Shown one piece after another: positions 1 through 64,000 of a DNA stretch of 64,000 nt. Each line of letters opens with the position of its first letter. Position 1 is the stretch's first letter. The DNA comes from Geodermatophilus dictyosporus. GTDB taxonomy: Bacteria > Actinomycetota > Actinomycetes > Mycobacteriales > Geodermatophilaceae. Under the pieces are notes generated by a model. It was not told the DNA's origin. It saw nothing but the letters and a program-made list of their open reading frames with translations, and searched no databases. Made by a program: the position numbers and the translations under genes. Location of the stretch: positions 248,001 through 312,000 of the forward strand of contig NZ_FOWQ01000001.1 of NCBI RefSeq assembly GCF_900115505.1, read 5' to 3'.

Positions 1-269
1 TCCTCGATGGCGCGCCGGTTCTCCGCCAGCGCCGCGGTGCGGCCCGGGCCGGGGGGCGCGGTGAAGAAGCCGCCCCGGCACAGGCTCGACACCCGCAGCC
101 CCGAGTCGGCCACCAGCGCGCAGGCCTTCTCCAGCCCCACGTCGGCGACCGGCTCGCGCCACAGCCCGACCGCGCCGATCCCGGCCGCGCGGGTGGCGTC
201 CAGCGCGTCGAGGAGGGATGCGTGCTTGACGGTGGCCTGGTTCAGCGACAGCCGCGGGTGCGCGCTCAC
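1..269 (-). CDS. Sugar phosphate isomerase/epimerase (partial, N-terminus only)
   Basis: This is the first 89 or so codons of a gene that runs off the left edge. The product starts VSAHPRLSLNQATVKHASLL and continues with a segment containing GIGAVGLWREPV and SGLRVSSLCRGG, which resembles the first strands of the xylose-isomerase-like TIM barrel (AP_endonuc_2 family). Such proteins isomerise or epimerise sugars or inosose intermediates in the cytoplasm. The GTG start overlaps the stop of the upstream DUF993 gene in a GTGA, so the two are translationally coupled and belong to the LacI-controlled operon. The exact substrate cannot be read from this fragment. Confidence 0.75.
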   Translation of the reverse strand, partial: MSAHPRLSLNQATVKHASLLDALDATRAAGIGAVGLWREPVADVGLEKACALVADSGLRVSSLCRGGFFTAPPGPGRTAALAENRRAIE

Positions 270-1447
270 GCGACCGGCTCCAGCGCCGGGACGGCGACGC
301 CGGCCAGCGCCAGCAGGCCGTTCCACCGGCGGGCCGCCAGCTCGGGGTCCTCCAGGACGCCGGCCGCGTCGGCCAGCCGGACCACCTCCGACAGGTGCGG
401 CAGGCTGCGGGCGCCGTGCAGCCCGCCGACCATCGCGAACGCCGGCTGGTGGCCGTTCAGCCAGGACAGGAAGGCGATGCCGGTCTTGTAGTACGCCGTC
501 GGCGCGGCGAACACCTGCCGGGACAGCGCCTCCGTGGGCCCGAGCAGCCGGCGGTAGCCGGCCGGGTCGCCGGCGTCGAGCGCGGCGATGGCGGCACCGG
601 CCACCGGTGCGATCGCGGCGAAGGCGCCCAGCAGGGCGTGCGAGAACCGCTCGCCGTCGCCGGCGATGAGGTCGACGTAGTGGAAGTCGTCGCCGGTGAA
701 CAGGTGCACGCCGTCGGGCAGCCGCCGCCGCAGCGCGACCTCCGCGTCGGCGTCGAGCAGGCTCATCTTGATGCCGCGCACCCGGTCGGCGTGCCGCTCC
801 AGGACGCGGACCACGACGTCGGCGGCCGTGCGGGTGTCGGCCGAGCCGAAGTAGCCGCGCAGCTGCGGGTCGAAGGCCTCGCCGAGCCAGTGCAGCAGCA
901 CCGGGCCCCCGGCGCGGGCCAGCACCTCGGCGTAGACCCGCTCGTAGTCGGCCGGGCCCTCGGCCACCCGCGCCAGGTGCCGGCTGGCCATGAGCACGAC
1001 CCCGGCGCCGCAGTCCTCGGCGGCGTGCAACTGCTCGACGTAGGCGTCGACCACCTGGGCCAGCGGGACGACGTCGTCGGCCAGGTGGTCGGTGTTCACC
1101 CCGACCACCAGCGCGCCGCCGACCGACCGCGCCTCGGCCGCGCTGCGCCGGACCAGCTCGCGGGTGGCGGCGGTGTCGAGGCCCATGTTGCGCTGCGCGG
1201 TGTCCATGGCGTCGGCCACGCCCAGCCCCCACGACCACAGGTGGTGGCGGTAGGCGAGGGTGGCGTCCCAGTCGACGTCGGCCGGCGCCCCCGGCACGTT
1301 CTCCCCGGACACGCGCGGGACGACGTGCGCGGCGGCGTAGGCGGTGCGCGACCGCAGCGGCGCCGCCGGGCGGCGCACCGCGGCCGGCTCGCCGAGCGGC
1401 AGCAGCCGGGTGCGCCCGTCGGTGTCCAGCAGGACGGCGGTGCTCAT
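266..1447 (-). CDS. DUF993 family protein (DHDPS/NAL-like TIM barrel)
   Basis: 393 residues. The sequence matches the actinobacterial DUF993 type, distantly related to the dihydrodipicolinate synthase/N-acetylneuraminate lyase superfamily; motifs such as GPVLLHWLGEAFDP and GIKMSLLDADAEVALRRRL suggest a TIM barrel with a candidate Schiff-base lysine in the GIKMS strand. The ATG overlaps the stop of the preceding Gfo/Idh gene (ATGA), and its own stop overlaps the next start, so three genes form one coupled operon. Neighbours (dehydrogenase, isomerase, LacI regulator, MHS transporter) suggest an aldolase or dehydratase step in breakdown of an unusual sugar or cyclitol. The reaction is inferred only; no DUF993 substrate is known to me. 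Confidence 0.8.
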   Translation of the reverse strand: MSTAVLLDTDGRTRLLPLGEPAAVRRPAAPLRSRTAYAAAHVVPRVSGENVPGAPADVDWDATLAYRHHLWSWGLGVADAMDTAQRNMGLDTAATRELVRRSAAEARSVGGALVVGVNTDHLADDVVPLAQVVDAYVEQLHAAEDCGAGVVLMASRHLARVAEGPADYERVYAEVLARAGGPVLLHWLGEAFDPQLRGYFGSADTRTAADVVVRVLERHADRVRGIKMSLLDADAEVALRRRLPDGVHLFTGDDFHYVDLIAGDGERFSHALLGAFAAIAPVAGAAIAALDAGDPAGYRRLLGPTEALSRQVFAAPTAYYKTGIAFLSWLNGHQPAFAMVGGLHGARSLPHLSEVVRLADAAGVLEDPELAARRWNGLLALAGVAVPALEPVA

Positions 1448-2610
1448 CGGGTCGCCACCTCGGCGTCGCTGTCCTGGATGCTGACGCGGCGGCCGGTGCG
1501 CGAGCTCTCCAGGCCGGCCTCGGCCAGCCGCACTCCGCGGGCGCCGGAGGCGAAGTCGTACGGGTGCGGGGCGTCCTCGACCACGTGCCGGACGAACTGC
1601 TCCCACTGCACCTTGAAGCCGTTCTCGACCGGGTCGTTGTCGGGGACCTCGAGCCAGCCGGCGCGGTAGTCGCGGGAGTCGGGGACGTCGGGGTTCCACA
1701 CCGGCTTCGGCGTGGCGTTGCGCGGCTGGATGCGGCAGCCGAACAGGCCGGCGACGGCCGACCCGTGGGTGCCGTCGACCTGGAACTCGACCAGCTCGCC
1801 GCGGTCGACGCGCACCGCCCAGCTGGAGTTGATCTGCGCGACCACGCCGCCCTCGAGCTCGAAGATCCCGTAGGCGGCGTCGTCGGCGGTGGCCGCGTAG
1901 GGCTCGCCGCGCTCGTCGACCCGGCTGGTGATGTGCGTGGTGGCCTTCGCGTACACCGACTCGACCCGGCCGAAGAGGTCCTCCAGCACGTAGTTCCAGT
2001 GCGGGAACATGTCGACGACGATCCCGCCGCCGTCCTCGGCCCGGTAGTTCCAGCTCGGGCGCTGCGCCGGCTGCCAGCCGCCCTCGAACACCCAGTAGCC
2101 GAACTCGCCGCGCACCGACAGCACCTGGCCGAAGAAGCCGGAGTCGAGCAGCCGCTTGAGCTTGAGCAGCCCCGGCAGGAACAGCTTGTCGTGGACGACG
2201 CCGTTCCTCACGCCGGCCGCCGCGGCCAGCTCGGCGAGCTCCACGGCCTCGGCGTGCGTCTCGGCGGTGGGCTTCTCGGTGTAGACGTCCTTGCCGGCCG
2301 CGATGGCCCGCCTGATCGCCGCGACCCGCGCCGAGGTGACCTGGAAGTCGGCGTAGACCTGCCACCGGTCGTCGGCCAGCGCCGCGTCGAGGTCGGTGGT
2401 CCAGTCCTCGATGCCGTGCCGCTCGGCGATCTCCTGCAGCGCGGCGGCGCGGCGGCCCACCAGCAGCGGCCGCACCTGCACCCGCTCGCCGGTGGAGAGC
2501 AGGACGCCGCCCTGCTCGCGGATGGCCAGGATCGACCGCAGCAGGTGCTGGCGGTAGCCCATCCGGCCGGTCACGCCGTTCATGACGATGCCGAGGGGTG
2601 CGGTGCCCAT
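1444..2610 (-). CDS. Gfo/Idh/MocA family oxidoreductase
   Basis: 388 residues. The N-terminus (IVMNGVTGRMGYRQHLL) is a dinucleotide-binding Rossmann segment, followed by the family EKP motif (DVYTEKPTAETHAEA, near residues 110-125) that carries the conserved lysine; the C-terminal half is the Gfo/Idh/MocA substrate domain. Such enzymes oxidise sugars, inositols or sugar acids with NAD(P). ATG was chosen because AGGAG lies about 7 bases upstream. The gene leads a coupled operon and is driven by a sigma-70-like promoter with a LacI-type operator just downstream of the -10. The first line of the protein resembles DapB (GVTGRMG), but the rest does not. Substrate unknown. Confidence 0.88.
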   Translation of the reverse strand: MGTAPLGIVMNGVTGRMGYRQHLLRSILAIREQGGVLLSTGERVQVRPLLVGRRAAALQEIAERHGIEDWTTDLDAALADDRWQVYADFQVTSARVAAIRRAIAAGKDVYTEKPTAETHAEAVELAELAAAAGVRNGVVHDKLFLPGLLKLKRLLDSGFFGQVLSVRGEFGYWVFEGGWQPAQRPSWNYRAEDGGGIVVDMFPHWNYVLEDLFGRVESVYAKATTHITSRVDERGEPYAATADDAAYGIFELEGGVVAQINSSWAVRVDRGELVEFQVDGTHGSAVAGLFGCRIQPRNATPKPVWNPDVPDSRDYRAGWLEVPDNDPVENGFKVQWEQFVRHVVEDAPHPYDFASGARGVRLAEAGLESSRTGRRVSIQDSDAEVATR

Positions 2611-2652
2611 GGTGGTCTCCTCGCGGTGGGGGAGCGCTGCCGTCGAGCGGCT

Positions 2653-2666
2653 GGAAAGCGCTTACC
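2653..2666. promoter_or_regulatory. LacI-family operator O1
   Basis: GGAAAGCGCTTACC is a near-palindrome around CGCTT of the LacI/GalR type. It lies 3 bases downstream of the -10 hexamer of the minus-strand dehydrogenase operon and in the divergent region with lacI, so a bound repressor would block initiation. Two other intergenic sites nearby share the pattern RGNAANCGCTTNCC. Confidence 0.75.
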
Positions 2667-2669
2667 GTC

Positions 2670-2698
2670 ACGATAGGGCAGCGGTGTGACGCAGGCAA
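2670..2698 (-). promoter_or_regulatory. Sigma-70-like promoter of the Gfo/Idh-DUF993-isomerase operon
   Basis: Read on the minus strand, TTGCCT (2698-2693) and TATCGT (2675-2670) are separated by 17 bases, and operator O1 follows directly. The start codon is about 60 bases further on, leaving room for a leader with the AGGAG ribosome site. Confidence 0.6.
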
Positions 2699-2768
2699 CC
2701 ACCTGCCGCCGCGGTCCGGTCCCGCCCGCGCCCCTCGCGCGGGGGAGGTCGGCCCGGCCCGGCGCCGC

Positions 2769-2774
2769 TAGACT
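2769..2774 (+). promoter_or_regulatory. -10 element of lacI, leaderless arrangement
   Basis: TAGACT sits only 6 bases before the GTG start of the LacI gene, and no Shine-Dalgarno sequence can fit between. This is the usual geometry of an actinobacterial leaderless transcript that begins at the G of GTG. Confidence 0.6.
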
Positions 2775-2780
2775 CCGTCC

Positions 2781-3842
2781 GTGCAGCCCGACGCCGATCC
2801 GCGGGCCCGGCGCGGCCCGGGCGGCGTCACCCTGCGCGACGTCGCCGAACGGGCCGGGGTGTCGCTGGCAACCGCTTCCCGGGTGCTCAACGGCAGCAGC
2901 CGGGTGGTCGGCCCCGACCTCGCCGCCCGCGTGGGCCGGGCGGCGGCCGAACTGCGGTACGCCGCGAACGGTCCCGCGCAGGCGCTGGCGCGCGCCACCA
3001 CCAACGTCGCGGGCCTGGTCGTGCACGAGGTCGACGACCCCTACTTCGCCTCGATCGCCGCCGGCGCGATGCGCGTGGCCACCGGGCACGGCCTGCTGAC
3101 GATGATGGCCAGCACCTCCCGCGACGCCGGCCGCGAGGTCGAGTACGTGCAGCGGTTCCAGGCCCAGCGCGTGCGCGCGGTGCTGCTGGCCGGCAGCGGC
3201 CGGATCGACGAGGGCGACGAGCTCGGCCGGGCGCTGGCCGACTTCGCCGACGGCGGCGGCCGGGTGGCGCTGGTCAGCGAGCACGACCTGCCCTTCGACA
3301 CGGTGCTGCCCGCCAACCGGCGGGGTGCGGCGTCCGTGGCGCGGCTGCTGCGCGACCTCGGCCACCGCGAGGTCGGCGTGCTGACCGGCCCGCGCGAGCT
3401 GCGCACGGTGGCCGACCGGCTCGGGGGCTTCCTCGACGGCTGGGAGCAGCTCGGCGGCGACCGCGGCGCCCCGGTGGTGGTCGAGGCCGACTTCTCCCGC
3501 GCCGGGGGCCACGCGGCGACGCTGTCGCTGTTCGCCCGGGCGCCGCGGGTCACCGCCGTCTTCGCGCTCAACGACCTCATGGCCGTCGGCGCGCTCAACG
3601 CGCTGCAGGCCGACCTCGGCCGGCGGGTGCCCGACGACGTCTCCGTGGTGGGCTTCGACGACCTGTGGTTCACCGGCGACCTGCAGCCCGCGCTCACCAC
3701 CGTGCGGCTGCCGCTGGAGGACATGGGTGCCCGCGCGATGGAGCTGGTGCTCTCGCCGCCGGCGGCCGACCCGCGCCGGGTGCCGGTCCCCGCGGAGCTC
3801 ATCGTCCGGGGCAGCACCGGCTCGGCCCGCCCGCCCGCCTAG
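2781..3842 (+). CDS. LacI family transcriptional regulator
   Basis: 353 residues. An N-terminal helix-turn-helix (GVTLRDVAERAGVSLATASR, about residues 14-34) with the hinge helix after VLNGSSRVVGPD is followed by a periplasmic-binding-protein-like sensor domain (residues 70-345) with the typical AVFALNDLMAVGALNAL and DVSVVGFDDLWF segments. It is expected to be a cytoplasmic sugar-responsive repressor. It is divergent from the dehydrogenase operon and close to operator-like sites O1, O2 and O3, so it probably controls both flanking catabolic operons and the transporter. The GTG start follows a -10 by 6 bases and is probably leaderless. A further operator match lies inside its own HTH codons. 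Confidence 0.93.
   Translation: MQPDADPRARRGPGGVTLRDVAERAGVSLATASRVLNGSSRVVGPDLAARVGRAAAELRYAANGPAQALARATTNVAGLVVHEVDDPYFASIAAGAMRVATGHGLLTMMASTSRDAGREVEYVQRFQAQRVRAVLLAGSGRIDEGDELGRALADFADGGGRVALVSEHDLPFDTVLPANRRGAASVARLLRDLGHREVGVLTGPRELRTVADRLGGFLDGWEQLGGDRGAPVVVEADFSRAGGHAATLSLFARAPRVTAVFALNDLMAVGALNALQADLGRRVPDDVSVVGFDDLWFTGDLQPALTTVRLPLEDMGARAMELVLSPPAADPRRVPVPAELIVRGSTGSARPPA
2867..2880. promoter_or_regulatory. Candidate intragenic operator O4 within lacI
   Basis: GGCAACCGCTTCCC fits the pattern of the three intergenic sites and lies 86 bases into lacI, across codons for Leu29 to Arg34. The Ala30 and Ala32 codons there are GCA and GCT, which are uncommon in this strongly GCC/GCG-biased gene. 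It could act as a roadblock for autoregulation, or be a coincidence of the conserved HTH residues. Confidence 0.4.
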
Positions 3843-3847
3843 GAGGA

Positions 3848-3900
3848 GGACCCTCCTGCCCCCACCGCTCGCGAGCTCGCGGCGGGTCCCTGCAGGAGGG
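3848..3900. repeat. Dispersed GC-rich palindromic repeat, copy 1
   Basis: The stretch just after lacI contains inverted arms CCCTCCTGC (3851-3859) and GCAGGAGGG (3892-3900) around a perfect inner palindrome CGCGAGCTCGCG (3870-3881). Bases 3848-3872 match the reverse complement of 15216-15240 at 23 of 25 positions, so this is one copy of a repeat family placed at convergent gene ends. Confidence 0.6.
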
Positions 3901-3922
3901 CCGTTCCAGCGCGTCACGGGCC

Positions 3923-3949
3923 GGGGGACGGCGGCGGCCGCCGTCCCCC
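3923..3949. terminator. Hairpin terminator between convergent lacI and MHS transporter
   Basis: GGGGGACGGCGGC and its exact reverse complement are separated by one base. A second palindrome, ACGGCGGCCGCCGT, follows at 3958-3971. Together they form a strong bidirectional stop signal between the convergent genes; there is no U-tract, as is usual in such genomes. Confidence 0.6.
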
Positions 3950-3984
3950 GGGTGGGGACGGCGGCCGCCGTGGGGGAGTGCGGG

Positions 3985-5376
3985 TCAGGCGGTGCCGACC
4001 TCCACGCGGGAGGCCTCGCCGGCCGGGCCCGGTGCCGGGGCCGGCCCGTCCAGCTCGCGCAGGTCCTTACGGGAGGTCTCCGGCGCCGACCAGGCGGCGA
4101 GGGCGGAGACGACGCACAGCAGGAAGGTCAGCCCGCCGATGACCAGCGGCACGTTCGTCGACCCGGGCGGGGAGATGAACGCGAACACCGAGGGCAGGAA
4201 GGCCACGAGCATCAGGCCGACGTTCTGCGAGACCGCGAAGCCGGTGACCCGGTGGCGGGTGGGGAACAGCTCCTGGAAGTAGCTGGCGAAGGTGGCGTTC
4301 CACAGCTGGTAGAGCACGCCGAACATCAGGATCGCCAGGACGACGGTCAGCACCACGTTGTTCCGGCCGACCGCGTACAGGTAGGCGAAGGACAGCACGC
4401 CGGCGCTCAGCGGGCCGACGATCATCAGCGGGCGGCGGCCGACCCGGTCGGACAGCTTGCCGAAGTAGGGGATCAGCGCGACGGCCGCGACGTTGGCCGC
4501 GAGCGGCAGCCAGAGGTAGGTGGCCGCGCTCATCCCGACGCCGTAGGCCTCGTTGGTGGCGTACGCGGTGCCGAAGACGACGACGGTGGTGCCGACGACG
4601 TTGGCCAGGGCCATGAGCACGCAGCGGACGATGGTGCCGCCGCTCTCGCGGACGACCTGGAGCACCGGGGTCTTGGGCGTGGCGTCCTTCGCGGCCTCCT
4701 CGAGGAAGACCGGCGTCTCGGCGACCCGGCGGCGGATGACGTAGCCCGCCACGATGACGACGAAGCTCAGCAGGAACGGGATGCGCCAGCCCCAGGTCTG
4801 GAAGGCCTGCTCCGACAGCAGCGCGGACAGGGGGATGAAGCTCGCGGCGGCGAGGATGGAGCCGGCCTGGGTGCCCTGCAGGCTGAAGCTGGCGTAGAAG
4901 CCGCGCCGGTCCGCGGGGGCGTGCTCGACGATCATCGCACTGGCGCCGCCGAGCTCACCGGCGACGGCGAAGCCCTGGACCAGCCGCAGCAGCACCAGCA
5001 GCGCGGGCGCCAGGAGGCCGACCTGGGCGTAGGTGGGCAGCAGGCCGACGGCCAGCGTCGAGACGCCCATGAGCATCATCGCGAGCACGAGGACGTTCTT
5101 GCGGCCGTGCCGGTCGCCCCAGCTGCCCAGGACGAAGGCGCCCAGCGGCCGGGCGACGTAGCCGACCGCGTAGGTGGCCAGGGAGGCGATGAGCGCCACC
5201 GTCGGGTCCTCGGACGGGAAGAACACGGCGGGGAACACCAGCGCGGCGGCCTGGCCGTAGATGGCGAAGTCGTAGTACTCGAGCGTGCTGCCGATCCAGC
5301 CGCTCATCGCGGCCTTGCGGGACATGACGCGGTCGTGGGCCGGCGGGCCCGACCGGTCGCGCATCTCTCCGTGCAT
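3985..5376 (-). CDS. MFS transporter, metabolite:H+ symporter (MHS) type
   Basis: 463 residues with about 12 hydrophobic segments. The opening SGWIGSTLEYYDFAIYGQAA and the loop motif GSWGDRHGRKNVLV are typical of the MHS branch (ShiA/ProP/citrate-like), inner-membrane proton symporters for organic acids, polyols or osmolytes; the second half has GKLSDRVGRRPL. ATG at 5376 was chosen for the AGGAGG four bases upstream; a second ATG four codons in is possible, while a longer open frame to 5490 has no ribosome site. The promoter carries operator O2 downstream of its -10, so the transporter belongs to the LacI regulon and probably imports the locus substrate. Confidence 0.87.
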   Translation of the reverse strand: MHGEMRDRSGPPAHDRVMSRKAAMSGWIGSTLEYYDFAIYGQAAALVFPAVFFPSEDPTVALIASLATYAVGYVARPLGAFVLGSWGDRHGRKNVLVLAMMLMGVSTLAVGLLPTYAQVGLLAPALLVLLRLVQGFAVAGELGGASAMIVEHAPADRRGFYASFSLQGTQAGSILAAASFIPLSALLSEQAFQTWGWRIPFLLSFVVIVAGYVIRRRVAETPVFLEEAAKDATPKTPVLQVVRESGGTIVRCVLMALANVVGTTVVVFGTAYATNEAYGVGMSAATYLWLPLAANVAAVALIPYFGKLSDRVGRRPLMIVGPLSAGVLSFAYLYAVGRNNVVLTVVLAILMFGVLYQLWNATFASYFQELFPTRHRVTGFAVSQNVGLMLVAFLPSVFAFISPPGSTNVPLVIGGLTFLLCVVSALAAWSAPETSRKDLRELDGPAPAPGPAGEASRVEVGTA

Positions 5377-5448
5377 GACGCCTCCTGGGTCGTCGACGAC
5401 TGGTCGCCGGGGTGCGGGGTCGGGCTCCGGCGGTGTCCGCTCCGGCCC

Positions 5449-5462
5449 GGTAAACGCTTGCC
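5449..5462. promoter_or_regulatory. LacI-family operator O2
   Basis: GGTAAACGCTTGCC matches O1 in pattern and lies 6 bases downstream of the probable -10 of the MHS transporter gene, the same architecture as at O1. Confidence 0.7.
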
Positions 5463-5468
5463 GAGGAC

Positions 5469-5497
5469 AGGGTGCTGTGACCCATGGCACGTGTCAA
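5469..5497 (-). promoter_or_regulatory. Promoter of the MHS transporter gene
   Basis: A consensus TTGACA (5497-5492, minus strand) is followed after 17 bases by a weak -10, CACCCT (5474-5469), then by operator O2. Confidence 0.5.
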
Positions 5498-5583
5498 GTA
5501 CGAGATGTGCCGTAGCTCACGGACGCCGGGATGCGGTTTGCAGCCCGGTGTCGGAGGAGGCGACGCGGCGAGCAGGACATGCG

Positions 5584-5597
5584 AGCAACCGCTTTCC
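5584..5597. promoter_or_regulatory. LacI-family operator O3
   Basis: AGCAACCGCTTTCC fits the O1/O2 pattern. It lies about 20 bases upstream of a possible -10 (TACGGT, 5617-5622) for the second Gfo/Idh gene, overlapping its -35 region, so repression here would act by blocking polymerase binding. Confidence 0.6.
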
Positions 5598-5654
5598 CAC
5601 GTGGCCTGCGCCACGCTACGGTGGCGGCGACCGTCGATCCGAGGAGGACGCCGC

Positions 5655-6827
5655 ATGGTCGCGCCCAGCCCGCACCGGGCCAGCCCCGTCCCCGCCGTCC
5701 TGGTGGGCGCGCACGGCCACGGCCGGTGGCACCTGGAGAACGTCGCCCGGGCCACCCGCGCGGGGGTGCCGGTGCGCCTGGCCGGCATCTGCGACACCCG
5801 CCCCCTGACCGCCGAGCAGCGCGTGCTGGCCGGCGACGTCCCGGTCGGCCCGCGGCTGGCCGAGCTGCTCGAGGTCACCGGCCCCGGCATCGCGATCGTC
5901 AGCACGCCGATCCACACGCACGCCGGGCTGGCGCTCACCGCGGCCCGCGCCGGGTCCGACGTCCTGCTGGAGAAGCCGCCCACGCCCACGCTGGCCGGCT
6001 TCGAGCAGCTCGCCGCCGACCTCGCCGGCACCGGCCGGCTGTGCCAGGTGGGCTTCCAGAGCCTGGGCTCGCGGGCCCTGCCGCAGGTGCGCGCGCTGGT
6101 GGCCGACGGTGCGATCGGCGAGGTGCTGGGCATCGGTGCCGCCGGCGCCTGGCAGCGCGACGCCGCGTACTACGGACGCGCGCCCTGGGCCGGCCGGCGC
6201 AGCCTCGACGGCGTCCCGGTGGTCGACGGCGCGCTGACCAACCCGTTCGCGCACGCCACCGCCACCGCGCTGGCGATCGACGGCGCCGCGGCCGTGGCCG
6301 ACGTGCAGGTGGAGCTGTACCGGGCCAACCCGATCGAGGCCGACGACACCTCGTGCCTGCGCGTGGTCACCGACCGCGGCACCGAGGTCACCGTGGCCGT
6401 GACCCTGTGCGCCGACCGCGACGTCGAGCCGTACCTCGTCGTGCACGGCACCCGCGGGCGCATCACGCTGCACTACCGCCCGGGGCTGGTCCGGCTCGAG
6501 CGGGGCGGGGAGGTGTCGACGACGGAGCACCCGGCCACCGACCTCCTCGAGGACCTCGTCGCCTCCGTCCGCGAGCCGGGCCGCCCGGTGCTGGTGCCGC
6601 TGGCCGCCACCCGCGCGTTCATGCAGGTGGTGGAGGCGGTCCGGCTCGCCACCGAGCCGCTCGAGGTGCCGTCGGCGCACCGGCGCGTCGGGACCGCGGG
6701 AGTGCACCCGCACGTCGTCGTCCCCGGTGTGGCCGACGCGGTCGAGCGGGCGGCCGCAGACCGTGCGCTGTTCTCCGAGCTCGGGCTGCCCTGGGCGCGG
6801 GCCGGGGCCGGGGCCGCCCGTGGCTGA
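5655..6827 (+). CDS. Gfo/Idh/MocA family oxidoreductase (second)
   Basis: 390 residues. The N-terminus (PAVLVGAHGHGRWHLENVAR) is the Rossmann region, followed by the EKP motif in DVLLEKPPTPTLAGFEQL (near residue 105), then the alpha/beta substrate domain. It should oxidise or epimerise a sugar or cyclitol with NAD(P). ATG was chosen for GAGGAGG at 5641-5647, 7 bases upstream; the open frame extends further but without a ribosome site. It overlaps the following DUF6807 gene by 8 bases. Only weakly similar to the first Gfo/Idh protein of the locus, so the two probably act on different intermediates. Operator O3 lies upstream. Confidence 0.88.
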   Translation: MVAPSPHRASPVPAVLVGAHGHGRWHLENVARATRAGVPVRLAGICDTRPLTAEQRVLAGDVPVGPRLAELLEVTGPGIAIVSTPIHTHAGLALTAARAGSDVLLEKPPTPTLAGFEQLAADLAGTGRLCQVGFQSLGSRALPQVRALVADGAIGEVLGIGAAGAWQRDAAYYGRAPWAGRRSLDGVPVVDGALTNPFAHATATALAIDGAAAVADVQVELYRANPIEADDTSCLRVVTDRGTEVTVAVTLCADRDVEPYLVVHGTRGRITLHYRPGLVRLERGGEVSTTEHPATDLLEDLVASVREPGRPVLVPLAATRAFMQVVEAVRLATEPLEVPSAHRRVGTAGVHPHVVVPGVADAVERAAADRALFSELGLPWARAGAGAARG

Positions 6828-7689
6828 CCGCCCGGTCGCGGTGCTGCGGGCCGGCGGGGTCGTCGTCGCCGAGTACCGCGACGGCCGCGACCTGGACCCG
6901 TCGCTGGCGCCCCGGCCGTACCTGCACCCGGTCACCACCCTGGGCGGGGTGCCGGTGAGCGACGCGCTGCCCGCCGACCACCCGTGGCACCTGGGGGTGT
7001 CGGTCGGCATCCCGGACGTCGGCGGCGCCAACCTCTGGGGCGGGCCGACCTACCTCCGCGACCGCGGCTACACCGCGCGCGCGGATCACGGCCGGGTGGA
7101 GTCCGCGGGCTTCTCCGCCCGCTCCCAGGGCGGACTCGACGAGGCGCTGCACTGGCTCGGCCCGGACGGGCGGCTGCTGCTCGGCGAGCACCGCCGGGTG
7201 CGGGCCCGCCCGGTCGCCGGCGGCTGGGAGCTGGGGTTCACCACCGTGCTGACCAACGCCACCGGCGGCGAGCTGGCGCTCGGCAGCCCGGCCACGAACG
7301 GGCGCCCCGGCGCCGGGTACGGCGGCTTCTCCTGGCGGCTGCCGCCCGCGGGGGAGCCGCACGTGCGCACCCCGGACGCGGAGGGGGAGGAGGCCGTGCA
7401 CGGCTCGCCCGCCGCGTGGCTGGCCTGGACCGACCGGGCGGCGGGCTGCACCGTCGTCCTCGCCGGTGCCGACGACGCCACCCGCGCCGACCCGTGGTTC
7501 GTGCGCGTGGCCGACTACCCGGGCCTCGGGTCCTCGCTGGCGGCCCGGCACCCGCTGCGGCTGCCGCCGGGCGGCACCGTGCGGCGGGCGTTCCGCGCCC
7601 TGGTGGCCGACGGCGACCCCGGGGACGACGCCGTCGCCGCGTGGGCCGGGGTCACACGCGTGCGAGCAGCTCCAGCACCCGTCCGGTGA
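6820..7689 (+). CDS. DUF6807 (PmoA-like) family protein
   Basis: 289 residues. The sequence has the features of the DUF6807 family, often labelled methane oxygenase PmoA: PYLHPVTTLGGVPVSDALPADHPWHLGVSVG near residues 28-60, and GGPTYL a little further on. The label is misleading; these are soluble proteins of sugar-catabolic operons, not membrane methane monooxygenase subunits. The GTG start lies inside the end of the Gfo/Idh gene (8-base overlap), so the two are coupled. The conserved histidines of the HPxxxxGG and DHPWH segments could bind metal or a sugar. Function unknown; a role in handling a glycoside or cyclic polyol is inferred from context. Confidence 0.8.
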   Translation: MADRPVAVLRAGGVVVAEYRDGRDLDPSLAPRPYLHPVTTLGGVPVSDALPADHPWHLGVSVGIPDVGGANLWGGPTYLRDRGYTARADHGRVESAGFSARSQGGLDEALHWLGPDGRLLLGEHRRVRARPVAGGWELGFTTVLTNATGGELALGSPATNGRPGAGYGGFSWRLPPAGEPHVRTPDAEGEEAVHGSPAAWLAWTDRAAGCTVVLAGADDATRADPWFVRVADYPGLGSSLAARHPLRLPPGGTVRRAFRALVADGDPGDDAVAAWAGVTRVRAAPAPVR

Positions 7690-8074
7690 GCAGCGCGGTG
7701 GCCGCGGCGTCGTAGGAGGGCAGCGAGCGGTCGGTGAACAGGTGCCGGTCACCGGGGTGGACGACGAGCTCGCCGTCGTCGGCCTCGGCCACCAGCGCCC
7801 GCGCGGCGTCGAGGTCGCCCTCGCCGGCGAAGAACGGGTCGGCGGCCGTGCCGTGCACCTGCACCGGGAGGCCGGCCGGCCACCCGCCGTGCGCCGCCGC
7901 CGGCAGGCAGGCCTCCAGGAGCACCGCGCCGCGGGCGCCGGGGCGGGTCTGCGCCAGCCGCTGCGCCGGCAGCACGCCCAGCGACACCCCGGCGTAGACC
8001 AGCCCGGCGGGCAGGTCCTCCACCGCGCGGACGCCGCGGGCGACCACCTCGCCGGAGCCCACCTCCTCGGCCAT
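7652..8074 (-). CDS. Dienelactone hydrolase family protein, N-terminally truncated
   Basis: 140 residues, against about 190-200 for this small dienelactone-hydrolase type. The remaining part keeps the nucleophile elbow GVSLG, the acid loop (TAADPFFAGEGD) and the histidine (PGDRHLFTD), but the first strands, normally about 50-60 residues, are missing. The region upstream in this frame is a shadow of the methyltransferase gene, not the lost end. The ATG overlaps the methyltransferase stop in ATGA, so it is placed for coupled translation. It overlaps the convergent DUF6807 gene by 38 bases. Either a decaying gene after a deletion or a shortened protein; I favour decay. Confidence 0.7.
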   Translation of the reverse strand: MAEEVGSGEVVARGVRAVEDLPAGLVYAGVSLGVLPAQRLAQTRPGARGAVLLEACLPAAAHGGWPAGLPVQVHGTAADPFFAGEGDLDAARALVAEADDGELVVHPGDRHLFTDRSLPSYDAAATALLTGRVLELLARV

Positions 8075-8724
8075 CAGCGGTGCTCCTCCCGGACGGCGGT
8101 GACGTAGACCTGAGCGGTGCACTCGGGGAGCTCCGGTGCGCGGACGGTCGTGGACCGGACGGCGAGGCCGGCCCGCGCCAGGCACCCGACGACGACGTCG
8201 GGGTCGTGGCGGAAGACCGGCAGGTCGACGTCGTGACCGTAGGCCCGCGCGAGGTGCTGCTCGCCGCCGTCGCCGGCCTGGAACGCGAGCAGCAGCGGGG
8301 CGCCGTCGGCCAGCACCCGGCGCAGCTCCGCGCACAGGCCGGGGAGCAGCGCCGGCGGGGTGTGGATCAGCGAGTACCAGGCCAGGGCGCCGGCCAGCAC
8401 CCGGTCGGCCAGCGGCAGCGCGGCCAGCGCGCCCACGGCGAGCGGGAGCCGCGGGTGGTCCCGGCGGGCGACCCGCAGCATGGCCGGCGAGAGGTCGACG
8501 CCGACCACGTCGACCCCGAGCCGGTGCAGGTGCGCCGCCACCCGCCCGGGCCCGCACCCGAGGTCGCCGACCGGCCCGCCGCCGCGCCGGTGCACGTCCT
8601 CGGCGAGGACGCCGAGCAGCGCCCGGTCGAGCGGCCTGCGGTCCAGTTCGTCGCGCAGCAGGTCGGCGTAGTCGGGCGCCACCGTGTCGTAGGCGGTCCG
8701 CGTGCGCGCCAGCAGGTCGGTCAC
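8074..8724 (-). CDS. Class I SAM-dependent methyltransferase
   Basis: 216 residues. Motif I is clear (VGDLGCGPGRVAAHL, about residues 45-60), followed by an acidic strand end (VDVVGVDLS) and the methyltransferase_11/25 pattern (LAGALAWYSLIHTPP). It should transfer a methyl group from S-adenosylmethionine; the acceptor is unknown. The start is uncertain: GTG at 8724 gives the usual family N-terminus (TRTAYDTVAPDYADLL), but another GTG at 8748 has GAGGGA 7 bases upstream and would add 8 residues. It is followed at once by the truncated hydrolase and preceded by the leucine-type cluster on the same strand. Confidence 0.82.
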   Translation of the reverse strand: MTDLLARTRTAYDTVAPDYADLLRDELDRRPLDRALLGVLAEDVHRRGGGPVGDLGCGPGRVAAHLHRLGVDVVGVDLSPAMLRVARRDHPRLPLAVGALAALPLADRVLAGALAWYSLIHTPPALLPGLCAELRRVLADGAPLLLAFQAGDGGEQHLARAYGHDVDLPVFRHDPDVVVGCLARAGLAVRSTTVRAPELPECTAQVYVTAVREEHR

Positions 8725-8759
8725 GCCGGGCAGCCGACCACAGCCCACCGACAGGTCCC

Positions 8760-9911
8760 TCAGAGGCCGAGCTCGCGGGCGATGAGCATGAGCTGCACCT
8801 CGGTGGTGCCCTCGCCGACCTCGAGGATCTTGGAGTCCCGGTAGTGCCGGGCCACCGGGTACTCGTTCATGAAGCCGTAGCCGCCGTGCACCTGGGTGGC
8901 GTCGCGGGCGTTGTCCATGGCGGCCTCGCCGGCGACCAGCTTGGCCACCGCGGCCTCCTTCTTGAACGGCAGCCCGGCGAGCATCTTCGCCGCGGCGTCG
9001 TAGTAGGCGGTGCGGGCGGCCACGACCCGGGCCTCCATCCGGGCGATCTTGAAGGCGATGGCCTGGTTCTGCACGATCGGCCGGCCGAACGTCGAGCGCT
9101 CCCGCGCGTACTTCACACTCTCGTCCACGCAGCCCTGGGCGGCGCCCACCGACAGCGCGGCGATGGCGATGCGGCCCTCGTCGAGGATCCGCAGGAAGTT
9201 GGCGTAGCCGCGGCCGCGCTCGCCGAGCAGGTTCTCCTCGGGGACCCGGACGTCGTCGAAGGACAGCGGGTGGGTGTCGCTGGCGTGCCAGCCGACCTTG
9301 TCGTAGGCCGGCTCGGCGGTGAACCCGGGCGTGGGCACCGGCACGAGGATCGAGCTGATCTCCTTGCGGCCGTCGGCGAGCTGCCCCGTGACGGCGGTGA
9401 CGGTGACCAGCCGGGTGATGTCGGTGCCGGAGTTGGTGATGAACGCCTTGCTGCCGTTGATCGTCCACTGCCCGTCGGCCAGCACCGCCGTCGTCCGGGT
9501 GCCGCCGGCGTCGCTGCCGGCACCGGCCTCGGTGAGCCCGAACGCGCCCAGCGCCTGCCCGCTGGTCAGCAGCGGCAGCCACTCCTGGCGCTGTTCCTCG
9601 GTGCCGAACCGGTACACCGGCATGGCGCCCAGCGAGCACCCGGCCTCCAGCGTGATGGCCACGCTCTGGTCGACGCGGGCGAGCTCCTCGATGGCCAGGC
9701 ACAGCGTGAAGTAGTCCCCGCCCATGCCGCCGTACTCCTCGGGGAAGGGCAGGCCGAACAGGCCCATGTCGGCCATCTGGCGCACGACCTCGTACGGGAA
9801 CGTCCTGTCCCGGTCGTGCTGGTAGGAGACCGGCGCGACGACCTCGCGCGCGAACTCCTCGACGGTCTTCCTGAGCTGGATCTGCTCGTCGGTCAGGCGG
9901 GTGTCGAGCAC
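8760..9911 (-). CDS. Acyl-CoA dehydrogenase
   Basis: 383 residues, the normal length. FAD and substrate motifs are present (FGLTEAGAGSDAGGTRTTAV; YARERSTFGRPIVQNQAIAFKIARM; QVHGGYGFMNEYPVARHYRD). The C-terminal EVGEGTTEVQ places a glutamate (Glu367) at the catalytic-base position used by medium/short-chain dehydrogenases, whereas classical isovaleryl-CoA dehydrogenases have a neutral residue there. The cluster (HMG-CoA lyase, MCC-like carboxylase) nevertheless implies a branched acyl-CoA substrate such as isovaleryl-CoA. GTG at 9911 starts one base after the HMG-CoA lyase stop. A soluble flavoenzyme passing electrons to ETF. The family is certain; the substrate is inferred. Confidence 0.9.
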   Translation of the reverse strand: MLDTRLTDEQIQLRKTVEEFAREVVAPVSYQHDRDRTFPYEVVRQMADMGLFGLPFPEEYGGMGGDYFTLCLAIEELARVDQSVAITLEAGCSLGAMPVYRFGTEEQRQEWLPLLTSGQALGAFGLTEAGAGSDAGGTRTTAVLADGQWTINGSKAFITNSGTDITRLVTVTAVTGQLADGRKEISSILVPVPTPGFTAEPAYDKVGWHASDTHPLSFDDVRVPEENLLGERGRGYANFLRILDEGRIAIAALSVGAAQGCVDESVKYARERSTFGRPIVQNQAIAFKIARMEARVVAARTAYYDAAAKMLAGLPFKKEAAVAKLVAGEAAMDNARDATQVHGGYGFMNEYPVARHYRDSKILEVGEGTTEVQLMLIARELGL

Positions 9912-9912
9912 G

Positions 9913-10853
9913 TCAGGACTCCTGGTCCGTGGGGGTGGTGAGCGTGGGGGCGAGCGCCGCGAGGGCGCGGGAGGGGCTGGGGCGGCCGAGCCGGTCGGCC
10001 ATCCAGAGGCTGGTGCGGGCCAGCGCGGGCAGGTCGACGCCGGTGTCGACGCCGAGCCCGTCGAGCTGCCAGACGAGGTCCTCGGTGGCGAGGTTGCCGG
10101 TGGCACTGCCGGCGTAGGGGCAGCCGCCGAGGCCGCCGGCCGAGGCGTCGACCGTGGTCACCCCGTGCTGCAGGGCGAGCAGCGTGTTGGCCAGCGCCTG
10201 CCCGTAGGTGTCGTGGAAGTGGACGGCGAGGCGGTCGGCGCCCAGGCCCTCCCGGTCGAGCAGGGCCAGGAGGGCGGCCACCTGGCCGGGGGTGCCGACG
10301 CCGATGGTGTCGCCGAGGCTGATCTCCGCGCAGCCGAACTCGGCCAGCCGCAGCGCCACGGCGGCCACCTGCTCGAGCGGCACGGCGCCCTCCCAGGGGT
10401 CGCCGAAGCACATGGACACGTAGCCGCGCACCGGGAGGCCAGCGGTACGGGCCTGCTCGACGACGGGGGCGAAGGCGGCCAGCGACTCGGCGACGGTGCG
10501 GTTGAGGTTGCGCCGGGCGAAGGACTCGGTGGCCGAGGCGAACACCGCGACCTCGCGGGCGCCGGCGGCGACGGCCCGCTCCAGCCCCTTCTCGTTGGGC
10601 ACGAGCACCGGCGCGCGGGCCGGCTGGTCCCCGCCCAGCAGTGCGAGCAGCTCCTCGGCGTCGCCGAGCTGGGGGATCCACCGCTTCGGCACGAAACTGG
10701 TCAGCTCCACCGTGCGCAGCCCGGCGGCGGCCAGCCGGCGGACGAACTCGGCCTTGACCTCGACGGGCAGCGCGACGGCCTCGTTCTGCAGCCCGTCGCG
10801 GGGGCCGACCTCGTACACCTCGACCCGCGCGGGCAGGCCGGCCAGCGGGGTGC

Positions 10854-10857
<4 letters not shown>
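9913..10857 (-). CDS. Hydroxymethylglutaryl-CoA lyase
   Basis: 314 residues. It cleaves HMG-CoA to acetyl-CoA and acetoacetate, the last step of leucine breakdown. The first HMGL-like motif, GPRDGLQNE, is at residues 18-26, with [17 protein letters not shown] next; the C-terminal signature around [20 protein letters not shown] supplies the catalytic cysteine, and [13 protein letters not shown] gives metal-ligand histidines. The GTG overlaps the stop of the carboxylase alpha gene (GTGA). The gene order alpha carboxylase, lyase, dehydrogenase is standard for actinobacterial leucine clusters. Confidence 0.94.
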
Positions 10858-14476
<3,619 letters not shown>

Positions 14477-14483
14477 GCGCCGG

Positions 14484-14489
14484 AGGTTA
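14484..14489 (-). promoter_or_regulatory. -10 element of accD1, leaderless arrangement
   Basis: TAACCT on the minus strand, 7 bases before the GTG of accD1, overlaps TetR operator B. Confidence 0.5.
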
Positions 14490-14501
14490 ACGCACGTTCA
14501 C
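14486..14501. promoter_or_regulatory. TetR operator candidate B
   Basis: GTTAACGCACGTTCAC repeats the GTTNAC pair of site A, 30 bases (about three helical turns) away, on the same DNA face. It covers the -35 region of the TetR gene and the -10 of accD1, so binding would shut both promoters. Confidence 0.65.
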
Positions 14502-14511
14502 ACGCCGCCGC

Positions 14512-14517
14512 TAGCAT
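14512..14517 (+). promoter_or_regulatory. -10 element of the TetR gene, leaderless arrangement
   Basis: TAGCAT ends 7 bases before the GTG start; no ribosome-binding site is present. Confidence 0.6.
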
Positions 14518-14524
14518 TGCCGGG

Positions 14525-15130
14525 GTGACCGACGCGCTGGCCGACAGCGACACCGCGCTGGCCGCCGACGCCACCCGGCTCTCCCGGCGCGAGCAGATCC
14601 TGCAGGCGGCCGCGCGGCTGTTCGCCGAACGCGGCTCCCGGTCGGTCGGGGTGGACGACGTCGGGGCCGCCATCGGCGTGACCGGCCCGGCGATCTACCG
14701 GCACTTCGCCAGCAAGGACGCGATGATCGCCGAGATGCTGCAGGGCATCAGCGAGCGGCTGCTCGCCGGCGGCCGGGAGCGGGTGGCCGTCGCCGGGCCC
14801 GACCCCGCCGAGCAGCTGCGGGCGCTGGTCGCCTTCCAGGTCGACTTCGCGTTGGACAACCCGGCGCTGATCACCGTGCACGACCGCGACCTCGGCTCGC
14901 TGGCCCCCGGTGACGCCGCGCGGGTGCGCCGGCTGCAGCGCCGCTACGTCGAGGTGTGGGTCGACGTGCTGCGCCGGCTGCGGCCCGGTGAGGGCACCGA
15001 CGCCTGCCGCGCCCGCGCCCACGCCGTCTTCGGGCTGGTCAACTCCACCCCGCACAGCGCCGGGCAGCTGCCCCGCGAGGAGATGGGCGTCCTGCTCGCC
15101 GAGATGGCCGAGGCCGCCGCGACCGCGTGA
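14525..15130 (+). CDS. TetR family transcriptional regulator
   Basis: 201 residues. The N-terminal HTH is typical (REQILQAAARLFAERGSRSVGVDDVGAAIGVTGPAIYRHFASKDAMIAEML, residues 22-73); the C-terminal half is a helical ligand domain containing ALVAFQVDFALDNPALITVHDRDL, the pattern of the SACE_7040 C-terminal type. It probably represses the divergent leucine/isovalerate-type operon and itself through operators A and B, with an acyl-CoA as likely inducer (inferred). Start chosen as GTG after the -10 TAGCAT; leaderless. Confidence 0.92.
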   Translation: MTDALADSDTALAADATRLSRREQILQAAARLFAERGSRSVGVDDVGAAIGVTGPAIYRHFASKDAMIAEMLQGISERLLAGGRERVAVAGPDPAEQLRALVAFQVDFALDNPALITVHDRDLGSLAPGDAARVRRLQRRYVEVWVDVLRRLRPGEGTDACRARAHAVFGLVNSTPHSAGQLPREEMGVLLAEMAEAAATA

Positions 15131-15149
15131 CGGCCCCGCTGCAGGCAGC

Positions 15150-15241
15150 AGGACCCCGTCCTCCTCACCACTCGCACGCTCGTGGCGAGCCTCTGGACGG
15201 GCCTGGCGCGAGCGTGCGAGCGGTGGGGGCAGCGGGGTCCT
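15150..15241. repeat. Dispersed GC-rich palindromic repeat, copy 2 (terminator-like)
   Basis: Between the convergent TetR and acyl-CoA synthetase genes lies a long hairpin: outer arms AGGACCCCG (15150-15158) and CGGGGTCCT (15233-15241), inner arms around CTCGCACGCTCG (15171-15182) and CGAGCGTGCGAG (15209-15220). Bases 15216-15240 match, in inverted orientation, the repeat after lacI at 23 of 25 positions. It may work as a two-way terminator. Confidence 0.65.
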
Positions 15242-15244
15242 GCC

Positions 15245-16921
15245 TCAGGCGTTCCTGATCGCGGCGGCCTGCTCGAGGCCGAGCTCGTGCACCGACACCT
15301 CGCGCATCTCGACCTTGCGCACCTTGCCGGTGACCGTCATCGGGAAGGCGTCGACGACCTTGACGTAGCGGGGCACCTTGTAGTGCGCCAGCTTGCCCGC
15401 GCAGAAGGCCCTGAGCGCCTCGGGGGTGAGCGGCTCGGCGCCCTCGCGCAGCCGCACCCACGCCATGAGCTCCTCGCCGTAGCGCTCGTCGGGGACGCCG
15501 ATGACCTGCGCGTCGACGACGTCGGGGTGGGTGTAGAGGAACTCCTCGACCTCGCGCGGGTACACGTTCTCCCCGCCCCGGATGACCATGTCCTTGATCC
15601 GGCCGACGATGTTGAGGTACCCGGCGGAGTCCATGACGGCGAGGTCGCCGGTGTGCATCCAGCGGGCGCGGTCGATGACCTCGGCGGTCTTCTCCGGCTC
15701 GTCCCAGTATCCGAGCATCACCGAGTAGCCGCGGGTGCAGAACTCGCCGGGGGTGCCGCGGGGCACGGTGATCCCCGTGGCCGGGTCGACCACCTTGACC
15801 TCCAGGTGCGGGTGCACCCGGCCGACGGTGGAGGTGCGGCGGTCGAGGTCGTCGTCGGCGCCGGTCTGGGTGGACACCGGCGAGGTCTCGGTCATGCCGT
15901 AGCAGATGGTCACCTCGGTCATGCCCATCTCGGCGACCACCCGCTTCATCACCTCCACCGGGCACGGCGAGCCGGCCATGATCCCGGTGCGCAGGCTGGA
16001 GAGGTCGTAGGTGGCGAAGTCGGGCAGCGCCAGCTCGGCGATGAACATCGTCGGGACGCCGTAGAGCGAGGTGCAGCGCTCGTCCTGCACCGCCCGCAGC
16101 GTCGCCGCCGGGTCGAACGCCGGCGCGGGGATGACCATCGTCGCCCCGTGGCTGGTGGCGCCGAGGTTGCCCATCCCCATGCCGAAGCAGTGGTAGTAGG
16201 GCACCGGGATGCACACCCGGTCGGCCTCGGTGTAGCCGCAGCCCTCGCCCACGAAGAACCCGTTGTTGAGCAGGTTGTGGTGGCTCAGCGTGGCGCCCTT
16301 GGGGAAGCCGGTCGTCCCCGACGTGTACTGGATGTTGATCGGGTCGTCGGGGGAGAGCTCGGCGGCGCGGGTGGCGAGCAGGCCGCGGTCGGCGGCCCGG
16401 CCGGACTCCATGAGCCGGTCCCACTCCGGGTCGCCCAGGAAGACGACCTCGCGCAGGTCCGGGCACTCGCCGCGGACCTCGGCGACCATGGCGCGGTAGT
16501 CGCTGGTCTTGAACTCCGGCGCGGCGACCAGCACCGAGATGCCGGCCTGGCGCAGCACGTAGGCCAGCTCGTGGGTGCGGTAGGCCGGGTTGATGTTGAC
16601 CAGGACCGCGCCGAGCTTCGCCGTCCCGTACTGGACGAACACCCACTCGGCGCAGTTGGGCGCCCAGATGCCGACCCGGTCACCCTTGGCCACGCCGAGG
16701 GCGTCGAGGCCGAGGGCGCAGGCGTCGACGTCGGCGACGAGCTGCGGGTAGGTCCAGCGGCGCCCCGTGGCGCACTCGACGAGCGCCTCGTGGTCGCCGA
16801 CGCGGGCCGCCGTCCGGTCGAGGTCGGCGCCGATGGTGTCGCCGAGCAGCGGCACGGTGCTGGTCCCGCTGGCGTAGGACGGCAGTGCCGGGGCGGCCGC
16901 CCCCGGCAGGGTCTCGGTCAC
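15245..16921 (-). CDS. Medium/long-chain acyl-CoA synthetase (AMP-binding, FadD-like)
   Basis: 558 residues. ANL-superfamily adenylating enzyme: P-loop [18 protein letters not shown] (about residues 195-212), A5 [12 protein letters not shown]7 [12 protein letters not shown]8 [21 protein letters not shown] and the catalytic lysine motif TVTGKVRK near the C-terminus. It activates a fatty or other carboxylic acid to acyl-CoA with ATP. GTG at 16921 is preceded by AGGAG. It is convergent with the TetR gene and may feed the acyl-CoA pool degraded by the neighbouring cluster. Chain-length preference cannot be read from sequence. Confidence 0.9.
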
Positions 16922-17047
16922 GTCGGGCTCCTCGTCCGTCGCGGCGTCGGGTGGACGCCTCGACGATGGACCCCCGGAGCGCGGGGCGGTACCCCCGTTA
17001 GGCGGTGGTCCCGGGCCGGTGGCCGGCGGTCCGTCGCACGGGCGGGG

Positions 17048-17461
17048 TCAGGCGGAGAGCGAGGTGCGGCGCTGCAGGCGCACCCGGCGGCGCTCCCGCT
17101 CCGACAGGCCGCCCCAGATGCCGAAGCGCTCGTCGTTGGCCAGCGCGAACTCCAGGCACTCGGCGCGCACCGAGCAGCCCGAGCACACCCGCTTGGCCTC
17201 GCGGGTCGAGCCGCCCTTCTCCGGGAAGAACGCCTCGGGGTCGGTCTCGGCGCACAGGGCGTCGAGCCGCCAGGACTCCTCGCCGCCGGGGGCGTCGCCC
17301 ATGGCGATCTGCGACCAGGAGGTGCCGTTCCAGCCGTCGTCGTCCCAGGAGACGGGCGCGGGCTGGTAGGCGGGCTGGGCGTAGGTGGGCTGGGCGTAGG
17401 CCGGCTGGGCGTAGGCGGAGTGGTCGGTCAGCAGGCTGAGGTGGGTGCGGGAGGGGGACAC
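17048..17461 (-). CDS. whiB2: WhiB-family iron-sulfur regulator (WhiB2/WblB type)
   Basis: 137 residues. The C-terminal 80 residues are nearly canonical for WhiB2/WhmD: four cysteines (LCAETDPEAFF... RVCSGCSVRAECLEFAL) for a [4Fe-4S] cluster, then GIWGGLSERERRRVR, the turn and basic DNA-binding tail. WhiB2 proteins partner sigma-A and control septation or sporulation. GTG at 17461 is chosen for GAGGAG 7 bases upstream. Unusual is the N-terminal extension, which repeats AYAQP/TYAQP about four times (residues 12-30) and is probably disordered. It is transcribed alone, with an upstream leader of about 200 bases to the lipoprotein gene end. Confidence 0.92.
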   Translation of the reverse strand: MSPSRTHLSLLTDHSAYAQPAYAQPTYAQPAYQPAPVSWDDDGWNGTSWSQIAMGDAPGGEESWRLDALCAETDPEAFFPEKGGSTREAKRVCSGCSVRAECLEFALANDERFGIWGGLSERERRRVRLQRRTSLSA

Positions 17462-17663
17462 GGGAAGCTCCTCTGAGGCGGGGTGTGCGCACCGGCAGTG
17501 ACGGACCGGTACGACCTGGCTGCTGTCAGTGACATTACGGAGGACGCTGCCCGCTGCGCATTGCCGGAAGTCGCCGAAACGTCGCCGTCCGGTTGTCGGA
17601 TCGTGACCCGCCACGCCGCGCCGGGGACGCTCCCGGCCGCTCCCGCCGGGTGGGACCGGGCGC

Positions 17664-18098
17664 TCAGCCGGTACCGCACTCGTCGCGCAGGTACGCGTCG
17701 ACGCGGTCGCTCGCGGCGTCGAGGTCGCCGGCGACGTCCTCGAGCGCGGTCAGCGAGCCGGGGTCGGTGAGGTCGACGTCGGCGAGGGAGTCGGCCAGCC
17801 GGTCGAGGCCGCCGGCCAGGGTGTCCCAGTCGCCGGCGATCGCGGCGGGCGGCTCCACCGAGCGCAGGTCCGCGGCGAGCTCGCGGACCACGTCGGTCAG
17901 CGAGGCGTCGCCGAGGTCGGCCAGCGCCGCCTCGACCCGCTCGTCGGTGCCGGCCGCCTGCTCGCAGAACCCCTGCCCGGCGGGCGCGGTGGCGGCCCGG
18001 GTCGCGGCCGGGGCGGTGGTGTCGTCGGCGTCCCCGCCGCAGGCGGCGAGCAGGACGGCGGCGGCCGCGGCGACGCCCGTGGTCAGCACTCGGGACAC
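17664..18098 (-). CDS. Small secreted lipoprotein of unknown function
   Basis: 144 residues. A short signal peptide ends in a lipobox LLAAC with Cys20 as the lipidation site; then a Thr/Ala/Pro-rich linker and an acidic helical domain (residues 43-144) with two cysteines (FCEQ and RDECGTG) that could form a disulfide. GTG at 18098 is preceded by GGGAGG. Many actinobacterial genomes encode such proteins, and no function is assigned. It is followed on the same strand by whiB2 after about 200 bases and preceded by the P450. Confidence 0.75.
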   Translation of the reverse strand: MSRVLTTGVAAAAAVLLAACGGDADDTTAPAATRAATAPAGQGFCEQAAGTDERVEAALADLGDASLTDVVRELAADLRSVEPPAAIAGDWDTLAGGLDRLADSLADVDLTDPGSLTALEDVAGDLDAASDRVDAYLRDECGTG

Positions 18099-18188
18099 GG
18101 GGACCTCCCGGGGACGGTGGGACCGGCCGTCTGCGAGGGTCCGCCCGGGAGCGCGGGCTGACCAGGGGGAGCCGCGCGCCGTCCGCGG

Positions 18189-19553
18189 TCAGCCGAGGAC
18201 GGCGGCGCGCGGGGCGAGGACGACCGGCAGCGACTCGTAGCCGCGCAGGATGATCGTGCGGCGGCGGCGCCCGGTGCCCGCCGGGGCCAGGCCGGGGAAC
18301 CGCTCGAACAGCGCCCGCAGCGCCACCTCGCCCTCCATCCGCGCCAGCGCCGCGCCCAGGCAGTAGTGGATGCCGCTGGAGAAGGCCACGTGGTCGCGGG
18401 CGTTGGCCCGGGTGACGTCGAAGGCGGCCGGGTCGTCGAACACCTGGGGGTCGCGGTTGGCGGCGGCGAGCACGAGCAGCACCAGCTCGCCCTCGCGGAC
18501 GGGCGTGCCGGCCACCGTGGTGTCGCGCCGCGCCAGCCGCCCGGTCCGCTGCACGGGGGAGTCCACCCGCAGCACCTCGTCGACGGCGTTGGGCCACAGC
18601 GAGGGGTCCTCGGCGAGCAGGCGGCGCTGGTCGGGGGCGGCGAACAGCTGCGCGGCGCCGTTGCCGACGAGGTTGACCGTCGTCTCGAAGCCGGCGCCGA
18701 ACACCAGCGCCGCGGTGGACAGCAGCTCCTGCTCGCCGAGCCCGCCGCCGTCCTCGTCGGCCGCGGTGACCAGGGCCGAGAGCAGGTCGTCGCCGGGCTC
18801 GCGGCGCAGCCGGCGCAGGTGGCCGCGCAACCACGCGTCGAGCTCGCCGAGGTTGCGCTCGACCGCGCGGTGGGTGCGGAAGTCCAGGCCCATGTCCAGG
18901 CTCGGCGTGGCACCGTCGCCCCAGGCCAGGAACTGCTCGCGCATCGACACCGGCACGCCGAGCACCTCGGAGATGACCGTGACCGGCAGCAGGCTGGCGT
19001 AGCGGGCCACCAGGTCGACGCGCCCGCCGGAGGCGGCGGCCTCGCGCTCGAGGTCGTCGAGCAGCTCGTCGGCGACGAGGCGGGTGCGCTCGCGCAGCCG
19101 GGCGACGGCGCGGGCGCTGAACGCGCGGGTGACCAGCCGGCGGTAGCGGGTGTGCTCGGGCGGGTCGACGGCGAGCATCGACGGCGGGTCGATCGGGCCG
19201 ACGGTGGGCCGCGGGCCGGCCAGCCGCAGCGCCGCCCGCAGCACCGGCGGCAGCCCGTCGGTGCGGCCGCCGGCGATCTGCCCGAAGGCGTCGCTGCGCA
19301 GCACCTCGGTGCACACGGCGTGGTGCACGGTGGCCTTGGCGAACGCCCCGGGGGCGAACGGCGCCGGCGTCCGCAGCCGCTCGTAGCGGGGGAAGGGGTC
19401 CTCGCGCACGGCCGGGTCGCGCAGCACCTCGGCGTCGGGGTTGCCCGCGCGGGCCCGGGCCCGGATGGCCAGCCGCATCGCCCCGTGGGTCGCGGCCCAC
19501 CGGACCGCACTGCGCACCGTCGAGTCCCGCACCGTCGAGTCCCGCACCGTCAC
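18189..19553 (-). CDS. Cytochrome P450
   Basis: 454 residues. Soluble bacterial P450: I-helix ALVFGAGFETTVNL, K-helix ExxR in DEVLRVDSPVQR, and the haem loop HVAFSSGIHYCLGAALARMEG with the cysteine ligand at Cys398. It inserts oxygen into a lipid or terpenoid-like substrate, needing a ferredoxin partner that is not adjacent. GTG at 19553 was chosen because GGGAGG lies 6 bases upstream. The N-terminus is odd: codons 2-12 are made from a 15-base tandem repeat giving TVRDSTVRDSTVR, and about 45 residues precede the usual P450 start. Confidence 0.92.
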   Translation of the reverse strand: MTVRDSTVRDSTVRSAVRWAATHGAMRLAIRARARAGNPDAEVLRDPAVREDPFPRYERLRTPAPFAPGAFAKATVHHAVCTEVLRSDAFGQIAGGRTDGLPPVLRAALRLAGPRPTVGPIDPPSMLAVDPPEHTRYRRLVTRAFSARAVARLRERTRLVADELLDDLEREAAASGGRVDLVARYASLLPVTVISEVLGVPVSMREQFLAWGDGATPSLDMGLDFRTHRAVERNLGELDAWLRGHLRRLRREPGDDLLSALVTAADEDGGGLGEQELLSTAALVFGAGFETTVNLVGNGAAQLFAAPDQRRLLAEDPSLWPNAVDEVLRVDSPVQRTGRLARRDTTVAGTPVREGELVLLVLAAANRDPQVFDDPAAFDVTRANARDHVAFSSGIHYCLGAALARMEGEVALRALFERFPGLAPAGTGRRRRTIILRGYESLPVVLAPRAAVLG

Positions 19554-19557
19554 GTCC
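19513..19557. repeat. 15-base tandem repeat over the P450 start
   Basis: Three consecutive copies of CGCACCGTCGAGTCC, the last with two changes, cover the start codon and first residues of the P450. Slippage here would change the N-terminus by five residues per unit without shifting the frame. Confidence 0.85.
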
Positions 19558-19618
19558 CGCCTCCCGTCCGCCGGCGTCGTCGTCCATCCTCTGGTGTCCC
19601 GCCACCGGGTCCCAGTCC

Positions 19619-19660
19619 ACGGTGCACCGTCCACCCGCCGTCCGGGGTGCAGGGTGCACC
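19619..19660. promoter_or_regulatory. Paired GGTGCACC palindromes in divergent P450/YCII region
   Basis: A 12-base palindrome ACGGTGCACCGT (19619-19630) and a second GGTGCACC (19653-19660) have centres 32 bases apart, about three helical turns. They lie between divergent genes and could be a double operator. No cognate regulator is evident. Confidence 0.35.
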
Positions 19661-19685
19661 GATCGGGGACGGTGTCGGGCGGAGC

Positions 19686-19691
19686 TGTCGA
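19686..19691 (+). promoter_or_regulatory. Candidate ECF42-type -35 motif
   Basis: TGTCGA lies 71 bases before the DGPF-protein start. TGTCGA is the -35 motif I recall for ECF42-group promoters, so the sigma factor may activate its own operon. A matching -10 is not convincing. Confidence 0.35.
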
Positions 19692-19761
19692 TCCCGACGG
19701 TGCCCGGGTGTCGGAGAGGTGGAGGGCCCGGGAGGCGGGCCCCGGAGTCCGGGAGGACGAG

Positions 19762-20103
19762 ATGGCGCGCTACCTGATCCTGATCTACGAGGACGAGGCG
19801 CAGTACGCGACCGCCACGCCCGAGGTGCTCGGCGAGGTGACGGCCGACCACGACCGGTTCGCGGCGGGCGTCGAGCAGCACGGGGCGAAGCTGCTCGGCG
19901 GGGAGGCGCTGGAGCCGACGGCCACGGCGACCAGCGTGCGCGGCGCGGAGGTCACCGACGGCCCCTTCGCCGAGACCAAGGAGGCGCTGGGCGGCTACTA
20001 CCTCGTCGAGGCGCCCGACCTCGACACCGCGCTCGCCGTGGCCCGGACGGTGCCGGCCCGCTTCGGCGGCGTCGAGGTCCGCCCGGTGATGACCTTCGAC
20101 TGA
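19762..20103 (+). CDS. YCII-related DGPF-domain protein
   Basis: 113 residues. The DGPF signature is present as VTDGPFAETKEALGGYYLVEA (residues 67-86), after an N-terminal MARYLILIYEDEAQY strand. Proteins of this kind are ferredoxin-like dimers found almost always next to ECF42 sigma factors; their activity is not known. ATG has GGGAGG upstream. The sigma gene starts one base after the stop, so the two are one operon. Confidence 0.9.
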   Translation: MARYLILIYEDEAQYATATPEVLGEVTADHDRFAAGVEQHGAKLLGGEALEPTATATSVRGAEVTDGPFAETKEALGGYYLVEAPDLDTALAVARTVPARFGGVEVRPVMTFD

Positions 20104-20104
20104 C

Positions 20105-21376
20105 GTGTCCGCCGCTGCCGACGCCGACGCCGTCGCGGCCGCGGTCGCTGACGCGCACCGTCGCGAGTGGGCCTTCGTGCTCGCCGCGACGGTGCGCGTC
20201 ACCCGCGACATCGACACCGCCGAGGAGTGCGTCCAGGAGGCCTTCGCCGCCGCCCTGACCGACTGGCGCCGCACCGGCGTCCCCACCCGGCCGGGGGCCT
20301 GGCTGACCACGGCGGCCCGACGGCGGGCGCTCAACGCGCTGCGCCACGCCGGCGTCGAGCGCCGGCACCTGCCGCTGCTGGTCGAGGCGGACGTCGAGGC
20401 GGCCGCGCCCGACCCGCGGGACGACGGCGCGCACGGCTACCCCGACGACCGGCTGCGCCTGGTGGTGACCTGCTGCCACCCGGCGCTCGACCGCGCGGCG
20501 CAGGTCGCGCTCACCCTGCGGCTGGTGTGCGGGCTGACCACCGCCGAGGTGGCCCGGGCGTTCCTGGTGAGCGAGCCGACGATGGCCGCCCGCCTCACGC
20601 GGGCCAAGAAGAAGATCGCCGTCGCCCGCATCCCCTACCGGGTGCCCCCGCCGGCGGAGCTGCCCGCCCGGGTGGACGCCGTCCTGGCGGTGGTGCACCT
20701 GCTGTTCACCACCGGGCACGCCGCGCCGGCAGGCGAGGAGCTGGTGCGCCGCGACCTGGTCGCGCGCGCGGTGCAGCTGTGCCGGCTGCTGCGCGGCCTG
20801 CTGCCGGGGGACCCGGCGGTGGCCGGGCTGCTCGCGCTGCTGCTGCTCACCGACGCCCGCCGGGAGACCCGCACCGGCGCGGACGGCCGGCTGCTGCTGC
20901 TCGAGGAGCAGGACCGCTCGCGGTGGGACCGGGCGGCGATCGCCGAGGGAGTGGCGCTGGTGCGCGAGGCGCTGCGGGCGCGGCCGCCGTCGCGGTACGC
21001 GCTGCAGGCCGCGATCGCCGCCGTCCACGCCGAGGCGCCGGCGTGGGCGGACACCGACTGGGCGGAGGTCGTCGCGCTCTACGGCGTGCTGGCCTCGGTG
21101 TGGCCCTCCCCGGTGGTGGCGCTCAACCGGGCGGTCGCCGTCGGCTTCGCCTCGGGCCCCGCCGCCGGGCTGGCCGCGCTCGACGAACTGGCCGCCGAGC
21201 CGCAGCTGGCCGGCTACGGCTACCTGCCCGCCGCCCGGGCCGACCTGCTGCGAAGGCTGGGCCGGTACGCCGAGGCGCGGGAGGCCTACACCGAGGCGCT
21301 GCTGCTCACCCCGAACGCCGTCGAGCGGGAGTTCCTGGCCGGCCGGCTGCGCGCGCTGGACGCCGGTCCCTGCTGA
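20105..21376 (+). CDS. ECF42-type RNA polymerase sigma factor with C-terminal helical extension
   Basis: 423 residues, more than twice a simple ECF sigma. Sigma-2 spans about residues 10-80 (DIDTAEECVQEAFAAALTDW), sigma-4 about 110-165 (VCGLTTAEVARAFLVSEPTMAARLTRAKKKI), and the remaining 250 residues are a DUF6596/TPR-like extension (VVALNRAVAVGFASGPAAGLAAL; YLPAARADLLRRLGRYAEAREAY). In this group the extension replaces an anti-sigma factor and modulates activity. GTG at 20105 follows the DGPF gene by one base. Convergent with an MFS gene only 6 bases away. Confidence 0.92.
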   Translation: MSAAADADAVAAAVADAHRREWAFVLAATVRVTRDIDTAEECVQEAFAAALTDWRRTGVPTRPGAWLTTAARRRALNALRHAGVERRHLPLLVEADVEAAAPDPRDDGAHGYPDDRLRLVVTCCHPALDRAAQVALTLRLVCGLTTAEVARAFLVSEPTMAARLTRAKKKIAVARIPYRVPPPAELPARVDAVLAVVHLLFTTGHAAPAGEELVRRDLVARAVQLCRLLRGLLPGDPAVAGLLALLLLTDARRETRTGADGRLLLLEEQDRSRWDRAAIAEGVALVREALRARPPSRYALQAAIAAVHAEAPAWADTDWAEVVALYGVLASVWPSPVVALNRAVAVGFASGPAAGLAALDELAAEPQLAGYGYLPAARADLLRRLGRYAEAREAYTEALLLTPNAVEREFLAGRLRALDAGPC

Positions 21377-21382
21377 GCGCGC

Positions 21383-22558
21383 TCAGCCGCGCCGCGGGCG
21401 CAGCTCGCGCCACAGCCAGGCGGCGATCGCCAGCGGCACGGCGAGGAAGGCGGTCAGCACCGGCACCGTGCCGAGCAGCCCGCCCAGCCAGGCCAGCAGC
21501 AGCGGGGTGCCGAAGCCGGCGTAGGCGAAGGCGTAGAAGGCGCTGTTCATCGCCCCGCGGGTGTGCGGCGGGGCCAGCCGCGCGGTGAGCGTGAGCCCGG
21601 CGGTCAGACACAGCCCCGCCCCGCCGCCCATCAGCACCGACGCGGGCAGCAGCAGCAGCTCCCCGCGCGTGACGACGGCGAGCACGCCGCACCCGGTGCC
21701 GGCCGCGCAGAGCACCATCCCCAGCGGCCCGGCGCCCCGATCGGCCCGCCGCCCGACGCGCGCCGCGGCCGCGCTCGCCCCCAGGGCCAGCCCGGCGATC
21801 AGGCCGGCGTAGGCGACGCCGACCCCGCCGGGCACGACCAGCAGCGGCAGCAGGGTCGCGGCGACCGTCGGGAACGCGAACACGCCGACGGCGGTGGGCG
21901 CCAGCACCGCCCAGAACGGGCGGCGCGCCTCCGGCGGCAGGCCGAGGGTCATCAGCCGGCCGCGGCCGCGCACCGTCACGGTCTCGGGGACGGCGACCAG
22001 CGCGCCGAGCCCGACGACCAGGACGGCGACGTGCACGAGGTAGGGCAGCGTCGTCGGGGCCGGGCCGTACTGCGCGAGCACCCCGCTCATCGCGGGCGCC
22101 ACGGCGAAGCCCAGCGACGTCGACACCGCCCCGCGGGTGGCCGCCGACTGCTGCCCCGCCGGCCCGGCGAGGTCCTGCAGCCAGGCGTTGGCCACCGAGA
22201 ACACCACGCCGGACACCACGCCCTGCAGCAGCCGGCCGGCGTAGAGCAGCGGCAGGTGCTCGACGGCGGGGACGAACAGGAGCGAGACCAGGCCGGCGAG
22301 CACCGCGAACGGCAGCACGAGGGCGCGGCGGCCGAAGCGGTCCGAGGCCGCGCCCGACACGGTCAGCGCCGCGACCAGGCCGATGGCGTAGCAGCCGAAG
22401 ACGGCGGTGACGTCGGCCTCGGACAGGTCCAGCGTGCGCCGGTAGACCAGCAGCAGCGGCGTCGGGATGTTGGTGCCCAGCGCGACGGTGAACAGGCCGA
22501 GGGTGAGCAGGTCCAGGCGGCGCCGGGTGACGCGCTGGTCGACCGGGGCCGTCGTCAC
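21383..22558 (-). CDS. MFS transporter
   Basis: 391 residues, about 12 hydrophobic segments. The loop GAASDRFGRRALVLPFAVLAGL and the repeat RVGRRADRGAGPLGM mark a major facilitator exporter of the drug/sugar-efflux kind; the ligand is unknown. A longer open frame starts at 22579, but GTG at 22558 is preferred because TAGCGT (22571-22566) lies exactly 7 bases upstream, the leaderless geometry seen at three other genes here. Divergent from the DUF849 gene, convergent with the sigma factor. Confidence 0.85.
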   Translation of the reverse strand: MTTAPVDQRVTRRRLDLLTLGLFTVALGTNIPTPLLLVYRRTLDLSEADVTAVFGCYAIGLVAALTVSGAASDRFGRRALVLPFAVLAGLVSLLFVPAVEHLPLLYAGRLLQGVVSGVVFSVANAWLQDLAGPAGQQSAATRGAVSTSLGFAVAPAMSGVLAQYGPAPTTLPYLVHVAVLVVGLGALVAVPETVTVRGRGRLMTLGLPPEARRPFWAVLAPTAVGVFAFPTVAATLLPLLVVPGGVGVAYAGLIAGLALGASAAAARVGRRADRGAGPLGMVLCAAGTGCGVLAVVTRGELLLLPASVLMGGGAGLCLTAGLTLTARLAPPHTRGAMNSAFYAFAYAGFGTPLLLAWLGGLLGTVPVLTAFLAVPLAIAAWLWRELRPRRG

Positions 22559-22565
22559 CGCGCGG

Positions 22566-22571
22566 ACGCTA
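22566..22571 (-). promoter_or_regulatory. -10 element of the MFS gene, leaderless arrangement
   Basis: TAGCGT on the minus strand, 7 bases before the chosen GTG; it decides the start against the longer frame. Confidence 0.5.
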
Positions 22572-22619
22572 GCGGACACTGCACCGGCGGGTGACCGCCG
22601 AGCCGGGGGGAGCGCGACC

Positions 22620-23501
22620 GTGACCGACGGGGTGTGGCTGGAGGTCGCTCTCGACGGGCCGTGGGGTCCCCGGCAGCCGCTCGCACCGGTGACGCGCGAG
22701 CGGCTGGTCGAGGAGGCGGTGGCCTGCGCCGACGCCGAGGCCGCGGTGGTGCACCTGCACGCCTACGACGACGCCGGCGCGCCGCGGGAGGCCTACGAGC
22801 TCTACGCGCCGGTGTTCGAGGAGGTCCGCCGCCGCCGCGACGTCGTCTGCCACCCGACGGTGCCGATGGGGCCGGTGCCCTCGGCCGGACCGGTGCAGGC
22901 CCGGGCGCGGCACGACACCGTCGCCCGGCTGGCGCGGGCCGGGCTCGTCGAGTGGGCCGTCGTCGACCCCGGCTCGGTCGACCTGTCGACGACGGCGGAG
23001 CTGGCCGACGGCGGCGACGGGTTCCTCTACGCCGACTCCGCCTCCGACGTGCGCACCGGGCTGCAGCTGTGCGCCGAGCACGGCCTGGTGCCCAGCGACG
23101 CCGTCTACGAGCCGGGCTTCCTGCGCACCGGCGCGGTCCTGGCCGACGCGGTGCCCGGCGTGCCCCCGCCGGTCTACCGGTTCGTGTTCTCGACCGGGTT
23201 CACCTTCGGCCTGCCGCCCGCCGGGTGGGCGCTGGAGGCCCAGCTGCGGCTGCTCGGCGCCTGCGCCCCCGGCGCGCGCTGGATGGTGGCCGGCCTCGGC
23301 GTCGAGCTCGACGCCCTGTGGGACGCGGCGCTGACCCGCGGCGGGCACCTGCGGGTGGGCCTGGAGGACGCGCCGCTGGGGTGCGCCACCGGCAACGCCG
23401 AGCTGGTGGCCCGCGCCGCCCGGGCGGTGGAGGCGGCCGGCCGGCGCCTGGCTCCCGCGGCCGAGGTCCGCCGGCTCGCGAGCACCGCCTCCCCGGGGTG
23501 A
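22620..23501 (+). CDS. DUF849 protein, beta-keto acid cleavage enzyme (BKACE)-like
   Basis: 293 residues. TIM-barrel protein of the BKACE family, which splits beta-keto acids with acetyl-CoA in a zinc-dependent reaction. Family landmarks are AAVVHLHAYDDAGAPREAYELYAPVFEEVRRR (zinc histidines HLH near residue 42) and the C-terminal HLRVGLEDAPLGCATGNAELV. The usual HLHxR is HLHAY here, so the substrate-binding arginine may be replaced. GTG at 22620 has GGGGGGAG upstream. Its 3' end is part of a strong hairpin. The substrate is unknown; it is convergent with the molybdopterin oxidoreductase. Confidence 0.82.
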   Translation: MTDGVWLEVALDGPWGPRQPLAPVTRERLVEEAVACADAEAAVVHLHAYDDAGAPREAYELYAPVFEEVRRRRDVVCHPTVPMGPVPSAGPVQARARHDTVARLARAGLVEWAVVDPGSVDLSTTAELADGGDGFLYADSASDVRTGLQLCAEHGLVPSDAVYEPGFLRTGAVLADAVPGVPPPVYRFVFSTGFTFGLPPAGWALEAQLRLLGACAPGARWMVAGLGVELDALWDAALTRGGHLRVGLEDAPLGCATGNAELVARAARAVEAAGRRLAPAAEVRRLASTASPG

Positions 23502-23523
23502 GGGGGGACCCCGGGGAGGCGGT
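23484..23523. terminator. Strong bidirectional hairpin terminator
   Basis: A perfect 16-base inverted repeat (ACCGCCTCCCCGGGGT at 23484-23499, complement at 23508-23523) with an 8-base loop. It overlaps the last codons of the DUF849 gene and sits between convergent stops. Confidence 0.8.
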
Positions 23524-23529
23524 GGGTCC

Positions 23530-25659
23530 TCACGCGGGCTCGACCTGCACCCGGGTGTCGGAGAAGGTCGGCGCGTTGCCCAGGTCGGCGAAGGCGACCG
23601 GGGTGACCGCGTTGACCGTGGCCAGCGCCCGGCTGTTGCGCCGCCAGGTGCCCATCGGGCACACCGCGACGCCCGAGACGACCGCGTCGGTCACCCGGAC
23701 GCGCGCCACGAACGAGCCGCGGTCGTTGGAGACCCGCACGTCCTGCCCGTCGACGATCCCGCGCTCGGCGGCGTCCTGGGGGTGCAGCAGGACGGTCTGC
23801 TCACCCTGGACGCGCTGCTGGGCCGGCATGTCCCCGGCGCTGGAGTTGAGGTACGCGTGCGACTTGGGCGAGATCAGGTACAGCGGGTGGCGCGGGTCGG
23901 CGGGCTCCCGCGAGGGGACGTGGTGCGGCAGCGGGTCCACGGTCCCGCCGGGCTGGTGCTCGTCGGAGCCCTGCCGGAACAGCGGGACGACGAAGTTGCC
24001 GGCCTGCTCGGCGACCGACGAGCGGAACTCCGTCCGCCCCGACGGCGTCGGGAAGCCGCCGTCGGCGTGCGGCGCGTACTCGTCGCGCGAGGGCAGGTTC
24101 AGCCGTGCCCACCCGGTGCGGCGCAGCGACTCCACGGTGATCCCCTGCATCTGCGGCGCCGACCAGTCGAAGGCCTCGGCGACCATCTCCTCGTCCGTGC
24201 GCGTGAAGCACGGCTCGGTGAACCCCATCCGGGCGGCCAGCCGCCGGAAGAGCTCGGTGTTGGACACCGCCTCGCCCAGCGGCGCGACCGCGGGGGTGTT
24301 GAGCGAGACGTAGAAGTGCCCCCAGCTGAACATCACGTCGAGCTGCTCGAGCTGGGTGGTCGCGGGCAGCACGACGTCGGCGTGCCGGGCGGTGTCGGTG
24401 AGGAACTGGTCGCTGACCACCGTGAACAGGTCCTCGCGGGCCAGCCCGGCGGCGACCTTCTCCTGCTCGGGGCAGACGACCAGCGGGTTGGAGTTGTAGA
24501 CCACCAGCGCGGTGATCGGCGGGTCGAGGCCGAGCTCGCCGGTCAGCGCCCGGCCGAGCAGGTACTGGTTGACCACCCGCGTGCCCGGCGTGATCAGCTC
24601 GGGGTGCATCAGGGCCCCCCAGTTCACCGGGAAGGCCCACAGCGGCAGCTGCAGCAGCCCGCCACCCACCCGGCGCCAGGCGCCGACCAGCGCGGGCAGG
24701 CACGCGATGGTGCGCACCGTCTGCCCGCCGCCGGCGTGCCGCTCGATCGCCACGCCGATCCGGATCATCGAGGGCGCGCCGGCCGCGTACTCGCGGGCGA
24801 GCGTGCGGATGTCCGGGGCCGGGATGCCGGTCTCCTGCTCGGCCCACTCCGGCGTGTACTGCCGCACCCGCTCGGCCAGCTCCTCGAAGCCGAGGGTGTG
24901 GTCGCGCACGTACGCCTCGTCGGTGAGGCCCTCGCCGATGATCACGTGCGCCAGCGCCAGGGCGAGCGCGCCGTCGCTGCCCGGGCGGATCGGGATGTGC
25001 CAGTCGGCGCGGGCCGCCGTCTGGTGCCGGACGGGGTCGATGACGACGACCTTCGCGCCCCGCCGCTGCGCCTCGGCGATCACCGGCCACAGGTGCAGGT
25101 TGGTCGACACCACGTTGCAGGCCCAGATGACGATGTAGCGGGAGTGCACGAGGCTCTCCGGGTCGACGCCGGCCGTGGCGCCGATCGTCATCGTGTAGGC
25201 GGTGCAGGCCCCGGAGTCGCAGTAGGTGCGCTCGGTGACGGTGGCGCCGAGCCGGTTGAAGAACGGGTCGCCCACGTTGAGGCCGTTGAGGACGCCCTCG
25301 GTGCCCAGGTAGCTGACCGGCATGACGGTCTCGGGGCCGTGGCGCCCGATCGCCTCCCGGAACCGGCCGGCGATCTCGTCGAGCGCCTCGTCCCACGAGA
25401 TGCGGGTGAACTCGCCGCTGCCCTTGGGTCCGGTCCGCCGCAGGGGGTGCAGCACGCGCCGCGGGCTGTAGACCCGGTCGACGTAGTCGTTGACCTTGAC
25501 GCACAGCGCGCCGCGGGTGAACGGGTGCTCCGGGTCGCCGCGGACGGCGGTGGCGCGGCCGTCCTCGACCGTCACGAGCATCGCGCAGGTGTCGGGGCAG
25601 TCGTGGGGGCAGGCGCCGCGCACCGTGGTGGTGGCGGGGCGGTCCTCGGTGGCGGTCAT
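23530..25659 (-). CDS. Molybdopterin oxidoreductase (DMSO-reductase family, soluble)
   Basis: 709 residues. The N-terminus binds a [4Fe-4S] cluster (GACPHDCPDTCAM, with the fourth cysteine in GALCVKVNDY); the molybdopterin domains follow (ISWDEALDEIAGRF; YIVIWACNVVSTNLHLWP; the MGD dinucleotide-binding domain from RHPLYLISPKSHAYLNSS to the end, including GQDVRVSNDRGSF). No Tat signal peptide precedes the cluster, so it is cytoplasmic. ATG at 25659 has GGGAG upstream. No electron-transfer subunit is adjacent. Enzymes of this branch include thiosulfate/polysulfide-reductase-like and formate-dehydrogenase-like proteins; the substrate is not identifiable. It is divergent from an AraC regulator that may control it. 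Confidence 0.85.
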   Translation of the reverse strand: MTATEDRPATTTVRGACPHDCPDTCAMLVTVEDGRATAVRGDPEHPFTRGALCVKVNDYVDRVYSPRRVLHPLRRTGPKGSGEFTRISWDEALDEIAGRFREAIGRHGPETVMPVSYLGTEGVLNGLNVGDPFFNRLGATVTERTYCDSGACTAYTMTIGATAGVDPESLVHSRYIVIWACNVVSTNLHLWPVIAEAQRRGAKVVVIDPVRHQTAARADWHIPIRPGSDGALALALAHVIIGEGLTDEAYVRDHTLGFEELAERVRQYTPEWAEQETGIPAPDIRTLAREYAAGAPSMIRIGVAIERHAGGGQTVRTIACLPALVGAWRRVGGGLLQLPLWAFPVNWGALMHPELITPGTRVVNQYLLGRALTGELGLDPPITALVVYNSNPLVVCPEQEKVAAGLAREDLFTVVSDQFLTDTARHADVVLPATTQLEQLDVMFSWGHFYVSLNTPAVAPLGEAVSNTELFRRLAARMGFTEPCFTRTDEEMVAEAFDWSAPQMQGITVESLRRTGWARLNLPSRDEYAPHADGGFPTPSGRTEFRSSVAEQAGNFVVPLFRQGSDEHQPGGTVDPLPHHVPSREPADPRHPLYLISPKSHAYLNSSAGDMPAQQRVQGEQTVLLHPQDAAERGIVDGQDVRVSNDRGSFVARVRVTDAVVSGVAVCPMGTWRRNSRALATVNAVTPVAFADLGNAPTFSDTRVQVEPA

Positions 25660-25824
25660 CGCGGCTCCCGGCGGGGCGGTGGTGGGCGCAGTCTCGACCG
25701 CCCCGCGGGCCCCGGCGTGGCCACCGGTGCCCTGCGGCTTGTCGCTGGGCGACAGGATCGACCAGACTGGCCTCCCCCCTGCGCGTGCGGTCCCGGACCG
25801 CCGGAGCCCACCTGCGAGGCGGCC

Positions 25825-26760
25825 TTGGGCGTTGCGACCGGGTCGACCGACCGGCTGGACCGGTGGCGCGACCTCATCCGCGAGCACTTCGTCGCCCTCG
25901 ACATCGACGCCGCCGACCGCGACGCCCCCTTCGCCGGGTCGGTGCGCAGCGCGCCCGTCGGGCACCTGTCGGTCGCCACGGTCGCGACCAGCGGGGCCGA
26001 CTACCGGCGCACCCGCGGCCTGGCCCGGGCCGACGACGCGGCCTACCTGCAGGTCGGGCTGGTCGCGCACGGCGCGGCGGTGCTCTGCCAGGACGGGCGG
26101 GAGGCGGTGCTGGCGGCGGGGGACTACGCGCTATACGAGACCGGGCGGCCCTTCTCCTGGCACATGGGCGGCGACGTCGGGCTGCTGGTGCTCACCTGGC
26201 CGCGCCCGAGCGTCACCCTCGACGCGGCCGGGTCGCAGCGGCTGACCGCCCGGACCATCGACGGCAGCAGCGGGCTGGGCGCCATCGTCGGGCGGGTGCT
26301 GCGGGAGCTGGTCACCGGCCCGCCCGACCTCTCACCGGCCGGCGGGGTGCGGCTGGCCGGCGAGGTGGCCGAGCTGGTCACCACCGTCGCCGCCGAGCAG
26401 GCCGCGCCGGCCACCCCGGCGGGGCCGGCCGCCGAGCAGCTGCGCCGCATCCACGGCTGGGTCGCCGAGCACCTCGCCGACCCCGGCCTCGACCCGGCCG
26501 CCGTCGCCCGCGCGCACCACGTGTCGACGCGGCACCTGCACCGGCTCTTCGCCGGGCAGGGCACCACGGTGGCCGCCCACATCCGGGCCGGGCGCCTCGA
26601 GCGCTGCCGCCGCGAGCTCGCCGACCCCCGCGGCACCGCGCCGGTGTTCGACATCGCGCGCCGCTGCGGCTTCCCCGACGCGGCCAGCCTCAGCCGCGCG
26701 TTCCGGCAGGCCTACGGCACCAGCCCGAGCGACTACCGGCGGCAGCGCCGGCCGGGCTGA
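25825..26760 (+). CDS. AraC family regulator with AraC_binding_2 domain
   Basis: 311 residues. The N-terminal AraC-binding-like domain (RLDRWRDLIREHFVALDIDAA; VLAAGDYALYETGRPFSW) is followed by a two-HTH AraC domain (residues about 220-311: VARAHHVSTRHLHRLFAGQG and FDIARRCGFPDAASLSRAFRQAYGTSPSDYRR). No ATG or GTG is available in frame near the family N-terminus; TTG at 25825 gives the right length, but its ribosome site (GAGG) is weak, so the start is uncertain. It probably senses a small organic molecule and regulates the divergent oxidoreductase. Confidence 0.85.
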   Translation: MGVATGSTDRLDRWRDLIREHFVALDIDAADRDAPFAGSVRSAPVGHLSVATVATSGADYRRTRGLARADDAAYLQVGLVAHGAAVLCQDGREAVLAAGDYALYETGRPFSWHMGGDVGLLVLTWPRPSVTLDAAGSQRLTARTIDGSSGLGAIVGRVLRELVTGPPDLSPAGGVRLAGEVAELVTTVAAEQAAPATPAGPAAEQLRRIHGWVAEHLADPGLDPAAVARAHHVSTRHLHRLFAGQGTTVAAHIRAGRLERCRRELADPRGTAPVFDIARRCGFPDAASLSRAFRQAYGTSPSDYRRQRRPG

Positions 26761-26766
26761 CCGGCG

Positions 26767-27036
26767 TCAGCCGACGACGACGTCCCACCGGCGGAGGGTC
26801 CAGCCCGTCACCAGCCCGTGGACGACGTAGGGGTCCTGCTCGGCGAACCGCTCGACGACGTCCCGCCCGGCGGTCCACACCAGCAGCGCGCGGTCGTACG
26901 GGTCGGGCAGCGCGCCGGCCAGCAGGAGCTCCCCGCGCTCGTGGGCCGCCCGGGCGAGGGCCAGGTGGTCCTCGCGCAGCGCCGCCCGGCGCTCGAGGTA
27001 GTCGGGGGCGAGGGTGTACTCGAGCAGCAGGTGCAC
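26767..27036 (-). CDS. YciI-like protein
   Basis: 89 residues. Short ferredoxin-like fold protein with the YCII pattern: MHLLLEYTLAPDYLERRAALREDHLALARAA then GELLLAGALPDPYDRALLVW and DPYVVHGLVTGWTLRRWDVVVG. The conserved histidine (DHL) corresponds to the putative active residue of the family, whose biochemical role is unknown. The GTG start has only a weak GC-rich ribosome site. Convergent with the AraC gene, with 6 bases between stops. Confidence 0.85.
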   Translation of the reverse strand: MHLLLEYTLAPDYLERRAALREDHLALARAAHERGELLLAGALPDPYDRALLVWTAGRDVVERFAEQDPYVVHGLVTGWTLRRWDVVVG

Positions 27037-27227
27037 CCCGCCACCGTGCCCGGTCCCCGGGCCGGAGCGCGACCCGGCTCACGCGACGTGATCGGCCCTC
27101 GTCTTGTCCTACTGGCGGGTCACGACGATGCTCGCCCTACCCCGATGCCGGAGCACCGAGGTCTGCTGCGACCCCGGCTCCGGTCCAGGACAACGAGGCG
27201 CCCGCGCCCGAGCCCCAGGAGGACCCG

Positions 27228-28043
27228 GTGACAGCGACCCAGGAACGGACCAGCAGGACCGGCGACAAGCTCTCCGGCCGGGTGGCCTTCGTCACCGGCG
27301 GGACCCGGGGGATCGGGGCGGCGATCTGTCGCAGCATGGCCGCCCAGGGCGCCGACGTCGCCGCCGGCTACAGCGGCAACGACGAGGCGGCCGAGCGGTT
27401 CCGCAAGCAGTTCTGCGAGGACTTCCCCGACCAGGGCTTCTCCGTGCACAAGGGCGACATCGGCAACCCCGACGACTGCCGGCGCACCATCACCGAGGTC
27501 ATCGAGAAGCACGGCCGGCTCGACGTCCTGGTCAACAACGCCGGCATCACCGCCGACCGCACCGTGCTGAAGATGACCGACGACGACTGGCGCCGGGTCG
27601 TCGACGTCAACCTCTCCGGGGCCTTCTACCTGTCGCAGGCCGCGCTCAAGCACATGCTCGAGCGGGGCAGCGGGCGGATCGTGATGATCTCCTCGGTCAT
27701 CGGCGAGACCGGCGGCATCGGCCAGGCCAACTACGCCTCGGCCAAGGCCGGGCTGCTGGGCCTGACCAAGACGCTGGCCCGCGAGGCCGCCATGCAGGTG
27801 CAGCGTTCCGGCAGGACCGACGGTCTCGGCATCACCGTCAACGCCGTGACGCCGGGCTACACCGCCACCGAGATGCTCGACAGCGTCCCGGACAAGGTGC
27901 TCGACGGGCTCAAGGCCAAGATCCCGCTGGGCCGGCTGGGCGAGCCGGAGGAGGTCGCCCGCGTCGTGCACTTCCTCGCCGCCGACGCCTCGGGCTACAT
28001 CACCGGGCAGGTCTGGGGGGTCAACGGCGGGCTGGACATGTAG
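27228..28043 (+). CDS. SDR beta-ketoacyl reductase (FabG/PhaB-like)
   Basis: 271 residues. Classical short-chain dehydrogenase: TGGTRGIGAAI (coenzyme loop, about residues 28-38), NNAG, catalytic Ser in MISSVIGE and Tyr-x3-Lys in ANYASAKAG. It reduces a 3-oxoacyl-CoA or -ACP with NADPH. It is slightly long for FabG, because of an N-terminal extension and a short insertion (MQVQRSGRTDGLG) before ITVNAVTPG. GTG at 27228 has CAGGAGG upstream. It is the first gene of an operon with the giant carboxylase, KAS III and hydrolase, so it probably reduces the condensation product; it could also supply hydroxyacyl-CoA to the nearby PhaC. Confidence 0.9.
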   Translation: MTATQERTSRTGDKLSGRVAFVTGGTRGIGAAICRSMAAQGADVAAGYSGNDEAAERFRKQFCEDFPDQGFSVHKGDIGNPDDCRRTITEVIEKHGRLDVLVNNAGITADRTVLKMTDDDWRRVVDVNLSGAFYLSQAALKHMLERGSGRIVMISSVIGETGGIGQANYASAKAGLLGLTKTLAREAAMQVQRSGRTDGLGITVNAVTPGYTATEMLDSVPDKVLDGLKAKIPLGRLGEPEEVARVVHFLAADASGYITGQVWGVNGGLDM

Positions 28044-28084
28044 CCGCCGCAGGACCGCTGACCACCACCGAGGGAGGGGACCGG

Positions 28085-31000
28085 GTGTTCGACCGCATCG
28101 CCGTCGTCAACCGTGGGGAGCCCGCGCTGCGGCTGATCCGCGCGGTGCGCGAGCTCGACGCCGAGCACGGGACGCGCACCCGTGTCGTCGCGCTGCACAC
28201 CGAGGCCGAGCGGCGCGCCACCTTCGTGCGCGCCGCCGACGAGGCGGTGCAGCTCGCCGACACCGGCGCGGTCAACCCCTACCTCGACCACGCCGAGCTG
28301 CGCCGGGCGCTGCGGGCCAGCGGCGCCGACGCGGCGTGGGTCGGCTGGGGCTTCGTCGCCGAGGACCCCGCCTTCGCCGAGCTGTGCGCCGAGCTCGGCG
28401 TCACCTTCGTCGGCCCGCCGCCGGAGGCCATGCGGCTGCTCGGCGCCAAGATCGAGGCCAAGGTGCTGGCGGAGAAGGTCGGCGTCCCGGTGGCGCCGTG
28501 GAGCCACGGCCCGGTCGAGGGACCCGAGGACGGCCGGCGGCACGCCGAGGCCATCGGCTACCCGCTCATCGTCAAGTCCCGCAGCGGCGGCGGGGGCCGC
28601 GGGATCCGCGTCGTCCGCGACCCGGCCGAGCTCGAGGAGGCACTGGCCCGCACGCAGGCCGAGGCGCAGCGGACCTTCGGCGACGCGAGCGTGTTCATGG
28701 AGCGCCTGGTCGAGGGCGGCCGGCACGTCGAGGTGCAGGTCATCGCCGACCAGCACGGCACCGTCTGGGCGCCCGGCGTGCGCGACTGCTCGGTGCAGCG
28801 GCGCAACCAGAAGGTGCTCGAGGAGTCCAGCTCGCCGGCGCTCACGCCGGAGCAGGACGCCGCGCTGCGCGAGTCCGCCGTCGCGCTCGTGCGGGCCGCC
28901 GGCTACGTCGGCGCGGGCACCGTCGAGTTCCTCTACCAGCCCGAGGAGCAGCTCACCACCTTCCTCGAGGTCAACACCCGGCTGCAGGTGGAGCACCCGG
29001 TCACCGAGGCCACCACCGGCCTGGACCTGGTCAAGCTGCAGCTGCACGTCGCCGCCGGCGGCCGGCTCGAGGGCACCCCGCCGCCGGCCACCGGGCACGC
29101 GGTCGAGGCCCGGCTGACCGCCGAGGACGCCGAGCAGGGGTTCGCGCCCGCCCCCGGCCGGGTGGAGCTGCTGCGCATGCCCACCGGCCCCGGCGTCCGG
29201 GTGGACACCGGCCTGAGCGTCGGCGACGTCGTCCCGCCGCAGTACGACTCCATGATCGCCAAGGTGATCGCGTGGGGCCGCGACCGCCCCGAGGCGCTGG
29301 CCCGGCTGCGCTGCGCGCTGCGCGAGACCACCGTCGTCCTGCGAGGCGGCACCACCACCAAGACCTTCCTGCTCGACCTGCTCGACCGCCCCGAGGTCGT
29401 GGCCGGCACCGCCGACACCGGGTGGCTCGACCGCACCGGCACCGGCGGCCCCCGGCCGTCGGCCAGCGCGTGGGTGGCGCTGGTGCAGGTGGCCGTCGAC
29501 CTGGCCGAGGCCGAGGAGGAGCGGGAGCGGCTCGCGTTCCTCGCCTCGGCGCGCGGTGGCCGGCCCCGGGCGCCGCACGAGGTCGGCCGCACCATCGAGC
29601 TGGGCCTGCGCGGGCAGGTGTACCGGCTGACCGTGGCCACGGTCGACCGCGACCGGCACCGGGTCGAGCTCGACGGCCGCGTCGTCGACGTCGAGGTCGA
29701 CCGGCTCGGCCCGCTGGAGACCCGGCTGGCCGTCGGCGGGCGGCGCCACGCGGTGGTCGCCGTCGAGGCTCCGGGATCCACCCTCGTCGAGGTCGACGGC
29801 GAGACCCACCGGGTCGGCCGCGACGTCGGCGGGCTGGTCCGCGCGCCCGCCCCGGCCGTGGTCGTCGCCGTCCGGGTCGCACCGGGTGACGAGGTCGAGG
29901 CCGGCCAGCCGGTCGCGGTCCTCGAGTCGATGAAGATGGAGACGGCGGTGCGGGCGCCGTTCGCCGGGCGGGTCCGCGAGGTCCGTGCCGCGGTCAACAG
30001 CCAGGTCGACGCCGGCGCCCCGCTGCTGGCCCTCGACCGCGCCGGCGGCGAGGCCGAGGAGGCCGCCGGCGAGCGGGTCGCACTGCCCGAGGACGCCACG
30101 ACGCCCGACGGCGACCCGCGCGCGCGGGCGCTGGCCCGGCTGGCGGCGCTGCGCGCGCTGGTCACCGGCTACGACGTCAGCGGCGGGCACGCCCGGCGGC
30201 TGGTCGCCGAGTACGCCGCCGCGCGCGACGAGCTCCCGGCCGACGACGCGCAGCTGCTGGCCGCCGAGCTCGACGTGCTGGTCACCTTCGCCGACGTCGC
30301 CGAGCTCTCGCGCAACCGGCCGGCCAGCGCGGAGGAGGAGGCCGACACCCAGGTCCACAGCCCCCGCGAGTACTTCCACGCCTACCTGCACTCCCTGGAC
30401 GCCGACCGGGAGGCGCTGCCGGAGACCTTCCGCGCCCGGCTGCGGCGCGCCCTGGCCCACTACGGCGTCGAGGACCTCGAGTCCTCCCCGGCGCTGGAGG
30501 AGGCCGTGCACCGGCTCTTCCTCGCCCAGCAGCGCGTCGGCGAGCAGCTGCCCGCCGTCTCCGCCCTCCTCGACCGCTGGCTGACCGCCGACCGGCTGCC
30601 CGACGGGCCCGCCCGCGGGGAGGTGGGCGAGGTGCTCGACCGGCTGGTCGTGGCGACCCAGCTGCGCCACCCCGCCCTCGGCGACCTCGCGCGCGCCGTC
30701 CGCTACCGGCACTTCGAGGAGCCGGTGGTGCGGGCCGCCCGGCAGGAGGTGCTCGATCGGGCCGCGCGGCTGCTCGACGAGCTGGACGAGGCCGGCGCGC
30801 GTGGCGACACCGCCGAGAGCATCCGGCGGATGGAGGCGCTGGTCGCCAGCCCCGAGCCGCTCATGCGCCTGCTGGCGCAGCGCCTGGGTCGCGCGACCGC
30901 CGTCCCCGACCCGGTGCTCGAGGTGCTCACCCGGCGGTACTACCGCAGCCGCAGCCTCGAGGACGTGCGCTCGACGCTGCTCGACGGCGACACCTGCGTC

Positions 31001-33577
31001 ACCGCCGACTACGACCTCGGTGGCCGGCGGCTGCACCTGCTGGCGCTGATGACCGCCGCCGCGCGGCTGCCGCAGGCGCTGGAGTCGGTGGTCGGCGCGC
31101 TGGCCGGGGTCGCCGACCCCACCCAGGCGGTCGTCGACCTCTACGTCGACTGGCCCGACCGGCCGGCCGACGACGACGAGCTGTCCGAGTCCCTGCGCGG
31201 CGTGCTCGAGGGGGTCCCCGCGCTCGGCACCGGCCGGCGGGTGACCGTCAGCGTCTGCACCCCCGACGGCGAGGTCGAGACGCTCACCTACCGCCCGGGC
31301 GAGGCCGGCCGGCTCGCCGAGGAGCGCATCATCCGCGGGCTGCACCCGCTCACCGCCCAGCGGCTGGACCTGTGGCGGCTGAAGGAGTTCGACGGCGAGC
31401 GGGTGCCCTCGCCCGAGGACACCCACCTGCTGCACGTCACGGCGCGGGACAACCCGGACGACGAGCGGTTCATCGCCATGGCCGAGGTGCGCGACCTGAC
31501 CCCGGTGCGCGACGAGAGCGGCGCGGTCGTCGGCTACCCGACGGTGGAGCGCCAGCTCACCTCCTGCCTGGACGGCCTGCGGCGCGCGCAGTCGCTGCGG
31601 CGCTCCCGGCGGCCGCTGGAGCACAACCGCGTCCACCTCTACGCGTGGCCCTCCATCGAGGTGCCGCTGGCCGAGGTGGCCGAGTTCGCGCGCACCGCCG
31701 CGCCGCTGACCGTCGGCGCCGGCCTGGACCAGATCGTGCTGCTGGCCCGCCTGCAGGAGGAGGAGGGCCGGCCGCCGCGCGAGGTGGCGGTGCGCTTCTC
31801 CAACCGCCCGGGCACCGGCGTGCGGATGCAGGTCACCGACCGCCCGAGGGAGCCGCTGCGGCCCCTGGACGACTACACCGCCAAGGTGCTCAGCTCGCGG
31901 GCCCGGGGGGCGCCCTACCCCTACGAGCTGGCCACCCTGCTGGCCGGGCCGGACGGGTCCTTCGTCGAGCACGACCTCGACGGCGGCCGGCTGGTCCCGG
32001 TGCAGCGCCCGCCGGGGCAGAACCGAGCCGGCATCGTCGTCGGGCTGGTGACCACGCCGACGGCGCGCTACCCGGAGGGCATGACGCGGGTGGCCCTCTT
32101 CGGCGACCCGACCAAGCAGCTGGGCACCGTGTCCGAGCCCGAGTGCTCCCGCGTGGTGGCCGCCCTCGACCTGGCCGAGGAGCACGGCATCCCGGTCGAG
32201 TGGTTCGCGCTGTCGTCCGGCGCCCGCATCTCGATGGACAGCGGCACGGAGAACATGGACTGGGTCTCCCGCGCGCTGCGCCGCATCATCGAGTTCACCC
32301 AGGCCGGCGGCGCGATCAACGTCGTCGTCACCGGGATCAACGTCGGCGCCCAGCCCTACTGGAACGCCGAGGCCACGATGCTCATGCACACCAAGGGCAT
32401 CCTGGTCATGACGCCGGACAGCGCGATGGTGCTCACCGGCAAGCACTCCCTCGACTACTCCGGCGGGGTGTCGGCGGAGGACAACTTCGGCATCGGCGGC
32501 TACGACCGGGTCATGGGCCCCAACGGCCAGGCGCAGTACTGGGCGCCGGACCTCACCGGCGCGCTCGACGTGCTGTTCCGGCACTACGCGCACGCCTACC
32601 GGGCGCCGGGGGAGCGCTGGCCCCGGTCGGCGCCGACCAGCGACCCGGTCGACCGCGACGTGCGCTCCTTCCCGCACAGCCACCCCGACAGCGACTTCAC
32701 CACCGTCGGTGACGTCTTCTCCGCCGAGGCCAACCCCGAGCGCAAGAAGGCCTTCGACATCCGCACCGTCATGCGGGCGGTCACCGACGCCGACCACCCG
32801 GTGCTCGAGCGGTGGGCGGGCATGGCCGACGCCGACACCGCCGTCGTCCTCGACGCCCACCTCGGCGGGCACCCGGTGACCGTGCTGGGCATCGAGTCGC
32901 GGCCGATCGTGCGGCGCGGCAGCCACCCCGCCGACGGACCCGACCAGTGGACGGCGGGCACGCTGTTCCCCCGCTCGTCGTGGAAGGCGGCGCGGGCGAT
33001 CAACGCCGCCAGCGGCAACCGCCCCCTGGTCGTGCTGGCCAACCTGTCGGGCTTCGACGGGTCGCCGGAGTCGCTGCGCAAGTGGCAGCTGGAGTACGGC
33101 GCGGAGATCGGCCGGGCGATCACCAACTTCGACGGCCCGGTGGTGTTCTGCGTGGTCTCCCGCTACCACGGCGGCGCCTTCGTCGTCTTCTCCGCCGTGC
33201 TCAACGACAACATGCAGGTGCTGGCCGTCGAGGGCTCCTACGCCTCGGTGATCGGCGGCGCCCCGGCCGCGGCGGTGGTGTTCTCCCGCGAGGTGGACAA
33301 GCGCACCGCCGCCGACCCGCGGGTGCGCGAGCTGGAGGCGGCCGTCGGGTCGGCCGAGGGCGTCGAGCAGGCCCACCTGCGCTCGCAGCTGGCGACCGTC
33401 CGCAGTGCCGTCCGCTCCGAGAAGCTCGGTGAGGTCGCCGCCGAGTTCGAGGCCGTGCACGACATCGAGCGCGCCCGGCGCATGGGCTCGGTGCACGACA
33501 TCGTCCCCGCCGCCGAGCTGCGGCCCCGCCTCGTCGCCGCCGTGGAGCGCGGGATGGAGCGAGCCGGCACGACCTGA
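28085..33577 (+). CDS. Single-chain acyl-CoA carboxylase (long-chain LCC type): BC-BCCP-CT fusion
   Basis: 1830 residues. The biotin carboxylase part (about 1-450) has RIAVVNRGEPALRLIRAV, the ATP-grasp glycine loop KSRSGGGGRGIRVV and [18 protein letters not shown]; a biotinyl domain follows with biotin at Lys617 (ESMKMET); a long central region (650-1250) leads to a carboxyltransferase (about 1300-1830) with GAQPYWNAEATMLM, LANLSGFDGSPES and GSYASVIGGAPAAAVVFSREV. This layout is the single-chain long-chain acyl-CoA carboxylase known from mycobacteria, which makes 2-carboxyacyl-CoAs. GTG has GAGGGAGGGG upstream. It lies 41 bases after the SDR and 25 before the KAS III gene, in one operon. Chain length is inferred from the family. 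Confidence 0.9.
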   Translation: MFDRIAVVNRGEPALRLIRAVRELDAEHGTRTRVVALHTEAERRATFVRAADEAVQLADTGAVNPYLDHAELRRALRASGADAAWVGWGFVAEDPAFAELCAELGVTFVGPPPEAMRLLGAKIEAKVLAEKVGVPVAPWSHGPVEGPEDGRRHAEAIGYPLIVKSRSGGGGRGIRVVRDPAELEEALARTQAEAQRTFGDASVFMERLVEGGRHVEVQVIADQHGTVWAPGVRDCSVQRRNQKVLEESSSPALTPEQDAALRESAVALVRAAGYVGAGTVEFLYQPEEQLTTFLEVNTRLQVEHPVTEATTGLDLVKLQLHVAAGGRLEGTPPPATGHAVEARLTAEDAEQGFAPAPGRVELLRMPTGPGVRVDTGLSVGDVVPPQYDSMIAKVIAWGRDRPEALARLRCALRETTVVLRGGTTTKTFLLDLLDRPEVVAGTADTGWLDRTGTGGPRPSASAWVALVQVAVDLAEAEEERERLAFLASARGGRPRAPHEVGRTIELGLRGQVYRLTVATVDRDRHRVELDGRVVDVEVDRLGPLETRLAVGGRRHAVVAVEAPGSTLVEVDGETHRVGRDVGGLVRAPAPAVVVAVRVAPGDEVEAGQPVAVLESMKMETAVRAPFAGRVREVRAAVNSQVDAGAPLLALDRAGGEAEEAAGERVALPEDATTPDGDPRARALARLAALRALVTGYDVSGGHARRLVAEYAAARDELPADDAQLLAAELDVLVTFADVAELSRNRPASAEEEADTQVHSPREYFHAYLHSLDADREALPETFRARLRRALAHYGVEDLESSPALEEAVHRLFLAQQRVGEQLPAVSALLDRWLTADRLPDGPARGEVGEVLDRLVVATQLRHPALGDLARAVRYRHFEEPVVRAARQEVLDRAARLLDELDEAGARGDTAESIRRMEALVASPEPLMRLLAQRLGRATAVPDPVLEVLTRRYYRSRSLEDVRSTLLDGDTCVTADYDLGGRRLHLLALMTAAARLPQALESVVGALAGVADPTQAVVDLYVDWPDRPADDDELSESLRGVLEGVPALGTGRRVTVSVCTPDGEVETLTYRPGEAGRLAEERIIRGLHPLTAQRLDLWRLKEFDGERVPSPEDTHLLHVTARDNPDDERFIAMAEVRDLTPVRDESGAVVGYPTVERQLTSCLDGLRRAQSLRRSRRPLEHNRVHLYAWPSIEVPLAEVAEFARTAAPLTVGAGLDQIVLLARLQEEEGRPPREVAVRFSNRPGTGVRMQVTDRPREPLRPLDDYTAKVLSSRARGAPYPYELATLLAGPDGSFVEHDLDGGRLVPVQRPPGQNRAGIVVGLVTTPTARYPEGMTRVALFGDPTKQLGTVSEPECSRVVAALDLAEEHGIPVEWFALSSGARISMDSGTENMDWVSRALRRIIEFTQAGGAINVVVTGINVGAQPYWNAEATMLMHTKGILVMTPDSAMVLTGKHSLDYSGGVSAEDNFGIGGYDRVMGPNGQAQYWAPDLTGALDVLFRHYAHAYRAPGERWPRSAPTSDPVDRDVRSFPHSHPDSDFTTVGDVFSAEANPERKKAFDIRTVMRAVTDADHPVLERWAGMADADTAVVLDAHLGGHPVTVLGIESRPIVRRGSHPADGPDQWTAGTLFPRSSWKAARAINAASGNRPLVVLANLSGFDGSPESLRKWQLEYGAEIGRAITNFDGPVVFCVVSRYHGGAFVVFSAVLNDNMQVLAVEGSYASVIGGAPAAAVVFSREVDKRTAADPRVRELEAAVGSAEGVEQAHLRSQLATVRSAVRSEKLGEVAAEFEAVHDIERARRMGSVHDIVPAAELRPRLVAAVERGMERAGTT

Positions 33578-33602
33578 CCACCCCGACCTGAGAGGACACG
33601 GC

Positions 33603-35564
33603 GTGAACGCGTTCGTCCTGAACCGGCACGGCCGCATGGTGTTCCCCTCGAACATCATGCCGGAGCTGGACTTCTCCACCATGGAGACGCTCGAGCAGCT
33701 CGACAGCGTCATCCGGCGTGACTTCGAGACCAAGGCCCCCAGCGGCACCGAGATCCTCGAACGGGTGCGCACCGGCGCCTACGAGAGCCGGTACGACCTG
33801 ATGCGGGACCTCGCGCTCAACCTGTTCTGGGCCAACCGCTTCTCGATCACCATGTACGACAAGCGGCCGACCCGCTGGGGCGACCTCCCGCGGACCCGCC
33901 CTGACGTCTTCCTCCCCGTCCTGGAGCCCTGGGAGGACGGCGAGGCGAAGGTCACCGGCGTCCAGGAGGCCTACCCGACGCTGCCGTCACGGTGGAACGA
34001 GGGCTGCGAGGACCGGATCTTCCAGATCCTGTTCGACGTCTTCGCCAACCGGCGCAACCACGCCTCCACGCTGCCGGCGGTCAAGCCCACGGTCGCGGAG
34101 TTCCTGGAGCAACCCGGCGCGCTGACCTTCCGGCTGCGCGGCTACGACCCCGACTTCCCGGTCTACGAGTACACCGACATCCTCGACGTCTCCGAGGACG
34201 TCCCCGAGCTCGAGGCGCTGCACCGCTGGGCCATGGTGCTGCACAACCAGTACCCGTGGGACCGGTCGCAGGTGGAGCTGGCCGACGCGAGCCAGATGCG
34301 CGACGACGACTGGGTGGTCGCCTTCCACCCGCGGGACAAGGAGGTGCGGGCCTTCCTGCGCCGGCTGCGCGCCGGCGATGCGCCGCGGCAGGTCGCCGGA
34401 CCGCGGGAGTCCCGCCCGCCCGTGCGGCCCTACCCCGAGCTCGACGTGCGCCGGAGGTTCTCGGTGCAGCCACGGATCGAGGCACTGGCCGCGGTGCACG
34501 GCGACCAGGTGTGCAGCAACGACGACCTGATCCGCAACACCGCCTACAACTGGTCGCCGATGAGCGCCGAGGAGATCTCGGCCAAGACCGGCATCGAGCA
34601 GCGCGAGTACAGCTCGCTCCCGCTGGAGGACCTCGCCCTGCAGGCCGCCGAGGCCGCGCTGGAGAAGTCCGGGCGGCAGCCGGAGGAGATCGGCGCCGTG
34701 CTGGTCTGCACCTGCACCAGCTCCCGGCTCATCCCGTCACTGGCCACCTACCTCTGCGGCCAGCTGGGCATGCACCAGGTCTACGCCGCGTACGACGTCA
34801 TCGCCGCCTGCGCCGGGATGCCCTACGGGGTCGCCGACGCCGTGCGGATGCTGCAGGAGGTCGAGCGGCCGGTCCTCGTCGTCTGCGTGGAGAAGTTCTC
34901 CGACAAGATCGGCAACGTCCGCACGTCGCGGATGATCTTCGGGGACGGCGCGGCGGCGCTGGTCGTCGGCCCGGCCCCCGAGGGCGCCGAGGGCGACATC
35001 GACTACATGAAGACCTACGCCAGCGGCCCGGCCAGCGAGGTGAACTCGATCCTCTGGCCCAACCCGGAGTTCGACAACAACATCACGGTGTTCGGCCCGC
35101 AGGTGAAGGCGCTGGCCGGCCGCTACCTGTCCCAGATGATCGACGAGCTGGGGCAGCTGCCGGCGCCCGACGGCCGCGACGGGTCGCTGATGGACGCGAT
35201 CGACCTGATCGTGCCGCACCAGGCGAACAAGACGATGGTCATCGGCCTGGCCGAGCGCGCCGGCCTCACCGCCGACCAGCTCTACTTCAACATCGAGCAG
35301 GTGGGCAACACGTCCTCGGCGAGCATCCCGCTGGCCATCCACGACGCGGTCCGCGACGGGGTGATCAGCGGGCCGGTGCGGGTCTTCGCGCCCGGGTTCG
35401 GGGCGGGCGCCGTGGCCGGGTACGCGGTCATGCGGGTCGACCCGGCGGTGGTCGCCGTCCAGACGGCGTCCGTGCCGCACGAGCAGGGGGCCGACCTGCC
35501 GGCCCCGACGGCCTCGGCGCAGACCGGGTCGGCGTCCGAGGGGATGCAGGAGGCCTTCGGCTGA
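33603..35564 (+). CDS. KAS III-like condensing enzyme with an N-terminal domain of unknown function
   Basis: 653 residues, about 320 more than FabH. The C-terminal part (about 290-625) is a thiolase-fold condensing enzyme with the triad Cys403 (DVIAACAGMPYG), His539 (IVPHQANK) and Asn569 (EQVGNTSSASIP), spaced as in FabH. The N-terminal 280 residues (from VNAFVLNRHGRMVFPSNIMP to WVVAFHPRDKEVRAFLRRL) match no domain I can name; they are rich in aromatic and charged residues and show no membrane segment. GTG at 33603 has GAGAGG upstream. The enzyme should join acyl-thioesters; being encoded next to the carboxylase, it may use 2-carboxyacyl-CoA as extender. The last 35 residues look disordered. 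Confidence 0.87.
   Translation: MNAFVLNRHGRMVFPSNIMPELDFSTMETLEQLDSVIRRDFETKAPSGTEILERVRTGAYESRYDLMRDLALNLFWANRFSITMYDKRPTRWGDLPRTRPDVFLPVLEPWEDGEAKVTGVQEAYPTLPSRWNEGCEDRIFQILFDVFANRRNHASTLPAVKPTVAEFLEQPGALTFRLRGYDPDFPVYEYTDILDVSEDVPELEALHRWAMVLHNQYPWDRSQVELADASQMRDDDWVVAFHPRDKEVRAFLRRLRAGDAPRQVAGPRESRPPVRPYPELDVRRRFSVQPRIEALAAVHGDQVCSNDDLIRNTAYNWSPMSAEEISAKTGIEQREYSSLPLEDLALQAAEAALEKSGRQPEEIGAVLVCTCTSSRLIPSLATYLCGQLGMHQVYAAYDVIAACAGMPYGVADAVRMLQEVERPVLVVCVEKFSDKIGNVRTSRMIFGDGAAALVVGPAPEGAEGDIDYMKTYASGPASEVNSILWPNPEFDNNITVFGPQVKALAGRYLSQMIDELGQLPAPDGRDGSLMDAIDLIVPHQANKTMVIGLAERAGLTADQLYFNIEQVGNTSSASIPLAIHDAVRDGVISGPVRVFAPGFGAGAVAGYAVMRVDPAVVAVQTASVPHEQGADLPAPTASAQTGSASEGMQEAFG
35548..35553 (+). 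promoter_or_regulatory. Shine-Dalgarno that points to a CTG start
   Basis: A perfect AGGAGG inside the end of the KAS III gene lies exactly 7 bases before CTG at 35561, in the frame of the next protein. No ATG, GTG or TTG in that frame lies within reach. Confidence 0.6.
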
Positions 35565-36445
35565 GCAGTCGGACGGGCCACACCACGGTCCGCGCTGCCG
35601 ACGGCACCCGCCTGCGCGCCTGGAGCAGCGACGGGGATGGTGTCCCGGTCCTGCTGTGCAACGGGCTGGGCGCGCCGGCGGCGGCGTGGCCGCGGCTGGT
35701 CGGCCCGGACAGCGGCTTCCGGGTGGTGACCTGGTCCTACCGCGGGCTGGCCGGCTCGCAGCGCCCGGCCGACCGGGACCGGGTGCGGGTGGAGGACCAC
35801 GCCGACGACGCCCGTGCCGTGCTCGACGCCTTCGGCCTGTCCTCGGCCACGGTCGTGGGCTGGTCGCTCGGGGTCAACGTGGCGTTCGAGCTCGCGCTGG
35901 AGCAGCCCGACCGGGTGCGGTCGCTGCTGGCCGTCGCCGGGGTGCCCGGCGGGTCGTTCTCCGCGCTGTTCGCGCCGCTCGGCGTGCCCCGGCGGCTGCG
36001 GACCCCGGCGGGGCGGCTGAGCAGCCGGCTGCTGCCGCTGGTCGGGCCGCTGCTGCCGGTGTTCGTGGGCAGCCTGCCGCCGTGGCCGGAGCTGCTCACC
36101 GCGGACGGCGTGCGCGGCCCGGCGCGGGAGGCGGGGCACCCGGCGGCCCTCTACACGGTGCTGCGCGAGTTCTCCCGGCACGACTGGCGCTGGTTCCGGC
36201 ACCTGGTGCTCGCCGTCGCCGAGCACGCACCGCTGGACGTCGGGGCGGTGCGCTGCCCGGTCACCTTCGTGGCCGGCAGCCACGACGCGCTGGTCGACGT
36301 CGCCGACGTCGCGGCCGCGGCGCGGACCGTCCCCGGCGCCCGGCTGCGCACGGTCCCGGCCACCCACTTCGTGCCGCTGCAGTACCCGCGGCTGATGGCG
36401 GCCGAGCTGCGGGCCCTGGTGGACCGGGAGCGCCGGGCGTCCTGA
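35561..36445 (+). CDS. Alpha/beta hydrolase (probable CTG start)
   Basis: 294 residues. The fold landmarks are VPVLLCNGLGAPAAAW (oxyanion region), nucleophile elbow VVGWSLGVN with serine, acid in FVAGSHDALVD and histidine in VPATHFVPLQ. It is probably an esterase or thioesterase acting on a lipid product of this operon. The frame has no ATG/GTG/TTG before the conserved N-terminal strand; CTG at 35561 overlaps the KAS III stop (CTGA) and follows AGGAGG by 7 bases, so CTG initiation or re-initiation is likely. The next GTG would delete about 45 residues, including the first conserved motif. The stop is 4 bases from that of the convergent phaC. Confidence 0.82.
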   Translation: MSSRTGHTTVRAADGTRLRAWSSDGDGVPVLLCNGLGAPAAAWPRLVGPDSGFRVVTWSYRGLAGSQRPADRDRVRVEDHADDARAVLDAFGLSSATVVGWSLGVNVAFELALEQPDRVRSLLAVAGVPGGSFSALFAPLGVPRRLRTPAGRLSSRLLPLVGPLLPVFVGSLPPWPELLTADGVRGPAREAGHPAALYTVLREFSRHDWRWFRHLVLAVAEHAPLDVGAVRCPVTFVAGSHDALVDVADVAAAARTVPGARLRTVPATHFVPLQYPRLMAAELRALVDRERRAS

Positions 36446-36449
36446 CCGG

Positions 36450-38198
36450 TCAGGTGCGGGCGGGCACCCGGTCGCGGACGTAGGAGCCGGGCGCCGGCTC
36501 CAGCGGCGGGTGCACCGCGCTGCCGAGGGTCTCCGGCGCGGGCACCTCGTCGCCGGAGCGCTCGATCGCCCACTCCGACCAGGGCTCCCACCAGCTGCCG
36601 GTGTGCTCCTCGGCCGCCGCGCGCCAGGCGTGCGCGTCCGGCCCGGGCTCACCGCCGGTCCAGTAGCGGGCCTTGGGGTTGCCCGGCGGGTTGACCAGGC
36701 TCTGGATGTGGCCGCTGGAGCTCAGCACGAAGGTGCTCGGTCCCGACAGCAGCTGGGTGGTCCGGTAGCAGCCGTGCCACGGGGTGAGGTGGTCGGTGAG
36801 CGCGCCGGTGACGAACGTGGGCACGGTGATCCGGCTCAGGTGCACCGGCGTGCCCAACACGGTGAGCGCCCCGGGCCGGACCAGCGCGTTGGCGGAGAAG
36901 ATCTCCAGGAACTGCTCGTGCAGCTTCGCCGGCAGGTTCGTGCCGTCGGCGTTCCAGGCGAGGATGTCGAACGCGGGCGGGTCCTCGCCCATCAGCCACT
37001 GGCGCACCAGGTAGTTGAAGACCAGGTCGTCGGGGCGCATCCAGGTGAACACCGAGCCCATCTGCCGGGCGGTGATGACGCCCTGCCGGGTGGAGTTGCG
37101 CCGGGCGACGTCGAGCAGCCGGGGACCGGAGAAGGCGCCCAGCGGGGCGCGGCTGGCGAAGTCGAGCAGGGTCACCGCGTAGCCGGCGGCGGCCACCCGC
37201 TCGTCGCCCTGGGCGGCGAGGTGGTTGAGCGCCGTCGTCATCACCTGGCCGCCGGCGCACAGGCCCAGCGTCGTGACGTCGGGGGAGCCGGTGACCTCGC
37301 AGGCGGCGTCGACGGCGCTCAGCACGCCGCCGGAGTAGGTGTCGAGGTCCCACTCCGACTGCGCCTTCGTGGGGTTGCGCCAGCTGATCATGAAGACCTG
37401 CAGGCCCCGGCTGACCGCGTACTCGACCAGGCTGCGGCCCGGGCGGAGGTCGAGGAAGTAGAAGCGGCCGATCGGCGGCGGCACGATGACCAGCGGGCGG
37501 GTCCGGACCCGCGGGGTCGACGGCGTGTACTGGATCAGCTCGACGATCTCGTCGCGGTACACGACGGCTCCTGGGGTGACGCCGAGGTCCTCGCCGACGG
37601 TGAAGGCGCTGCGGTCGACCTGGGACGGCATCCCGCCGTTGTGCACCAGGTCGGAGAGCGCGTTGCGGGCGCCGCGGACCAGGCTGCGGCCGGCGGTGTC
37701 GAAGGCCCGCTTGAGCGCAGCCGGGTTGCCCAGCAGGGTGTTGGTGGGGGCCATGGCGCTGGTCAGCGCGTTGAAGAGGAAGCGCACCTGCTCGACCTCG
37801 CGCCAGTCGGCCCCGCCGGCCGCGAAGTCCTCGACCAGGCGGTCGAGCGCCCCCGTGGTGGCCAGGTAGGACTGGACCAGCCGCCGGTAGCCCGGGTTCA
37901 GCGACCAGGCGGGGTCGGCGAAGCGGGCGTCCTTCGGCGACGGGGCGATCTCGTCGGTGCCGCGCAGGATGCGCAGCGCGTCGCGCCCCAGCCGCACGGC
38001 CTCGCGCGCGAGCGGCCGCGGCTGCGCGAAGGTGGCCGCCACGCCGCGCACCATGCCCCGCGTGGTGGGCAGGGTGACCGGCTCGCCACCCTCGACCGGG
38101 ACGCCCTGTGGGGTGTCCCGCGGTGCCCGCTCCGCGTCCGCGGCTCGCCGGCCGATCGCCGGGCGCGGCCGCGGCGGTGTCGTCGTCGTGGTGGTCAC
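36450..38198 (-). CDS. phaC: Poly(3-hydroxyalkanoate) synthase, class I-like PhaC
   Basis: 582 residues, the length of class I synthases. The PhaC N-terminal domain (FADPAWSLNPGYRRLVQSYLA) is followed by an alpha/beta hydrolase core with the lipase-like box GLCAGG, catalytic Cys314, the aspartate in TGALTDHLTPW and the histidine in SSSGHIQSLVNPPGNPK. It polymerises 3-hydroxyacyl-CoA into storage polyester at granules. GTG at 38198 is chosen for GAGGGGG upstream; ATG at 38222 has no ribosome site. It follows oleD on the same strand after 77 bases. No PhaA or granule-associated protein gene is in the window; the SDR at 27228 could supply monomer. Confidence 0.93.
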   Translation of the reverse strand: MTTTTTTPPRPRPAIGRRAADAERAPRDTPQGVPVEGGEPVTLPTTRGMVRGVAATFAQPRPLAREAVRLGRDALRILRGTDEIAPSPKDARFADPAWSLNPGYRRLVQSYLATTGALDRLVEDFAAGGADWREVEQVRFLFNALTSAMAPTNTLLGNPAALKRAFDTAGRSLVRGARNALSDLVHNGGMPSQVDRSAFTVGEDLGVTPGAVVYRDEIVELIQYTPSTPRVRTRPLVIVPPPIGRFYFLDLRPGRSLVEYAVSRGLQVFMISWRNPTKAQSEWDLDTYSGGVLSAVDAACEVTGSPDVTTLGLCAGGQVMTTALNHLAAQGDERVAAAGYAVTLLDFASRAPLGAFSGPRLLDVARRNSTRQGVITARQMGSVFTWMRPDDLVFNYLVRQWLMGEDPPAFDILAWNADGTNLPAKLHEQFLEIFSANALVRPGALTVLGTPVHLSRITVPTFVTGALTDHLTPWHGCYRTTQLLSGPSTFVLSSSGHIQSLVNPPGNPKARYWTGGEPGPDAHAWRAAAEEHTGSWWEPWSEWAIERSGDEVPAPETLGSAVHPPLEPAPGSYVRDRVPART

Positions 38199-38275
38199 GG
38201 GTGCCCCCTCTGTGAGCCGCATCACACGCCGTCGACCGTAGCCGGAGTACGCGCGGTGGTGCCAGCTCACCGCGC

Positions 38276-39289
38276 TCAGCGGCTCGGGGGAAGACCCGTC
38301 CGCCGTGACACCGGCGACACCGGGCCGGCGGCGTACCAGGCCGCCAGCCGAGCGAAGCCCTCCTCGAGGGACACGGCGGGCCGCCACCCGAGGGCGGCCC
38401 GGGTGCGGCGCTGGTCGAACCAGTGCGCGGTGGCCAGCTGCTCGGCGAGGAACCGGTTCAGCGGCGGCACCGAGCGCCGCCGGGTCGCCTCCCAGACCGC
38501 CTCGACCGCGGCGCCGGCCACCCAGGCCGCGACGAAGGGCACCCGGCGGCGCGGCCCGGGGAGGCCCGCGGCCCGGCACAGCCGGCCGAGGACCTCGGCG
38601 ATCGGGCGCGGCTCCCCGTTGGAGACGACCAGGGCCTCGCCGTGCACCGAGCCGCACGCGTCCACGGCGGCGACCAGGGCCGCCGCGGCGTTGTCGACGT
38701 AGGTGGTGTCGACCAGCGCCGCGCCCGAGCCGACGACCGGCAGCCGGCCGCCCCGCGCGCGCTCGACGATGCGACCGACCAGCTGGGTGTCGCCCGGGCC
38801 CCACACGAGGTGGGGCCGGACGGCGAGCACCGCCAGGTCGGGGGAGTCGGCGGCCAGCGCGTCGAGCTCGGCGATCGCCTTGCTGCGCGAGTAGCGGCCG
38901 CGGGCCCGCCGCGGGTCGGCCGGCTCGGCGCCGACCCCCGCCAGCGCCGTCCCGGCGTGGGCCACCGACGGGGAGGACACGTGCACCAGCCGGCCCACGC
39001 CGGTCGCCCGGCAGGCCGCGACGACGGCCCGGGTGCCCTCGACGTTGGCGTGCCGGTACTCCGCCCACGGCCCGGTCACGTCGACCTTGGCGGCCAGGTG
39101 CAGCACGGCGTCCTGCCGGTGGGCCGCGCGCCGCACGACGGCCGGGTCGGCGACGTCGCCGAGCACCTCGGCGCACGGCAGCCCCGACGGGCGGCGCTGC
39201 AGGACGGTGACCTCGTCGCCACGCTCGAGCAGCGCGGTGGCCGTGGCCCGGCCGAGCATGCCGCTGGCGCCGGTGACCAGCACCCTCAC
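38276..39289 (-). CDS. oleD: OleD-type NADPH-dependent 2-alkyl-3-ketoacid reductase
   Basis: 337 residues. Extended SDR of the 3-beta-HSD/epimerase type: VRVLVTGASGMLGRATATALL at the N-terminus, VHVSSPSVAHAG for the serine, and YSRSKAIAE for the Tyr-x3-Lys pair. OleD reduces the 2-alkyl-3-keto acid made by OleA to the 2-alkyl-3-hydroxy acid that OleC converts to a beta-lactone. The GTG overlaps the oleBC stop (GTGA), which together with the OleA and OleBC neighbours supports OleD over a sterol dehydrogenase. Confidence 0.88.
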   Translation of the reverse strand: MRVLVTGASGMLGRATATALLERGDEVTVLQRRPSGLPCAEVLGDVADPAVVRRAAHRQDAVLHLAAKVDVTGPWAEYRHANVEGTRAVVAACRATGVGRLVHVSSPSVAHAGTALAGVGAEPADPRRARGRYSRSKAIAELDALAADSPDLAVLAVRPHLVWGPGDTQLVGRIVERARGGRLPVVGSGAALVDTTYVDNAAAALVAAVDACGSVHGEALVVSNGEPRPIAEVLGRLCRAAGLPGPRRRVPFVAAWVAGAAVEAVWEATRRRSVPPLNRFLAEQLATAHWFDQRRTRAALGWRPAVSLEEGFARLAAWYAAGPVSPVSRRTGLPPSR

Positions 39290-41835
39290 GGCCGGGCGCC
39301 GGCCAGGAACCGGGCGGCGCGGCGGGCCACCTCGGCGCGGTCGACCTTCGACTGGTGGCGGACGTCCACGGGCAGGCGCGGGCTGGTGAGCACCGCGGCC
39401 ACCTCCACGCCGGCGGCCGCGCGCACCTCGTCGGCCAGCCCGGCGCCGGCCAGCCCGGCCCGCCGGCGCGCGGGACGCCCGTGGCGCCCCGAGGGGACGA
39501 CGACGACCACGACGACCTGCGCGCCGGCCGGTCCGACGCCGACGGCCGCGGCCGCGGCGACGCCGTCGAGGCGCTCCACCCGCTGCTCGACGCCGACGGG
39601 GGTCACCACCCCGGCGGCCGTGGTCACCACGTGCTGCAGCCGCCCCTCGACCCACAGCCGGCCCTCGGCGTCGAGGTGGCCGACGTCGCCGGTGCGGTGG
39701 AAGCCGGGGTCCCGCGACGCCGCCCGCTCCAGGGCCCACAGCGCGTCGTAGCGGTCCTTGACGTGCGCGGCCGAGACGCAGACCTCCCCGGTCACGCCGG
39801 GTGCGTCGGTGAGCGGTCCGTCGGCGGAGCCCTCGGGGGACAGCGGGCTGACCCGCACGGTGACGCCGGGCAGCGGGGCGCCCACGCACACGCCCTCCCC
39901 GTCGCCGGCGGCCTCGATGCCGGCCAGCGAGACGTCGGTGACGGGCAGCGCCTCGGTCATGCCGTAGGGGGTGTGCGGATCGGCGGCGGGCAGCACCTCC
40001 CGCAGCGACCGCAGCAGCGCCGCCGGGACCGGCGCGCCGGCCGACATCAGCAGCCGCACCCGGCCGAGCGCCGCCCGCTGCGCGGGGGACAGCCCGCCGG
40101 CGGTGGCCGCGACCCGCCGCAGCGCCGCGGGGGAGGCGAAGACGACGGTGGCGTCGACGGCGGCCGCGGCGTCGGCGAGGGCGGGGGCGGTGAGCGACCC
40201 GGGCGCGGTGACGTCGACGTCGGGGACGGCGGAGCCGATGCCCAGCGCCGGCCCGAGGATGGCGAACGGCGCGAACGCCGCCACGAACCGGTCGCCGCCG
40301 GTCAGGCCGTAGGTGGCCCGCACCAGCTCCAGCTGGGCGGCGGCCTGGCGGTGGGTGTAGACGACGCCCTTGGCCGGCCCGGTGGCGCCGGAGGTGAAGA
40401 GCACGGCGCAGTCGTCGTCCACGGGGGGCTCGGCGGGCACCGGCGCCGAGCGGCCCAGCGCCGCCAGGCCCTCGAGCGTGTGCGTCGCACCGAGGCCGAC
40501 GCCGGTCCGGCCGGCGGCGATCCGGGACCCGGGCAGGCCCATGGCCCGGGCCGCGGCCAGGCCCGCGCGGCTGCCGACGACGTGCCGGACGGCGGCGCCG
40601 CGCAGCGCCCGGCGCATGCCGCGCAGGCCCAGGCCCTTGTCGGCCACGACGACGACGGCGCCGGCCCGCCACACCGCGTACACGGTGGCGGTGAGGTCGG
40701 CCGAGGGCTCCAGCAGCAGCGCGACGCGGTCGCCGGGCCGGACCCCGGCGGCGGCCAGGCCGGCGGCGAGGTCGCGGACTCGGCGGGCCAGCGCCGACCA
40801 GGACACCGTCGCGCCGCCCACCTCCGCGACCGCCACCGCGTCGTCGCCCGACCGCTCCTCCAGGGCCGACCACAGCCGGCGGCCGCCGTCGCCGACCGGG
40901 CGGGCCGGGTGCCCGGCGGGGTCCGAGCCGAGGTCGGTCACCCACTGCGCGACGGCCCGCGCGTACTGCGGGGCGTCCTCGGGGAGCAGGTGCGAGGCGC
41001 CCGCGTAGCGGTGCAGCCGCGCCTGCGGCAGCCGGTCGCGCAGGTCGGTGAGGTAGCGCTCCCCGAACACCGGGTCGCGCGGCCCCCACAGCAGCAGCGC
41101 CGGGACGCCGAGGCCGCGGATCCCCTCGGCGACGGCCTCCTGCGCCGGGCGGGAGGGGTGCCCGGGGGAGAAGGGGATGTCGGCCACGAAGTCGCCCACC
41201 GACCGCCGGCGCGCCGCGGTCCGGTAGGGCGCGGCGAACGCGCGCCGGACGTCGGCGGGCAGCGGCGGGTGGGACAGCGCCGTCGTCGCCCGGACGAACA
41301 CCGGCGTGCCGACGGTGACCGCCGCCCGCACGCCGGGCGCGTCCGCGGCACGGATGAGCAGCGGGCCCCGGTCGCCCTCGGGCATGGCGACGGCGGTGTT
41401 GGCGAGGACGACGCCGCGCAGGTCCGCGCGGTGCTCCAGCGCCCAGCCCAGCGAGATCACGCCGCCCCAGTCGTGCCCGACGGTGACCACGGGCCCGGTG
41501 ACACCGAGCGCCGCGGTGAGGTCGCCGAGGTCGGCGATGCGCTGCGCGAGCGGCCGCGGACCACCCAGCCGCTCCGAGTACCCCATGCCGAGCTGGTCGG
41601 GGGCGACCACCCGCCAGTCGGGCGGGGCGGCCGCGAGCAGCCGCCGCCACAGGTAGGACCAGGTGGGGTTGCCGTGGACGCACAGCAGCGTGCCGACCGG
41701 GTCGGCGACGCCGTTGTCGAGGACGTGCCAGGTGTGCTTGGCCCCGGTGGCGTCGGCGACGGTGACCGTGCGCGACCAGGCGGGGTCCAGGCCCGGCAGG
41801 TCGGGGGGCAGGGCCGGGCTGTCGGGGGTCGTCAC
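39286..41835 (-). CDS. oleBC: OleB-OleC fusion (beta-lactone decarboxylase + beta-lactone synthetase)
   Basis: 849 residues. Residues 1-290 are a haloalkane-dehalogenase-like hydrolase (OleB) with LLCVHGNPTWSYLW, the nucleophile Asp122 in VGHDWGG, and a C-terminal histidine (GASHLLPEDAP). Residues about 305-849 are an ANL enzyme (OleC) with VLFTSGATGPAKGVVYTHRQ, PYGMTEALPVTDVS, FHRTGDVGHLD and a C-terminal lysine region (VRHQSKVDRAEV). OleC forms a beta-lactone from the 2-alkyl-3-hydroxy acid using ATP; OleB decarboxylates it to a cis-olefin. Such fusions are known in actinobacteria such as Micrococcus. The GTG overlaps the oleA stop. Confidence 0.92.
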   Translation of the reverse strand: MTTPDSPALPPDLPGLDPAWSRTVTVADATGAKHTWHVLDNGVADPVGTLLCVHGNPTWSYLWRRLLAAAPPDWRVVAPDQLGMGYSERLGGPRPLAQRIADLGDLTAALGVTGPVVTVGHDWGGVISLGWALEHRADLRGVVLANTAVAMPEGDRGPLLIRAADAPGVRAAVTVGTPVFVRATTALSHPPLPADVRRAFAAPYRTAARRRSVGDFVADIPFSPGHPSRPAQEAVAEGIRGLGVPALLLWGPRDPVFGERYLTDLRDRLPQARLHRYAGASHLLPEDAPQYARAVAQWVTDLGSDPAGHPARPVGDGGRRLWSALEERSGDDAVAVAEVGGATVSWSALARRVRDLAAGLAAAGVRPGDRVALLLEPSADLTATVYAVWRAGAVVVVADKGLGLRGMRRALRGAAVRHVVGSRAGLAAARAMGLPGSRIAAGRTGVGLGATHTLEGLAALGRSAPVPAEPPVDDDCAVLFTSGATGPAKGVVYTHRQAAAQLELVRATYGLTGGDRFVAAFAPFAILGPALGIGSAVPDVDVTAPGSLTAPALADAAAAVDATVVFASPAALRRVAATAGGLSPAQRAALGRVRLLMSAGAPVPAALLRSLREVLPAADPHTPYGMTEALPVTDVSLAGIEAAGDGEGVCVGAPLPGVTVRVSPLSPEGSADGPLTDAPGVTGEVCVSAAHVKDRYDALWALERAASRDPGFHRTGDVGHLDAEGRLWVEGRLQHVVTTAAGVVTPVGVEQRVERLDGVAAAAAVGVGPAGAQVVVVVVVPSGRHGRPARRRAGLAGAGLADEVRAAAGVEVAAVLTSPRLPVDVRHQSKVDRAEVARRAARFLAGARP

Positions 41836-42869
41836 CAGGCGAGCTCGAGGCAGGAGACGTTGAGGCCCGAGCCGATGCCCATGAGCAGCACGCGGTCGCC
41901 GTCGGCGAGGGAGTCCTGCTGGCCGGCCAGCGTGTAGGGGACCGACGCCGGGCCCAGGTTGCCCCGGGTCGGGAACGTGGTGGGCACCCGCGCCGGGTCG
42001 ATGGCGAACCGGTCGCACATCGCCTGGGTGTGCACCTTGGACACCTGGTGGACGACGTAGCGGTCCATCCCCGCCCAGTCGACCTCGCCGGAGGCCTCGG
42101 CCCACATGTCCTGCGACAGCTGCAGCCCGGCGTCGAGCAGGCCCTTGAGGTCGGTGCGCATGAGGTCGTTGTCGCCGGTGCACAGCTCGTGGTGCTCGGT
42201 GCCGGCGCGGCTGACCGACGCGACCAGGCGGTGGCCCTCGGGGTGCCGGTCGGCCCGGCCGAGCACCATCGCGGCCGCGCCGGAGCCCAGCGTCAGGGTG
42301 GCGAACTGGGCGATGACGTCCTTGGAGACGGTCCCCGGCTCGTTGAGCCGCTCGATCGTGCGCTCCTGCACTGGGCGGGCGTCCTCGCCGTTGACGACCA
42401 GGGCGTACTCGACCATGCCCGACTCGATCATCGCCGCGGCCAGCTCCATGCCGTTGACGAAGCCCAGGCAGGCGTTGGTCACGTCGAAGTTCTGGCAGGA
42501 ACGCGGCAGGCCCAGCTGGTGGTGCACCGCGACCGCCGTCGAGGGCTCCAGGTACCGGCGGCTGACCGAGGTGTTGACCATCAGGCCGATCGCCGCCGGG
42601 TCGACGCCGCTCTCGCTGACCGCCTTGGCGCCGGCCTCGGCGGCGCCGTCGACGAAGGTGACGCCCTCGGCCCACCAGCGGCGCTCCCGGATGCCGGCGA
42701 GGCGTTCGAGCAGGCCCGGGCGCAGCCCCACCCGGCGGTAGGTGTCGGCCAGCGCGTCGTCGAGCGCGTCGGAGGTGACCACCCGGCTGGCGTCGGCCGT
42801 CTGCACCGCCAGGACGGCGGTGTTGCCGAACCGGTGCGTGGTGTTGCCGTTCGTGTACAGGCCGCTCAT
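41832..42869 (-). CDS. oleA: OleA, thiolase-fold head-to-head acyl-CoA condensing enzyme
   Basis: 345 residues. The catalytic cysteine is Cys134 in FDVTNACLGFVNGM, the histidine is in YVVHQVSKVHT and the asparagine in RGNLGPASVP; NGEDARPVQERTIERL holds the region of the glutamate base contributed across the OleA dimer. It condenses two fatty acyl-CoAs without prior carboxylation, giving a 2-alkyl-3-keto acid. ATG at 42869 is the first good start; its ribosome site is weak (GAGGA about 12 bases away). It is the first gene of oleA-oleBC-oleD-phaC, each of the first three overlapping the next by 4 bases. Confidence 0.93.
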   Translation of the reverse strand: MSGLYTNGNTTHRFGNTAVLAVQTADASRVVTSDALDDALADTYRRVGLRPGLLERLAGIRERRWWAEGVTFVDGAAEAGAKAVSESGVDPAAIGLMVNTSVSRRYLEPSTAVAVHHQLGLPRSCQNFDVTNACLGFVNGMELAAAMIESGMVEYALVVNGEDARPVQERTIERLNEPGTVSKDVIAQFATLTLGSGAAAMVLGRADRHPEGHRLVASVSRAGTEHHELCTGDNDLMRTDLKGLLDAGLQLSQDMWAEASGEVDWAGMDRYVVHQVSKVHTQAMCDRFAIDPARVPTTFPTRGNLGPASVPYTLAGQQDSLADGDRVLLMGIGSGLNVSCLELAW

Positions 42870-43063
42870 CCCTGGATCCAGTCCTCGGAAGGGCCGGCCC
42901 CTCGCGCGCCGCCCTCGGTGCGGGGCAACTACCCGTGCACCCCCGCCGCACACGGCCGGAGCGCAGGTCCCGGCGCCGTCCCCTCTTGTCGTGGGGCTCG
43001 GACGCCCCGACGATGCACGTCCGCAGAGCCTATGCGGAACCCGCGTGACCGACGGGGGCGGCC

Positions 43064-44257
43064 GTGGACAGACACCCCTCCCACGGCAGGCACCGGCGCC
43101 GGCGCACCCACCGCCGGGTCGCCGTCGCCGGGCTCGCGGCACTGGTCCTCGTGGCGGCGGCGGCCGTCGTCCTCCTGTGGCGCGGCGGTGCCCTGGGGAC
43201 GCGGGAGGCCGCGGAGGCGTCCGGGAGCCCGGCCGCGGCCGGGGGTGGCGCGCACGGGGAGCACTCCGCCGACGTGCGGGCGACGGCGGGCCCGGCACCC
43301 GCACCCGGGGCGAGCGCGCCGGCCGGGCCGGCGGCCAGCGCGGCGACCCCCGTGGCAGGGCCCGCCGTCGCCGTCGGCCGGGCCCCGCACCACCTGGCGC
43401 TGGCCCCCGGCGGCGCGTTCGGCTACATCGCCGACCCGGTGGCCGGCGCGGTGCTCCGCGTGGACGCCGAGGGGGCGCAGCCCACCGCGACGATCCCCGT
43501 GCCGCAGGCGCCGCCGCAGATGGTCACCTTCTCGCCGGACGGCGCGCGGGCCTACGTGGCCGCCTTCGACGAGGGGTACACCGTCAACGCGATCGTCACC
43601 CTCGACACCGCCACCGACCGGGTCCTCTCCGCCGTGCCGGTGGGCCGCGGCCCCTACGCGCTGTCGACCGGCCCCGACGGGCGGCTGCTCTACGTGCCCT
43701 ACTTCGACGAGGACCACCTCGACGTCCTCGACGCGGCCACCGGTGCCCTGGTGCAGCGGATCGCGGTGCGGCCGTCCCCGCACTGGATCGCCTTCACGCC
43801 CGACGGGTCCGCGGCCTACGTGACCAACCACTTCTCCGACGTCGTCACGGTGCTGGACCTGGCGTCGCACGACGTGGTGACGACGGTCCCCGTCGGGGAC
43901 GGGCCGCACAGCCTGGAGTTCTCGCCCGACGGCACCCGCGTCGCGGTCGTCGACTACATCGGCGGCGACGTCGTGCTCATCGACCCGGCGACCGACACCG
44001 TCGTGGGCACCGTGCCCGGCGTCGGGGCCGGGCCGCAGGACGTCACCTGGGCCCCCGACGGCCGGCACCTGTACACGGCCAACGTCGACGACGGCACCGT
44101 CGGCGTGGTCGACGTCGCGGCCGGCGCCGTCACCGCGCGGGTCCCCGCCGGCGAGGACCCGACCAGCGTGACGGTCACCCCGGACGGCCGCCGGCTGCTG
44201 GTCACGAACTTCGGCGACGGCACCGTGCGGGTGCTCGACGCGGCACCCGGCGGGTGA
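43064..44257 (+). CDS. Secreted/anchored YVTN-type beta-propeller protein
   Basis: 397 residues. A basic start (RHRRRRTHRR) and a hydrophobic segment (residues 19-41) form a signal anchor; an Ala/Pro/Gly-rich linker leads to a beta-propeller from about residue 105 with repeated blades such as FSPDGARAYVA, TGPDGRLLYVPY, FTPDGSAAYVTN, FSPDGTRVAVVD, APDGRHLYTAN and TPDGRRLLVTN. These are YVTN/lactonase-like repeats of extracellular proteins with surface or binding roles. GTG at 43064 has GGGGGCGG upstream. Divergent from oleA and convergent with the HD gene (5 bases apart). No catalytic assignment is possible. Confidence 0.85.
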   Translation: MDRHPSHGRHRRRRTHRRVAVAGLAALVLVAAAAVVLLWRGGALGTREAAEASGSPAAAGGGAHGEHSADVRATAGPAPAPGASAPAGPAASAATPVAGPAVAVGRAPHHLALAPGGAFGYIADPVAGAVLRVDAEGAQPTATIPVPQAPPQMVTFSPDGARAYVAAFDEGYTVNAIVTLDTATDRVLSAVPVGRGPYALSTGPDGRLLYVPYFDEDHLDVLDAATGALVQRIAVRPSPHWIAFTPDGSAAYVTNHFSDVVTVLDLASHDVVTTVPVGDGPHSLEFSPDGTRVAVVDYIGGDVVLIDPATDTVVGTVPGVGAGPQDVTWAPDGRHLYTANVDDGTVGVVDVAAGAVTARVPAGEDPTSVTVTPDGRRLLVTNFGDGTVRVLDAAPGG

Positions 44258-44262
44258 GGTCC

Positions 44263-44796
44263 TCAGACGAGCACGCGGCCGCCGTGCACCGGGTCGGCGG
44301 CCTCGGCGGCCAGCAGGATCCGCCGGGCCGGGCGGTAGCGGCCCTCGCGCAGGCTGCGGGCCTTGTCCGGGTCCACCCGGGCCAGTTCGGCGCTGACCGC
44401 CAGGTCGTGCTTGTTGTCGGCCAGCAGCACCAGCCGGCCCAGCGGGTGGGCGGCGCAGCGCCGGATCAGCCCGGACATGTAGGGCTCGCCGGGGCGCGGG
44501 GTGACGGCGTCGACGGCCTCGACCACCACCTCGGGGACGCCGAGGGCGCGCAGCCGGTCGAGGTCGTAGCGGCGGTCGGGCTCGGGGTGGTCGCGGGTGT
44601 CGGCGACGACGTCGCGCAGCACCCCGGCCATCTCCGCGTACGGGCCGTGCGGGCGCAGCGCCTCGGCGACCGGCCGCAGGTGCGCGAGGTAGTGGTCGCG
44701 GCCGTGCCGGTCGACCTGACCCTCGTGCGCCCGCAGCGCCAGCAGGTGCGCGTCGGGAACGCTGAACCCCACACCCGCGAGGCTAACCGCGCTCAC
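44263..44796 (-). CDS. HD-domain phosphohydrolase-like protein, active site degenerate
   Basis: 177 residues. The sequence follows the small RelA/SpoT-like HD family: AHEGQVDRHGRDHYLAHLRPVAEAL, then the helix with the metal dyad, then GVPEVVVEAVDAVTPRPGEPY and LADNKHDL. The HD dyad reads RD (GVLRDVVADT), so the metal-binding histidine is missing and hydrolase activity is doubtful. The GTG overlaps the permease stop (GTGA), making it the last gene of the sigma/anti-sigma/ABC operon. It may be a regulatory ligand-binding version. The family call is good; the activity is not supported. Confidence 0.8.
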   Translation of the reverse strand: MSAVSLAGVGFSVPDAHLLALRAHEGQVDRHGRDHYLAHLRPVAEALRPHGPYAEMAGVLRDVVADTRDHPEPDRRYDLDRLRALGVPEVVVEAVDAVTPRPGEPYMSGLIRRCAAHPLGRLVLLADNKHDLAVSAELARVDPDKARSLREGRYRPARRILLAAEAADPVHGGRVLV

Positions 44797-45646
44797 ACGT
44801 CCCGGCGGGCGAAGACCGTCCCGGCGAGCCCCAGCACCAGGGCCACCCACAGCACCGACCAGGCGAGGTAGGCCGGCGTCAGCCCGGCCTCGCTGAGGAA
44901 CGGGAAGCCCGCGAACTCCGCGCCCGCGGCCAGCACCGCCGACGGGTCCTGGAAGGCGTGCATGGCGCCGCGCCAGAGCCCGTCGGTGGGCAGCAGCATC
45001 CGCGACACGGTGCCCACCCGGGCCACGCCCTCGTTGCCCAGCGCCTCGCCGACGCCGCCGACCACGCCGGCGATCCAGGTGGCGCCGAACAGCCCGACGG
45101 CCACCACGCCCGAGGCCATCGGCGAGACCGCCGTCGCCAGCAGCAGGCCGAGGGTGAGCAGCACGGCGGTCTGCGCGGCCAGCAGCGCCAGCCCGGTCAC
45201 CGGCTGGGGCGGCCAGTAGTCGACGGTGACCCGGACGACGAGGAACTGGGCCAGCCCGGCCAGCACGACGTAGCCGCTGCCGAAGGCGACCAGCCCCAGC
45301 CACTTGCCCACCAGGACGGCGCTGCGCCGCACCGGCCGGGCCAGCAGCACGAGCGCCTGGCCGGACTCGACCTCGCCGGCCAGCGTGGGCCCGGCGAGGA
45401 AGGCGGTGCCCAGCGCGGCGATCAGGCTCAGCCCGAACATCACCAGGTTGAGCAGCTGGGAGGCGACCAGCCGGACCTCGCCGCTGGTCAGCGCGCCGGC
45501 CTGCGACTCCAGGCCGGCCAGCTTGGCGAAGCCCCACGCGGACAGGCCCAGCAGCGCCAGGGTGAGCACGGCGAGCGCGCGCAGCACCTTGCGGCGGGCG
45601 GCCTCGCGGAGGGTGAGCCCGGCGAGGGTCAGCACCGTGCGGGCGG

Positions 45647-45650
<4 letters not shown>
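44793..45650 (-). CDS. ABC-2 type transporter permease (NosY-like)
   Basis: 285 residues. Six or more hydrophobic segments (for example LNLVMFGLSLIAALGTAFLAGPTLAGE and SVLWVALVLGLAGTVFA) and the cytoplasmic GEVESGQALVLLARPVRRSAVLVGKWLG loop mark an ABC-2/NosY permease. It forms an exporter with the ATPase encoded just upstream, overlapping by 4 bases. The substrate is unknown. Confidence 0.87.
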
Positions 45651-46629
<979 letters not shown>

Positions 46630-46633
<4 letters not shown>

Positions 46634-47721
46634 CCGTCCAGGCCCCGCGCCACCGCGAGCACCTCGTCGGCGCCCAGGGAGCCGGCCACCGCGGTGACCA
46701 CGCCGTCCTCGACCCAGACCACGCCGGCGACCAGGCCGTCGCGCGAGGTGAGCACGGTGGCCGGTGCCCCGTCGACGTCGGCGGGCTCGCTGGTGGCCAG
46801 GCCGGCGGGCACCGGCAGCGGCAGCGTCGTCCCGGCGCCGCCGAAGCCCCGCAGCTGGGCGGCGAGGTCCTCGGGGATGCCGGGCAGGGACAGCAGGTAG
46901 TCGCGGGCGGTGGCGAACGGGATGCCCGACGACTCGCCGGTCGGGGCGCCCGCGCGGGCCACGACGAGGGCCGGCACGCCGTTGGCGCTCGGCCACACCG
47001 CGGCGACGCCGGGTCCGGCGGTCAGCCGGAACTGCCCGCCGTCGAGGCCCGGCGGCGGGGGCGGCAGCTGCTCGCCGGCCTCGGCGGCGGCCTGCGCCGC
47101 CTGCTCGGCGGAGAAGGTGAACACCGCGCTGATCCGGCCGCCGGCCTGGTACGACGGCTCGCCGGTGACGCCGCGCGGCAGCTCGGCCACCTCCGGCACG
47201 GACAGGCCGGTGGCCGCCTCCGCGGCGGCGGCGTCGGGCACCTCGCGGACGTCGGGTTCCTCGAGCACCTCCACCTCGCCGTACGCGGTGAGGTCGGGCA
47301 GCGCGACGAGGTCGGCCTGGGTGACCGTCACGGGCGCGACCTGCTCGGTGCGGAACACCTGCAGCCAGTCGCCGGCGGCGGCCACCCCACCGCCGGCGAG
47401 GACGACGACCACGCCGAGGCCGGCGACCAGCGGCCGGCGCAGCGCCCACCGCCGTCGGGGGGCGGCCGCCGGACGCGGGCGGCCGGCGGCGACGGCGGCG
47501 GACAGCCGGTGCCACGCGGCGTCGGTGCCCGTGCCGGCGGGGCCGCCGGTGCCCAGCGCGGCGGCCGCGGCCGTGGCGTCGCGCTGGGCGGCGGCCAGGC
47601 CGGAGAGGCAGGCCGGGCAGCCGGCGACGTGCTCGCGGTCGGCGTCGGCGACGCCGGCCGGCTCGTCGACGAGACGGCGCAGCGTGCCGTCGGAGGGGTG
47701 GCGCTCAGTGGTGCGGCGCAT
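46630..47721 (-). CDS. Membrane anti-sigma factor with zinc-finger-like motif
   Basis: 363 residues. The cytoplasmic N-terminus has a ZAS-type HVAGCPACLSG motif (residues 31-41); one membrane segment follows (PLVAGLGVVVVLAGGGVAAAG, about residues 97-117), and the outer part is about 240 residues with AELPRGVTGEPSYQAGG and DGAPATVLTSRDGLVAGVVWVEDG, as in DUF4367/MucB-like sensor regions. It should hold the sigma factor at the membrane and release it on an envelope signal. Its start overlaps the sigma gene end by 17 bases. Confidence 0.87.
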
Positions 47722-48214
47722 GGCGGGTCAGCTCCTCACGCAGGGCGGACTCGGCGCGGCGGACGGTGGTGCCGACGCTGCCGGGGGAGAGGTCGAGGGC
47801 GGCGGCGACCTCGGCGTAGCTGAGGCCGCTGTGCCGCAGGACGAGTGCGACGGCCTGCCGGCGGGGCAGGCGGGCCAGCGCCGCGCGGACGCGGCGCCGC
47901 TCGTCGCGGGTGACGACGTCGTCGGCGACGTCGGGTGCGGTGGGGTCGGGGGCGCCGGCGGCCTCCTCGCGGGTGGCCCGCCGGCGGTCGGAGCGCAGGT
48001 GGTTGAGCGCGGTGTGCGCCGCGGCGACGGCCAGCCACCCCGGTGCCTCCCCGGCCGGCACCGACGAGCGCGCGAAGGAGAGGAACACCTCCTGGGCGAC
48101 GTCCTCGGCGCGGTGCCGGTCACCCACCACGCGGGCGGCGACGGCGACCACCCGGGGCCAGGCCGTGCGGAAGACCTGCTCGAGGTCGGCCCGGACGGCG
48201 TCGCCTCCCGCCAC
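47705..48214 (-). CDS. ECF RNA polymerase sigma factor
   Basis: 169 residues. Sigma-2 (FRTAWPRVVAVAARVVGDRHRAEDVAQEVFLSFAR) and sigma-4 (LARLPRRQAVALVLRHSGLSYAEVAAALDLSPGSVGTTVRRAESAL) are complete. GTG at 48214 gives the normal ECF length; GGGAGG is 11 bases upstream, which is long, and an open frame runs to 48376. Upstream on the minus strand TGTCACATCC (48375-48366) may be part of an ECF-type promoter, not proven. It heads a five-gene overlapping operon and probably controls its own ABC exporter. Confidence 0.88.
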   Translation of the reverse strand: MAGGDAVRADLEQVFRTAWPRVVAVAARVVGDRHRAEDVAQEVFLSFARSSVPAGEAPGWLAVAAAHTALNHLRSDRRRATREEAAGAPDPTAPDVADDVVTRDERRRVRAALARLPRRQAVALVLRHSGLSYAEVAAALDLSPGSVGTTVRRAESALREELTRHAPHH

Positions 48215-48382
48215 GGTCCCGCCGTCCTCCCGTCGCGCCCGCCCGGCCGCCCGCCCGTCCGGCCCTCGCCGTCCCCCGCGGGACAGGACGGCCGGCGCCG
48301 CGGCCGCCGGTGCGCTCCCACCGTGCCCGATGATCCCCACGTCCTCGGAGCACCGCCGCGCCGGCGGATGTGACACGGCGGG

Positions 48383-49693
48383 TCAGGCGGGGCCGATCGT
48401 CCGGTCGAGGTAGTCGTTGCGGAAGGCCCCGCGCGGGTCGTACCGGCGGACGAGGTCGCGGAAGTCGGCCATCCGCGGGTAGCGCCGCTCGAGCTCCGCG
48501 GCGCCGGTGGTGAACAGCTTGCCCCAGTGCGGGCGGGCGCCGAGGGGGCGCAGCGCCTCCTCGACCTCGGGGAGCAGGGCGGTGACCGCGGGCTGGTCGG
48601 GCAGCCAGGTGAAGTGCAGCGCCAGCACGTCGCCGCCGTGCGCGGGGCTCAGCCACAGCTCGTCGGCGGCGACGGTGCGGATCTCGCCGACCTGCAGCAG
48701 CGGCGAGATGCGCCCGGCCAGCGAGCGCAGCGCCTCGCAGGCCGCCCGCGCGTGCTCGCGGGGGACGAAGTACTCGCTCTGCAGCTCCTCGCCCCGGCTG
48801 GGGGTGAACTCGGTGCGGAAGTGCGGCAGCCGCTCGTGCCACTCCCCGGGCAGGTCGAGCTGGTCGGTGAGGTTCTCCACCGGTGCGTCCGGCAGCATGT
48901 GGGTCGGCTCGGTCGCGGCGCGGGCGCCGAAGAAGTCCTCCGGGGCGACCTCGAGCTCGTCGGTGCGCGACTTGACGTACACCGAGGTCACCCGGTGCCA
49001 GTCGGTGAACACGCTGACGCTGTAGGCGGCGGCGGTGACCTCGTCGAGGTCGGCGAACAGCCGCTCCCACGTCAGCCCGAGGTAGGCGCTGGTGCGCACG
49101 CGGAAGGTCGGCTGCGTCCGCAGCAGGACCCGCGTGACGACGCCGAGCGCCCCGAGGTGCACCACCGCGCCGGGCAGGTCGGCGTCGTCCGGGCCGAGGA
49201 CCACGAGCTCGCCGTCGGACCGGACCAGCTCCAGGCCGGCGACCGACGTGCTCAGCGAGCCGTTGCGGTTGCCCGAGCCGTGGGTGCCGGTGGCGGTGGC
49301 CCCGGCGACGGTGATGTGGGGCAGGGAGGCCAGGTTGTGCAGCGCGCGCCCGTGGCCGGCCAGCTCCCGCACCAGCTCGCCGTAGCGCATCCCGGCCGGC
49401 ACCCGGATCAGGCCCGCGGCGTCGTCGACCTCGACGGGCAGCGCGAGGTCGTCGAGCAGCACGTGGTCGGCGGTGGTGTCGGCGATGTCGTTGAAGCAGT
49501 GCCGCGAGCCCAGCGCCTTGACCCGCTCGCTGCGGGCGACGACGTCCTGCACCTCGGCGACGGTCCGCGGCCGGTGCACCCGCCTGGCCCGGTAGGTGAG
49601 GTTGCCCGCCCAGGTGCGCAGCGGTGCGCCGACCGCGTCCTCCTGCGTGACCGTGGCGGGCTCCTCGGGGTGCGGCTGCTGGGGCGCGGCCAC
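48383..49693 (-). CDS. FAD-linked oxidase, alditol oxidase / aldonolactone oxidase type
   Basis: 436 residues. A PCMH-type FAD domain (about 20-190: VKALGSRHCFNDIADTTADHVLLDDL, where the histidine of GSRHCFN is the covalent flavin site in AldO-like enzymes; ASLPHITVAGATATGTHGSGN) is followed by the ALO domain (ending HWGKLFTTGAAELERRYPRMADFRDLVRRYDPRGAFRNDYL). It oxidises sugar alcohols or aldonolactones with oxygen, producing H2O2. GTG at 49693 lacks a clear ribosome site. No signal peptide, so cytoplasmic. Streptomyces AldO is the closest characterised type I can name. Confidence 0.87.
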   Translation of the reverse strand: MAAPQQPHPEEPATVTQEDAVGAPLRTWAGNLTYRARRVHRPRTVAEVQDVVARSERVKALGSRHCFNDIADTTADHVLLDDLALPVEVDDAAGLIRVPAGMRYGELVRELAGHGRALHNLASLPHITVAGATATGTHGSGNRNGSLSTSVAGLELVRSDGELVVLGPDDADLPGAVVHLGALGVVTRVLLRTQPTFRVRTSAYLGLTWERLFADLDEVTAAAYSVSVFTDWHRVTSVYVKSRTDELEVAPEDFFGARAATEPTHMLPDAPVENLTDQLDLPGEWHERLPHFRTEFTPSRGEELQSEYFVPREHARAACEALRSLAGRISPLLQVGEIRTVAADELWLSPAHGGDVLALHFTWLPDQPAVTALLPEVEEALRPLGARPHWGKLFTTGAAELERRYPRMADFRDLVRRYDPRGAFRNDYLDRTIGPA

Positions 49694-49707
49694 GCTACCC
49701 CCGCGGC

Positions 49708-50178
49708 TCAGCGGCCGAGGTGCGCCCGCAGGGCGGCGACCACCATGCGGTGGTCCTCGAGCTGCGGCAGCCCCGACACGACGACGACCCCGACCGGGCC
49801 GACCGAGCGCACCACCACCGGGAACGCGCCGCCGTGCGCGGCGTACAGCGCGGGATCCAGGCCCGTGCCCGCCTCGAAGGTCGTGCCGCGCTCGGCCCAC
49901 GTCTGCCGGACGTGCAGCGAGCTGTGCCCGAAGCGCTCGACCACCCGGGTCTTGCGCTCGATCCAGGAGGCGTTGTCCGGGGTGGCGCCGGTCAGCGCCG
50001 CGGAGAACAGCCGGTGGCCGGCGCGGCTGACCTCCACCGCGACCGGCGCTCCGGCGCGGCGCGCGGTGGCCACCAGCGCGGCGCCGACGTCCCAGGCGTC
50101 GTCGTTGGTGAAGGAGGTGAACTGCAGGGCGTCCTCCTCCGCGGCGAGCTCGGCCACGGACGGGAAGGGGGTGTCCAC
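49708..50178 (-). CDS. UPF0303 / heme-degrading (HbpS-like) family protein
   Basis: 156 residues. Profile of UPF0303 proteins: DALQFTSFTNDDAWDVGAALVATARR, PVAVEVSRAGHRLFSAALTGATPDNASWIERKTRVVERFGHSS, then YAAHGGAFPVVVRSVGPVGVVVVSGLPQLEDHRMVVAAL. The fold is that of HbpS/GlcG haem- or corrinoid-binding proteins; activity unknown. GTG at 50178 has AGGA upstream. It precedes the flavin oxidase on the same strand by 14 bases, so the two are probably co-transcribed. Confidence 0.87.
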   Translation of the reverse strand: MDTPFPSVAELAAEEDALQFTSFTNDDAWDVGAALVATARRAGAPVAVEVSRAGHRLFSAALTGATPDNASWIERKTRVVERFGHSSLHVRQTWAERGTTFEAGTGLDPALYAAHGGAFPVVVRSVGPVGVVVVSGLPQLEDHRMVVAALRAHLGR

Positions 50179-50193
50179 GGGGGCATCCTGGCC

Positions 50194-50240
50194 CACGCCA
50201 CGACACACGCCACGCCACGCCACGACCCACGCCACGACCC
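50194..50240. repeat. Low-complexity CACGCCACGAC repeat
   Basis: Irregular tandem copies of CACGCCACGA/CACGCC fill the divergent region between the UPF0303 gene and the alcohol dehydrogenase. The units are unequal and short, more like replication slippage than a functional array. Confidence 0.7.
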
Positions 50241-50368
50241 GACCACCCCCGGCCACGCACGGTGGGGACGCGCTCGGGCCGGCTGCGCCGGCGTCGGCGC
50301 GCACCTCCGGCCCGGCCGCCGGCCCGTAGCGTCCCGGCACCCGCCGGAGGAGGCGGGCGGGAGGTGCC

Positions 50369-51424
50369 GTGGCCGGGGACGAGGTCATGCGGGCGGCCCG
50401 CTTCGAGCAGGTGGGCCGGCCGCTGCGACTGCGGGAGGTCCCGGTGCCGCGGCCGGGCCCGGGCGAGGTGCTGGTGCGCGTGGCCGCGACGGGGCTGTGC
50501 GGGTCCGACGTGCACATCGCCGTGGAGGGCGTCACCCCGACGGCGTTCCAGCCCATCACGCTGGGCCACGAGATCGCCGGCACGGTCGCCGCGGTCGGCG
50601 AGGCGGTCACGGGCTGGGCGCCCGGCGGGCGGGTGTGCGTCTTCCCCGTGCTCTCCGACGGGACCTGCCGCACCTGCCTGCAGGGCCGCAGCGAGATCTG
50701 CCTCGACCGCCGGATCGTGGGCATCCACACCGACGGCGGTCTGGCCGAGTACGTCGTCGTGCCGGCCGGGAGCCTCGCCACCGTCCCGGACGCGATCCCG
50801 CTCGAGCAGGCCGCGATCTGCACCGACGCGGTCGTCACGCCGTTCCACGCGCTGGCCGACGTCGCCCGGCTCGCGGCCGGCGAGTCGGTCGCCGTCCTCG
50901 GTGTCGGCGGCCTGGGCCTGCACGCGGTGCAGGTCGCCCGGCTGGTCGGCGCCTCCCCGGTGGTCGCCGTCGACACCCGCCCGGCCCAGCTGCAGCGGGC
51001 GCTGCGGGCCGGCGCCGACGTGGCGGTCGACGCGACGCGGGAGTCCGTGGTCGACGCCGTGCTGGCCGCGACGGGCGGCACCGGCGTCGACGTGGCGGCG
51101 GAGTTCGTCGGCGCGCAGGTGACCATCGGGCAGGCCGTGGAGGCACTGTGCGTCGGCGGCCGGGCGGTGGTCGCCGGCCTGGGCGCCGACCCGATCACGG
51201 TGCTGCCGCCGACGCTCTTCGTGCGCCGGCAGCTCCAGTTGCTGGGGTCCTACGGCGGGACCCGGACGACGCTGCGGCGGGTGCTCGACCTCGTGGGTAC
51301 CGGCCGGCTCGACCTCGGCGGCTCCATCACCCACCGGTTCGCGCTCGACGACGCCGACGAGGCGCTGCGGACGCTGCACCGGCGGTCCGGTGACCCGCAG
51401 CGGGTCGTCGTCGTGCAGGGGTGA
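50369..51424 (+). CDS. Zinc-dependent alcohol dehydrogenase (MDR family)
   Basis: 351 residues. Catalytic zinc region ATGLCGSDVHIAVEG and GHEIAG, coenzyme loop VLGVGGLGLHAVQVARLVGA, and NAD-type acidic end VVAVDTRPAQ. The structural-zinc loop reads SDGTCRTCLQGRSEIC with only three cysteines, so the structural zinc may be absent or altered. GTG at 50369 follows GGGAGG by 4 bases; ATG at 50387 is an alternative that would drop six residues. It oxidises an alcohol or polyol; substrate unknown. A terminator-like hairpin follows. Confidence 0.87.
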   Translation: MAGDEVMRAARFEQVGRPLRLREVPVPRPGPGEVLVRVAATGLCGSDVHIAVEGVTPTAFQPITLGHEIAGTVAAVGEAVTGWAPGGRVCVFPVLSDGTCRTCLQGRSEICLDRRIVGIHTDGGLAEYVVVPAGSLATVPDAIPLEQAAICTDAVVTPFHALADVARLAAGESVAVLGVGGLGLHAVQVARLVGASPVVAVDTRPAQLQRALRAGADVAVDATRESVVDAVLAATGGTGVDVAAEFVGAQVTIGQAVEALCVGGRAVVAGLGADPITVLPPTLFVRRQLQLLGSYGGTRTTLRRVLDLVGTGRLDLGGSITHRFALDDADEALRTLHRRSGDPQRVVVVQG

Positions 51425-51426
51425 GG

Positions 51427-51475
51427 CGCCGCCCGCGGAGGTGAGCCGGACCGCGGCCCGCCCCCGCGGGCGGCG
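51427..51475. terminator. Hairpin after the alcohol dehydrogenase
   Basis: Exact 12-base arms CGCCGCCCGCGG (51427-51438) and CCGCGGGCGGCG (51464-51475) with a 25-base loop, directly after the stop codon. Confidence 0.55.
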
Positions 51476-51477
51476 GC

Positions 51478-51678
51478 TCAGACGCCGGCGGCCTGCGGCA
51501 CCGGTCCCGGCGACCATGACGGTCTCGTCCTGGACGCCGAAGCAGTCGTTGTGCGCGTACGCCCCGGCGAGCTGGTCCAGCGCCGTCTGCAGCGCCTCGA
51601 CGCTGGGCGCGCCACAGGCAGACGGCCCGGTCGACGTCCTGGGACGTCCCGGATCGTGTGGACGACTCCCACGTACAC
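51478..51678 (-). pseudogene. Decayed small gene (frameshifted/deleted)
   Basis: On the minus strand a GTG at 51678 with GGAGG 5 bases upstream starts VYVGVVHTIRDV, a plausible N-terminus; the frame then loses sense. In another frame, downstream bases 51500-51600 encode CGAPSVEALQTALDQLAGAY and AHNDCFGVQDETVMVAG, which looks like the coding C-terminus of the same protein. A frameshift with loss of about 25 residues between them would explain the pattern. The intact family appears to be a small (about 90-100 residue) alpha-beta barrel-like protein; function unknown. Confidence 0.4.
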
Positions 51679-51873
51679 GGTGACCTCCTCGGTGTGCTGC
51701 GTGCGGACCTGCGGTGGTCGGGGTCCGCGCCGCCGCCGGCCCGCGGGAGGGCCGAAGGGTCTCGCCGCGCCCCCGGTCGCGCGGCCTCGGTCGCGCGCGG
51801 CCGCGCCGCCGCGCAGGATCGTCGCGGGCCGGTGCACGGGCGCGCGTCCGGGCCGGCCGGGGAGGAGTCGGGG
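51679..51873. other. Intergenic region without recognised gene
   Basis: Together with the decayed gene and the hairpin this makes a 449-base stretch without an intact gene. I see only the ribosome site GGAGGAG of the aldolase gene at its right end, and no clear promoter. Confidence 0.5.
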
Positions 51874-52608
51874 ATGGCGACCAGCGAGGCCGACCTGCGG
51901 CGGCGGTGGGCCGGGGGAGAGCCCTGCCACGGCCTGTGGAGCCTGCTGCCCGGCGCGGTGACCGCCGAGGTGCTCGCGCGCTCCGGCGCCGACTACGTGG
52001 TGGTCGACCTGCAGCACGGTGCCGCGGCCGAGGCCGATCTGCCGGGTGTCGCGGCGGCGGTCACGGCCGCGGGCTCGGTGCCGCTGGTGCGCACCCGCAG
52101 CCCCGCCTTCCCCGACGTCGGCCGCCCGCTGGACCTCGGCGCCCGAGGCGTGATCGTGCCCAACGTGCGCGACGCCGCCCACGCCCGGGAGGTCGTCGCC
52201 GCGTGCCGGTACGCCCCCGCCGGCGGACGCTCGATCGGCCGGCTCTCCGGGGGCGCCGACCGGCCGCTCGTCATCGTGATGGTGGAGACCGCGACCGCGC
52301 TCGACGACCTCGACGCGGTGCTCGCCGTCGAGGGGCTCGACGGGGTGTACGTCGGCCCCGGCGACCTGTCCCTGTCGCTGGGGCTGACCGGGGAGGACCG
52401 GCGGGCGGAGCTGCGCGGCGTGCTGTCGTCGGTCGTCGCCCGCGCGGTCGCCGCGGGCGTGCCGGTGGGCGTGCACGCCCCCTCCGGCGAGGAGGCCGCC
52501 GGCTGGGCCGCCGAGGGCGCCACGATCGTCACGGTCGCCGTCGACGTCACCTCGCTGGGCGAGGCCGCGGCGCGCCACCTCGGGGCCGCCCGGGGCCGGA
52601 CGGGCTGA
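51874..52608 (+). CDS. HpcH/HpaI aldolase family protein
   Basis: 244 residues. Class II pyruvate-dependent aldolase fold: GLWSLLPGAVTAEVLARSGADYVVVDLQHG (substrate and metal region), GVIVPNVRDAAHAREVVAACRYAPAGGRSIG, metal-binding glutamate in VIVMVETATAL and aspartate in GLDGVYVGPGDLSLSLG. It cleaves 2-keto-4-hydroxy acids to pyruvate and an aldehyde, as in aromatic or sugar-acid catabolism. ATG has GGAGGAG upstream. Convergent with a small hypothetical gene. The specific substrate is unknown. Confidence 0.9.
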   Translation: MATSEADLRRRWAGGEPCHGLWSLLPGAVTAEVLARSGADYVVVDLQHGAAAEADLPGVAAAVTAAGSVPLVRTRSPAFPDVGRPLDLGARGVIVPNVRDAAHAREVVAACRYAPAGGRSIGRLSGGADRPLVIVMVETATALDDLDAVLAVEGLDGVYVGPGDLSLSLGLTGEDRRAELRGVLSSVVARAVAAGVPVGVHAPSGEEAAGWAAEGATIVTVAVDVTSLGEAAARHLGAARGRTG

Positions 52609-52643
52609 CCACCCGCCGCCCGGGTCGCGGCCGGCGCGGCAGG

Positions 52644-52961
52644 TCAGCGGCGCCGGCGGTCGACCCGGAGCACGGTGCCGTCGGCGGCGGCGAGGACGAC
52701 GAGGCGGCCGCGGCGGAAGTGGGTCCGCGACGGTGTCCGCTCGTCGGGGGTGGCGTCGTCGGGCGCGTCGAGGCACTCCTGGACGTCGGCGTCGGTCACC
52801 CGCATGCCCTCGGCGGCCTGCCGCGCGCCGCGGGTCATCCGCAGCGGGCCGGCCGGCTGCCGGTCCCGGTCACGCGCCGGAGGGGCGACCGGGGGGTCGG
52901 CGGGGTCGTGCGGCCCACCGGACGGCGGCGGGGCGAGGAAGACGAGGGCGGGTGCGCTCAC
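52644..52961 (-). CDS. Small hypothetical protein
   Basis: 105 residues. The N-terminal half is Pro/Ala/Arg-rich and probably disordered; the C-terminal half (MRVTDADVQECLDAPDDATPDERTPSRTHFRRGRLVVLAAADGTVLRVDRRRR region) resembles toxin-like DUF4258 proteins in layout: a helix followed by strands with an RGRLVVL core. GTG at 52961 has only a weak GGA upstream; an ATG inside (MTRGARQ, about residue 43) could be the real start. It lies alone between convergent and divergent neighbours. No antitoxin is next to it. Confidence 0.5.
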   Translation of the reverse strand: MSAPALVFLAPPPSGGPHDPADPPVAPPARDRDRQPAGPLRMTRGARQAAEGMRVTDADVQECLDAPDDATPDERTPSRTHFRRGRLVVLAAADGTVLRVDRRRR

Positions 52962-53229
52962 GCGGTCATCCAGACGTCGGGGGCGGAGGCCGGACGGCCG
53001 CTCCGCGGTGGGACGCCTCCCGGGCGCCCTCGCCGTCCCGGGCGCGTTGCGCCCGCGGCGGACGGTGCGGGCACCGGTGGCGTCCCGCACCCACCACGCT
53101 ACCCGCCCGGCCGCCGCGCCCGGTCCCCGCGCCGGGGTCCGGCGGCGGGGCCCGAGGGCCCTGACGGAGCGGGGCGGCTGCGGGCAGGGTGACGGGCAGG
53201 GACCAGGGAACGACCCGGGGAGGCCGACC

Positions 53230-54096
53230 ATGACCCGCCGTCTGCCGACGGCGACGCACCCCCTCACCGCGCTCGTCACCGGGGCGTCGTCGGGCATCGG
53301 CGCGGAGCTGGCCACCGCGCTGGCCGCCCGTGGGTGCGACGTCGTGCTGGTCGCCCGGCGCCGGGACCGGCTGGAGGCGCTGGCGCGCCGCCTGTCGGGG
53401 CTGGGCGTCCGGGCGCACGCGCTGCCCTGCGACCTGACCGACGAGGCCGCCCGCCGGGACCTGCCGCACGTCGTGGCCGACCTCGGGCTGGAGGTCTCGA
53501 TCCTGTGCAACGGCGCCGGGGTGGGCTTCGCCGGGGAGTTCGTCACCGTGCCCGACGAGCACCGGACCGCCGTCCTCCGGCTCAACGTGGAGGCCACCGT
53601 GGACCTGTGCGGGCACTTCGTGCCGGCCATGGTGCGGCGGCGCAGCGGCGCGGTGCTCACCGTCTGCTCGATGCTGAGCTTCGTGCCCATGCCGCGGATG
53701 GCCACGTACGCCGCCACCAAGGCCGCGCTGCTGTCGTTCACCGAGGCACTGCACGACGAGCTCCGCCCGCACGGGGTCGCCGTCACCGCGCTGTGCCCGG
53801 GGACGGTGCCCACCGAGTTCATGGAGCTGGCCGGCCTGGGCCCCGCGATCGGGCGGATGCCCGCCTGGGCCCTCGACGACGCCCGCCAGGTGGCCGAGCG
53901 GGGCCTGGACGCGCTGGCGCGCAACCGGCGCGTCGTCGTCCCGTCGGCGCTGTACCGGACGTCGGTGGCCTCGGCCCGGCTGCTGCCGCGCGCCGCCCTG
54001 TTCGGCCTGCTGCGCCGCGGCTCGCCGTTCCCGGCGCGGTGGCCGGGCGCCTCCGGCGTCCAGGCGCGCGAGACGGCGGCGCTGTCGGCGCCCTGA
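53230..54096 (+). CDS. Short-chain dehydrogenase/reductase (DltE-like)
   Basis: 288 residues. TALVTGASSGIGAELATALAARG at the N-terminus, CNGAGVGFAGEF in place of NNAG, serine in LTVCSMLSFVPMP and Tyr-x3-Lys in ATYAATKAALLSFTEAL. The SDR subgroup is the fatty-acyl/keto-reductase-like type found in mycobacteria (sadH-like), with a hydrophobic C-terminal end (SARLLPRAALFGLLRRG) that may touch membranes. ATG has GGGGAGG upstream. Substrate unknown; it precedes serA by about 170 bases. Confidence 0.87.
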   Translation: MTRRLPTATHPLTALVTGASSGIGAELATALAARGCDVVLVARRRDRLEALARRLSGLGVRAHALPCDLTDEAARRDLPHVVADLGLEVSILCNGAGVGFAGEFVTVPDEHRTAVLRLNVEATVDLCGHFVPAMVRRRSGAVLTVCSMLSFVPMPRMATYAATKAALLSFTEALHDELRPHGVAVTALCPGTVPTEFMELAGLGPAIGRMPAWALDDARQVAERGLDALARNRRVVVPSALYRTSVASARLLPRAALFGLLRRGSPFPARWPGASGVQARETAALSAP

Positions 54097-54268
54097 CCTG
54101 GGCGCACGGGCCGGGACCCGCCGTCCGGACGACGACCCGGAGCCCCCGGCGACGCCGACACGACGGACCGGGCACCGGGCCGCCGACGGTGATGGTCGAT
54201 CATCGGAGGCCAGCGCGGCCGGCACGCGGAGCTCCCTCGCCGGCCGCCCCGCTCCGAGGAGGACGTCG

Positions 54269-55483
54269 TTGGACAGGCGCAGAGCCCTGCTGCTGGAGAA
54301 CATCGACCCGGTGGCGGCCGAGCTGCTCCGGGCGGCCGGCTACGAGACCGAGTCGGTGCGCGGAGCGCTGGACGAGGACGACCTCGTCGCCGCGCTCGAC
54401 GGGGTCGAGGTGCTCGGCATCCGGTCGAAGACCCAGGTGACCGCCGACGTGCTGCGCCGGCGGCCCGGCCTGGCGGCGGTGGGCGCCTTCTGCATCGGCA
54501 CCAACCAGATCGACCTGCGCGCGGCCGCCGAGGCCGGCGTCGCGGTGTTCAACGCGCCGTACTCCAACACCCGCAGCGTGGTGGAGATGGCGATCGCGGA
54601 GATCATCATCCTGGCCCGGCGGCTGGTCGACCGGGACCGCGCGCTGCACGCCGGGACGTGGGACAAGTCGGCGTCCGGCAGCCACGAGATCCGCGGGCGG
54701 ACGCTGGGCATCGTCGGCTACGGCAACATCGGCAGCCAGCTGTCGGTGCTCGCCGAGGCCCTCGGGATGCGGGTGCTCTTCTACGACCTCGAGGACAAGC
54801 TCGCGCTGGGCAACGCGGAGCGCTGCGACACCCTCGAGGAGCTGCTCGAGCGGGCCGAGACCGTCACGCTGCACGTCGACGGGCGGGCCGGCAACGCGGG
54901 TCTCTTCGGCGCCGAGCAGTTCTCCCGGATGCGCCGGCGCAGCCTGTTCCTCAACCTCTCCCGCGGGTTCGTCGTCGACCACGAGGCGCTGCGCGACCAC
55001 GTCCTCAGCGGGCACGTCGCCGGGGCCGCCGTCGACGTCTTCCCCGACGAGCCGCGCGAGCAGGGCGACGCCTTCACCTCCGTGCTGCGCGGGCTGCCCA
55101 ACGTCATCCTCACGCCGCACGTCGGCGGGTCGACGCAGGAGGCGCAGCACGACATCGGGCGCTTCGTGGCCGGCAAGCTCGCCGACTACGCCGGCGCCGG
55201 GACGACGACGCTGAGCGTCAACCTGCCGACGGTGGCGCTGCACGGGTCGTCGGCCGCCCGGTTCGCGCTGCTGCACCGCAACGTGCCCGGCGTGCTGGCG
55301 CGCGTCGACGCCCTCGTCGGGGAGCACGGGCTCAACGTCGACGGCCAGGTGCTGGCCACCCGCGGCGAGCTCGGGTACGCGGTCACCGACGTCAGCGCGG
55401 CGCTGCCCCCGGACCTGCTGGCCGCGCTGCGGGCGCTGCCGGAGACCGTCCGGCTGATCACCGTCGGGACGCGTGCCGACTGA
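54269..55483 (+). CDS. serA: D-3-phosphoglycerate dehydrogenase
   Basis: 404 residues, short E. coli-like form rather than the long mycobacterial form. The NAD loop is GIVGYGNIGSQL (about residues 150-161), with substrate and catalytic residues in LNLSRGFVVD, DVFPDEP and LTPHVGGSTQEAQ; an ACT-type regulatory domain covers about 330-404 (FALLHRNVPGVLARVDALVGEHGLNVDGQ). It performs the first step of serine biosynthesis. The start is TTG at 54269, supported by GAGGAGG; no ATG or GTG lies nearby. It overlaps the next ABC gene by 11 bases. Confidence 0.93.
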   Translation: MDRRRALLLENIDPVAAELLRAAGYETESVRGALDEDDLVAALDGVEVLGIRSKTQVTADVLRRRPGLAAVGAFCIGTNQIDLRAAAEAGVAVFNAPYSNTRSVVEMAIAEIIILARRLVDRDRALHAGTWDKSASGSHEIRGRTLGIVGYGNIGSQLSVLAEALGMRVLFYDLEDKLALGNAERCDTLEELLERAETVTLHVDGRAGNAGLFGAEQFSRMRRRSLFLNLSRGFVVDHEALRDHVLSGHVAGAAVDVFPDEPREQGDAFTSVLRGLPNVILTPHVGGSTQEAQHDIGRFVAGKLADYAGAGTTTLSVNLPTVALHGSSAARFALLHRNVPGVLARVDALVGEHGLNVDGQVLATRGELGYAVTDVSAALPPDLLAALRALPETVRLITVGTRAD

Positions 55484-56174
55484 CCGCACGCCCGGGTCCG
55501 CACTGCTGGAGGCGCGGGACCTGCGGGTCGGCCACGGCACCGAGCCGGTCTGCGCGCCGGTCGACCTCGCCGTGGCGCCGGGCCGGGCGCTGGGGCTGGT
55601 CGGGGCCAACGGCGCCGGCAAGTCCACGCTCCTGCAGACGCTCGTCGGGCTCCTGGCGCCCCTGGCCGGCACGGTCACCCTGGCCGGCCGGGAGGTGGAC
55701 GAGCGGCGGGCCGACGTCCGCCGGGACGTGGCCTGCGTGCTCGACGACGAGGCGTTCTTCCCCTCGCTGACCGGCCGCGAGCACCTGCTGCTGACCGCGC
55801 GGGGCCACGGGGTGCGCGACCCGGAGGCGGTGGTGGACGCCGAGGTGGCCGCGTTCGGGCTGACCGGCCGGATCGACGCGCTGCCCTCCCGGCTCTCCTC
55901 CGGGCAGCGCCGCCGGCTGGCGCTGGCCGCCGCACTGGTCCGGCCGGCCCGCCTCGTGGTGCTCGACGAGCCCGAGCGCCGGCTCGACGCGGGGATGCGC
56001 ACCCGGCTGGCCGGGCGGCTGGCGCGGCTCCGGGACGACGGGGCCGCGGTGGTGTTCGCCTGCCACGACGCCGACTTCCTCCGGGCCGTGGCCGACGACG
56101 TCCTCCTGCTCGACGAGGACGCCTGCCCGCGCCTCGACCCGGCCTCGGCCGCCGACCTCCTGCCGGCGCTGTGA
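55473..56174 (+). CDS. ABC transporter ATP-binding protein
   Basis: 233 residues. Walker A GANGAGKSTLL (about residues 45-55), signature LSSGQRRRLALAAAL, Walker B LVVLDEPERRLD, and switch histidine in FACHDADF. Small ABC-2-type ATPase. GTG lies inside the end of serA, and its own stop overlaps the permease start, so it is co-translated with both. The substrate of the transporter is unknown. Confidence 0.9.
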   Translation: MPTDRTPGSALLEARDLRVGHGTEPVCAPVDLAVAPGRALGLVGANGAGKSTLLQTLVGLLAPLAGTVTLAGREVDERRADVRRDVACVLDDEAFFPSLTGREHLLLTARGHGVRDPEAVVDAEVAAFGLTGRIDALPSRLSSGQRRRLALAAALVRPARLVVLDEPERRLDAGMRTRLAGRLARLRDDGAAVVFACHDADFLRAVADDVLLLDEDACPRLDPASAADLLPAL

Positions 56175-57742
56175 GCGCGCCGCCAGCCGTCCTCGCCGAC
56201 CGGGACGCCGAGCTCTCCGGCGCCGCGGTCCGGCGGCTCACCCGCCGGGCCACGGCGGCCCGCGCCGACACCACCGTGGCGGCCCGGCTCGCCGAGGCCT
56301 GGGGGTCCCTGGTCTCGGTGGCGATCGGCGTCGCCGTCCTCGCCGGGACGGTGGCCTCGCTGCGCGAGCGGGTCACCCTGGCCGGCGCCCCGGCCACCGC
56401 CACCGTGCTGCCGGCCGGGGTCACCGCGGCGCTGGCCGCGGTGCTCGCGCTGGCCGGTCTCGTCGTCGCCCTCGACCGGCTGGGCCCGGTCAGCAGCACC
56501 CCCGCGGCCGCGGCGTGGTGGCTGCCGCTGCCGGCCGGCCGGCGCGACCTGCTGCGCGGCGAGCTGGGCCGGGTCGTCGCGGCCGTCGCCGGCACCGCCG
56601 CCGTGGCGGCCCTGCCACTGGCGCTCACGCTGACCGACGCCCCCTCCCTCGGCGGCGTGGCCGCCGTGCTGGCCGGGACGGCGGGGACCGCGGCCGCCCT
56701 GGTCGGCGCGGTCGCCCTCGGCCAGACCCGCGGAGGCGGCGGCCGGGCGGCACCGGTCGCCGGCGCGGTGGCCGTCGGCCTCGCCGCGGCGGCGGTCGGG
56801 TCGGCCACCGTCCTGGCGGCCACCGGCGGTGGGGAGCTCCCGCCCCTGCCCGGGCTGCCGGCCGGCTGGGCGGTGCTGCCGGGAGCCGCAGCCGTCCTCC
56901 TGCTGGCCGGCGCGCTGGCCGGCCTCGGGCGCCTCGGCGCCGGGCAGTTGCGGGCACTGGGCGCCACGTCGCAGTACGCGTCGGCGTCGGCCCTCTCGCT
57001 CGACACCCGGGACCTGGGCCGGGCGCTGGCCGCCCGCAGCCCCCGCGAGCCCCGGCGCGGCCGGCGCTTCCCCCGCGTCGCCGGTGCCTGGCAGGCGGTG
57101 GTCGCCGCCGACCGCACCGCGCTGGGCCGCTCGCCGTGGCACCTCGGCCAGGTGGCCGTCGCCGTCGCGGTGCCCGTGCTGGTCGCCCGCACCGACGGGC
57201 TGGGCGCGCTGCCGGTGGCCGTGTGGGGCGCGTGCGCGGCCGGGTGGGCACTGGCGGCCGTCGCGGCCGGGCACCCGGCGCGGCAGGCCCAGCTCGTCCC
57301 CGCGCTCGACCGCCTGCTGCCCCTGTCGGCCGCCGGTGTCACCGTCGCCCGGGCGGTGGTGCCCCTCGCCGTGCTCGCGGTGGTGACCACCCTGACCGGC
57401 CTGCTGATCGGCGTGGCCGGCGGGACGCCGGCGCTGTGGACCGGGCTGTGCGCCGCCACGGCCCCGGCCTGGGCCGCAGCCGCGCTGCGGGGCGCGTTCC
57501 GCCCGGAGGTCGACTGGTCCGGGCCGGTGGTGTCGACGCCGATGGGTGCGCTGCCCACCGGGGTGGGCGCCACGCTCGTGCAGGGTGTCGACGTCGGGCT
57601 CGTGGGCAGCCTGCCGCTCGCCGCCGCCCTGGTCTCCGGCGGGCCGACCCCGCTGTGGCTGGCGGTCCAGCTCGGCTGGTCGGTGCTCCTGTGCGCGGGC
57701 GCGCTCGCCCTGGTGGCCCGCCGCCCGAGCGGGCCCGGCTGA
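56171..57742 (+). CDS. DUF6297 family ABC permease-like membrane protein
   Basis: 523 residues. About ten to twelve hydrophobic segments, beginning at AWGSLVSVAIGVAVLAGTVASL, with a cytoplasmic loop around AAAWWLPLPAGRRDLLRGELGR and a long middle loop (SLDTRDLGRALAARSPREPRRGRRFPRVAGAWQAVVAADRTAL). It matches the actinobacterial DUF6297 type found after small ABC ATPases. The GTG overlaps the ATPase stop by 4 bases, so the two form an ABC transporter of unknown cargo. Confidence 0.8.
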   Translation: MSAPPAVLADRDAELSGAAVRRLTRRATAARADTTVAARLAEAWGSLVSVAIGVAVLAGTVASLRERVTLAGAPATATVLPAGVTAALAAVLALAGLVVALDRLGPVSSTPAAAAWWLPLPAGRRDLLRGELGRVVAAVAGTAAVAALPLALTLTDAPSLGGVAAVLAGTAGTAAALVGAVALGQTRGGGGRAAPVAGAVAVGLAAAAVGSATVLAATGGGELPPLPGLPAGWAVLPGAAAVLLLAGALAGLGRLGAGQLRALGATSQYASASALSLDTRDLGRALAARSPREPRRGRRFPRVAGAWQAVVAADRTALGRSPWHLGQVAVAVAVPVLVARTDGLGALPVAVWGACAAGWALAAVAAGHPARQAQLVPALDRLLPLSAAGVTVARAVVPLAVLAVVTTLTGLLIGVAGGTPALWTGLCAATAPAWAAAALRGAFRPEVDWSGPVVSTPMGALPTGVGATLVQGVDVGLVGSLPLAAALVSGGPTPLWLAVQLGWSVLLCAGALALVARRPSGPG

Positions 57743-57793
57743 CGGCACCGAGGTCGTATGGTCCGGATCACACCTGCGACAGGGAGGGTGGAC

Positions 57794-59599
57794 GTGCCCG
57801 ATCCGGTCCCCGCGCGGAGCGCGACCTTCGCCGCCCCGCGGATCGAGTCCGAGCGGCTGCCCGACGGCCGCCTGCTGCTGCGCTCGGCCGAGCCGCTGGC
57901 CGGGCACCCGGCCAGCGTGGTGCACGAGTTCCGGCGGCACGCCGAGGAGCACCCCGGGCGGCTGCTGGTCGCCGAGCGCGGAGCCGACGGCGAGTGGGCC
58001 CAGCTCACCTGGGGCGAGGCCCGGGCGCAGGCCGACCGGATCGCGCAGGGCCTGCTCGACCGGGGTCTGGCCGGCCGCCCGGTGCTGGTGCTCTCGGGCA
58101 ACAGCCGGCTGCACCTGGTCGTCGCGCTGGCGGCGATGACGGTGGGCGCGCCGGTGGTGCCCACCAGCGTCGCCTACTCGCTGCAGAGCGCCGACCACGG
58201 CAAGCTCCGCGCGATGGCCGACCTGGTCGAGCCGGGGCTCGTCGTCGCCGAGGACGCGACCTTCGCCGCGGCGGTCACGGCGGTCGCCGGCGACCGGCCG
58301 GTGCTCAGCCGGGACGGCGACCTGCCCGGCTCCGTCATGCCGGCGGAGTTCGGCGCCGACCCGACGGCCGAGGTGGACCGGCGGTGCGCCGGGCTGCGCC
58401 GCGAGGACGTGGCCAAGATCCTGTTCACCTCGGGGTCGACCGGCAGCCCCAAGGGCGTGCTCAACACCCACGGCATGCTGATGGCCAACCAGCAGCAGCT
58501 GCGCCAGGTGTGGCCGTTCCTCGCCGTGGAGCCGCCGGTGCTGCTCGACTGGCTGCCGTGGAGCCACACCTTCGGCGGGAACCACGACCTGGGCATGGTG
58601 CTGGCCAACGGCGGCACGCTGTGGATCGACGACGGCCGGCCCGCCCCGGCGCTGGTCGGCCGCACCGTGCGCAACCTCGCCGACGCGCGCCCCACGCTGT
58701 ACCTCAACGTGCCCGCCGGCTACGCCGCGCTGCTGCCGCTGCTCGAGCGCGACCCGGCGGCGGCGCGGGCGTTCCTCGAGCGGCTGCGGCTGGGCTTCTT
58801 CGCCGCCGCCGCGCTGCCCCAGCAGCTGTGGGACCGGCTGGAGAAGCTGGCCGCCGACCACGGGGCGACCATGACGATGACCACCTCCTGGGGGCTGACC
58901 GAGACCGCACCGGCGGCCACCAGTGCGCACTTCCCGATCACCCGCAGCGACGTCCTCGGCGTCCCGCTGCCCGGCGTGGAGCTGGCGCTGGTGCCGGTGG
59001 GGGAGAAGACCGAGGTCCGGGTCACCGGCCCCAACGTCACCCCGGGCTACCACCGCCGTCCCGACCTCACCGCGGCCGCCTTCGACGAGCACGGCTTCTT
59101 CCGCACCGGCGACGCCGTCGCGCTCGCCGACCCCGACGACCCGGCCGCCGGCCTGGTCTTCCGCGGCCGGATCGCCGAGGACTTCAAGCTGTCCACCGGC
59201 ACCTTCGTCAGCGTCGGCACGCTGCGGCCCGCGCTGCTGTCGGCGTCGGAGGGCCTGCTCACCGACGCGGTGGTCTGCGGCCAGGACGGCGACTGCGTGA
59301 CCGCGATGGTGTGGCTGCACCCGGAGCACGCGGCGCGGGTGGACGCCGACGGCGTGCCCGAGGACTCGCTCCGGGCCGAGCTGGCGGCGACGCTGCGCCG
59401 GCTGGCCGCCCGGGGCGGCGGCTCCTCGCAGTGCGTCGAGCGGGTGCTGGTGCTCACCGAGCCCGCCCGGCTGGACGCCGGGGAGATCACCGACAAGGGC
59501 TACGTGAACCAGGCCGCCGTCCGCGACCGCCGCGCCGACCTCGTGGCGCTGCTGTCGGCCGACCCGCTGCCGCCGCGGGTCGTCGTCCGGGAGGGCTGA
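57794..59599 (+). CDS. Feruloyl-CoA synthase-like AMP-dependent ligase
   Basis: 601 residues. ANL enzyme with P-loop LFTSGSTGSPKGVLNTHGML, WLPWSHTFGGNHDLGMVLANGGTLWIDDG (a stretch typical of feruloyl-CoA synthases), SWGLTETAPAATS, TGDAVALADP, the GRIAEDFKLSTGTFVSVG motif, and a C-terminal lysine in EITDKGYVNQ. It activates hydroxycinnamic or other aromatic acids to CoA esters. The start is chosen at GTG 57794, where GGGAGG is 6 bases upstream; the longer frame from ATG 57758 has none. Convergent with the flavin monooxygenase, next to the benzoate cluster. Substrate by family resemblance. Confidence 0.85.
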   Translation: MPDPVPARSATFAAPRIESERLPDGRLLLRSAEPLAGHPASVVHEFRRHAEEHPGRLLVAERGADGEWAQLTWGEARAQADRIAQGLLDRGLAGRPVLVLSGNSRLHLVVALAAMTVGAPVVPTSVAYSLQSADHGKLRAMADLVEPGLVVAEDATFAAAVTAVAGDRPVLSRDGDLPGSVMPAEFGADPTAEVDRRCAGLRREDVAKILFTSGSTGSPKGVLNTHGMLMANQQQLRQVWPFLAVEPPVLLDWLPWSHTFGGNHDLGMVLANGGTLWIDDGRPAPALVGRTVRNLADARPTLYLNVPAGYAALLPLLERDPAAARAFLERLRLGFFAAAALPQQLWDRLEKLAADHGATMTMTTSWGLTETAPAATSAHFPITRSDVLGVPLPGVELALVPVGEKTEVRVTGPNVTPGYHRRPDLTAAAFDEHGFFRTGDAVALADPDDPAAGLVFRGRIAEDFKLSTGTFVSVGTLRPALLSASEGLLTDAVVCGQDGDCVTAMVWLHPEHAARVDADGVPEDSLRAELAATLRRLAARGGGSSQCVERVLVLTEPARLDAGEITDKGYVNQAAVRDRRADLVALLSADPLPPRVVVREG

Positions 59600-59617
59600 C
59601 CGCCGGTCAGCCGGCGG
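59600..59617. terminator. Short hairpin at convergent stops
   Basis: CCGCCGG-TCAG-CCGGCGG: a 7-base perfect stem with a 4-base loop that overlaps the stop region of both convergent genes. It is small for a terminator, but it is the only structure there. Confidence 0.45.
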
Positions 59618-60524
59618 CGGCCAGCCGCGGGAGGACGGCCTCGGTGAACAGGCCGACGCCCTCCCGCCGGCGGTCGCCCGCGCCGACCGGCGAGAACACC
59701 AGCGTGTCCGCGCCCGCCTCGGCGAACTCGCGCGCCCGTGCCGCCACCCGGTCGGGGTCGCCGTGCAGCAGGTACCGGTCGGCGAGGGGGGCGAAGTCCT
59801 GCTGGTAGACCGCGCTCACCCACTCGACGACCTCCCGGCGTGACCGGTCGGCGTCGGTGTCCACCCCGCCCCAGCAGAAGACCGCACCCCGGACGGCGGA
59901 CGGGTCGCGGCCGGCCCGCTCGGCGGCCTCGCGCACCTCGGCGAGGCTGCGGGCCAGCTGCTCGGGTGTGTACATGTAGGGCATCCACACGTCGGCGAAC
60001 CGGCCGGCCCGCCGGATCGCCGGCGCCTTGCGGCCGCCGAGCCACAGCGGCGGGCCGCCGGGCTGGACCGGGCCGGGGGAGAGCGCCAGGCCCTCGACCC
60101 GGGCGTGCCGGCCGGCGTGCTCCACCGGGCCGCCGGCCCACAGCCGGCGCAGCAGGTCCAGCGCCTCGTCGGTGCGCGGCCCCCGCTCGGCGACGTCGAC
60201 ACCGGCCGCGACGAACTCCGGCGGGTACTCGCCGCCGACGCCGACGCCCATGTCGAAGCGGCCGCCGGAGACCTGGTCGAGCGTCGTCGCCAGCTTCGCG
60301 GCCAGCGCTGCGGGGTAGAGCGGCAGCACGGTCAGCGAGCTGAGCAGCCGGATGCGGCTGGTGGCACCGGCGGCGGCGGCGAGCGCGACGAAGGCGTTCG
60401 GGTGCGGGCTGTGGAAGAACAGGTGCTCGCCGGTGGCGATCCCGTCGTAGCCCGCCTCCTCGGCCGCGCGCGCCTCCGTGGCGACGGCCTGCTGCTCGGA
60501 GCTCAGCGTCAGGACCACCCGCAC
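59607..60524 (-). CDS. LLM class F420-dependent oxidoreductase (TIGR03557-like)
   Basis: 305 residues. Luciferase-like TIM barrel with AAEEAGYDGIATGEHLFFHSPHP, RIRLLSSLTVLPLYPAALAAKLATTLDQVSGGRFDMGVGVGGEYPPEF and PGGPPLWLGGRKAPAIRRAGRFADVWMPYMYTPEQL. Such actinobacterial proteins usually use F420 rather than FMN. GTG at 60524 has GGGAGGGG upstream. It is downstream of the ferredoxin, 40 bases away on the same strand, and so may belong to the aromatic operon, but no defined role in benzoate catabolism is known to me. Confidence 0.87.
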   Translation of the reverse strand: MRVVLTLSSEQQAVATEARAAEEAGYDGIATGEHLFFHSPHPNAFVALAAAAGATSRIRLLSSLTVLPLYPAALAAKLATTLDQVSGGRFDMGVGVGGEYPPEFVAAGVDVAERGPRTDEALDLLRRLWAGGPVEHAGRHARVEGLALSPGPVQPGGPPLWLGGRKAPAIRRAGRFADVWMPYMYTPEQLARSLAEVREAAERAGRDPSAVRGAVFCWGGVDTDADRSRREVVEWVSAVYQQDFAPLADRYLLHGDPDRVAARAREFAEAGADTLVFSPVGAGDRRREGVGLFTEAVLPRLAAAG

Positions 60525-60564
60525 GGCTGCCCCTCCCTCCGGGTCCGGCCGGCCCCCGGCGGGG

Positions 60565-60897
60565 TCAGGAGCCCTCGGCGACCAGCTCGGTGTCCACGCC
60601 GATCCTGCCCACCTTGGACGCGCCGCCGGGGCTGCCGAGCGGCGCGTCGCGGCCGGGCAGGATCTCGACGAAGAAGCGCCGGTTGTCGGCGATGTGCGGC
60701 TCGTTCTCGTCGGTGACCCGGCGGTCCTGGGCGATGGCCTCCACCGGGCAGACCGGCTCGCAGGCGCCGCAGTCGATGCACTCCTTGGGGTTGATGTAGA
60801 GCTTGCGGTCGCCCTCGTAGATGCAGTCGACCGGGCACTCCTCGACGCAGGACATGTCCGTGGTGTCGATGCACTCGGCGCCGATGACGTAGGGCAC
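60565..60897 (-). CDS. 7Fe/8Fe ferredoxin (FdxA-like)
   Basis: 110 residues. Cysteines in the order CIDTTDMSCVEECPVDCIYEG and ECIDCGACEPVCPVEAI fit a bacterial ferredoxin with [3Fe-4S] and [4Fe-4S] clusters, as in FdxA. The C-terminal tail is about 30 residues (GASKVGRIGVDTELVAEGS) and Gly/Ala-rich. GTG at 60897 has GAGGAG upstream. It lies between the reductase and the monooxygenase genes. Its likely role is to carry electrons from the reductase to the BoxB epoxidase. Confidence 0.92.
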   Translation of the reverse strand: MPYVIGAECIDTTDMSCVEECPVDCIYEGDRKLYINPKECIDCGACEPVCPVEAIAQDRRVTDENEPHIADNRRFFVEILPGRDAPLGSPGGASKVGRIGVDTELVAEGS

Positions 60898-60926
60898 GGG
60901 GGCTCCTCTGGCTGGGGTCGGGTGGG

Positions 60927-61994
60927 TCAGGCGGACGCGGCCGCGCCGATCCCGGCGGGGTCGTCGCTGCTGTGCCCGGGGAACAGCGGCTGGTCGGGGT
61001 CGAGGTAGGTGGCCGCGTTGTTCACCGCGGTGGCGGCTTCCCCGAACCCGACGGCGATCAACCGCACCTTGCCGGCGTACTCGGTGATGTCGCCGGCGGA
61101 GTAGACGCCGGCCACGTTCGTGCGCATGGCGGTGTCGACGACGATCCTGCGGTCGGCGGTGTCGACGCCCCAGCGCTCCAGCGGCCCGATGTCGGCGGTG
61201 AAGCCGAGCGCGGCGATGATCGCCTGGGCGCGGTGGGGGGTGACCGTGCCGTCCTTGGCCCGGACGTGCACGGTGTGCAGCCGGTCGTCGCCCTCGAGCC
61301 CGCTCACCTGGGCGTCGGTCACGACGACGGTCCGGCCGCGCTGCACGTCCGCGACGCTGGCGGCGTGCGCGCGGAACTGCCGGCGCCGGTGCACCAGCGT
61401 GACCGAGGCCGCGACGTCCTCCAGGGCGAGCGCCCAGTCGACCGCGGAGTCCCCGCCGCCGACGATGACGACGTCCTGGCCGGCGTGCGCGGCCAGCTCC
61501 CTGACCACGTAGGTCAGCCCGCGGCCCTCCCACCGGTCGCCGCCGGGCAGCGGCCGCGGGGTGAAGGTGCCGATCCCGCCGGTGACGACGACGGCGCCGC
61601 AGTGCACCCGCGTGCCCCGGTCGGTGGTGACGACGAGCCGGTCCCCGGCCCGGGGGCGCTCGCCGGCCTCGTTCGTGAGCGTCTCCGACTGCTCGCCGAG
61701 GACGTACACCGGGTCGAAGCGGGCGGCCTGCTGCACGAGGTCGGCGACCAGGTCGCGGCCCTTGACGCCGGGGAAGCCGGCGACGTCGTGGATCAGCTTC
61801 TCCGGGTAGAGGGCCGTCACCTGGCCGCCCGGCTCGGGGAGGCTGTCGACGACCGCGGTGCGCAGGCCGCGGAAGCCCGCGTAGTAGGCGGCGTAGAGCC
61901 CGGCGGGGCCGGCGCCGACGACGAGCAGGTCGACGTGCACCTCCCGCCCCGCCGCCGCCGGGTGCTCCGGGGTCAGGACGTCGGTCGCGGTCAC
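60927..61994 (-). CDS. Ferredoxin--NAD(P)H reductase, thioredoxin-reductase-like (FAD)
   Basis: 355 residues. FAD loop VVGAGPAGLYAAYYAGFRGLRTAVVD (about residues 26-50), NAD(P) loop VVIVGGGDSAVDWALAL, and the C-terminal GVYSAGDITEYAGKVRLIAVGFGEAATAVNNAATYLDP typical of the YumC-type ferredoxin-NADP reductase; the CxxC of thioredoxin reductases is missing. GTG overlaps the ligase stop (GTGA). With the next gene it makes the two-component electron chain that a single BoxA protein provides in proteobacterial box systems. Confidence 0.9.
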   Translation of the reverse strand: MTATDVLTPEHPAAAGREVHVDLLVVGAGPAGLYAAYYAGFRGLRTAVVDSLPEPGGQVTALYPEKLIHDVAGFPGVKGRDLVADLVQQAARFDPVYVLGEQSETLTNEAGERPRAGDRLVVTTDRGTRVHCGAVVVTGGIGTFTPRPLPGGDRWEGRGLTYVVRELAAHAGQDVVIVGGGDSAVDWALALEDVAASVTLVHRRRQFRAHAASVADVQRGRTVVVTDAQVSGLEGDDRLHTVHVRAKDGTVTPHRAQAIIAALGFTADIGPLERWGVDTADRRIVVDTAMRTNVAGVYSAGDITEYAGKVRLIAVGFGEAATAVNNAATYLDPDQPLFPGHSSDDPAGIGAAASA

Positions 61995-63673
61995 GCAGGG
62001 CCCCCGGTGATCGGCGTGAGGTCGGGCTTGGCGGCGCCGCCGAGGCGCTCGATGGCGAGCTCGCGGATGCGGAAGCGCTGCAGCTTCCCGGTGGCGGTGG
62101 TGGGCAGCTCGTCGAACACGACGATGTGGCGCGGGCGCTTGAAGGCGGCCAGGCCGTCGCGGCACCAGGCCACGAGGTCGTCGGGGCCCGCGGCGGCGCC
62201 GGGGACGAGGACGACGCAGGCGACCGGCTTGTCCAGCCCGGTCTCGTCGGGCACCGAGACGACGACGACCTGCGCGACGTCGTCGTGGGCGCGCAGCCGC
62301 TCCTCCACCTCGGTCGGCGAGACCCAGATCCCGCCGGCCTTGATGATGTCGTCGGTGCGGCCCAGGGAGCTGTAGTACCCGTCGGCGCTGCGCACGTAGG
62401 TGTCGCCGGTGCGCACCCACTCGCCCTGGAACACCCGGCGGGTCACCGCGGTGCGCGACCAGTAGCCGGTGGCCGCCGAGGAGCCCCGCACCCACAGGTT
62501 GCCCGGGGTGCCGTCGGGGACCGGCTGCCCGTCGTCGTCGAGGATGCGCGCGTCGTAGCCGGCGACCAGCTCGCCGGTGGAGCCGGGGCGGGTCCGGCCG
62601 GGGTGGCCGCTGATGAAGATGTGCAGCATCTCGGTGGAGCCGATGCCGTCGAGCATCTCCACGCCGAAGGTGCCGGTGAACCGCTCGAACAGCGCGGCGG
62701 GGAACGCCTCGCCGGCGGAGACGCAGGCGCGCACGGAGGCGAAGGCGTCGGTGGGCAGGCCGGCGGCGAGCAGCGCGGCGTAGTAGGTGGGGCCGGCGAA
62801 GAACAGCGTCGGGCGCTGCTCGCGGAGCACCCGCAGCGTGCCGGCGGGACCGGGCCGGGAGCGGTCGAGCACCGTGCTCGCCCCCACCGAGAACGGGAAC
62901 GTCAGCGTGTTGCCCAGGCCGTAGGCGAAGAAGAACTTGGCGACGGAGAACGTCACGTCGTCCGGGCCGATCGCCAGCACGTCGCGCGCGTAGGTCTCGG
63001 CGGTGTCCCGCAGCGAGCCGTGCCGGTGCATCGCGCCCTTGGGCGTGCCGGTCGTGCCGGAGGTGTAGAGCCAGAACGCGGGGGAGTCGGCCACGGTCGG
63101 GTAGGGCTCGGCGACCTGCTCGGCGAAGTCCGCGCCGGCGGCGGTGAACTCCGCCCAGGTCCGGACGCGGACCCCGGGGACCTCGGGCAGCGCCCCGGTG
63201 GTGTGGACGACGACGTCGGTGAGGTCGCGGCTGCCGGCGACGGCACTGCCGAGCGCGGCGAACTCCGAGCTCAGCACGACCACGCGGGCGCGGCTGTCGG
63301 TGGCCAGCACCGCGATGTCCCTGGGCTTGAGCATCGTGCTCACCGGTACCGGCACCGCCCCGATGCGCAGCCCGGCGAGGAACGCGGCGAGCAGCTCGGG
63401 GCAGTCGCCCATGCACAGCAGCAGCCGCTCCTCCGGGCGCACCCCGGCGGCGACGAGGGCAGCGGCGACGGCGCGGACGGCCTCGTCGAGCTCGGCGTAG
63501 GTCAGCGTCCGGACGCTGCCGTCGAGGTCGATCGCGGTGATCGCGCGGCGGTGGGGGGTGGCCCGCGCGTTGCGGGTGACCAGCCACTCGGCGGCGTTGA
63601 ACGGCTCACCGGTCGGGGCCGGCGCCCCGGGCAGCAGGGCGGGGGAGGAGGGGGCGGTGTCGAGGGTGGCCAC
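61991..63673 (-). CDS. Benzoate-CoA ligase family protein
   Basis: 560 residues. ANL enzyme of the benzoate-CoA ligase group: FNAAEWLVTRNARATPHRRAITAID, P-loop FWLYTSGTTGTPKGAMHRHGSL, SVAKFFFAYGLGNTLTFPFSVGAS, GIGSTEMLHIFISG (the A5 motif of benzoate ligases) and the C-terminal lysine in TTATGKLQRF. It activates benzoate or a close relative with ATP and CoA, the entry to the benzoyl-CoA pathway. GTG at 63673 has AAAGGG about 10 bases upstream. It follows boxB in the same direction. Confidence 0.92.
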   Translation of the reverse strand: MATLDTAPSSPALLPGAPAPTGEPFNAAEWLVTRNARATPHRRAITAIDLDGSVRTLTYAELDEAVRAVAAALVAAGVRPEERLLLCMGDCPELLAAFLAGLRIGAVPVPVSTMLKPRDIAVLATDSRARVVVLSSEFAALGSAVAGSRDLTDVVVHTTGALPEVPGVRVRTWAEFTAAGADFAEQVAEPYPTVADSPAFWLYTSGTTGTPKGAMHRHGSLRDTAETYARDVLAIGPDDVTFSVAKFFFAYGLGNTLTFPFSVGASTVLDRSRPGPAGTLRVLREQRPTLFFAGPTYYAALLAAGLPTDAFASVRACVSAGEAFPAALFERFTGTFGVEMLDGIGSTEMLHIFISGHPGRTRPGSTGELVAGYDARILDDDGQPVPDGTPGNLWVRGSSAATGYWSRTAVTRRVFQGEWVRTGDTYVRSADGYYSSLGRTDDIIKAGGIWVSPTEVEERLRAHDDVAQVVVVSVPDETGLDKPVACVVLVPGAAAGPDDLVAWCRDGLAAFKRPRHIVVFDELPTTATGKLQRFRIRELAIERLGGAAKPDLTPITGGPA

Positions 63674-63761
63674 GGTGCGCGCCCTTTCGGTGCCGGGGAC
63701 CGAGCCGGGGGACCGCTCGGGGGAGGAGGAGGCGGCCGGGGCCCGGCCGCCGGTGGTGCGG

Positions 63762-63791
63762 CTGCGGCCGGGCCCGGGGGCCCGGCCGCAG
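63762..63791 (-). terminator. Perfect GC hairpin after boxB
   Basis: CTGCGGCCGGGCCC and its exact complement are separated by two bases. It lies 17 bases downstream of the boxB stop and upstream of the ligase gene, so it may attenuate read-through or protect the boxB message. Confidence 0.6.
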
Positions 63792-63808
63792 CGACGTGCG
63801 TCAGCCGC

Positions 63809-64000
63809 TCAGAAGCGCACGTAGTCGTACTCGACGGGCAGGGAGTTGATCCCGACCGACGGCGGGGCGATCCAGCCGGCGAACTCACCGGGCTCGTAGT
63901 GCGGCACCATCAGCCCGGCCACGCGCTCGCGGTCCTCGGGGGTCGGCAGGTACTCGCCCACCCGCTCCTCCCAGGTGGCCCCGTCGACGATCTCGCCGGT
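63809..64000 (-). CDS. boxB: Benzoyl-CoA 2,3-epoxidase oxygenase component BoxB (partial, C-terminus)
   Basis: The last 63 codons of a gene that runs off the right edge. The C-terminus includes EYLPTPEDRERVAGLMVPHY, EPGEFAGWIAPPSVGINSLP and VEYDYVRF, which closely resembles the C-terminal end of BoxB, the di-iron epoxidase that converts benzoyl-CoA to its 2,3-epoxide in aerobic benzoate degradation. The adjacent ligase, reductase and ferredoxin support it. The di-iron ligands lie outside the window. Confidence 0.85.
   Translation of the reverse strand, partial: TGEIVDGATWEERVGEYLPTPEDRERVAGLMVPHYEPGEFAGWIAPPSVGINSLPVEYDYVRF

Follow-up and report, generated by a model that had tools for sequence, protein, structure and literature searches.

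A putative PHA precursor-supply cluster combining a multidomain carboxylase, an extended KAS III and PhaC in Geodermatophilus dictyosporus

Related systems

The textbook scheme of PHA synthesis runs through a thiolase, a reductase and a synthase; beta-oxidation and fatty-acid synthesis provide side routes. An engineered route to PHB, NphT7-PhaB-PhaC, joins acyl-CoA and malonyl-CoA by a KAS III-type condensation without a thiolase, after which a reductase and a PHA synthase act (PMC10530661). The locus described here is likened to that route by reaction logic, not by sequence; it differs in being a natural cluster, in including a carboxylase of its own and in having a condensing enzyme of double the length. 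The closest described carboxylase is SACE_4237, the homodimeric ACC of Saccharopolyspora erythraea, a single chain of ~200 kDa with the order BC-BCCP-central-CT that acts on acetyl- and propionyl-CoA, provides the malonyl-CoA from which fatty acids are made and is indispensable to that species; the same source contrasts it with long-chain carboxylases, which have a different domain order (PMC6491548). The carboxylase of our locus has the same single-chain layout as SACE_4237 but adjoins an extended KAS III, an SDR and PhaC. No description of a native ACC-KAS III-PhaC cluster was recognised in our literature search, which was mostly limited to open-licence articles.

Gene content and enzyme architecture

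The window, the 64,000-nucleotide stretch of G. dictyosporus DNA that was analysed, holds four packed plus-strand genes at 27228-36445, encoding an SDR, an acyl-CoA carboxylase, a KAS III and an alpha/beta hydrolase. The preliminary description had named these classes and the intergenic gaps of 41 and 25 bases correctly, as Pfam, NCBIfam and the gene coordinates bear out; the last junction, given there as a 2-base overlap, is a 4-base CTGA at 35561-35564. That description ended one gene early, and a PHA synthase gene, phaC (36450-38198, minus strand), which lies 4 bases past the hydrolase end and converges on the block, belongs to the picture. A promoter and terminator scan returned 0 promoter-like sites and 1 terminator-like site against 0.8 expected, and a tRNA-Ile call within a coding gene was rejected, having no Rfam support.

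The carboxylase (28085-33577, plus strand, 1830 aa, biotin motif ESMKM) carries BC, BCCP, the ACC central region and CT in one chain, the order of actinobacterial homodimeric multidomain ACC by Pfam coordinates, and its PDB matches are eukaryotic ACC. Over its full length it shares 58-59% identity with two proteins, from S. hirsuta and S. soli, that are probably orthologues of SACE_4237; SACE_4237 was thus compared by domain order and through these Saccharopolyspora relatives, in whose genomes the extended KAS III is absent. A long-chain carboxylase identity was rejected on the domain order, which is opposite to that of the long-chain enzymes (PMC6491548), and on the presence of the central region. 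This bears on the product first suggested for the block, alpha-branched beta-hydroxy lipids made by carboxylating and condensing a long-chain acyl-CoA. The enzyme classes formally permit such a path, but neither the long-chain substrate nor the branched product is supported, the architecture being that of the short-chain homodimeric enzyme (PMC6491548). The preliminary description had itself held that a carboxylase accepting only short acyl-CoAs would tell against it, and the lipid reading is therefore weakened, by homology, on its own terms.

The KAS III gene (33603-35564, plus strand) encodes 653 aa, as against ~320 aa for a stand-alone FabH, and the extension noted earlier, which is N-terminal, is confirmed. 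Residues 291-612 form the KAS III part, with catalytic Cys403, His539 and Asn569; the fold search confirmed a thiolase-like KAS III fold, and the Cys-His-Asn set is kept in 20/20 homologues in our alignments. The protein shares this fold and catalytic set with FabH, but it scores below both NCBIfam FabH cut-offs (182.9 vs 249 and 143.6 vs 292.1 bits) and possesses a conserved N-terminal domain of ~290 aa (33603-34472, plus strand). That domain is 52-92% identical across 16 sequences, had no useful match in Pfam (E up to 10), PDB-sequence or PDB-fold searches, and was without match in the plasmid collection; it represents a conserved family of proteins that none of the searched libraries annotates. 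The AlphaFold model of the full-length protein is moderate (mean pLDDT 72.7) and was used for the KAS III fold only. The extension occurs in 4/394 genomes of the class sample, own genome included, and is real in 2/396 genomes of the phylum sample; weak matches in two further genomes, G256 and G287 (L086, L087), lie in frames that we take, from reading the sequence, to be Lon protease, and were dropped, hence a phylum count of 2 and not 4.

The SDR (27228-28043, plus strand, 271 aa) is a beta-ketoacyl reductase of FabG/PhaB type. Its best NCBIfam model is the acetoacetyl-CoA reductase TIGR01829 (282.7 bits, under the 302.1 cut-off); it reaches 181 bits against NF042966, also acetoacetyl-CoA reductase, whose cut-off is 436, and exceeds the cut-off of the FabG subfamily NF009466 (240 vs 222). 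That it passes a FabG threshold but neither of those for acetoacetyl-CoA reductase is a point against a PHA role.

PhaC carries the PhaC_N domain PF07167 (183.1 bits, above cut-off) and matches PHA synthases in the PDB, and its Cys-Asp-His catalytic residues are kept in 14/14 PhaC sequences. In the window its gene lies on the strand opposite to the block, behind ole-like genes, with which it may be co-transcribed.

Recurrent linkage to PHA synthase

The trio of SDR, carboxylase and KAS III is found again as a group in other genomes, the kind of conservation that the preliminary description had proposed to look for, so the block is not a chance arrangement. Among 80 carboxylase loci, PhaC lies within 13/19 of those with the extended KAS III and within 0/61 of those without; an SDR of at least 63% identity is present in 16/19 of the former, whereas the other 61 have distant SDRs only (28-37%). 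Within one family, PhaC stands no more than 10 kb from 33/47 KAS III copies, against ~0.6 expected under rough random placement, although PhaC is common in the family regardless (94/112 genomes). The linkage recurs in other families and PhaC classes, all three freshly sampled KAS III genomes have both PhaC and ACC, and the set is kept in other gene orders in L015, L019, L029, L041, L140, L141, L162 and L163. Two Micrococcaceae carry the SDR orthologue (62-63%) next to a class III-like PhaC, apart from the KAS III-ACC pair. By having no assigned product, the earlier account overlooked this adjoining and recurrently linked synthase.

The association has its exceptions. PhaC is absent from 6/19 carboxylase loci with extended KAS III, and for 14/47 KAS III copies it is more than 10 kb away or not seen; when 12 of these 14 were re-examined, PhaC appeared in one only, ~15 kb off. 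For three KAS III copies (L143, L144 and L142, the last of which has the SDR) the sequence read around them contains no PhaC and no ACC.

These distributions bear on two alternatives. The genes could start ordinary de novo fatty-acid synthesis, with ACC, FabH-like and FabG-like enzymes and PhaC as a mere neighbour; the FabG score of the SDR, the FabH-type catalytic residues and the part of SACE_4237 in feeding fatty acids (PMC6491548) all agree with this. However, KAS III is missing from 67/112 genomes of the family and is therefore not essential there, further biotin carboxylase genes are present elsewhere in the genome, and PhaC goes with KAS III loci, not with carboxylase loci generally; we regard this explanation as improbable. 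The long-chain branched-lipid product fares worse still: besides the carboxylase architecture, the linkage to PhaC speaks against it, and no acyl-AMP ligase family recurs in at least three KAS III loci, so we give it very little credence.

Proposed pathway

We propose, with a probability of roughly 0.65, that the locus is a PHA precursor-supply cluster that works via malonyl-CoA in place of a beta-ketothiolase. The multidomain carboxylase would convert acetyl-CoA to malonyl-CoA, and perhaps propionyl-CoA to methylmalonyl-CoA. The extended KAS III would load an acyl-CoA primer on Cys403 and condense it decarboxylatively with a malonyl thioester to 3-ketoacyl-CoA, CoA rather than ACP being the presumed carrier and any primer length likewise presumptive. 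The SDR would then give (R)-3-hydroxyacyl-CoA, to be polymerised by the adjoining PhaC. The order carboxylation, condensation, beta-keto reduction had been predicted before and is supported by the enzyme classes as read from sequence. Decarboxylation would drive synthesis under conditions in which the thiolase equilibrium lies against it. As for the N-terminal domain, one guess is that it docks to the PHA granule or the carboxylase.

The canonical phaCAB system shares the PHA synthase and the PhaB/FabG-type reductase, but a thiolase was found in 0/38 loci here with one thiolase query (E 1e-10), which recovered 7/7 thiolases of the own genome; thiolase supply within the locus was dropped for this reason. 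Those seven lie elsewhere in the genome, and acetoacetyl-CoA therefore need not arise from this cluster.

A medium-chain variant, in which KAS III extends a longer acyl-CoA by one malonyl unit for a class II-like PhaC, is suggested by the window PhaC, which fits the class II model better than class I (588.5 vs 497.8 bits, both under the NCBIfam cut-off), and by the position of the FabH Phe87 gate, which is Ile in 18/20 and Met in 2/20 KAS III homologues, with the same Leu-Ile-Pro stretch as in V. cholerae FabH2, crystallised with octanoyl-CoA. The PhaC proteins of L015 and L029, however, fit class I best although the KAS III gate is the same there, and every PhaC class score is under cut-off; the variant seems unlikely to us, if worth keeping in mind.

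The broader form of the malonyl-CoA proposal, a natural thiolase-free PHA route with a eukaryote-type single-chain ACC, a new condensing family and an N-terminal domain that couples it to the carboxylase or granule, we rate at even odds. If true, nature would use the same decarboxylative condensation that engineers took up with NphT7; the route could help explain PHA in actinobacteria without clustered phaA-phaB and would offer ready-made parts for bioplastic production.

The hydrolase (35561-36445, plus strand, 294 aa, Pfam Abhydrolase_1) starts with an unusual CTG on the KAS III stop. Among nine relatives, six have CTG-AGC in the same place and two have ATG-AGC/T at the equivalent residue, L007 being unclear; the CTG 35561 start is probably real. 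The enzyme had been cast as releasing the product, which need not hold: it would probably serve polymer mobilisation or thioester clearance, and the L041 hydrolase beside PhaC scores highest as a PHA depolymerase, below cut-off.

Gene block and multidomain carboxylase

It is proposed that the block supplies PHA precursors through malonyl-CoA rather than through a thiolase. Re-annotation of the window (G+C about 76%) by codon bias places four genes on the plus strand, an SDR (27228-28043), the carboxylase (28085-33577), the extended KAS III (33603-35564) and an alpha/beta hydrolase (35561-36445), followed four bases past the hydrolase end by the minus-strand PHA synthase gene phaC (36450-38198). 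The gaps of 41 and 25 bases between the first three genes are borne out by these coordinates; the last overlap, put at two bases in the preliminary description, is four bases (CTGA). The hydrolase probably starts with CTG at 35561; the gene lies behind KAS III in all nine relatives compared, with CTG-AGC at the same site in six, ATG-AGC/T at the equivalent residue in two and an ambiguous start in one (locus L007). PhaC exceeds the Pfam domain cut-off, and its class I and class II scores both fall below theirs.

PhaC lies behind a same-strand ole-like set (38276-42869, minus) composed of a KAS III-type OleA (41832-42869), a fused hydrolase-AMP ligase OleBC (39286-41835) and an OleD-like reductase (38276-39283), and may therefore be transcribed along with these genes. 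They score below cut-off against ole-specific models, and homologues also occur near the carboxylase in loci L035 and L073. A tRNA-Ile called by ARAGORN inside the OleBC frame (40009-40082, minus) is probably false, since an Rfam search of the window gave no RNA match. Elsewhere in the window lie a beta-keto acid cleavage enzyme (BKACE) gene adjoining a molybdopterin oxidoreductase (22620-25659), next to these an AraC-type regulator (25825-26760), and a 523-aa DUF6297 protein (56171-57742, plus).

The carboxylase has the Pfam domain order biotin carboxylase, BCCP, ACC_central and carboxyltransferase; eukaryotic ACCs are the top PDB matches for its C-terminal two thirds, and the whole chain shares 58-59% identity with Saccharopolyspora hirsuta and S. 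soli proteins. In the excerpt of PMC6491548, SACE_4237 of S. erythraea is called the first multidomain homodimeric ACC from a bacterium, carboxylates acetyl- and propionyl-CoA, and is set apart from long-chain carboxylases, in which the CT is N-terminal and the BC-BCCP C-terminal. The window enzyme is likened to SACE_4237 by description, the identity figures being those for the S. hirsuta and S. soli proteins. Besides its single full-length multidomain ACC, the genome carries several further biotin carboxylase genes, so the window ACC need not be the housekeeping enzyme. A second, two-subunit acyl-CoA carboxylase is encoded at 10854-14476 (minus) by a biotin carboxylase/BCCP gene adjoining a carboxyltransferase gene.

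The condensing enzyme and the proposed route

The KAS III region spans residues 291-612 of the 653-aa protein and is placed on FabH by Foldseek; Cys403, His539 and Asn569, which align with FabH, are conserved in all 20 homologues. The position of the FabH gate residue Phe87 is Ile in 18 of the 20 and Met in two; in FabH, Phe there goes with short primers, according to the excerpt of PMC8231600. The N-terminal domain of about 290 residues is 52-92% identical between the window sequence and 15 others, and has no known relative in Pfam (best E 0.076), among PDB sequences (0.37) or among PDB folds (0.85; model mean pLDDT 79). For the SDR, the best NCBIfam match is acetoacetyl-CoA reductase, at a score below cut-off, and one FabG subfamily cut-off is passed, so the carrier may be either CoA or ACP.

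The simplest reading of the block, which the preliminary description had read as a possible operon for alpha-branched beta-hydroxy lipids, is that the ACC would make malonyl-CoA, the KAS III would join it with an acyl-CoA, the SDR would reduce the condensation product and PhaC would polymerise the reduced product. Gene content, linkage and residues are what was observed; each reaction step, and whatever the extra domain does, is inferred. The excerpt of PMC10530661 presents an engineered NphT7 pathway with the same logic, and a title cited in PMC8231600 refers to PHA in E. coli from FabH coexpressed with phaC. One thiolase of the genome, used as a query that recovers all seven of its over-cut-off thiolases, gave no match in 38 loci (36 with KAS III and two Micrococcaceae PHA loci, some genomes being counted twice). 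R. jostii RHA1 makes a 3HB/3HV polymer with PHA synthase genes unclustered with thiolase or reductase genes, as excerpted from PMC2667194. Two more PhaC-like genes lie outside the block in the window's genome, one adjoining a hydrolase and the other, class III-like, adjoining a distant SDR.

Linkage among carboxylase loci and in the family

With the carboxylase as query, 80 loci were fetched with flanks of up to 10 kb, several ended by contig ends. The extended KAS III occurs in 19, accompanied by an SDR of at least 63% identity in 16 and by PhaC in 13; all five genes stand together in eight, and the hydrolase is absent from three (L005, L011 and L035). Within flanks of at most 10 kb, the 61 loci lacking the extended KAS III gave zero PhaC matches and distant SDRs only. 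The ACC tree holds 74 rows from these loci and the window, seven without a long enough called gene having been dropped. On it, 19 of 20 KAS III-linked carboxylases fall on one 28-row side (locus L041 lies elsewhere), and the KAS III label changes 6 times versus 17.8 in shuffles, none of 500 being as low.

Among 112 genomes of the window's family, Geodermatophilaceae, KAS III is found in 45, ACC in 48 and both in 44 (Fisher 2.8e-25, relatedness ignored); the exceptions are genome G467, with KAS III and no ACC match, and G427, G431, G432 and G502, with ACC alone. ACC lies within 4 kb of 41 of the 47 KAS III copies, and PhaC within 10 kb of at least 33, against about 0.6 expected by a rough random-placement estimate; these counts are taken over related genomes, and some loci end at contig ends. 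For 12 of the other 14 copies the locus itself was read: PhaC accompanies one, about 15 kb off, and three (L142, L143, L144) have no adjoining ACC either. PhaC is present in 94 of the 112 genomes, comprising 45/45 with KAS III and 49/67 without (Fisher 3.8e-5).

Distribution beyond close relatives

The extended KAS III is present in 9 of 44 genomes of the carboxylase loci, including one of 13 labelled Rhodococcus (SMB37 only); it is absent from those of Saccharopolyspora, Kribbella and Amycolatopsis that were examined. Labels are uncertain for several genomes, which are MAGs, and class calls are below curated cut-offs. The gene set persists while its order differs: ACC-KAS III faces SDR-hydrolase-PhaC-HTH-SDR in L015 and L019 (L019 bears the label of a MAG from the window's family), and the order is KAS III, hydrolase, PhaC, HTH, ACC in L029; ACC, KAS III, SDR, HTH, PhaC, hydrolase in L041; and PhaC, HTH, KAS III, ACC, plus a distant SDR, in L140.

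PhaC_N exceeds its cut-off in 8 of 10 genomes with KAS III versus 6 of 20 without (30 searched). The two that miss it are Micrococcaceae with a class III-like PhaC instead, which directly adjoins an SDR orthologue (62-63%) with an HTH orthologue near, the KAS III-ACC pair lying elsewhere; the class III-like PhaC of L155 scores 278.8 bits, below the 365.3 cut-off. The condensing enzyme is thus kept with PhaC partners of differing classes. An even sample of the class added three KAS III genomes, all with an ACC match. KAS III is flanked by PhaC and SDRs within about 3 kb in G594 and G621, the ACC being about 15 kb off in the former and on a different contig in the latter; the split G612 assembly has one contig with PhaC and a fragment of KAS III, and a second that carries KAS III together with a partial SDR and a fragment of the ACC.

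No homologue of the small HTH regulator was found in the window, its pairing with PhaC belonging outside the window's close relatives. It adjoins PhaC in L015 (19889-20257), L019, L029, L041, L140, L141, L155 and L156, and this recurring neighbour may regulate PHA genes.
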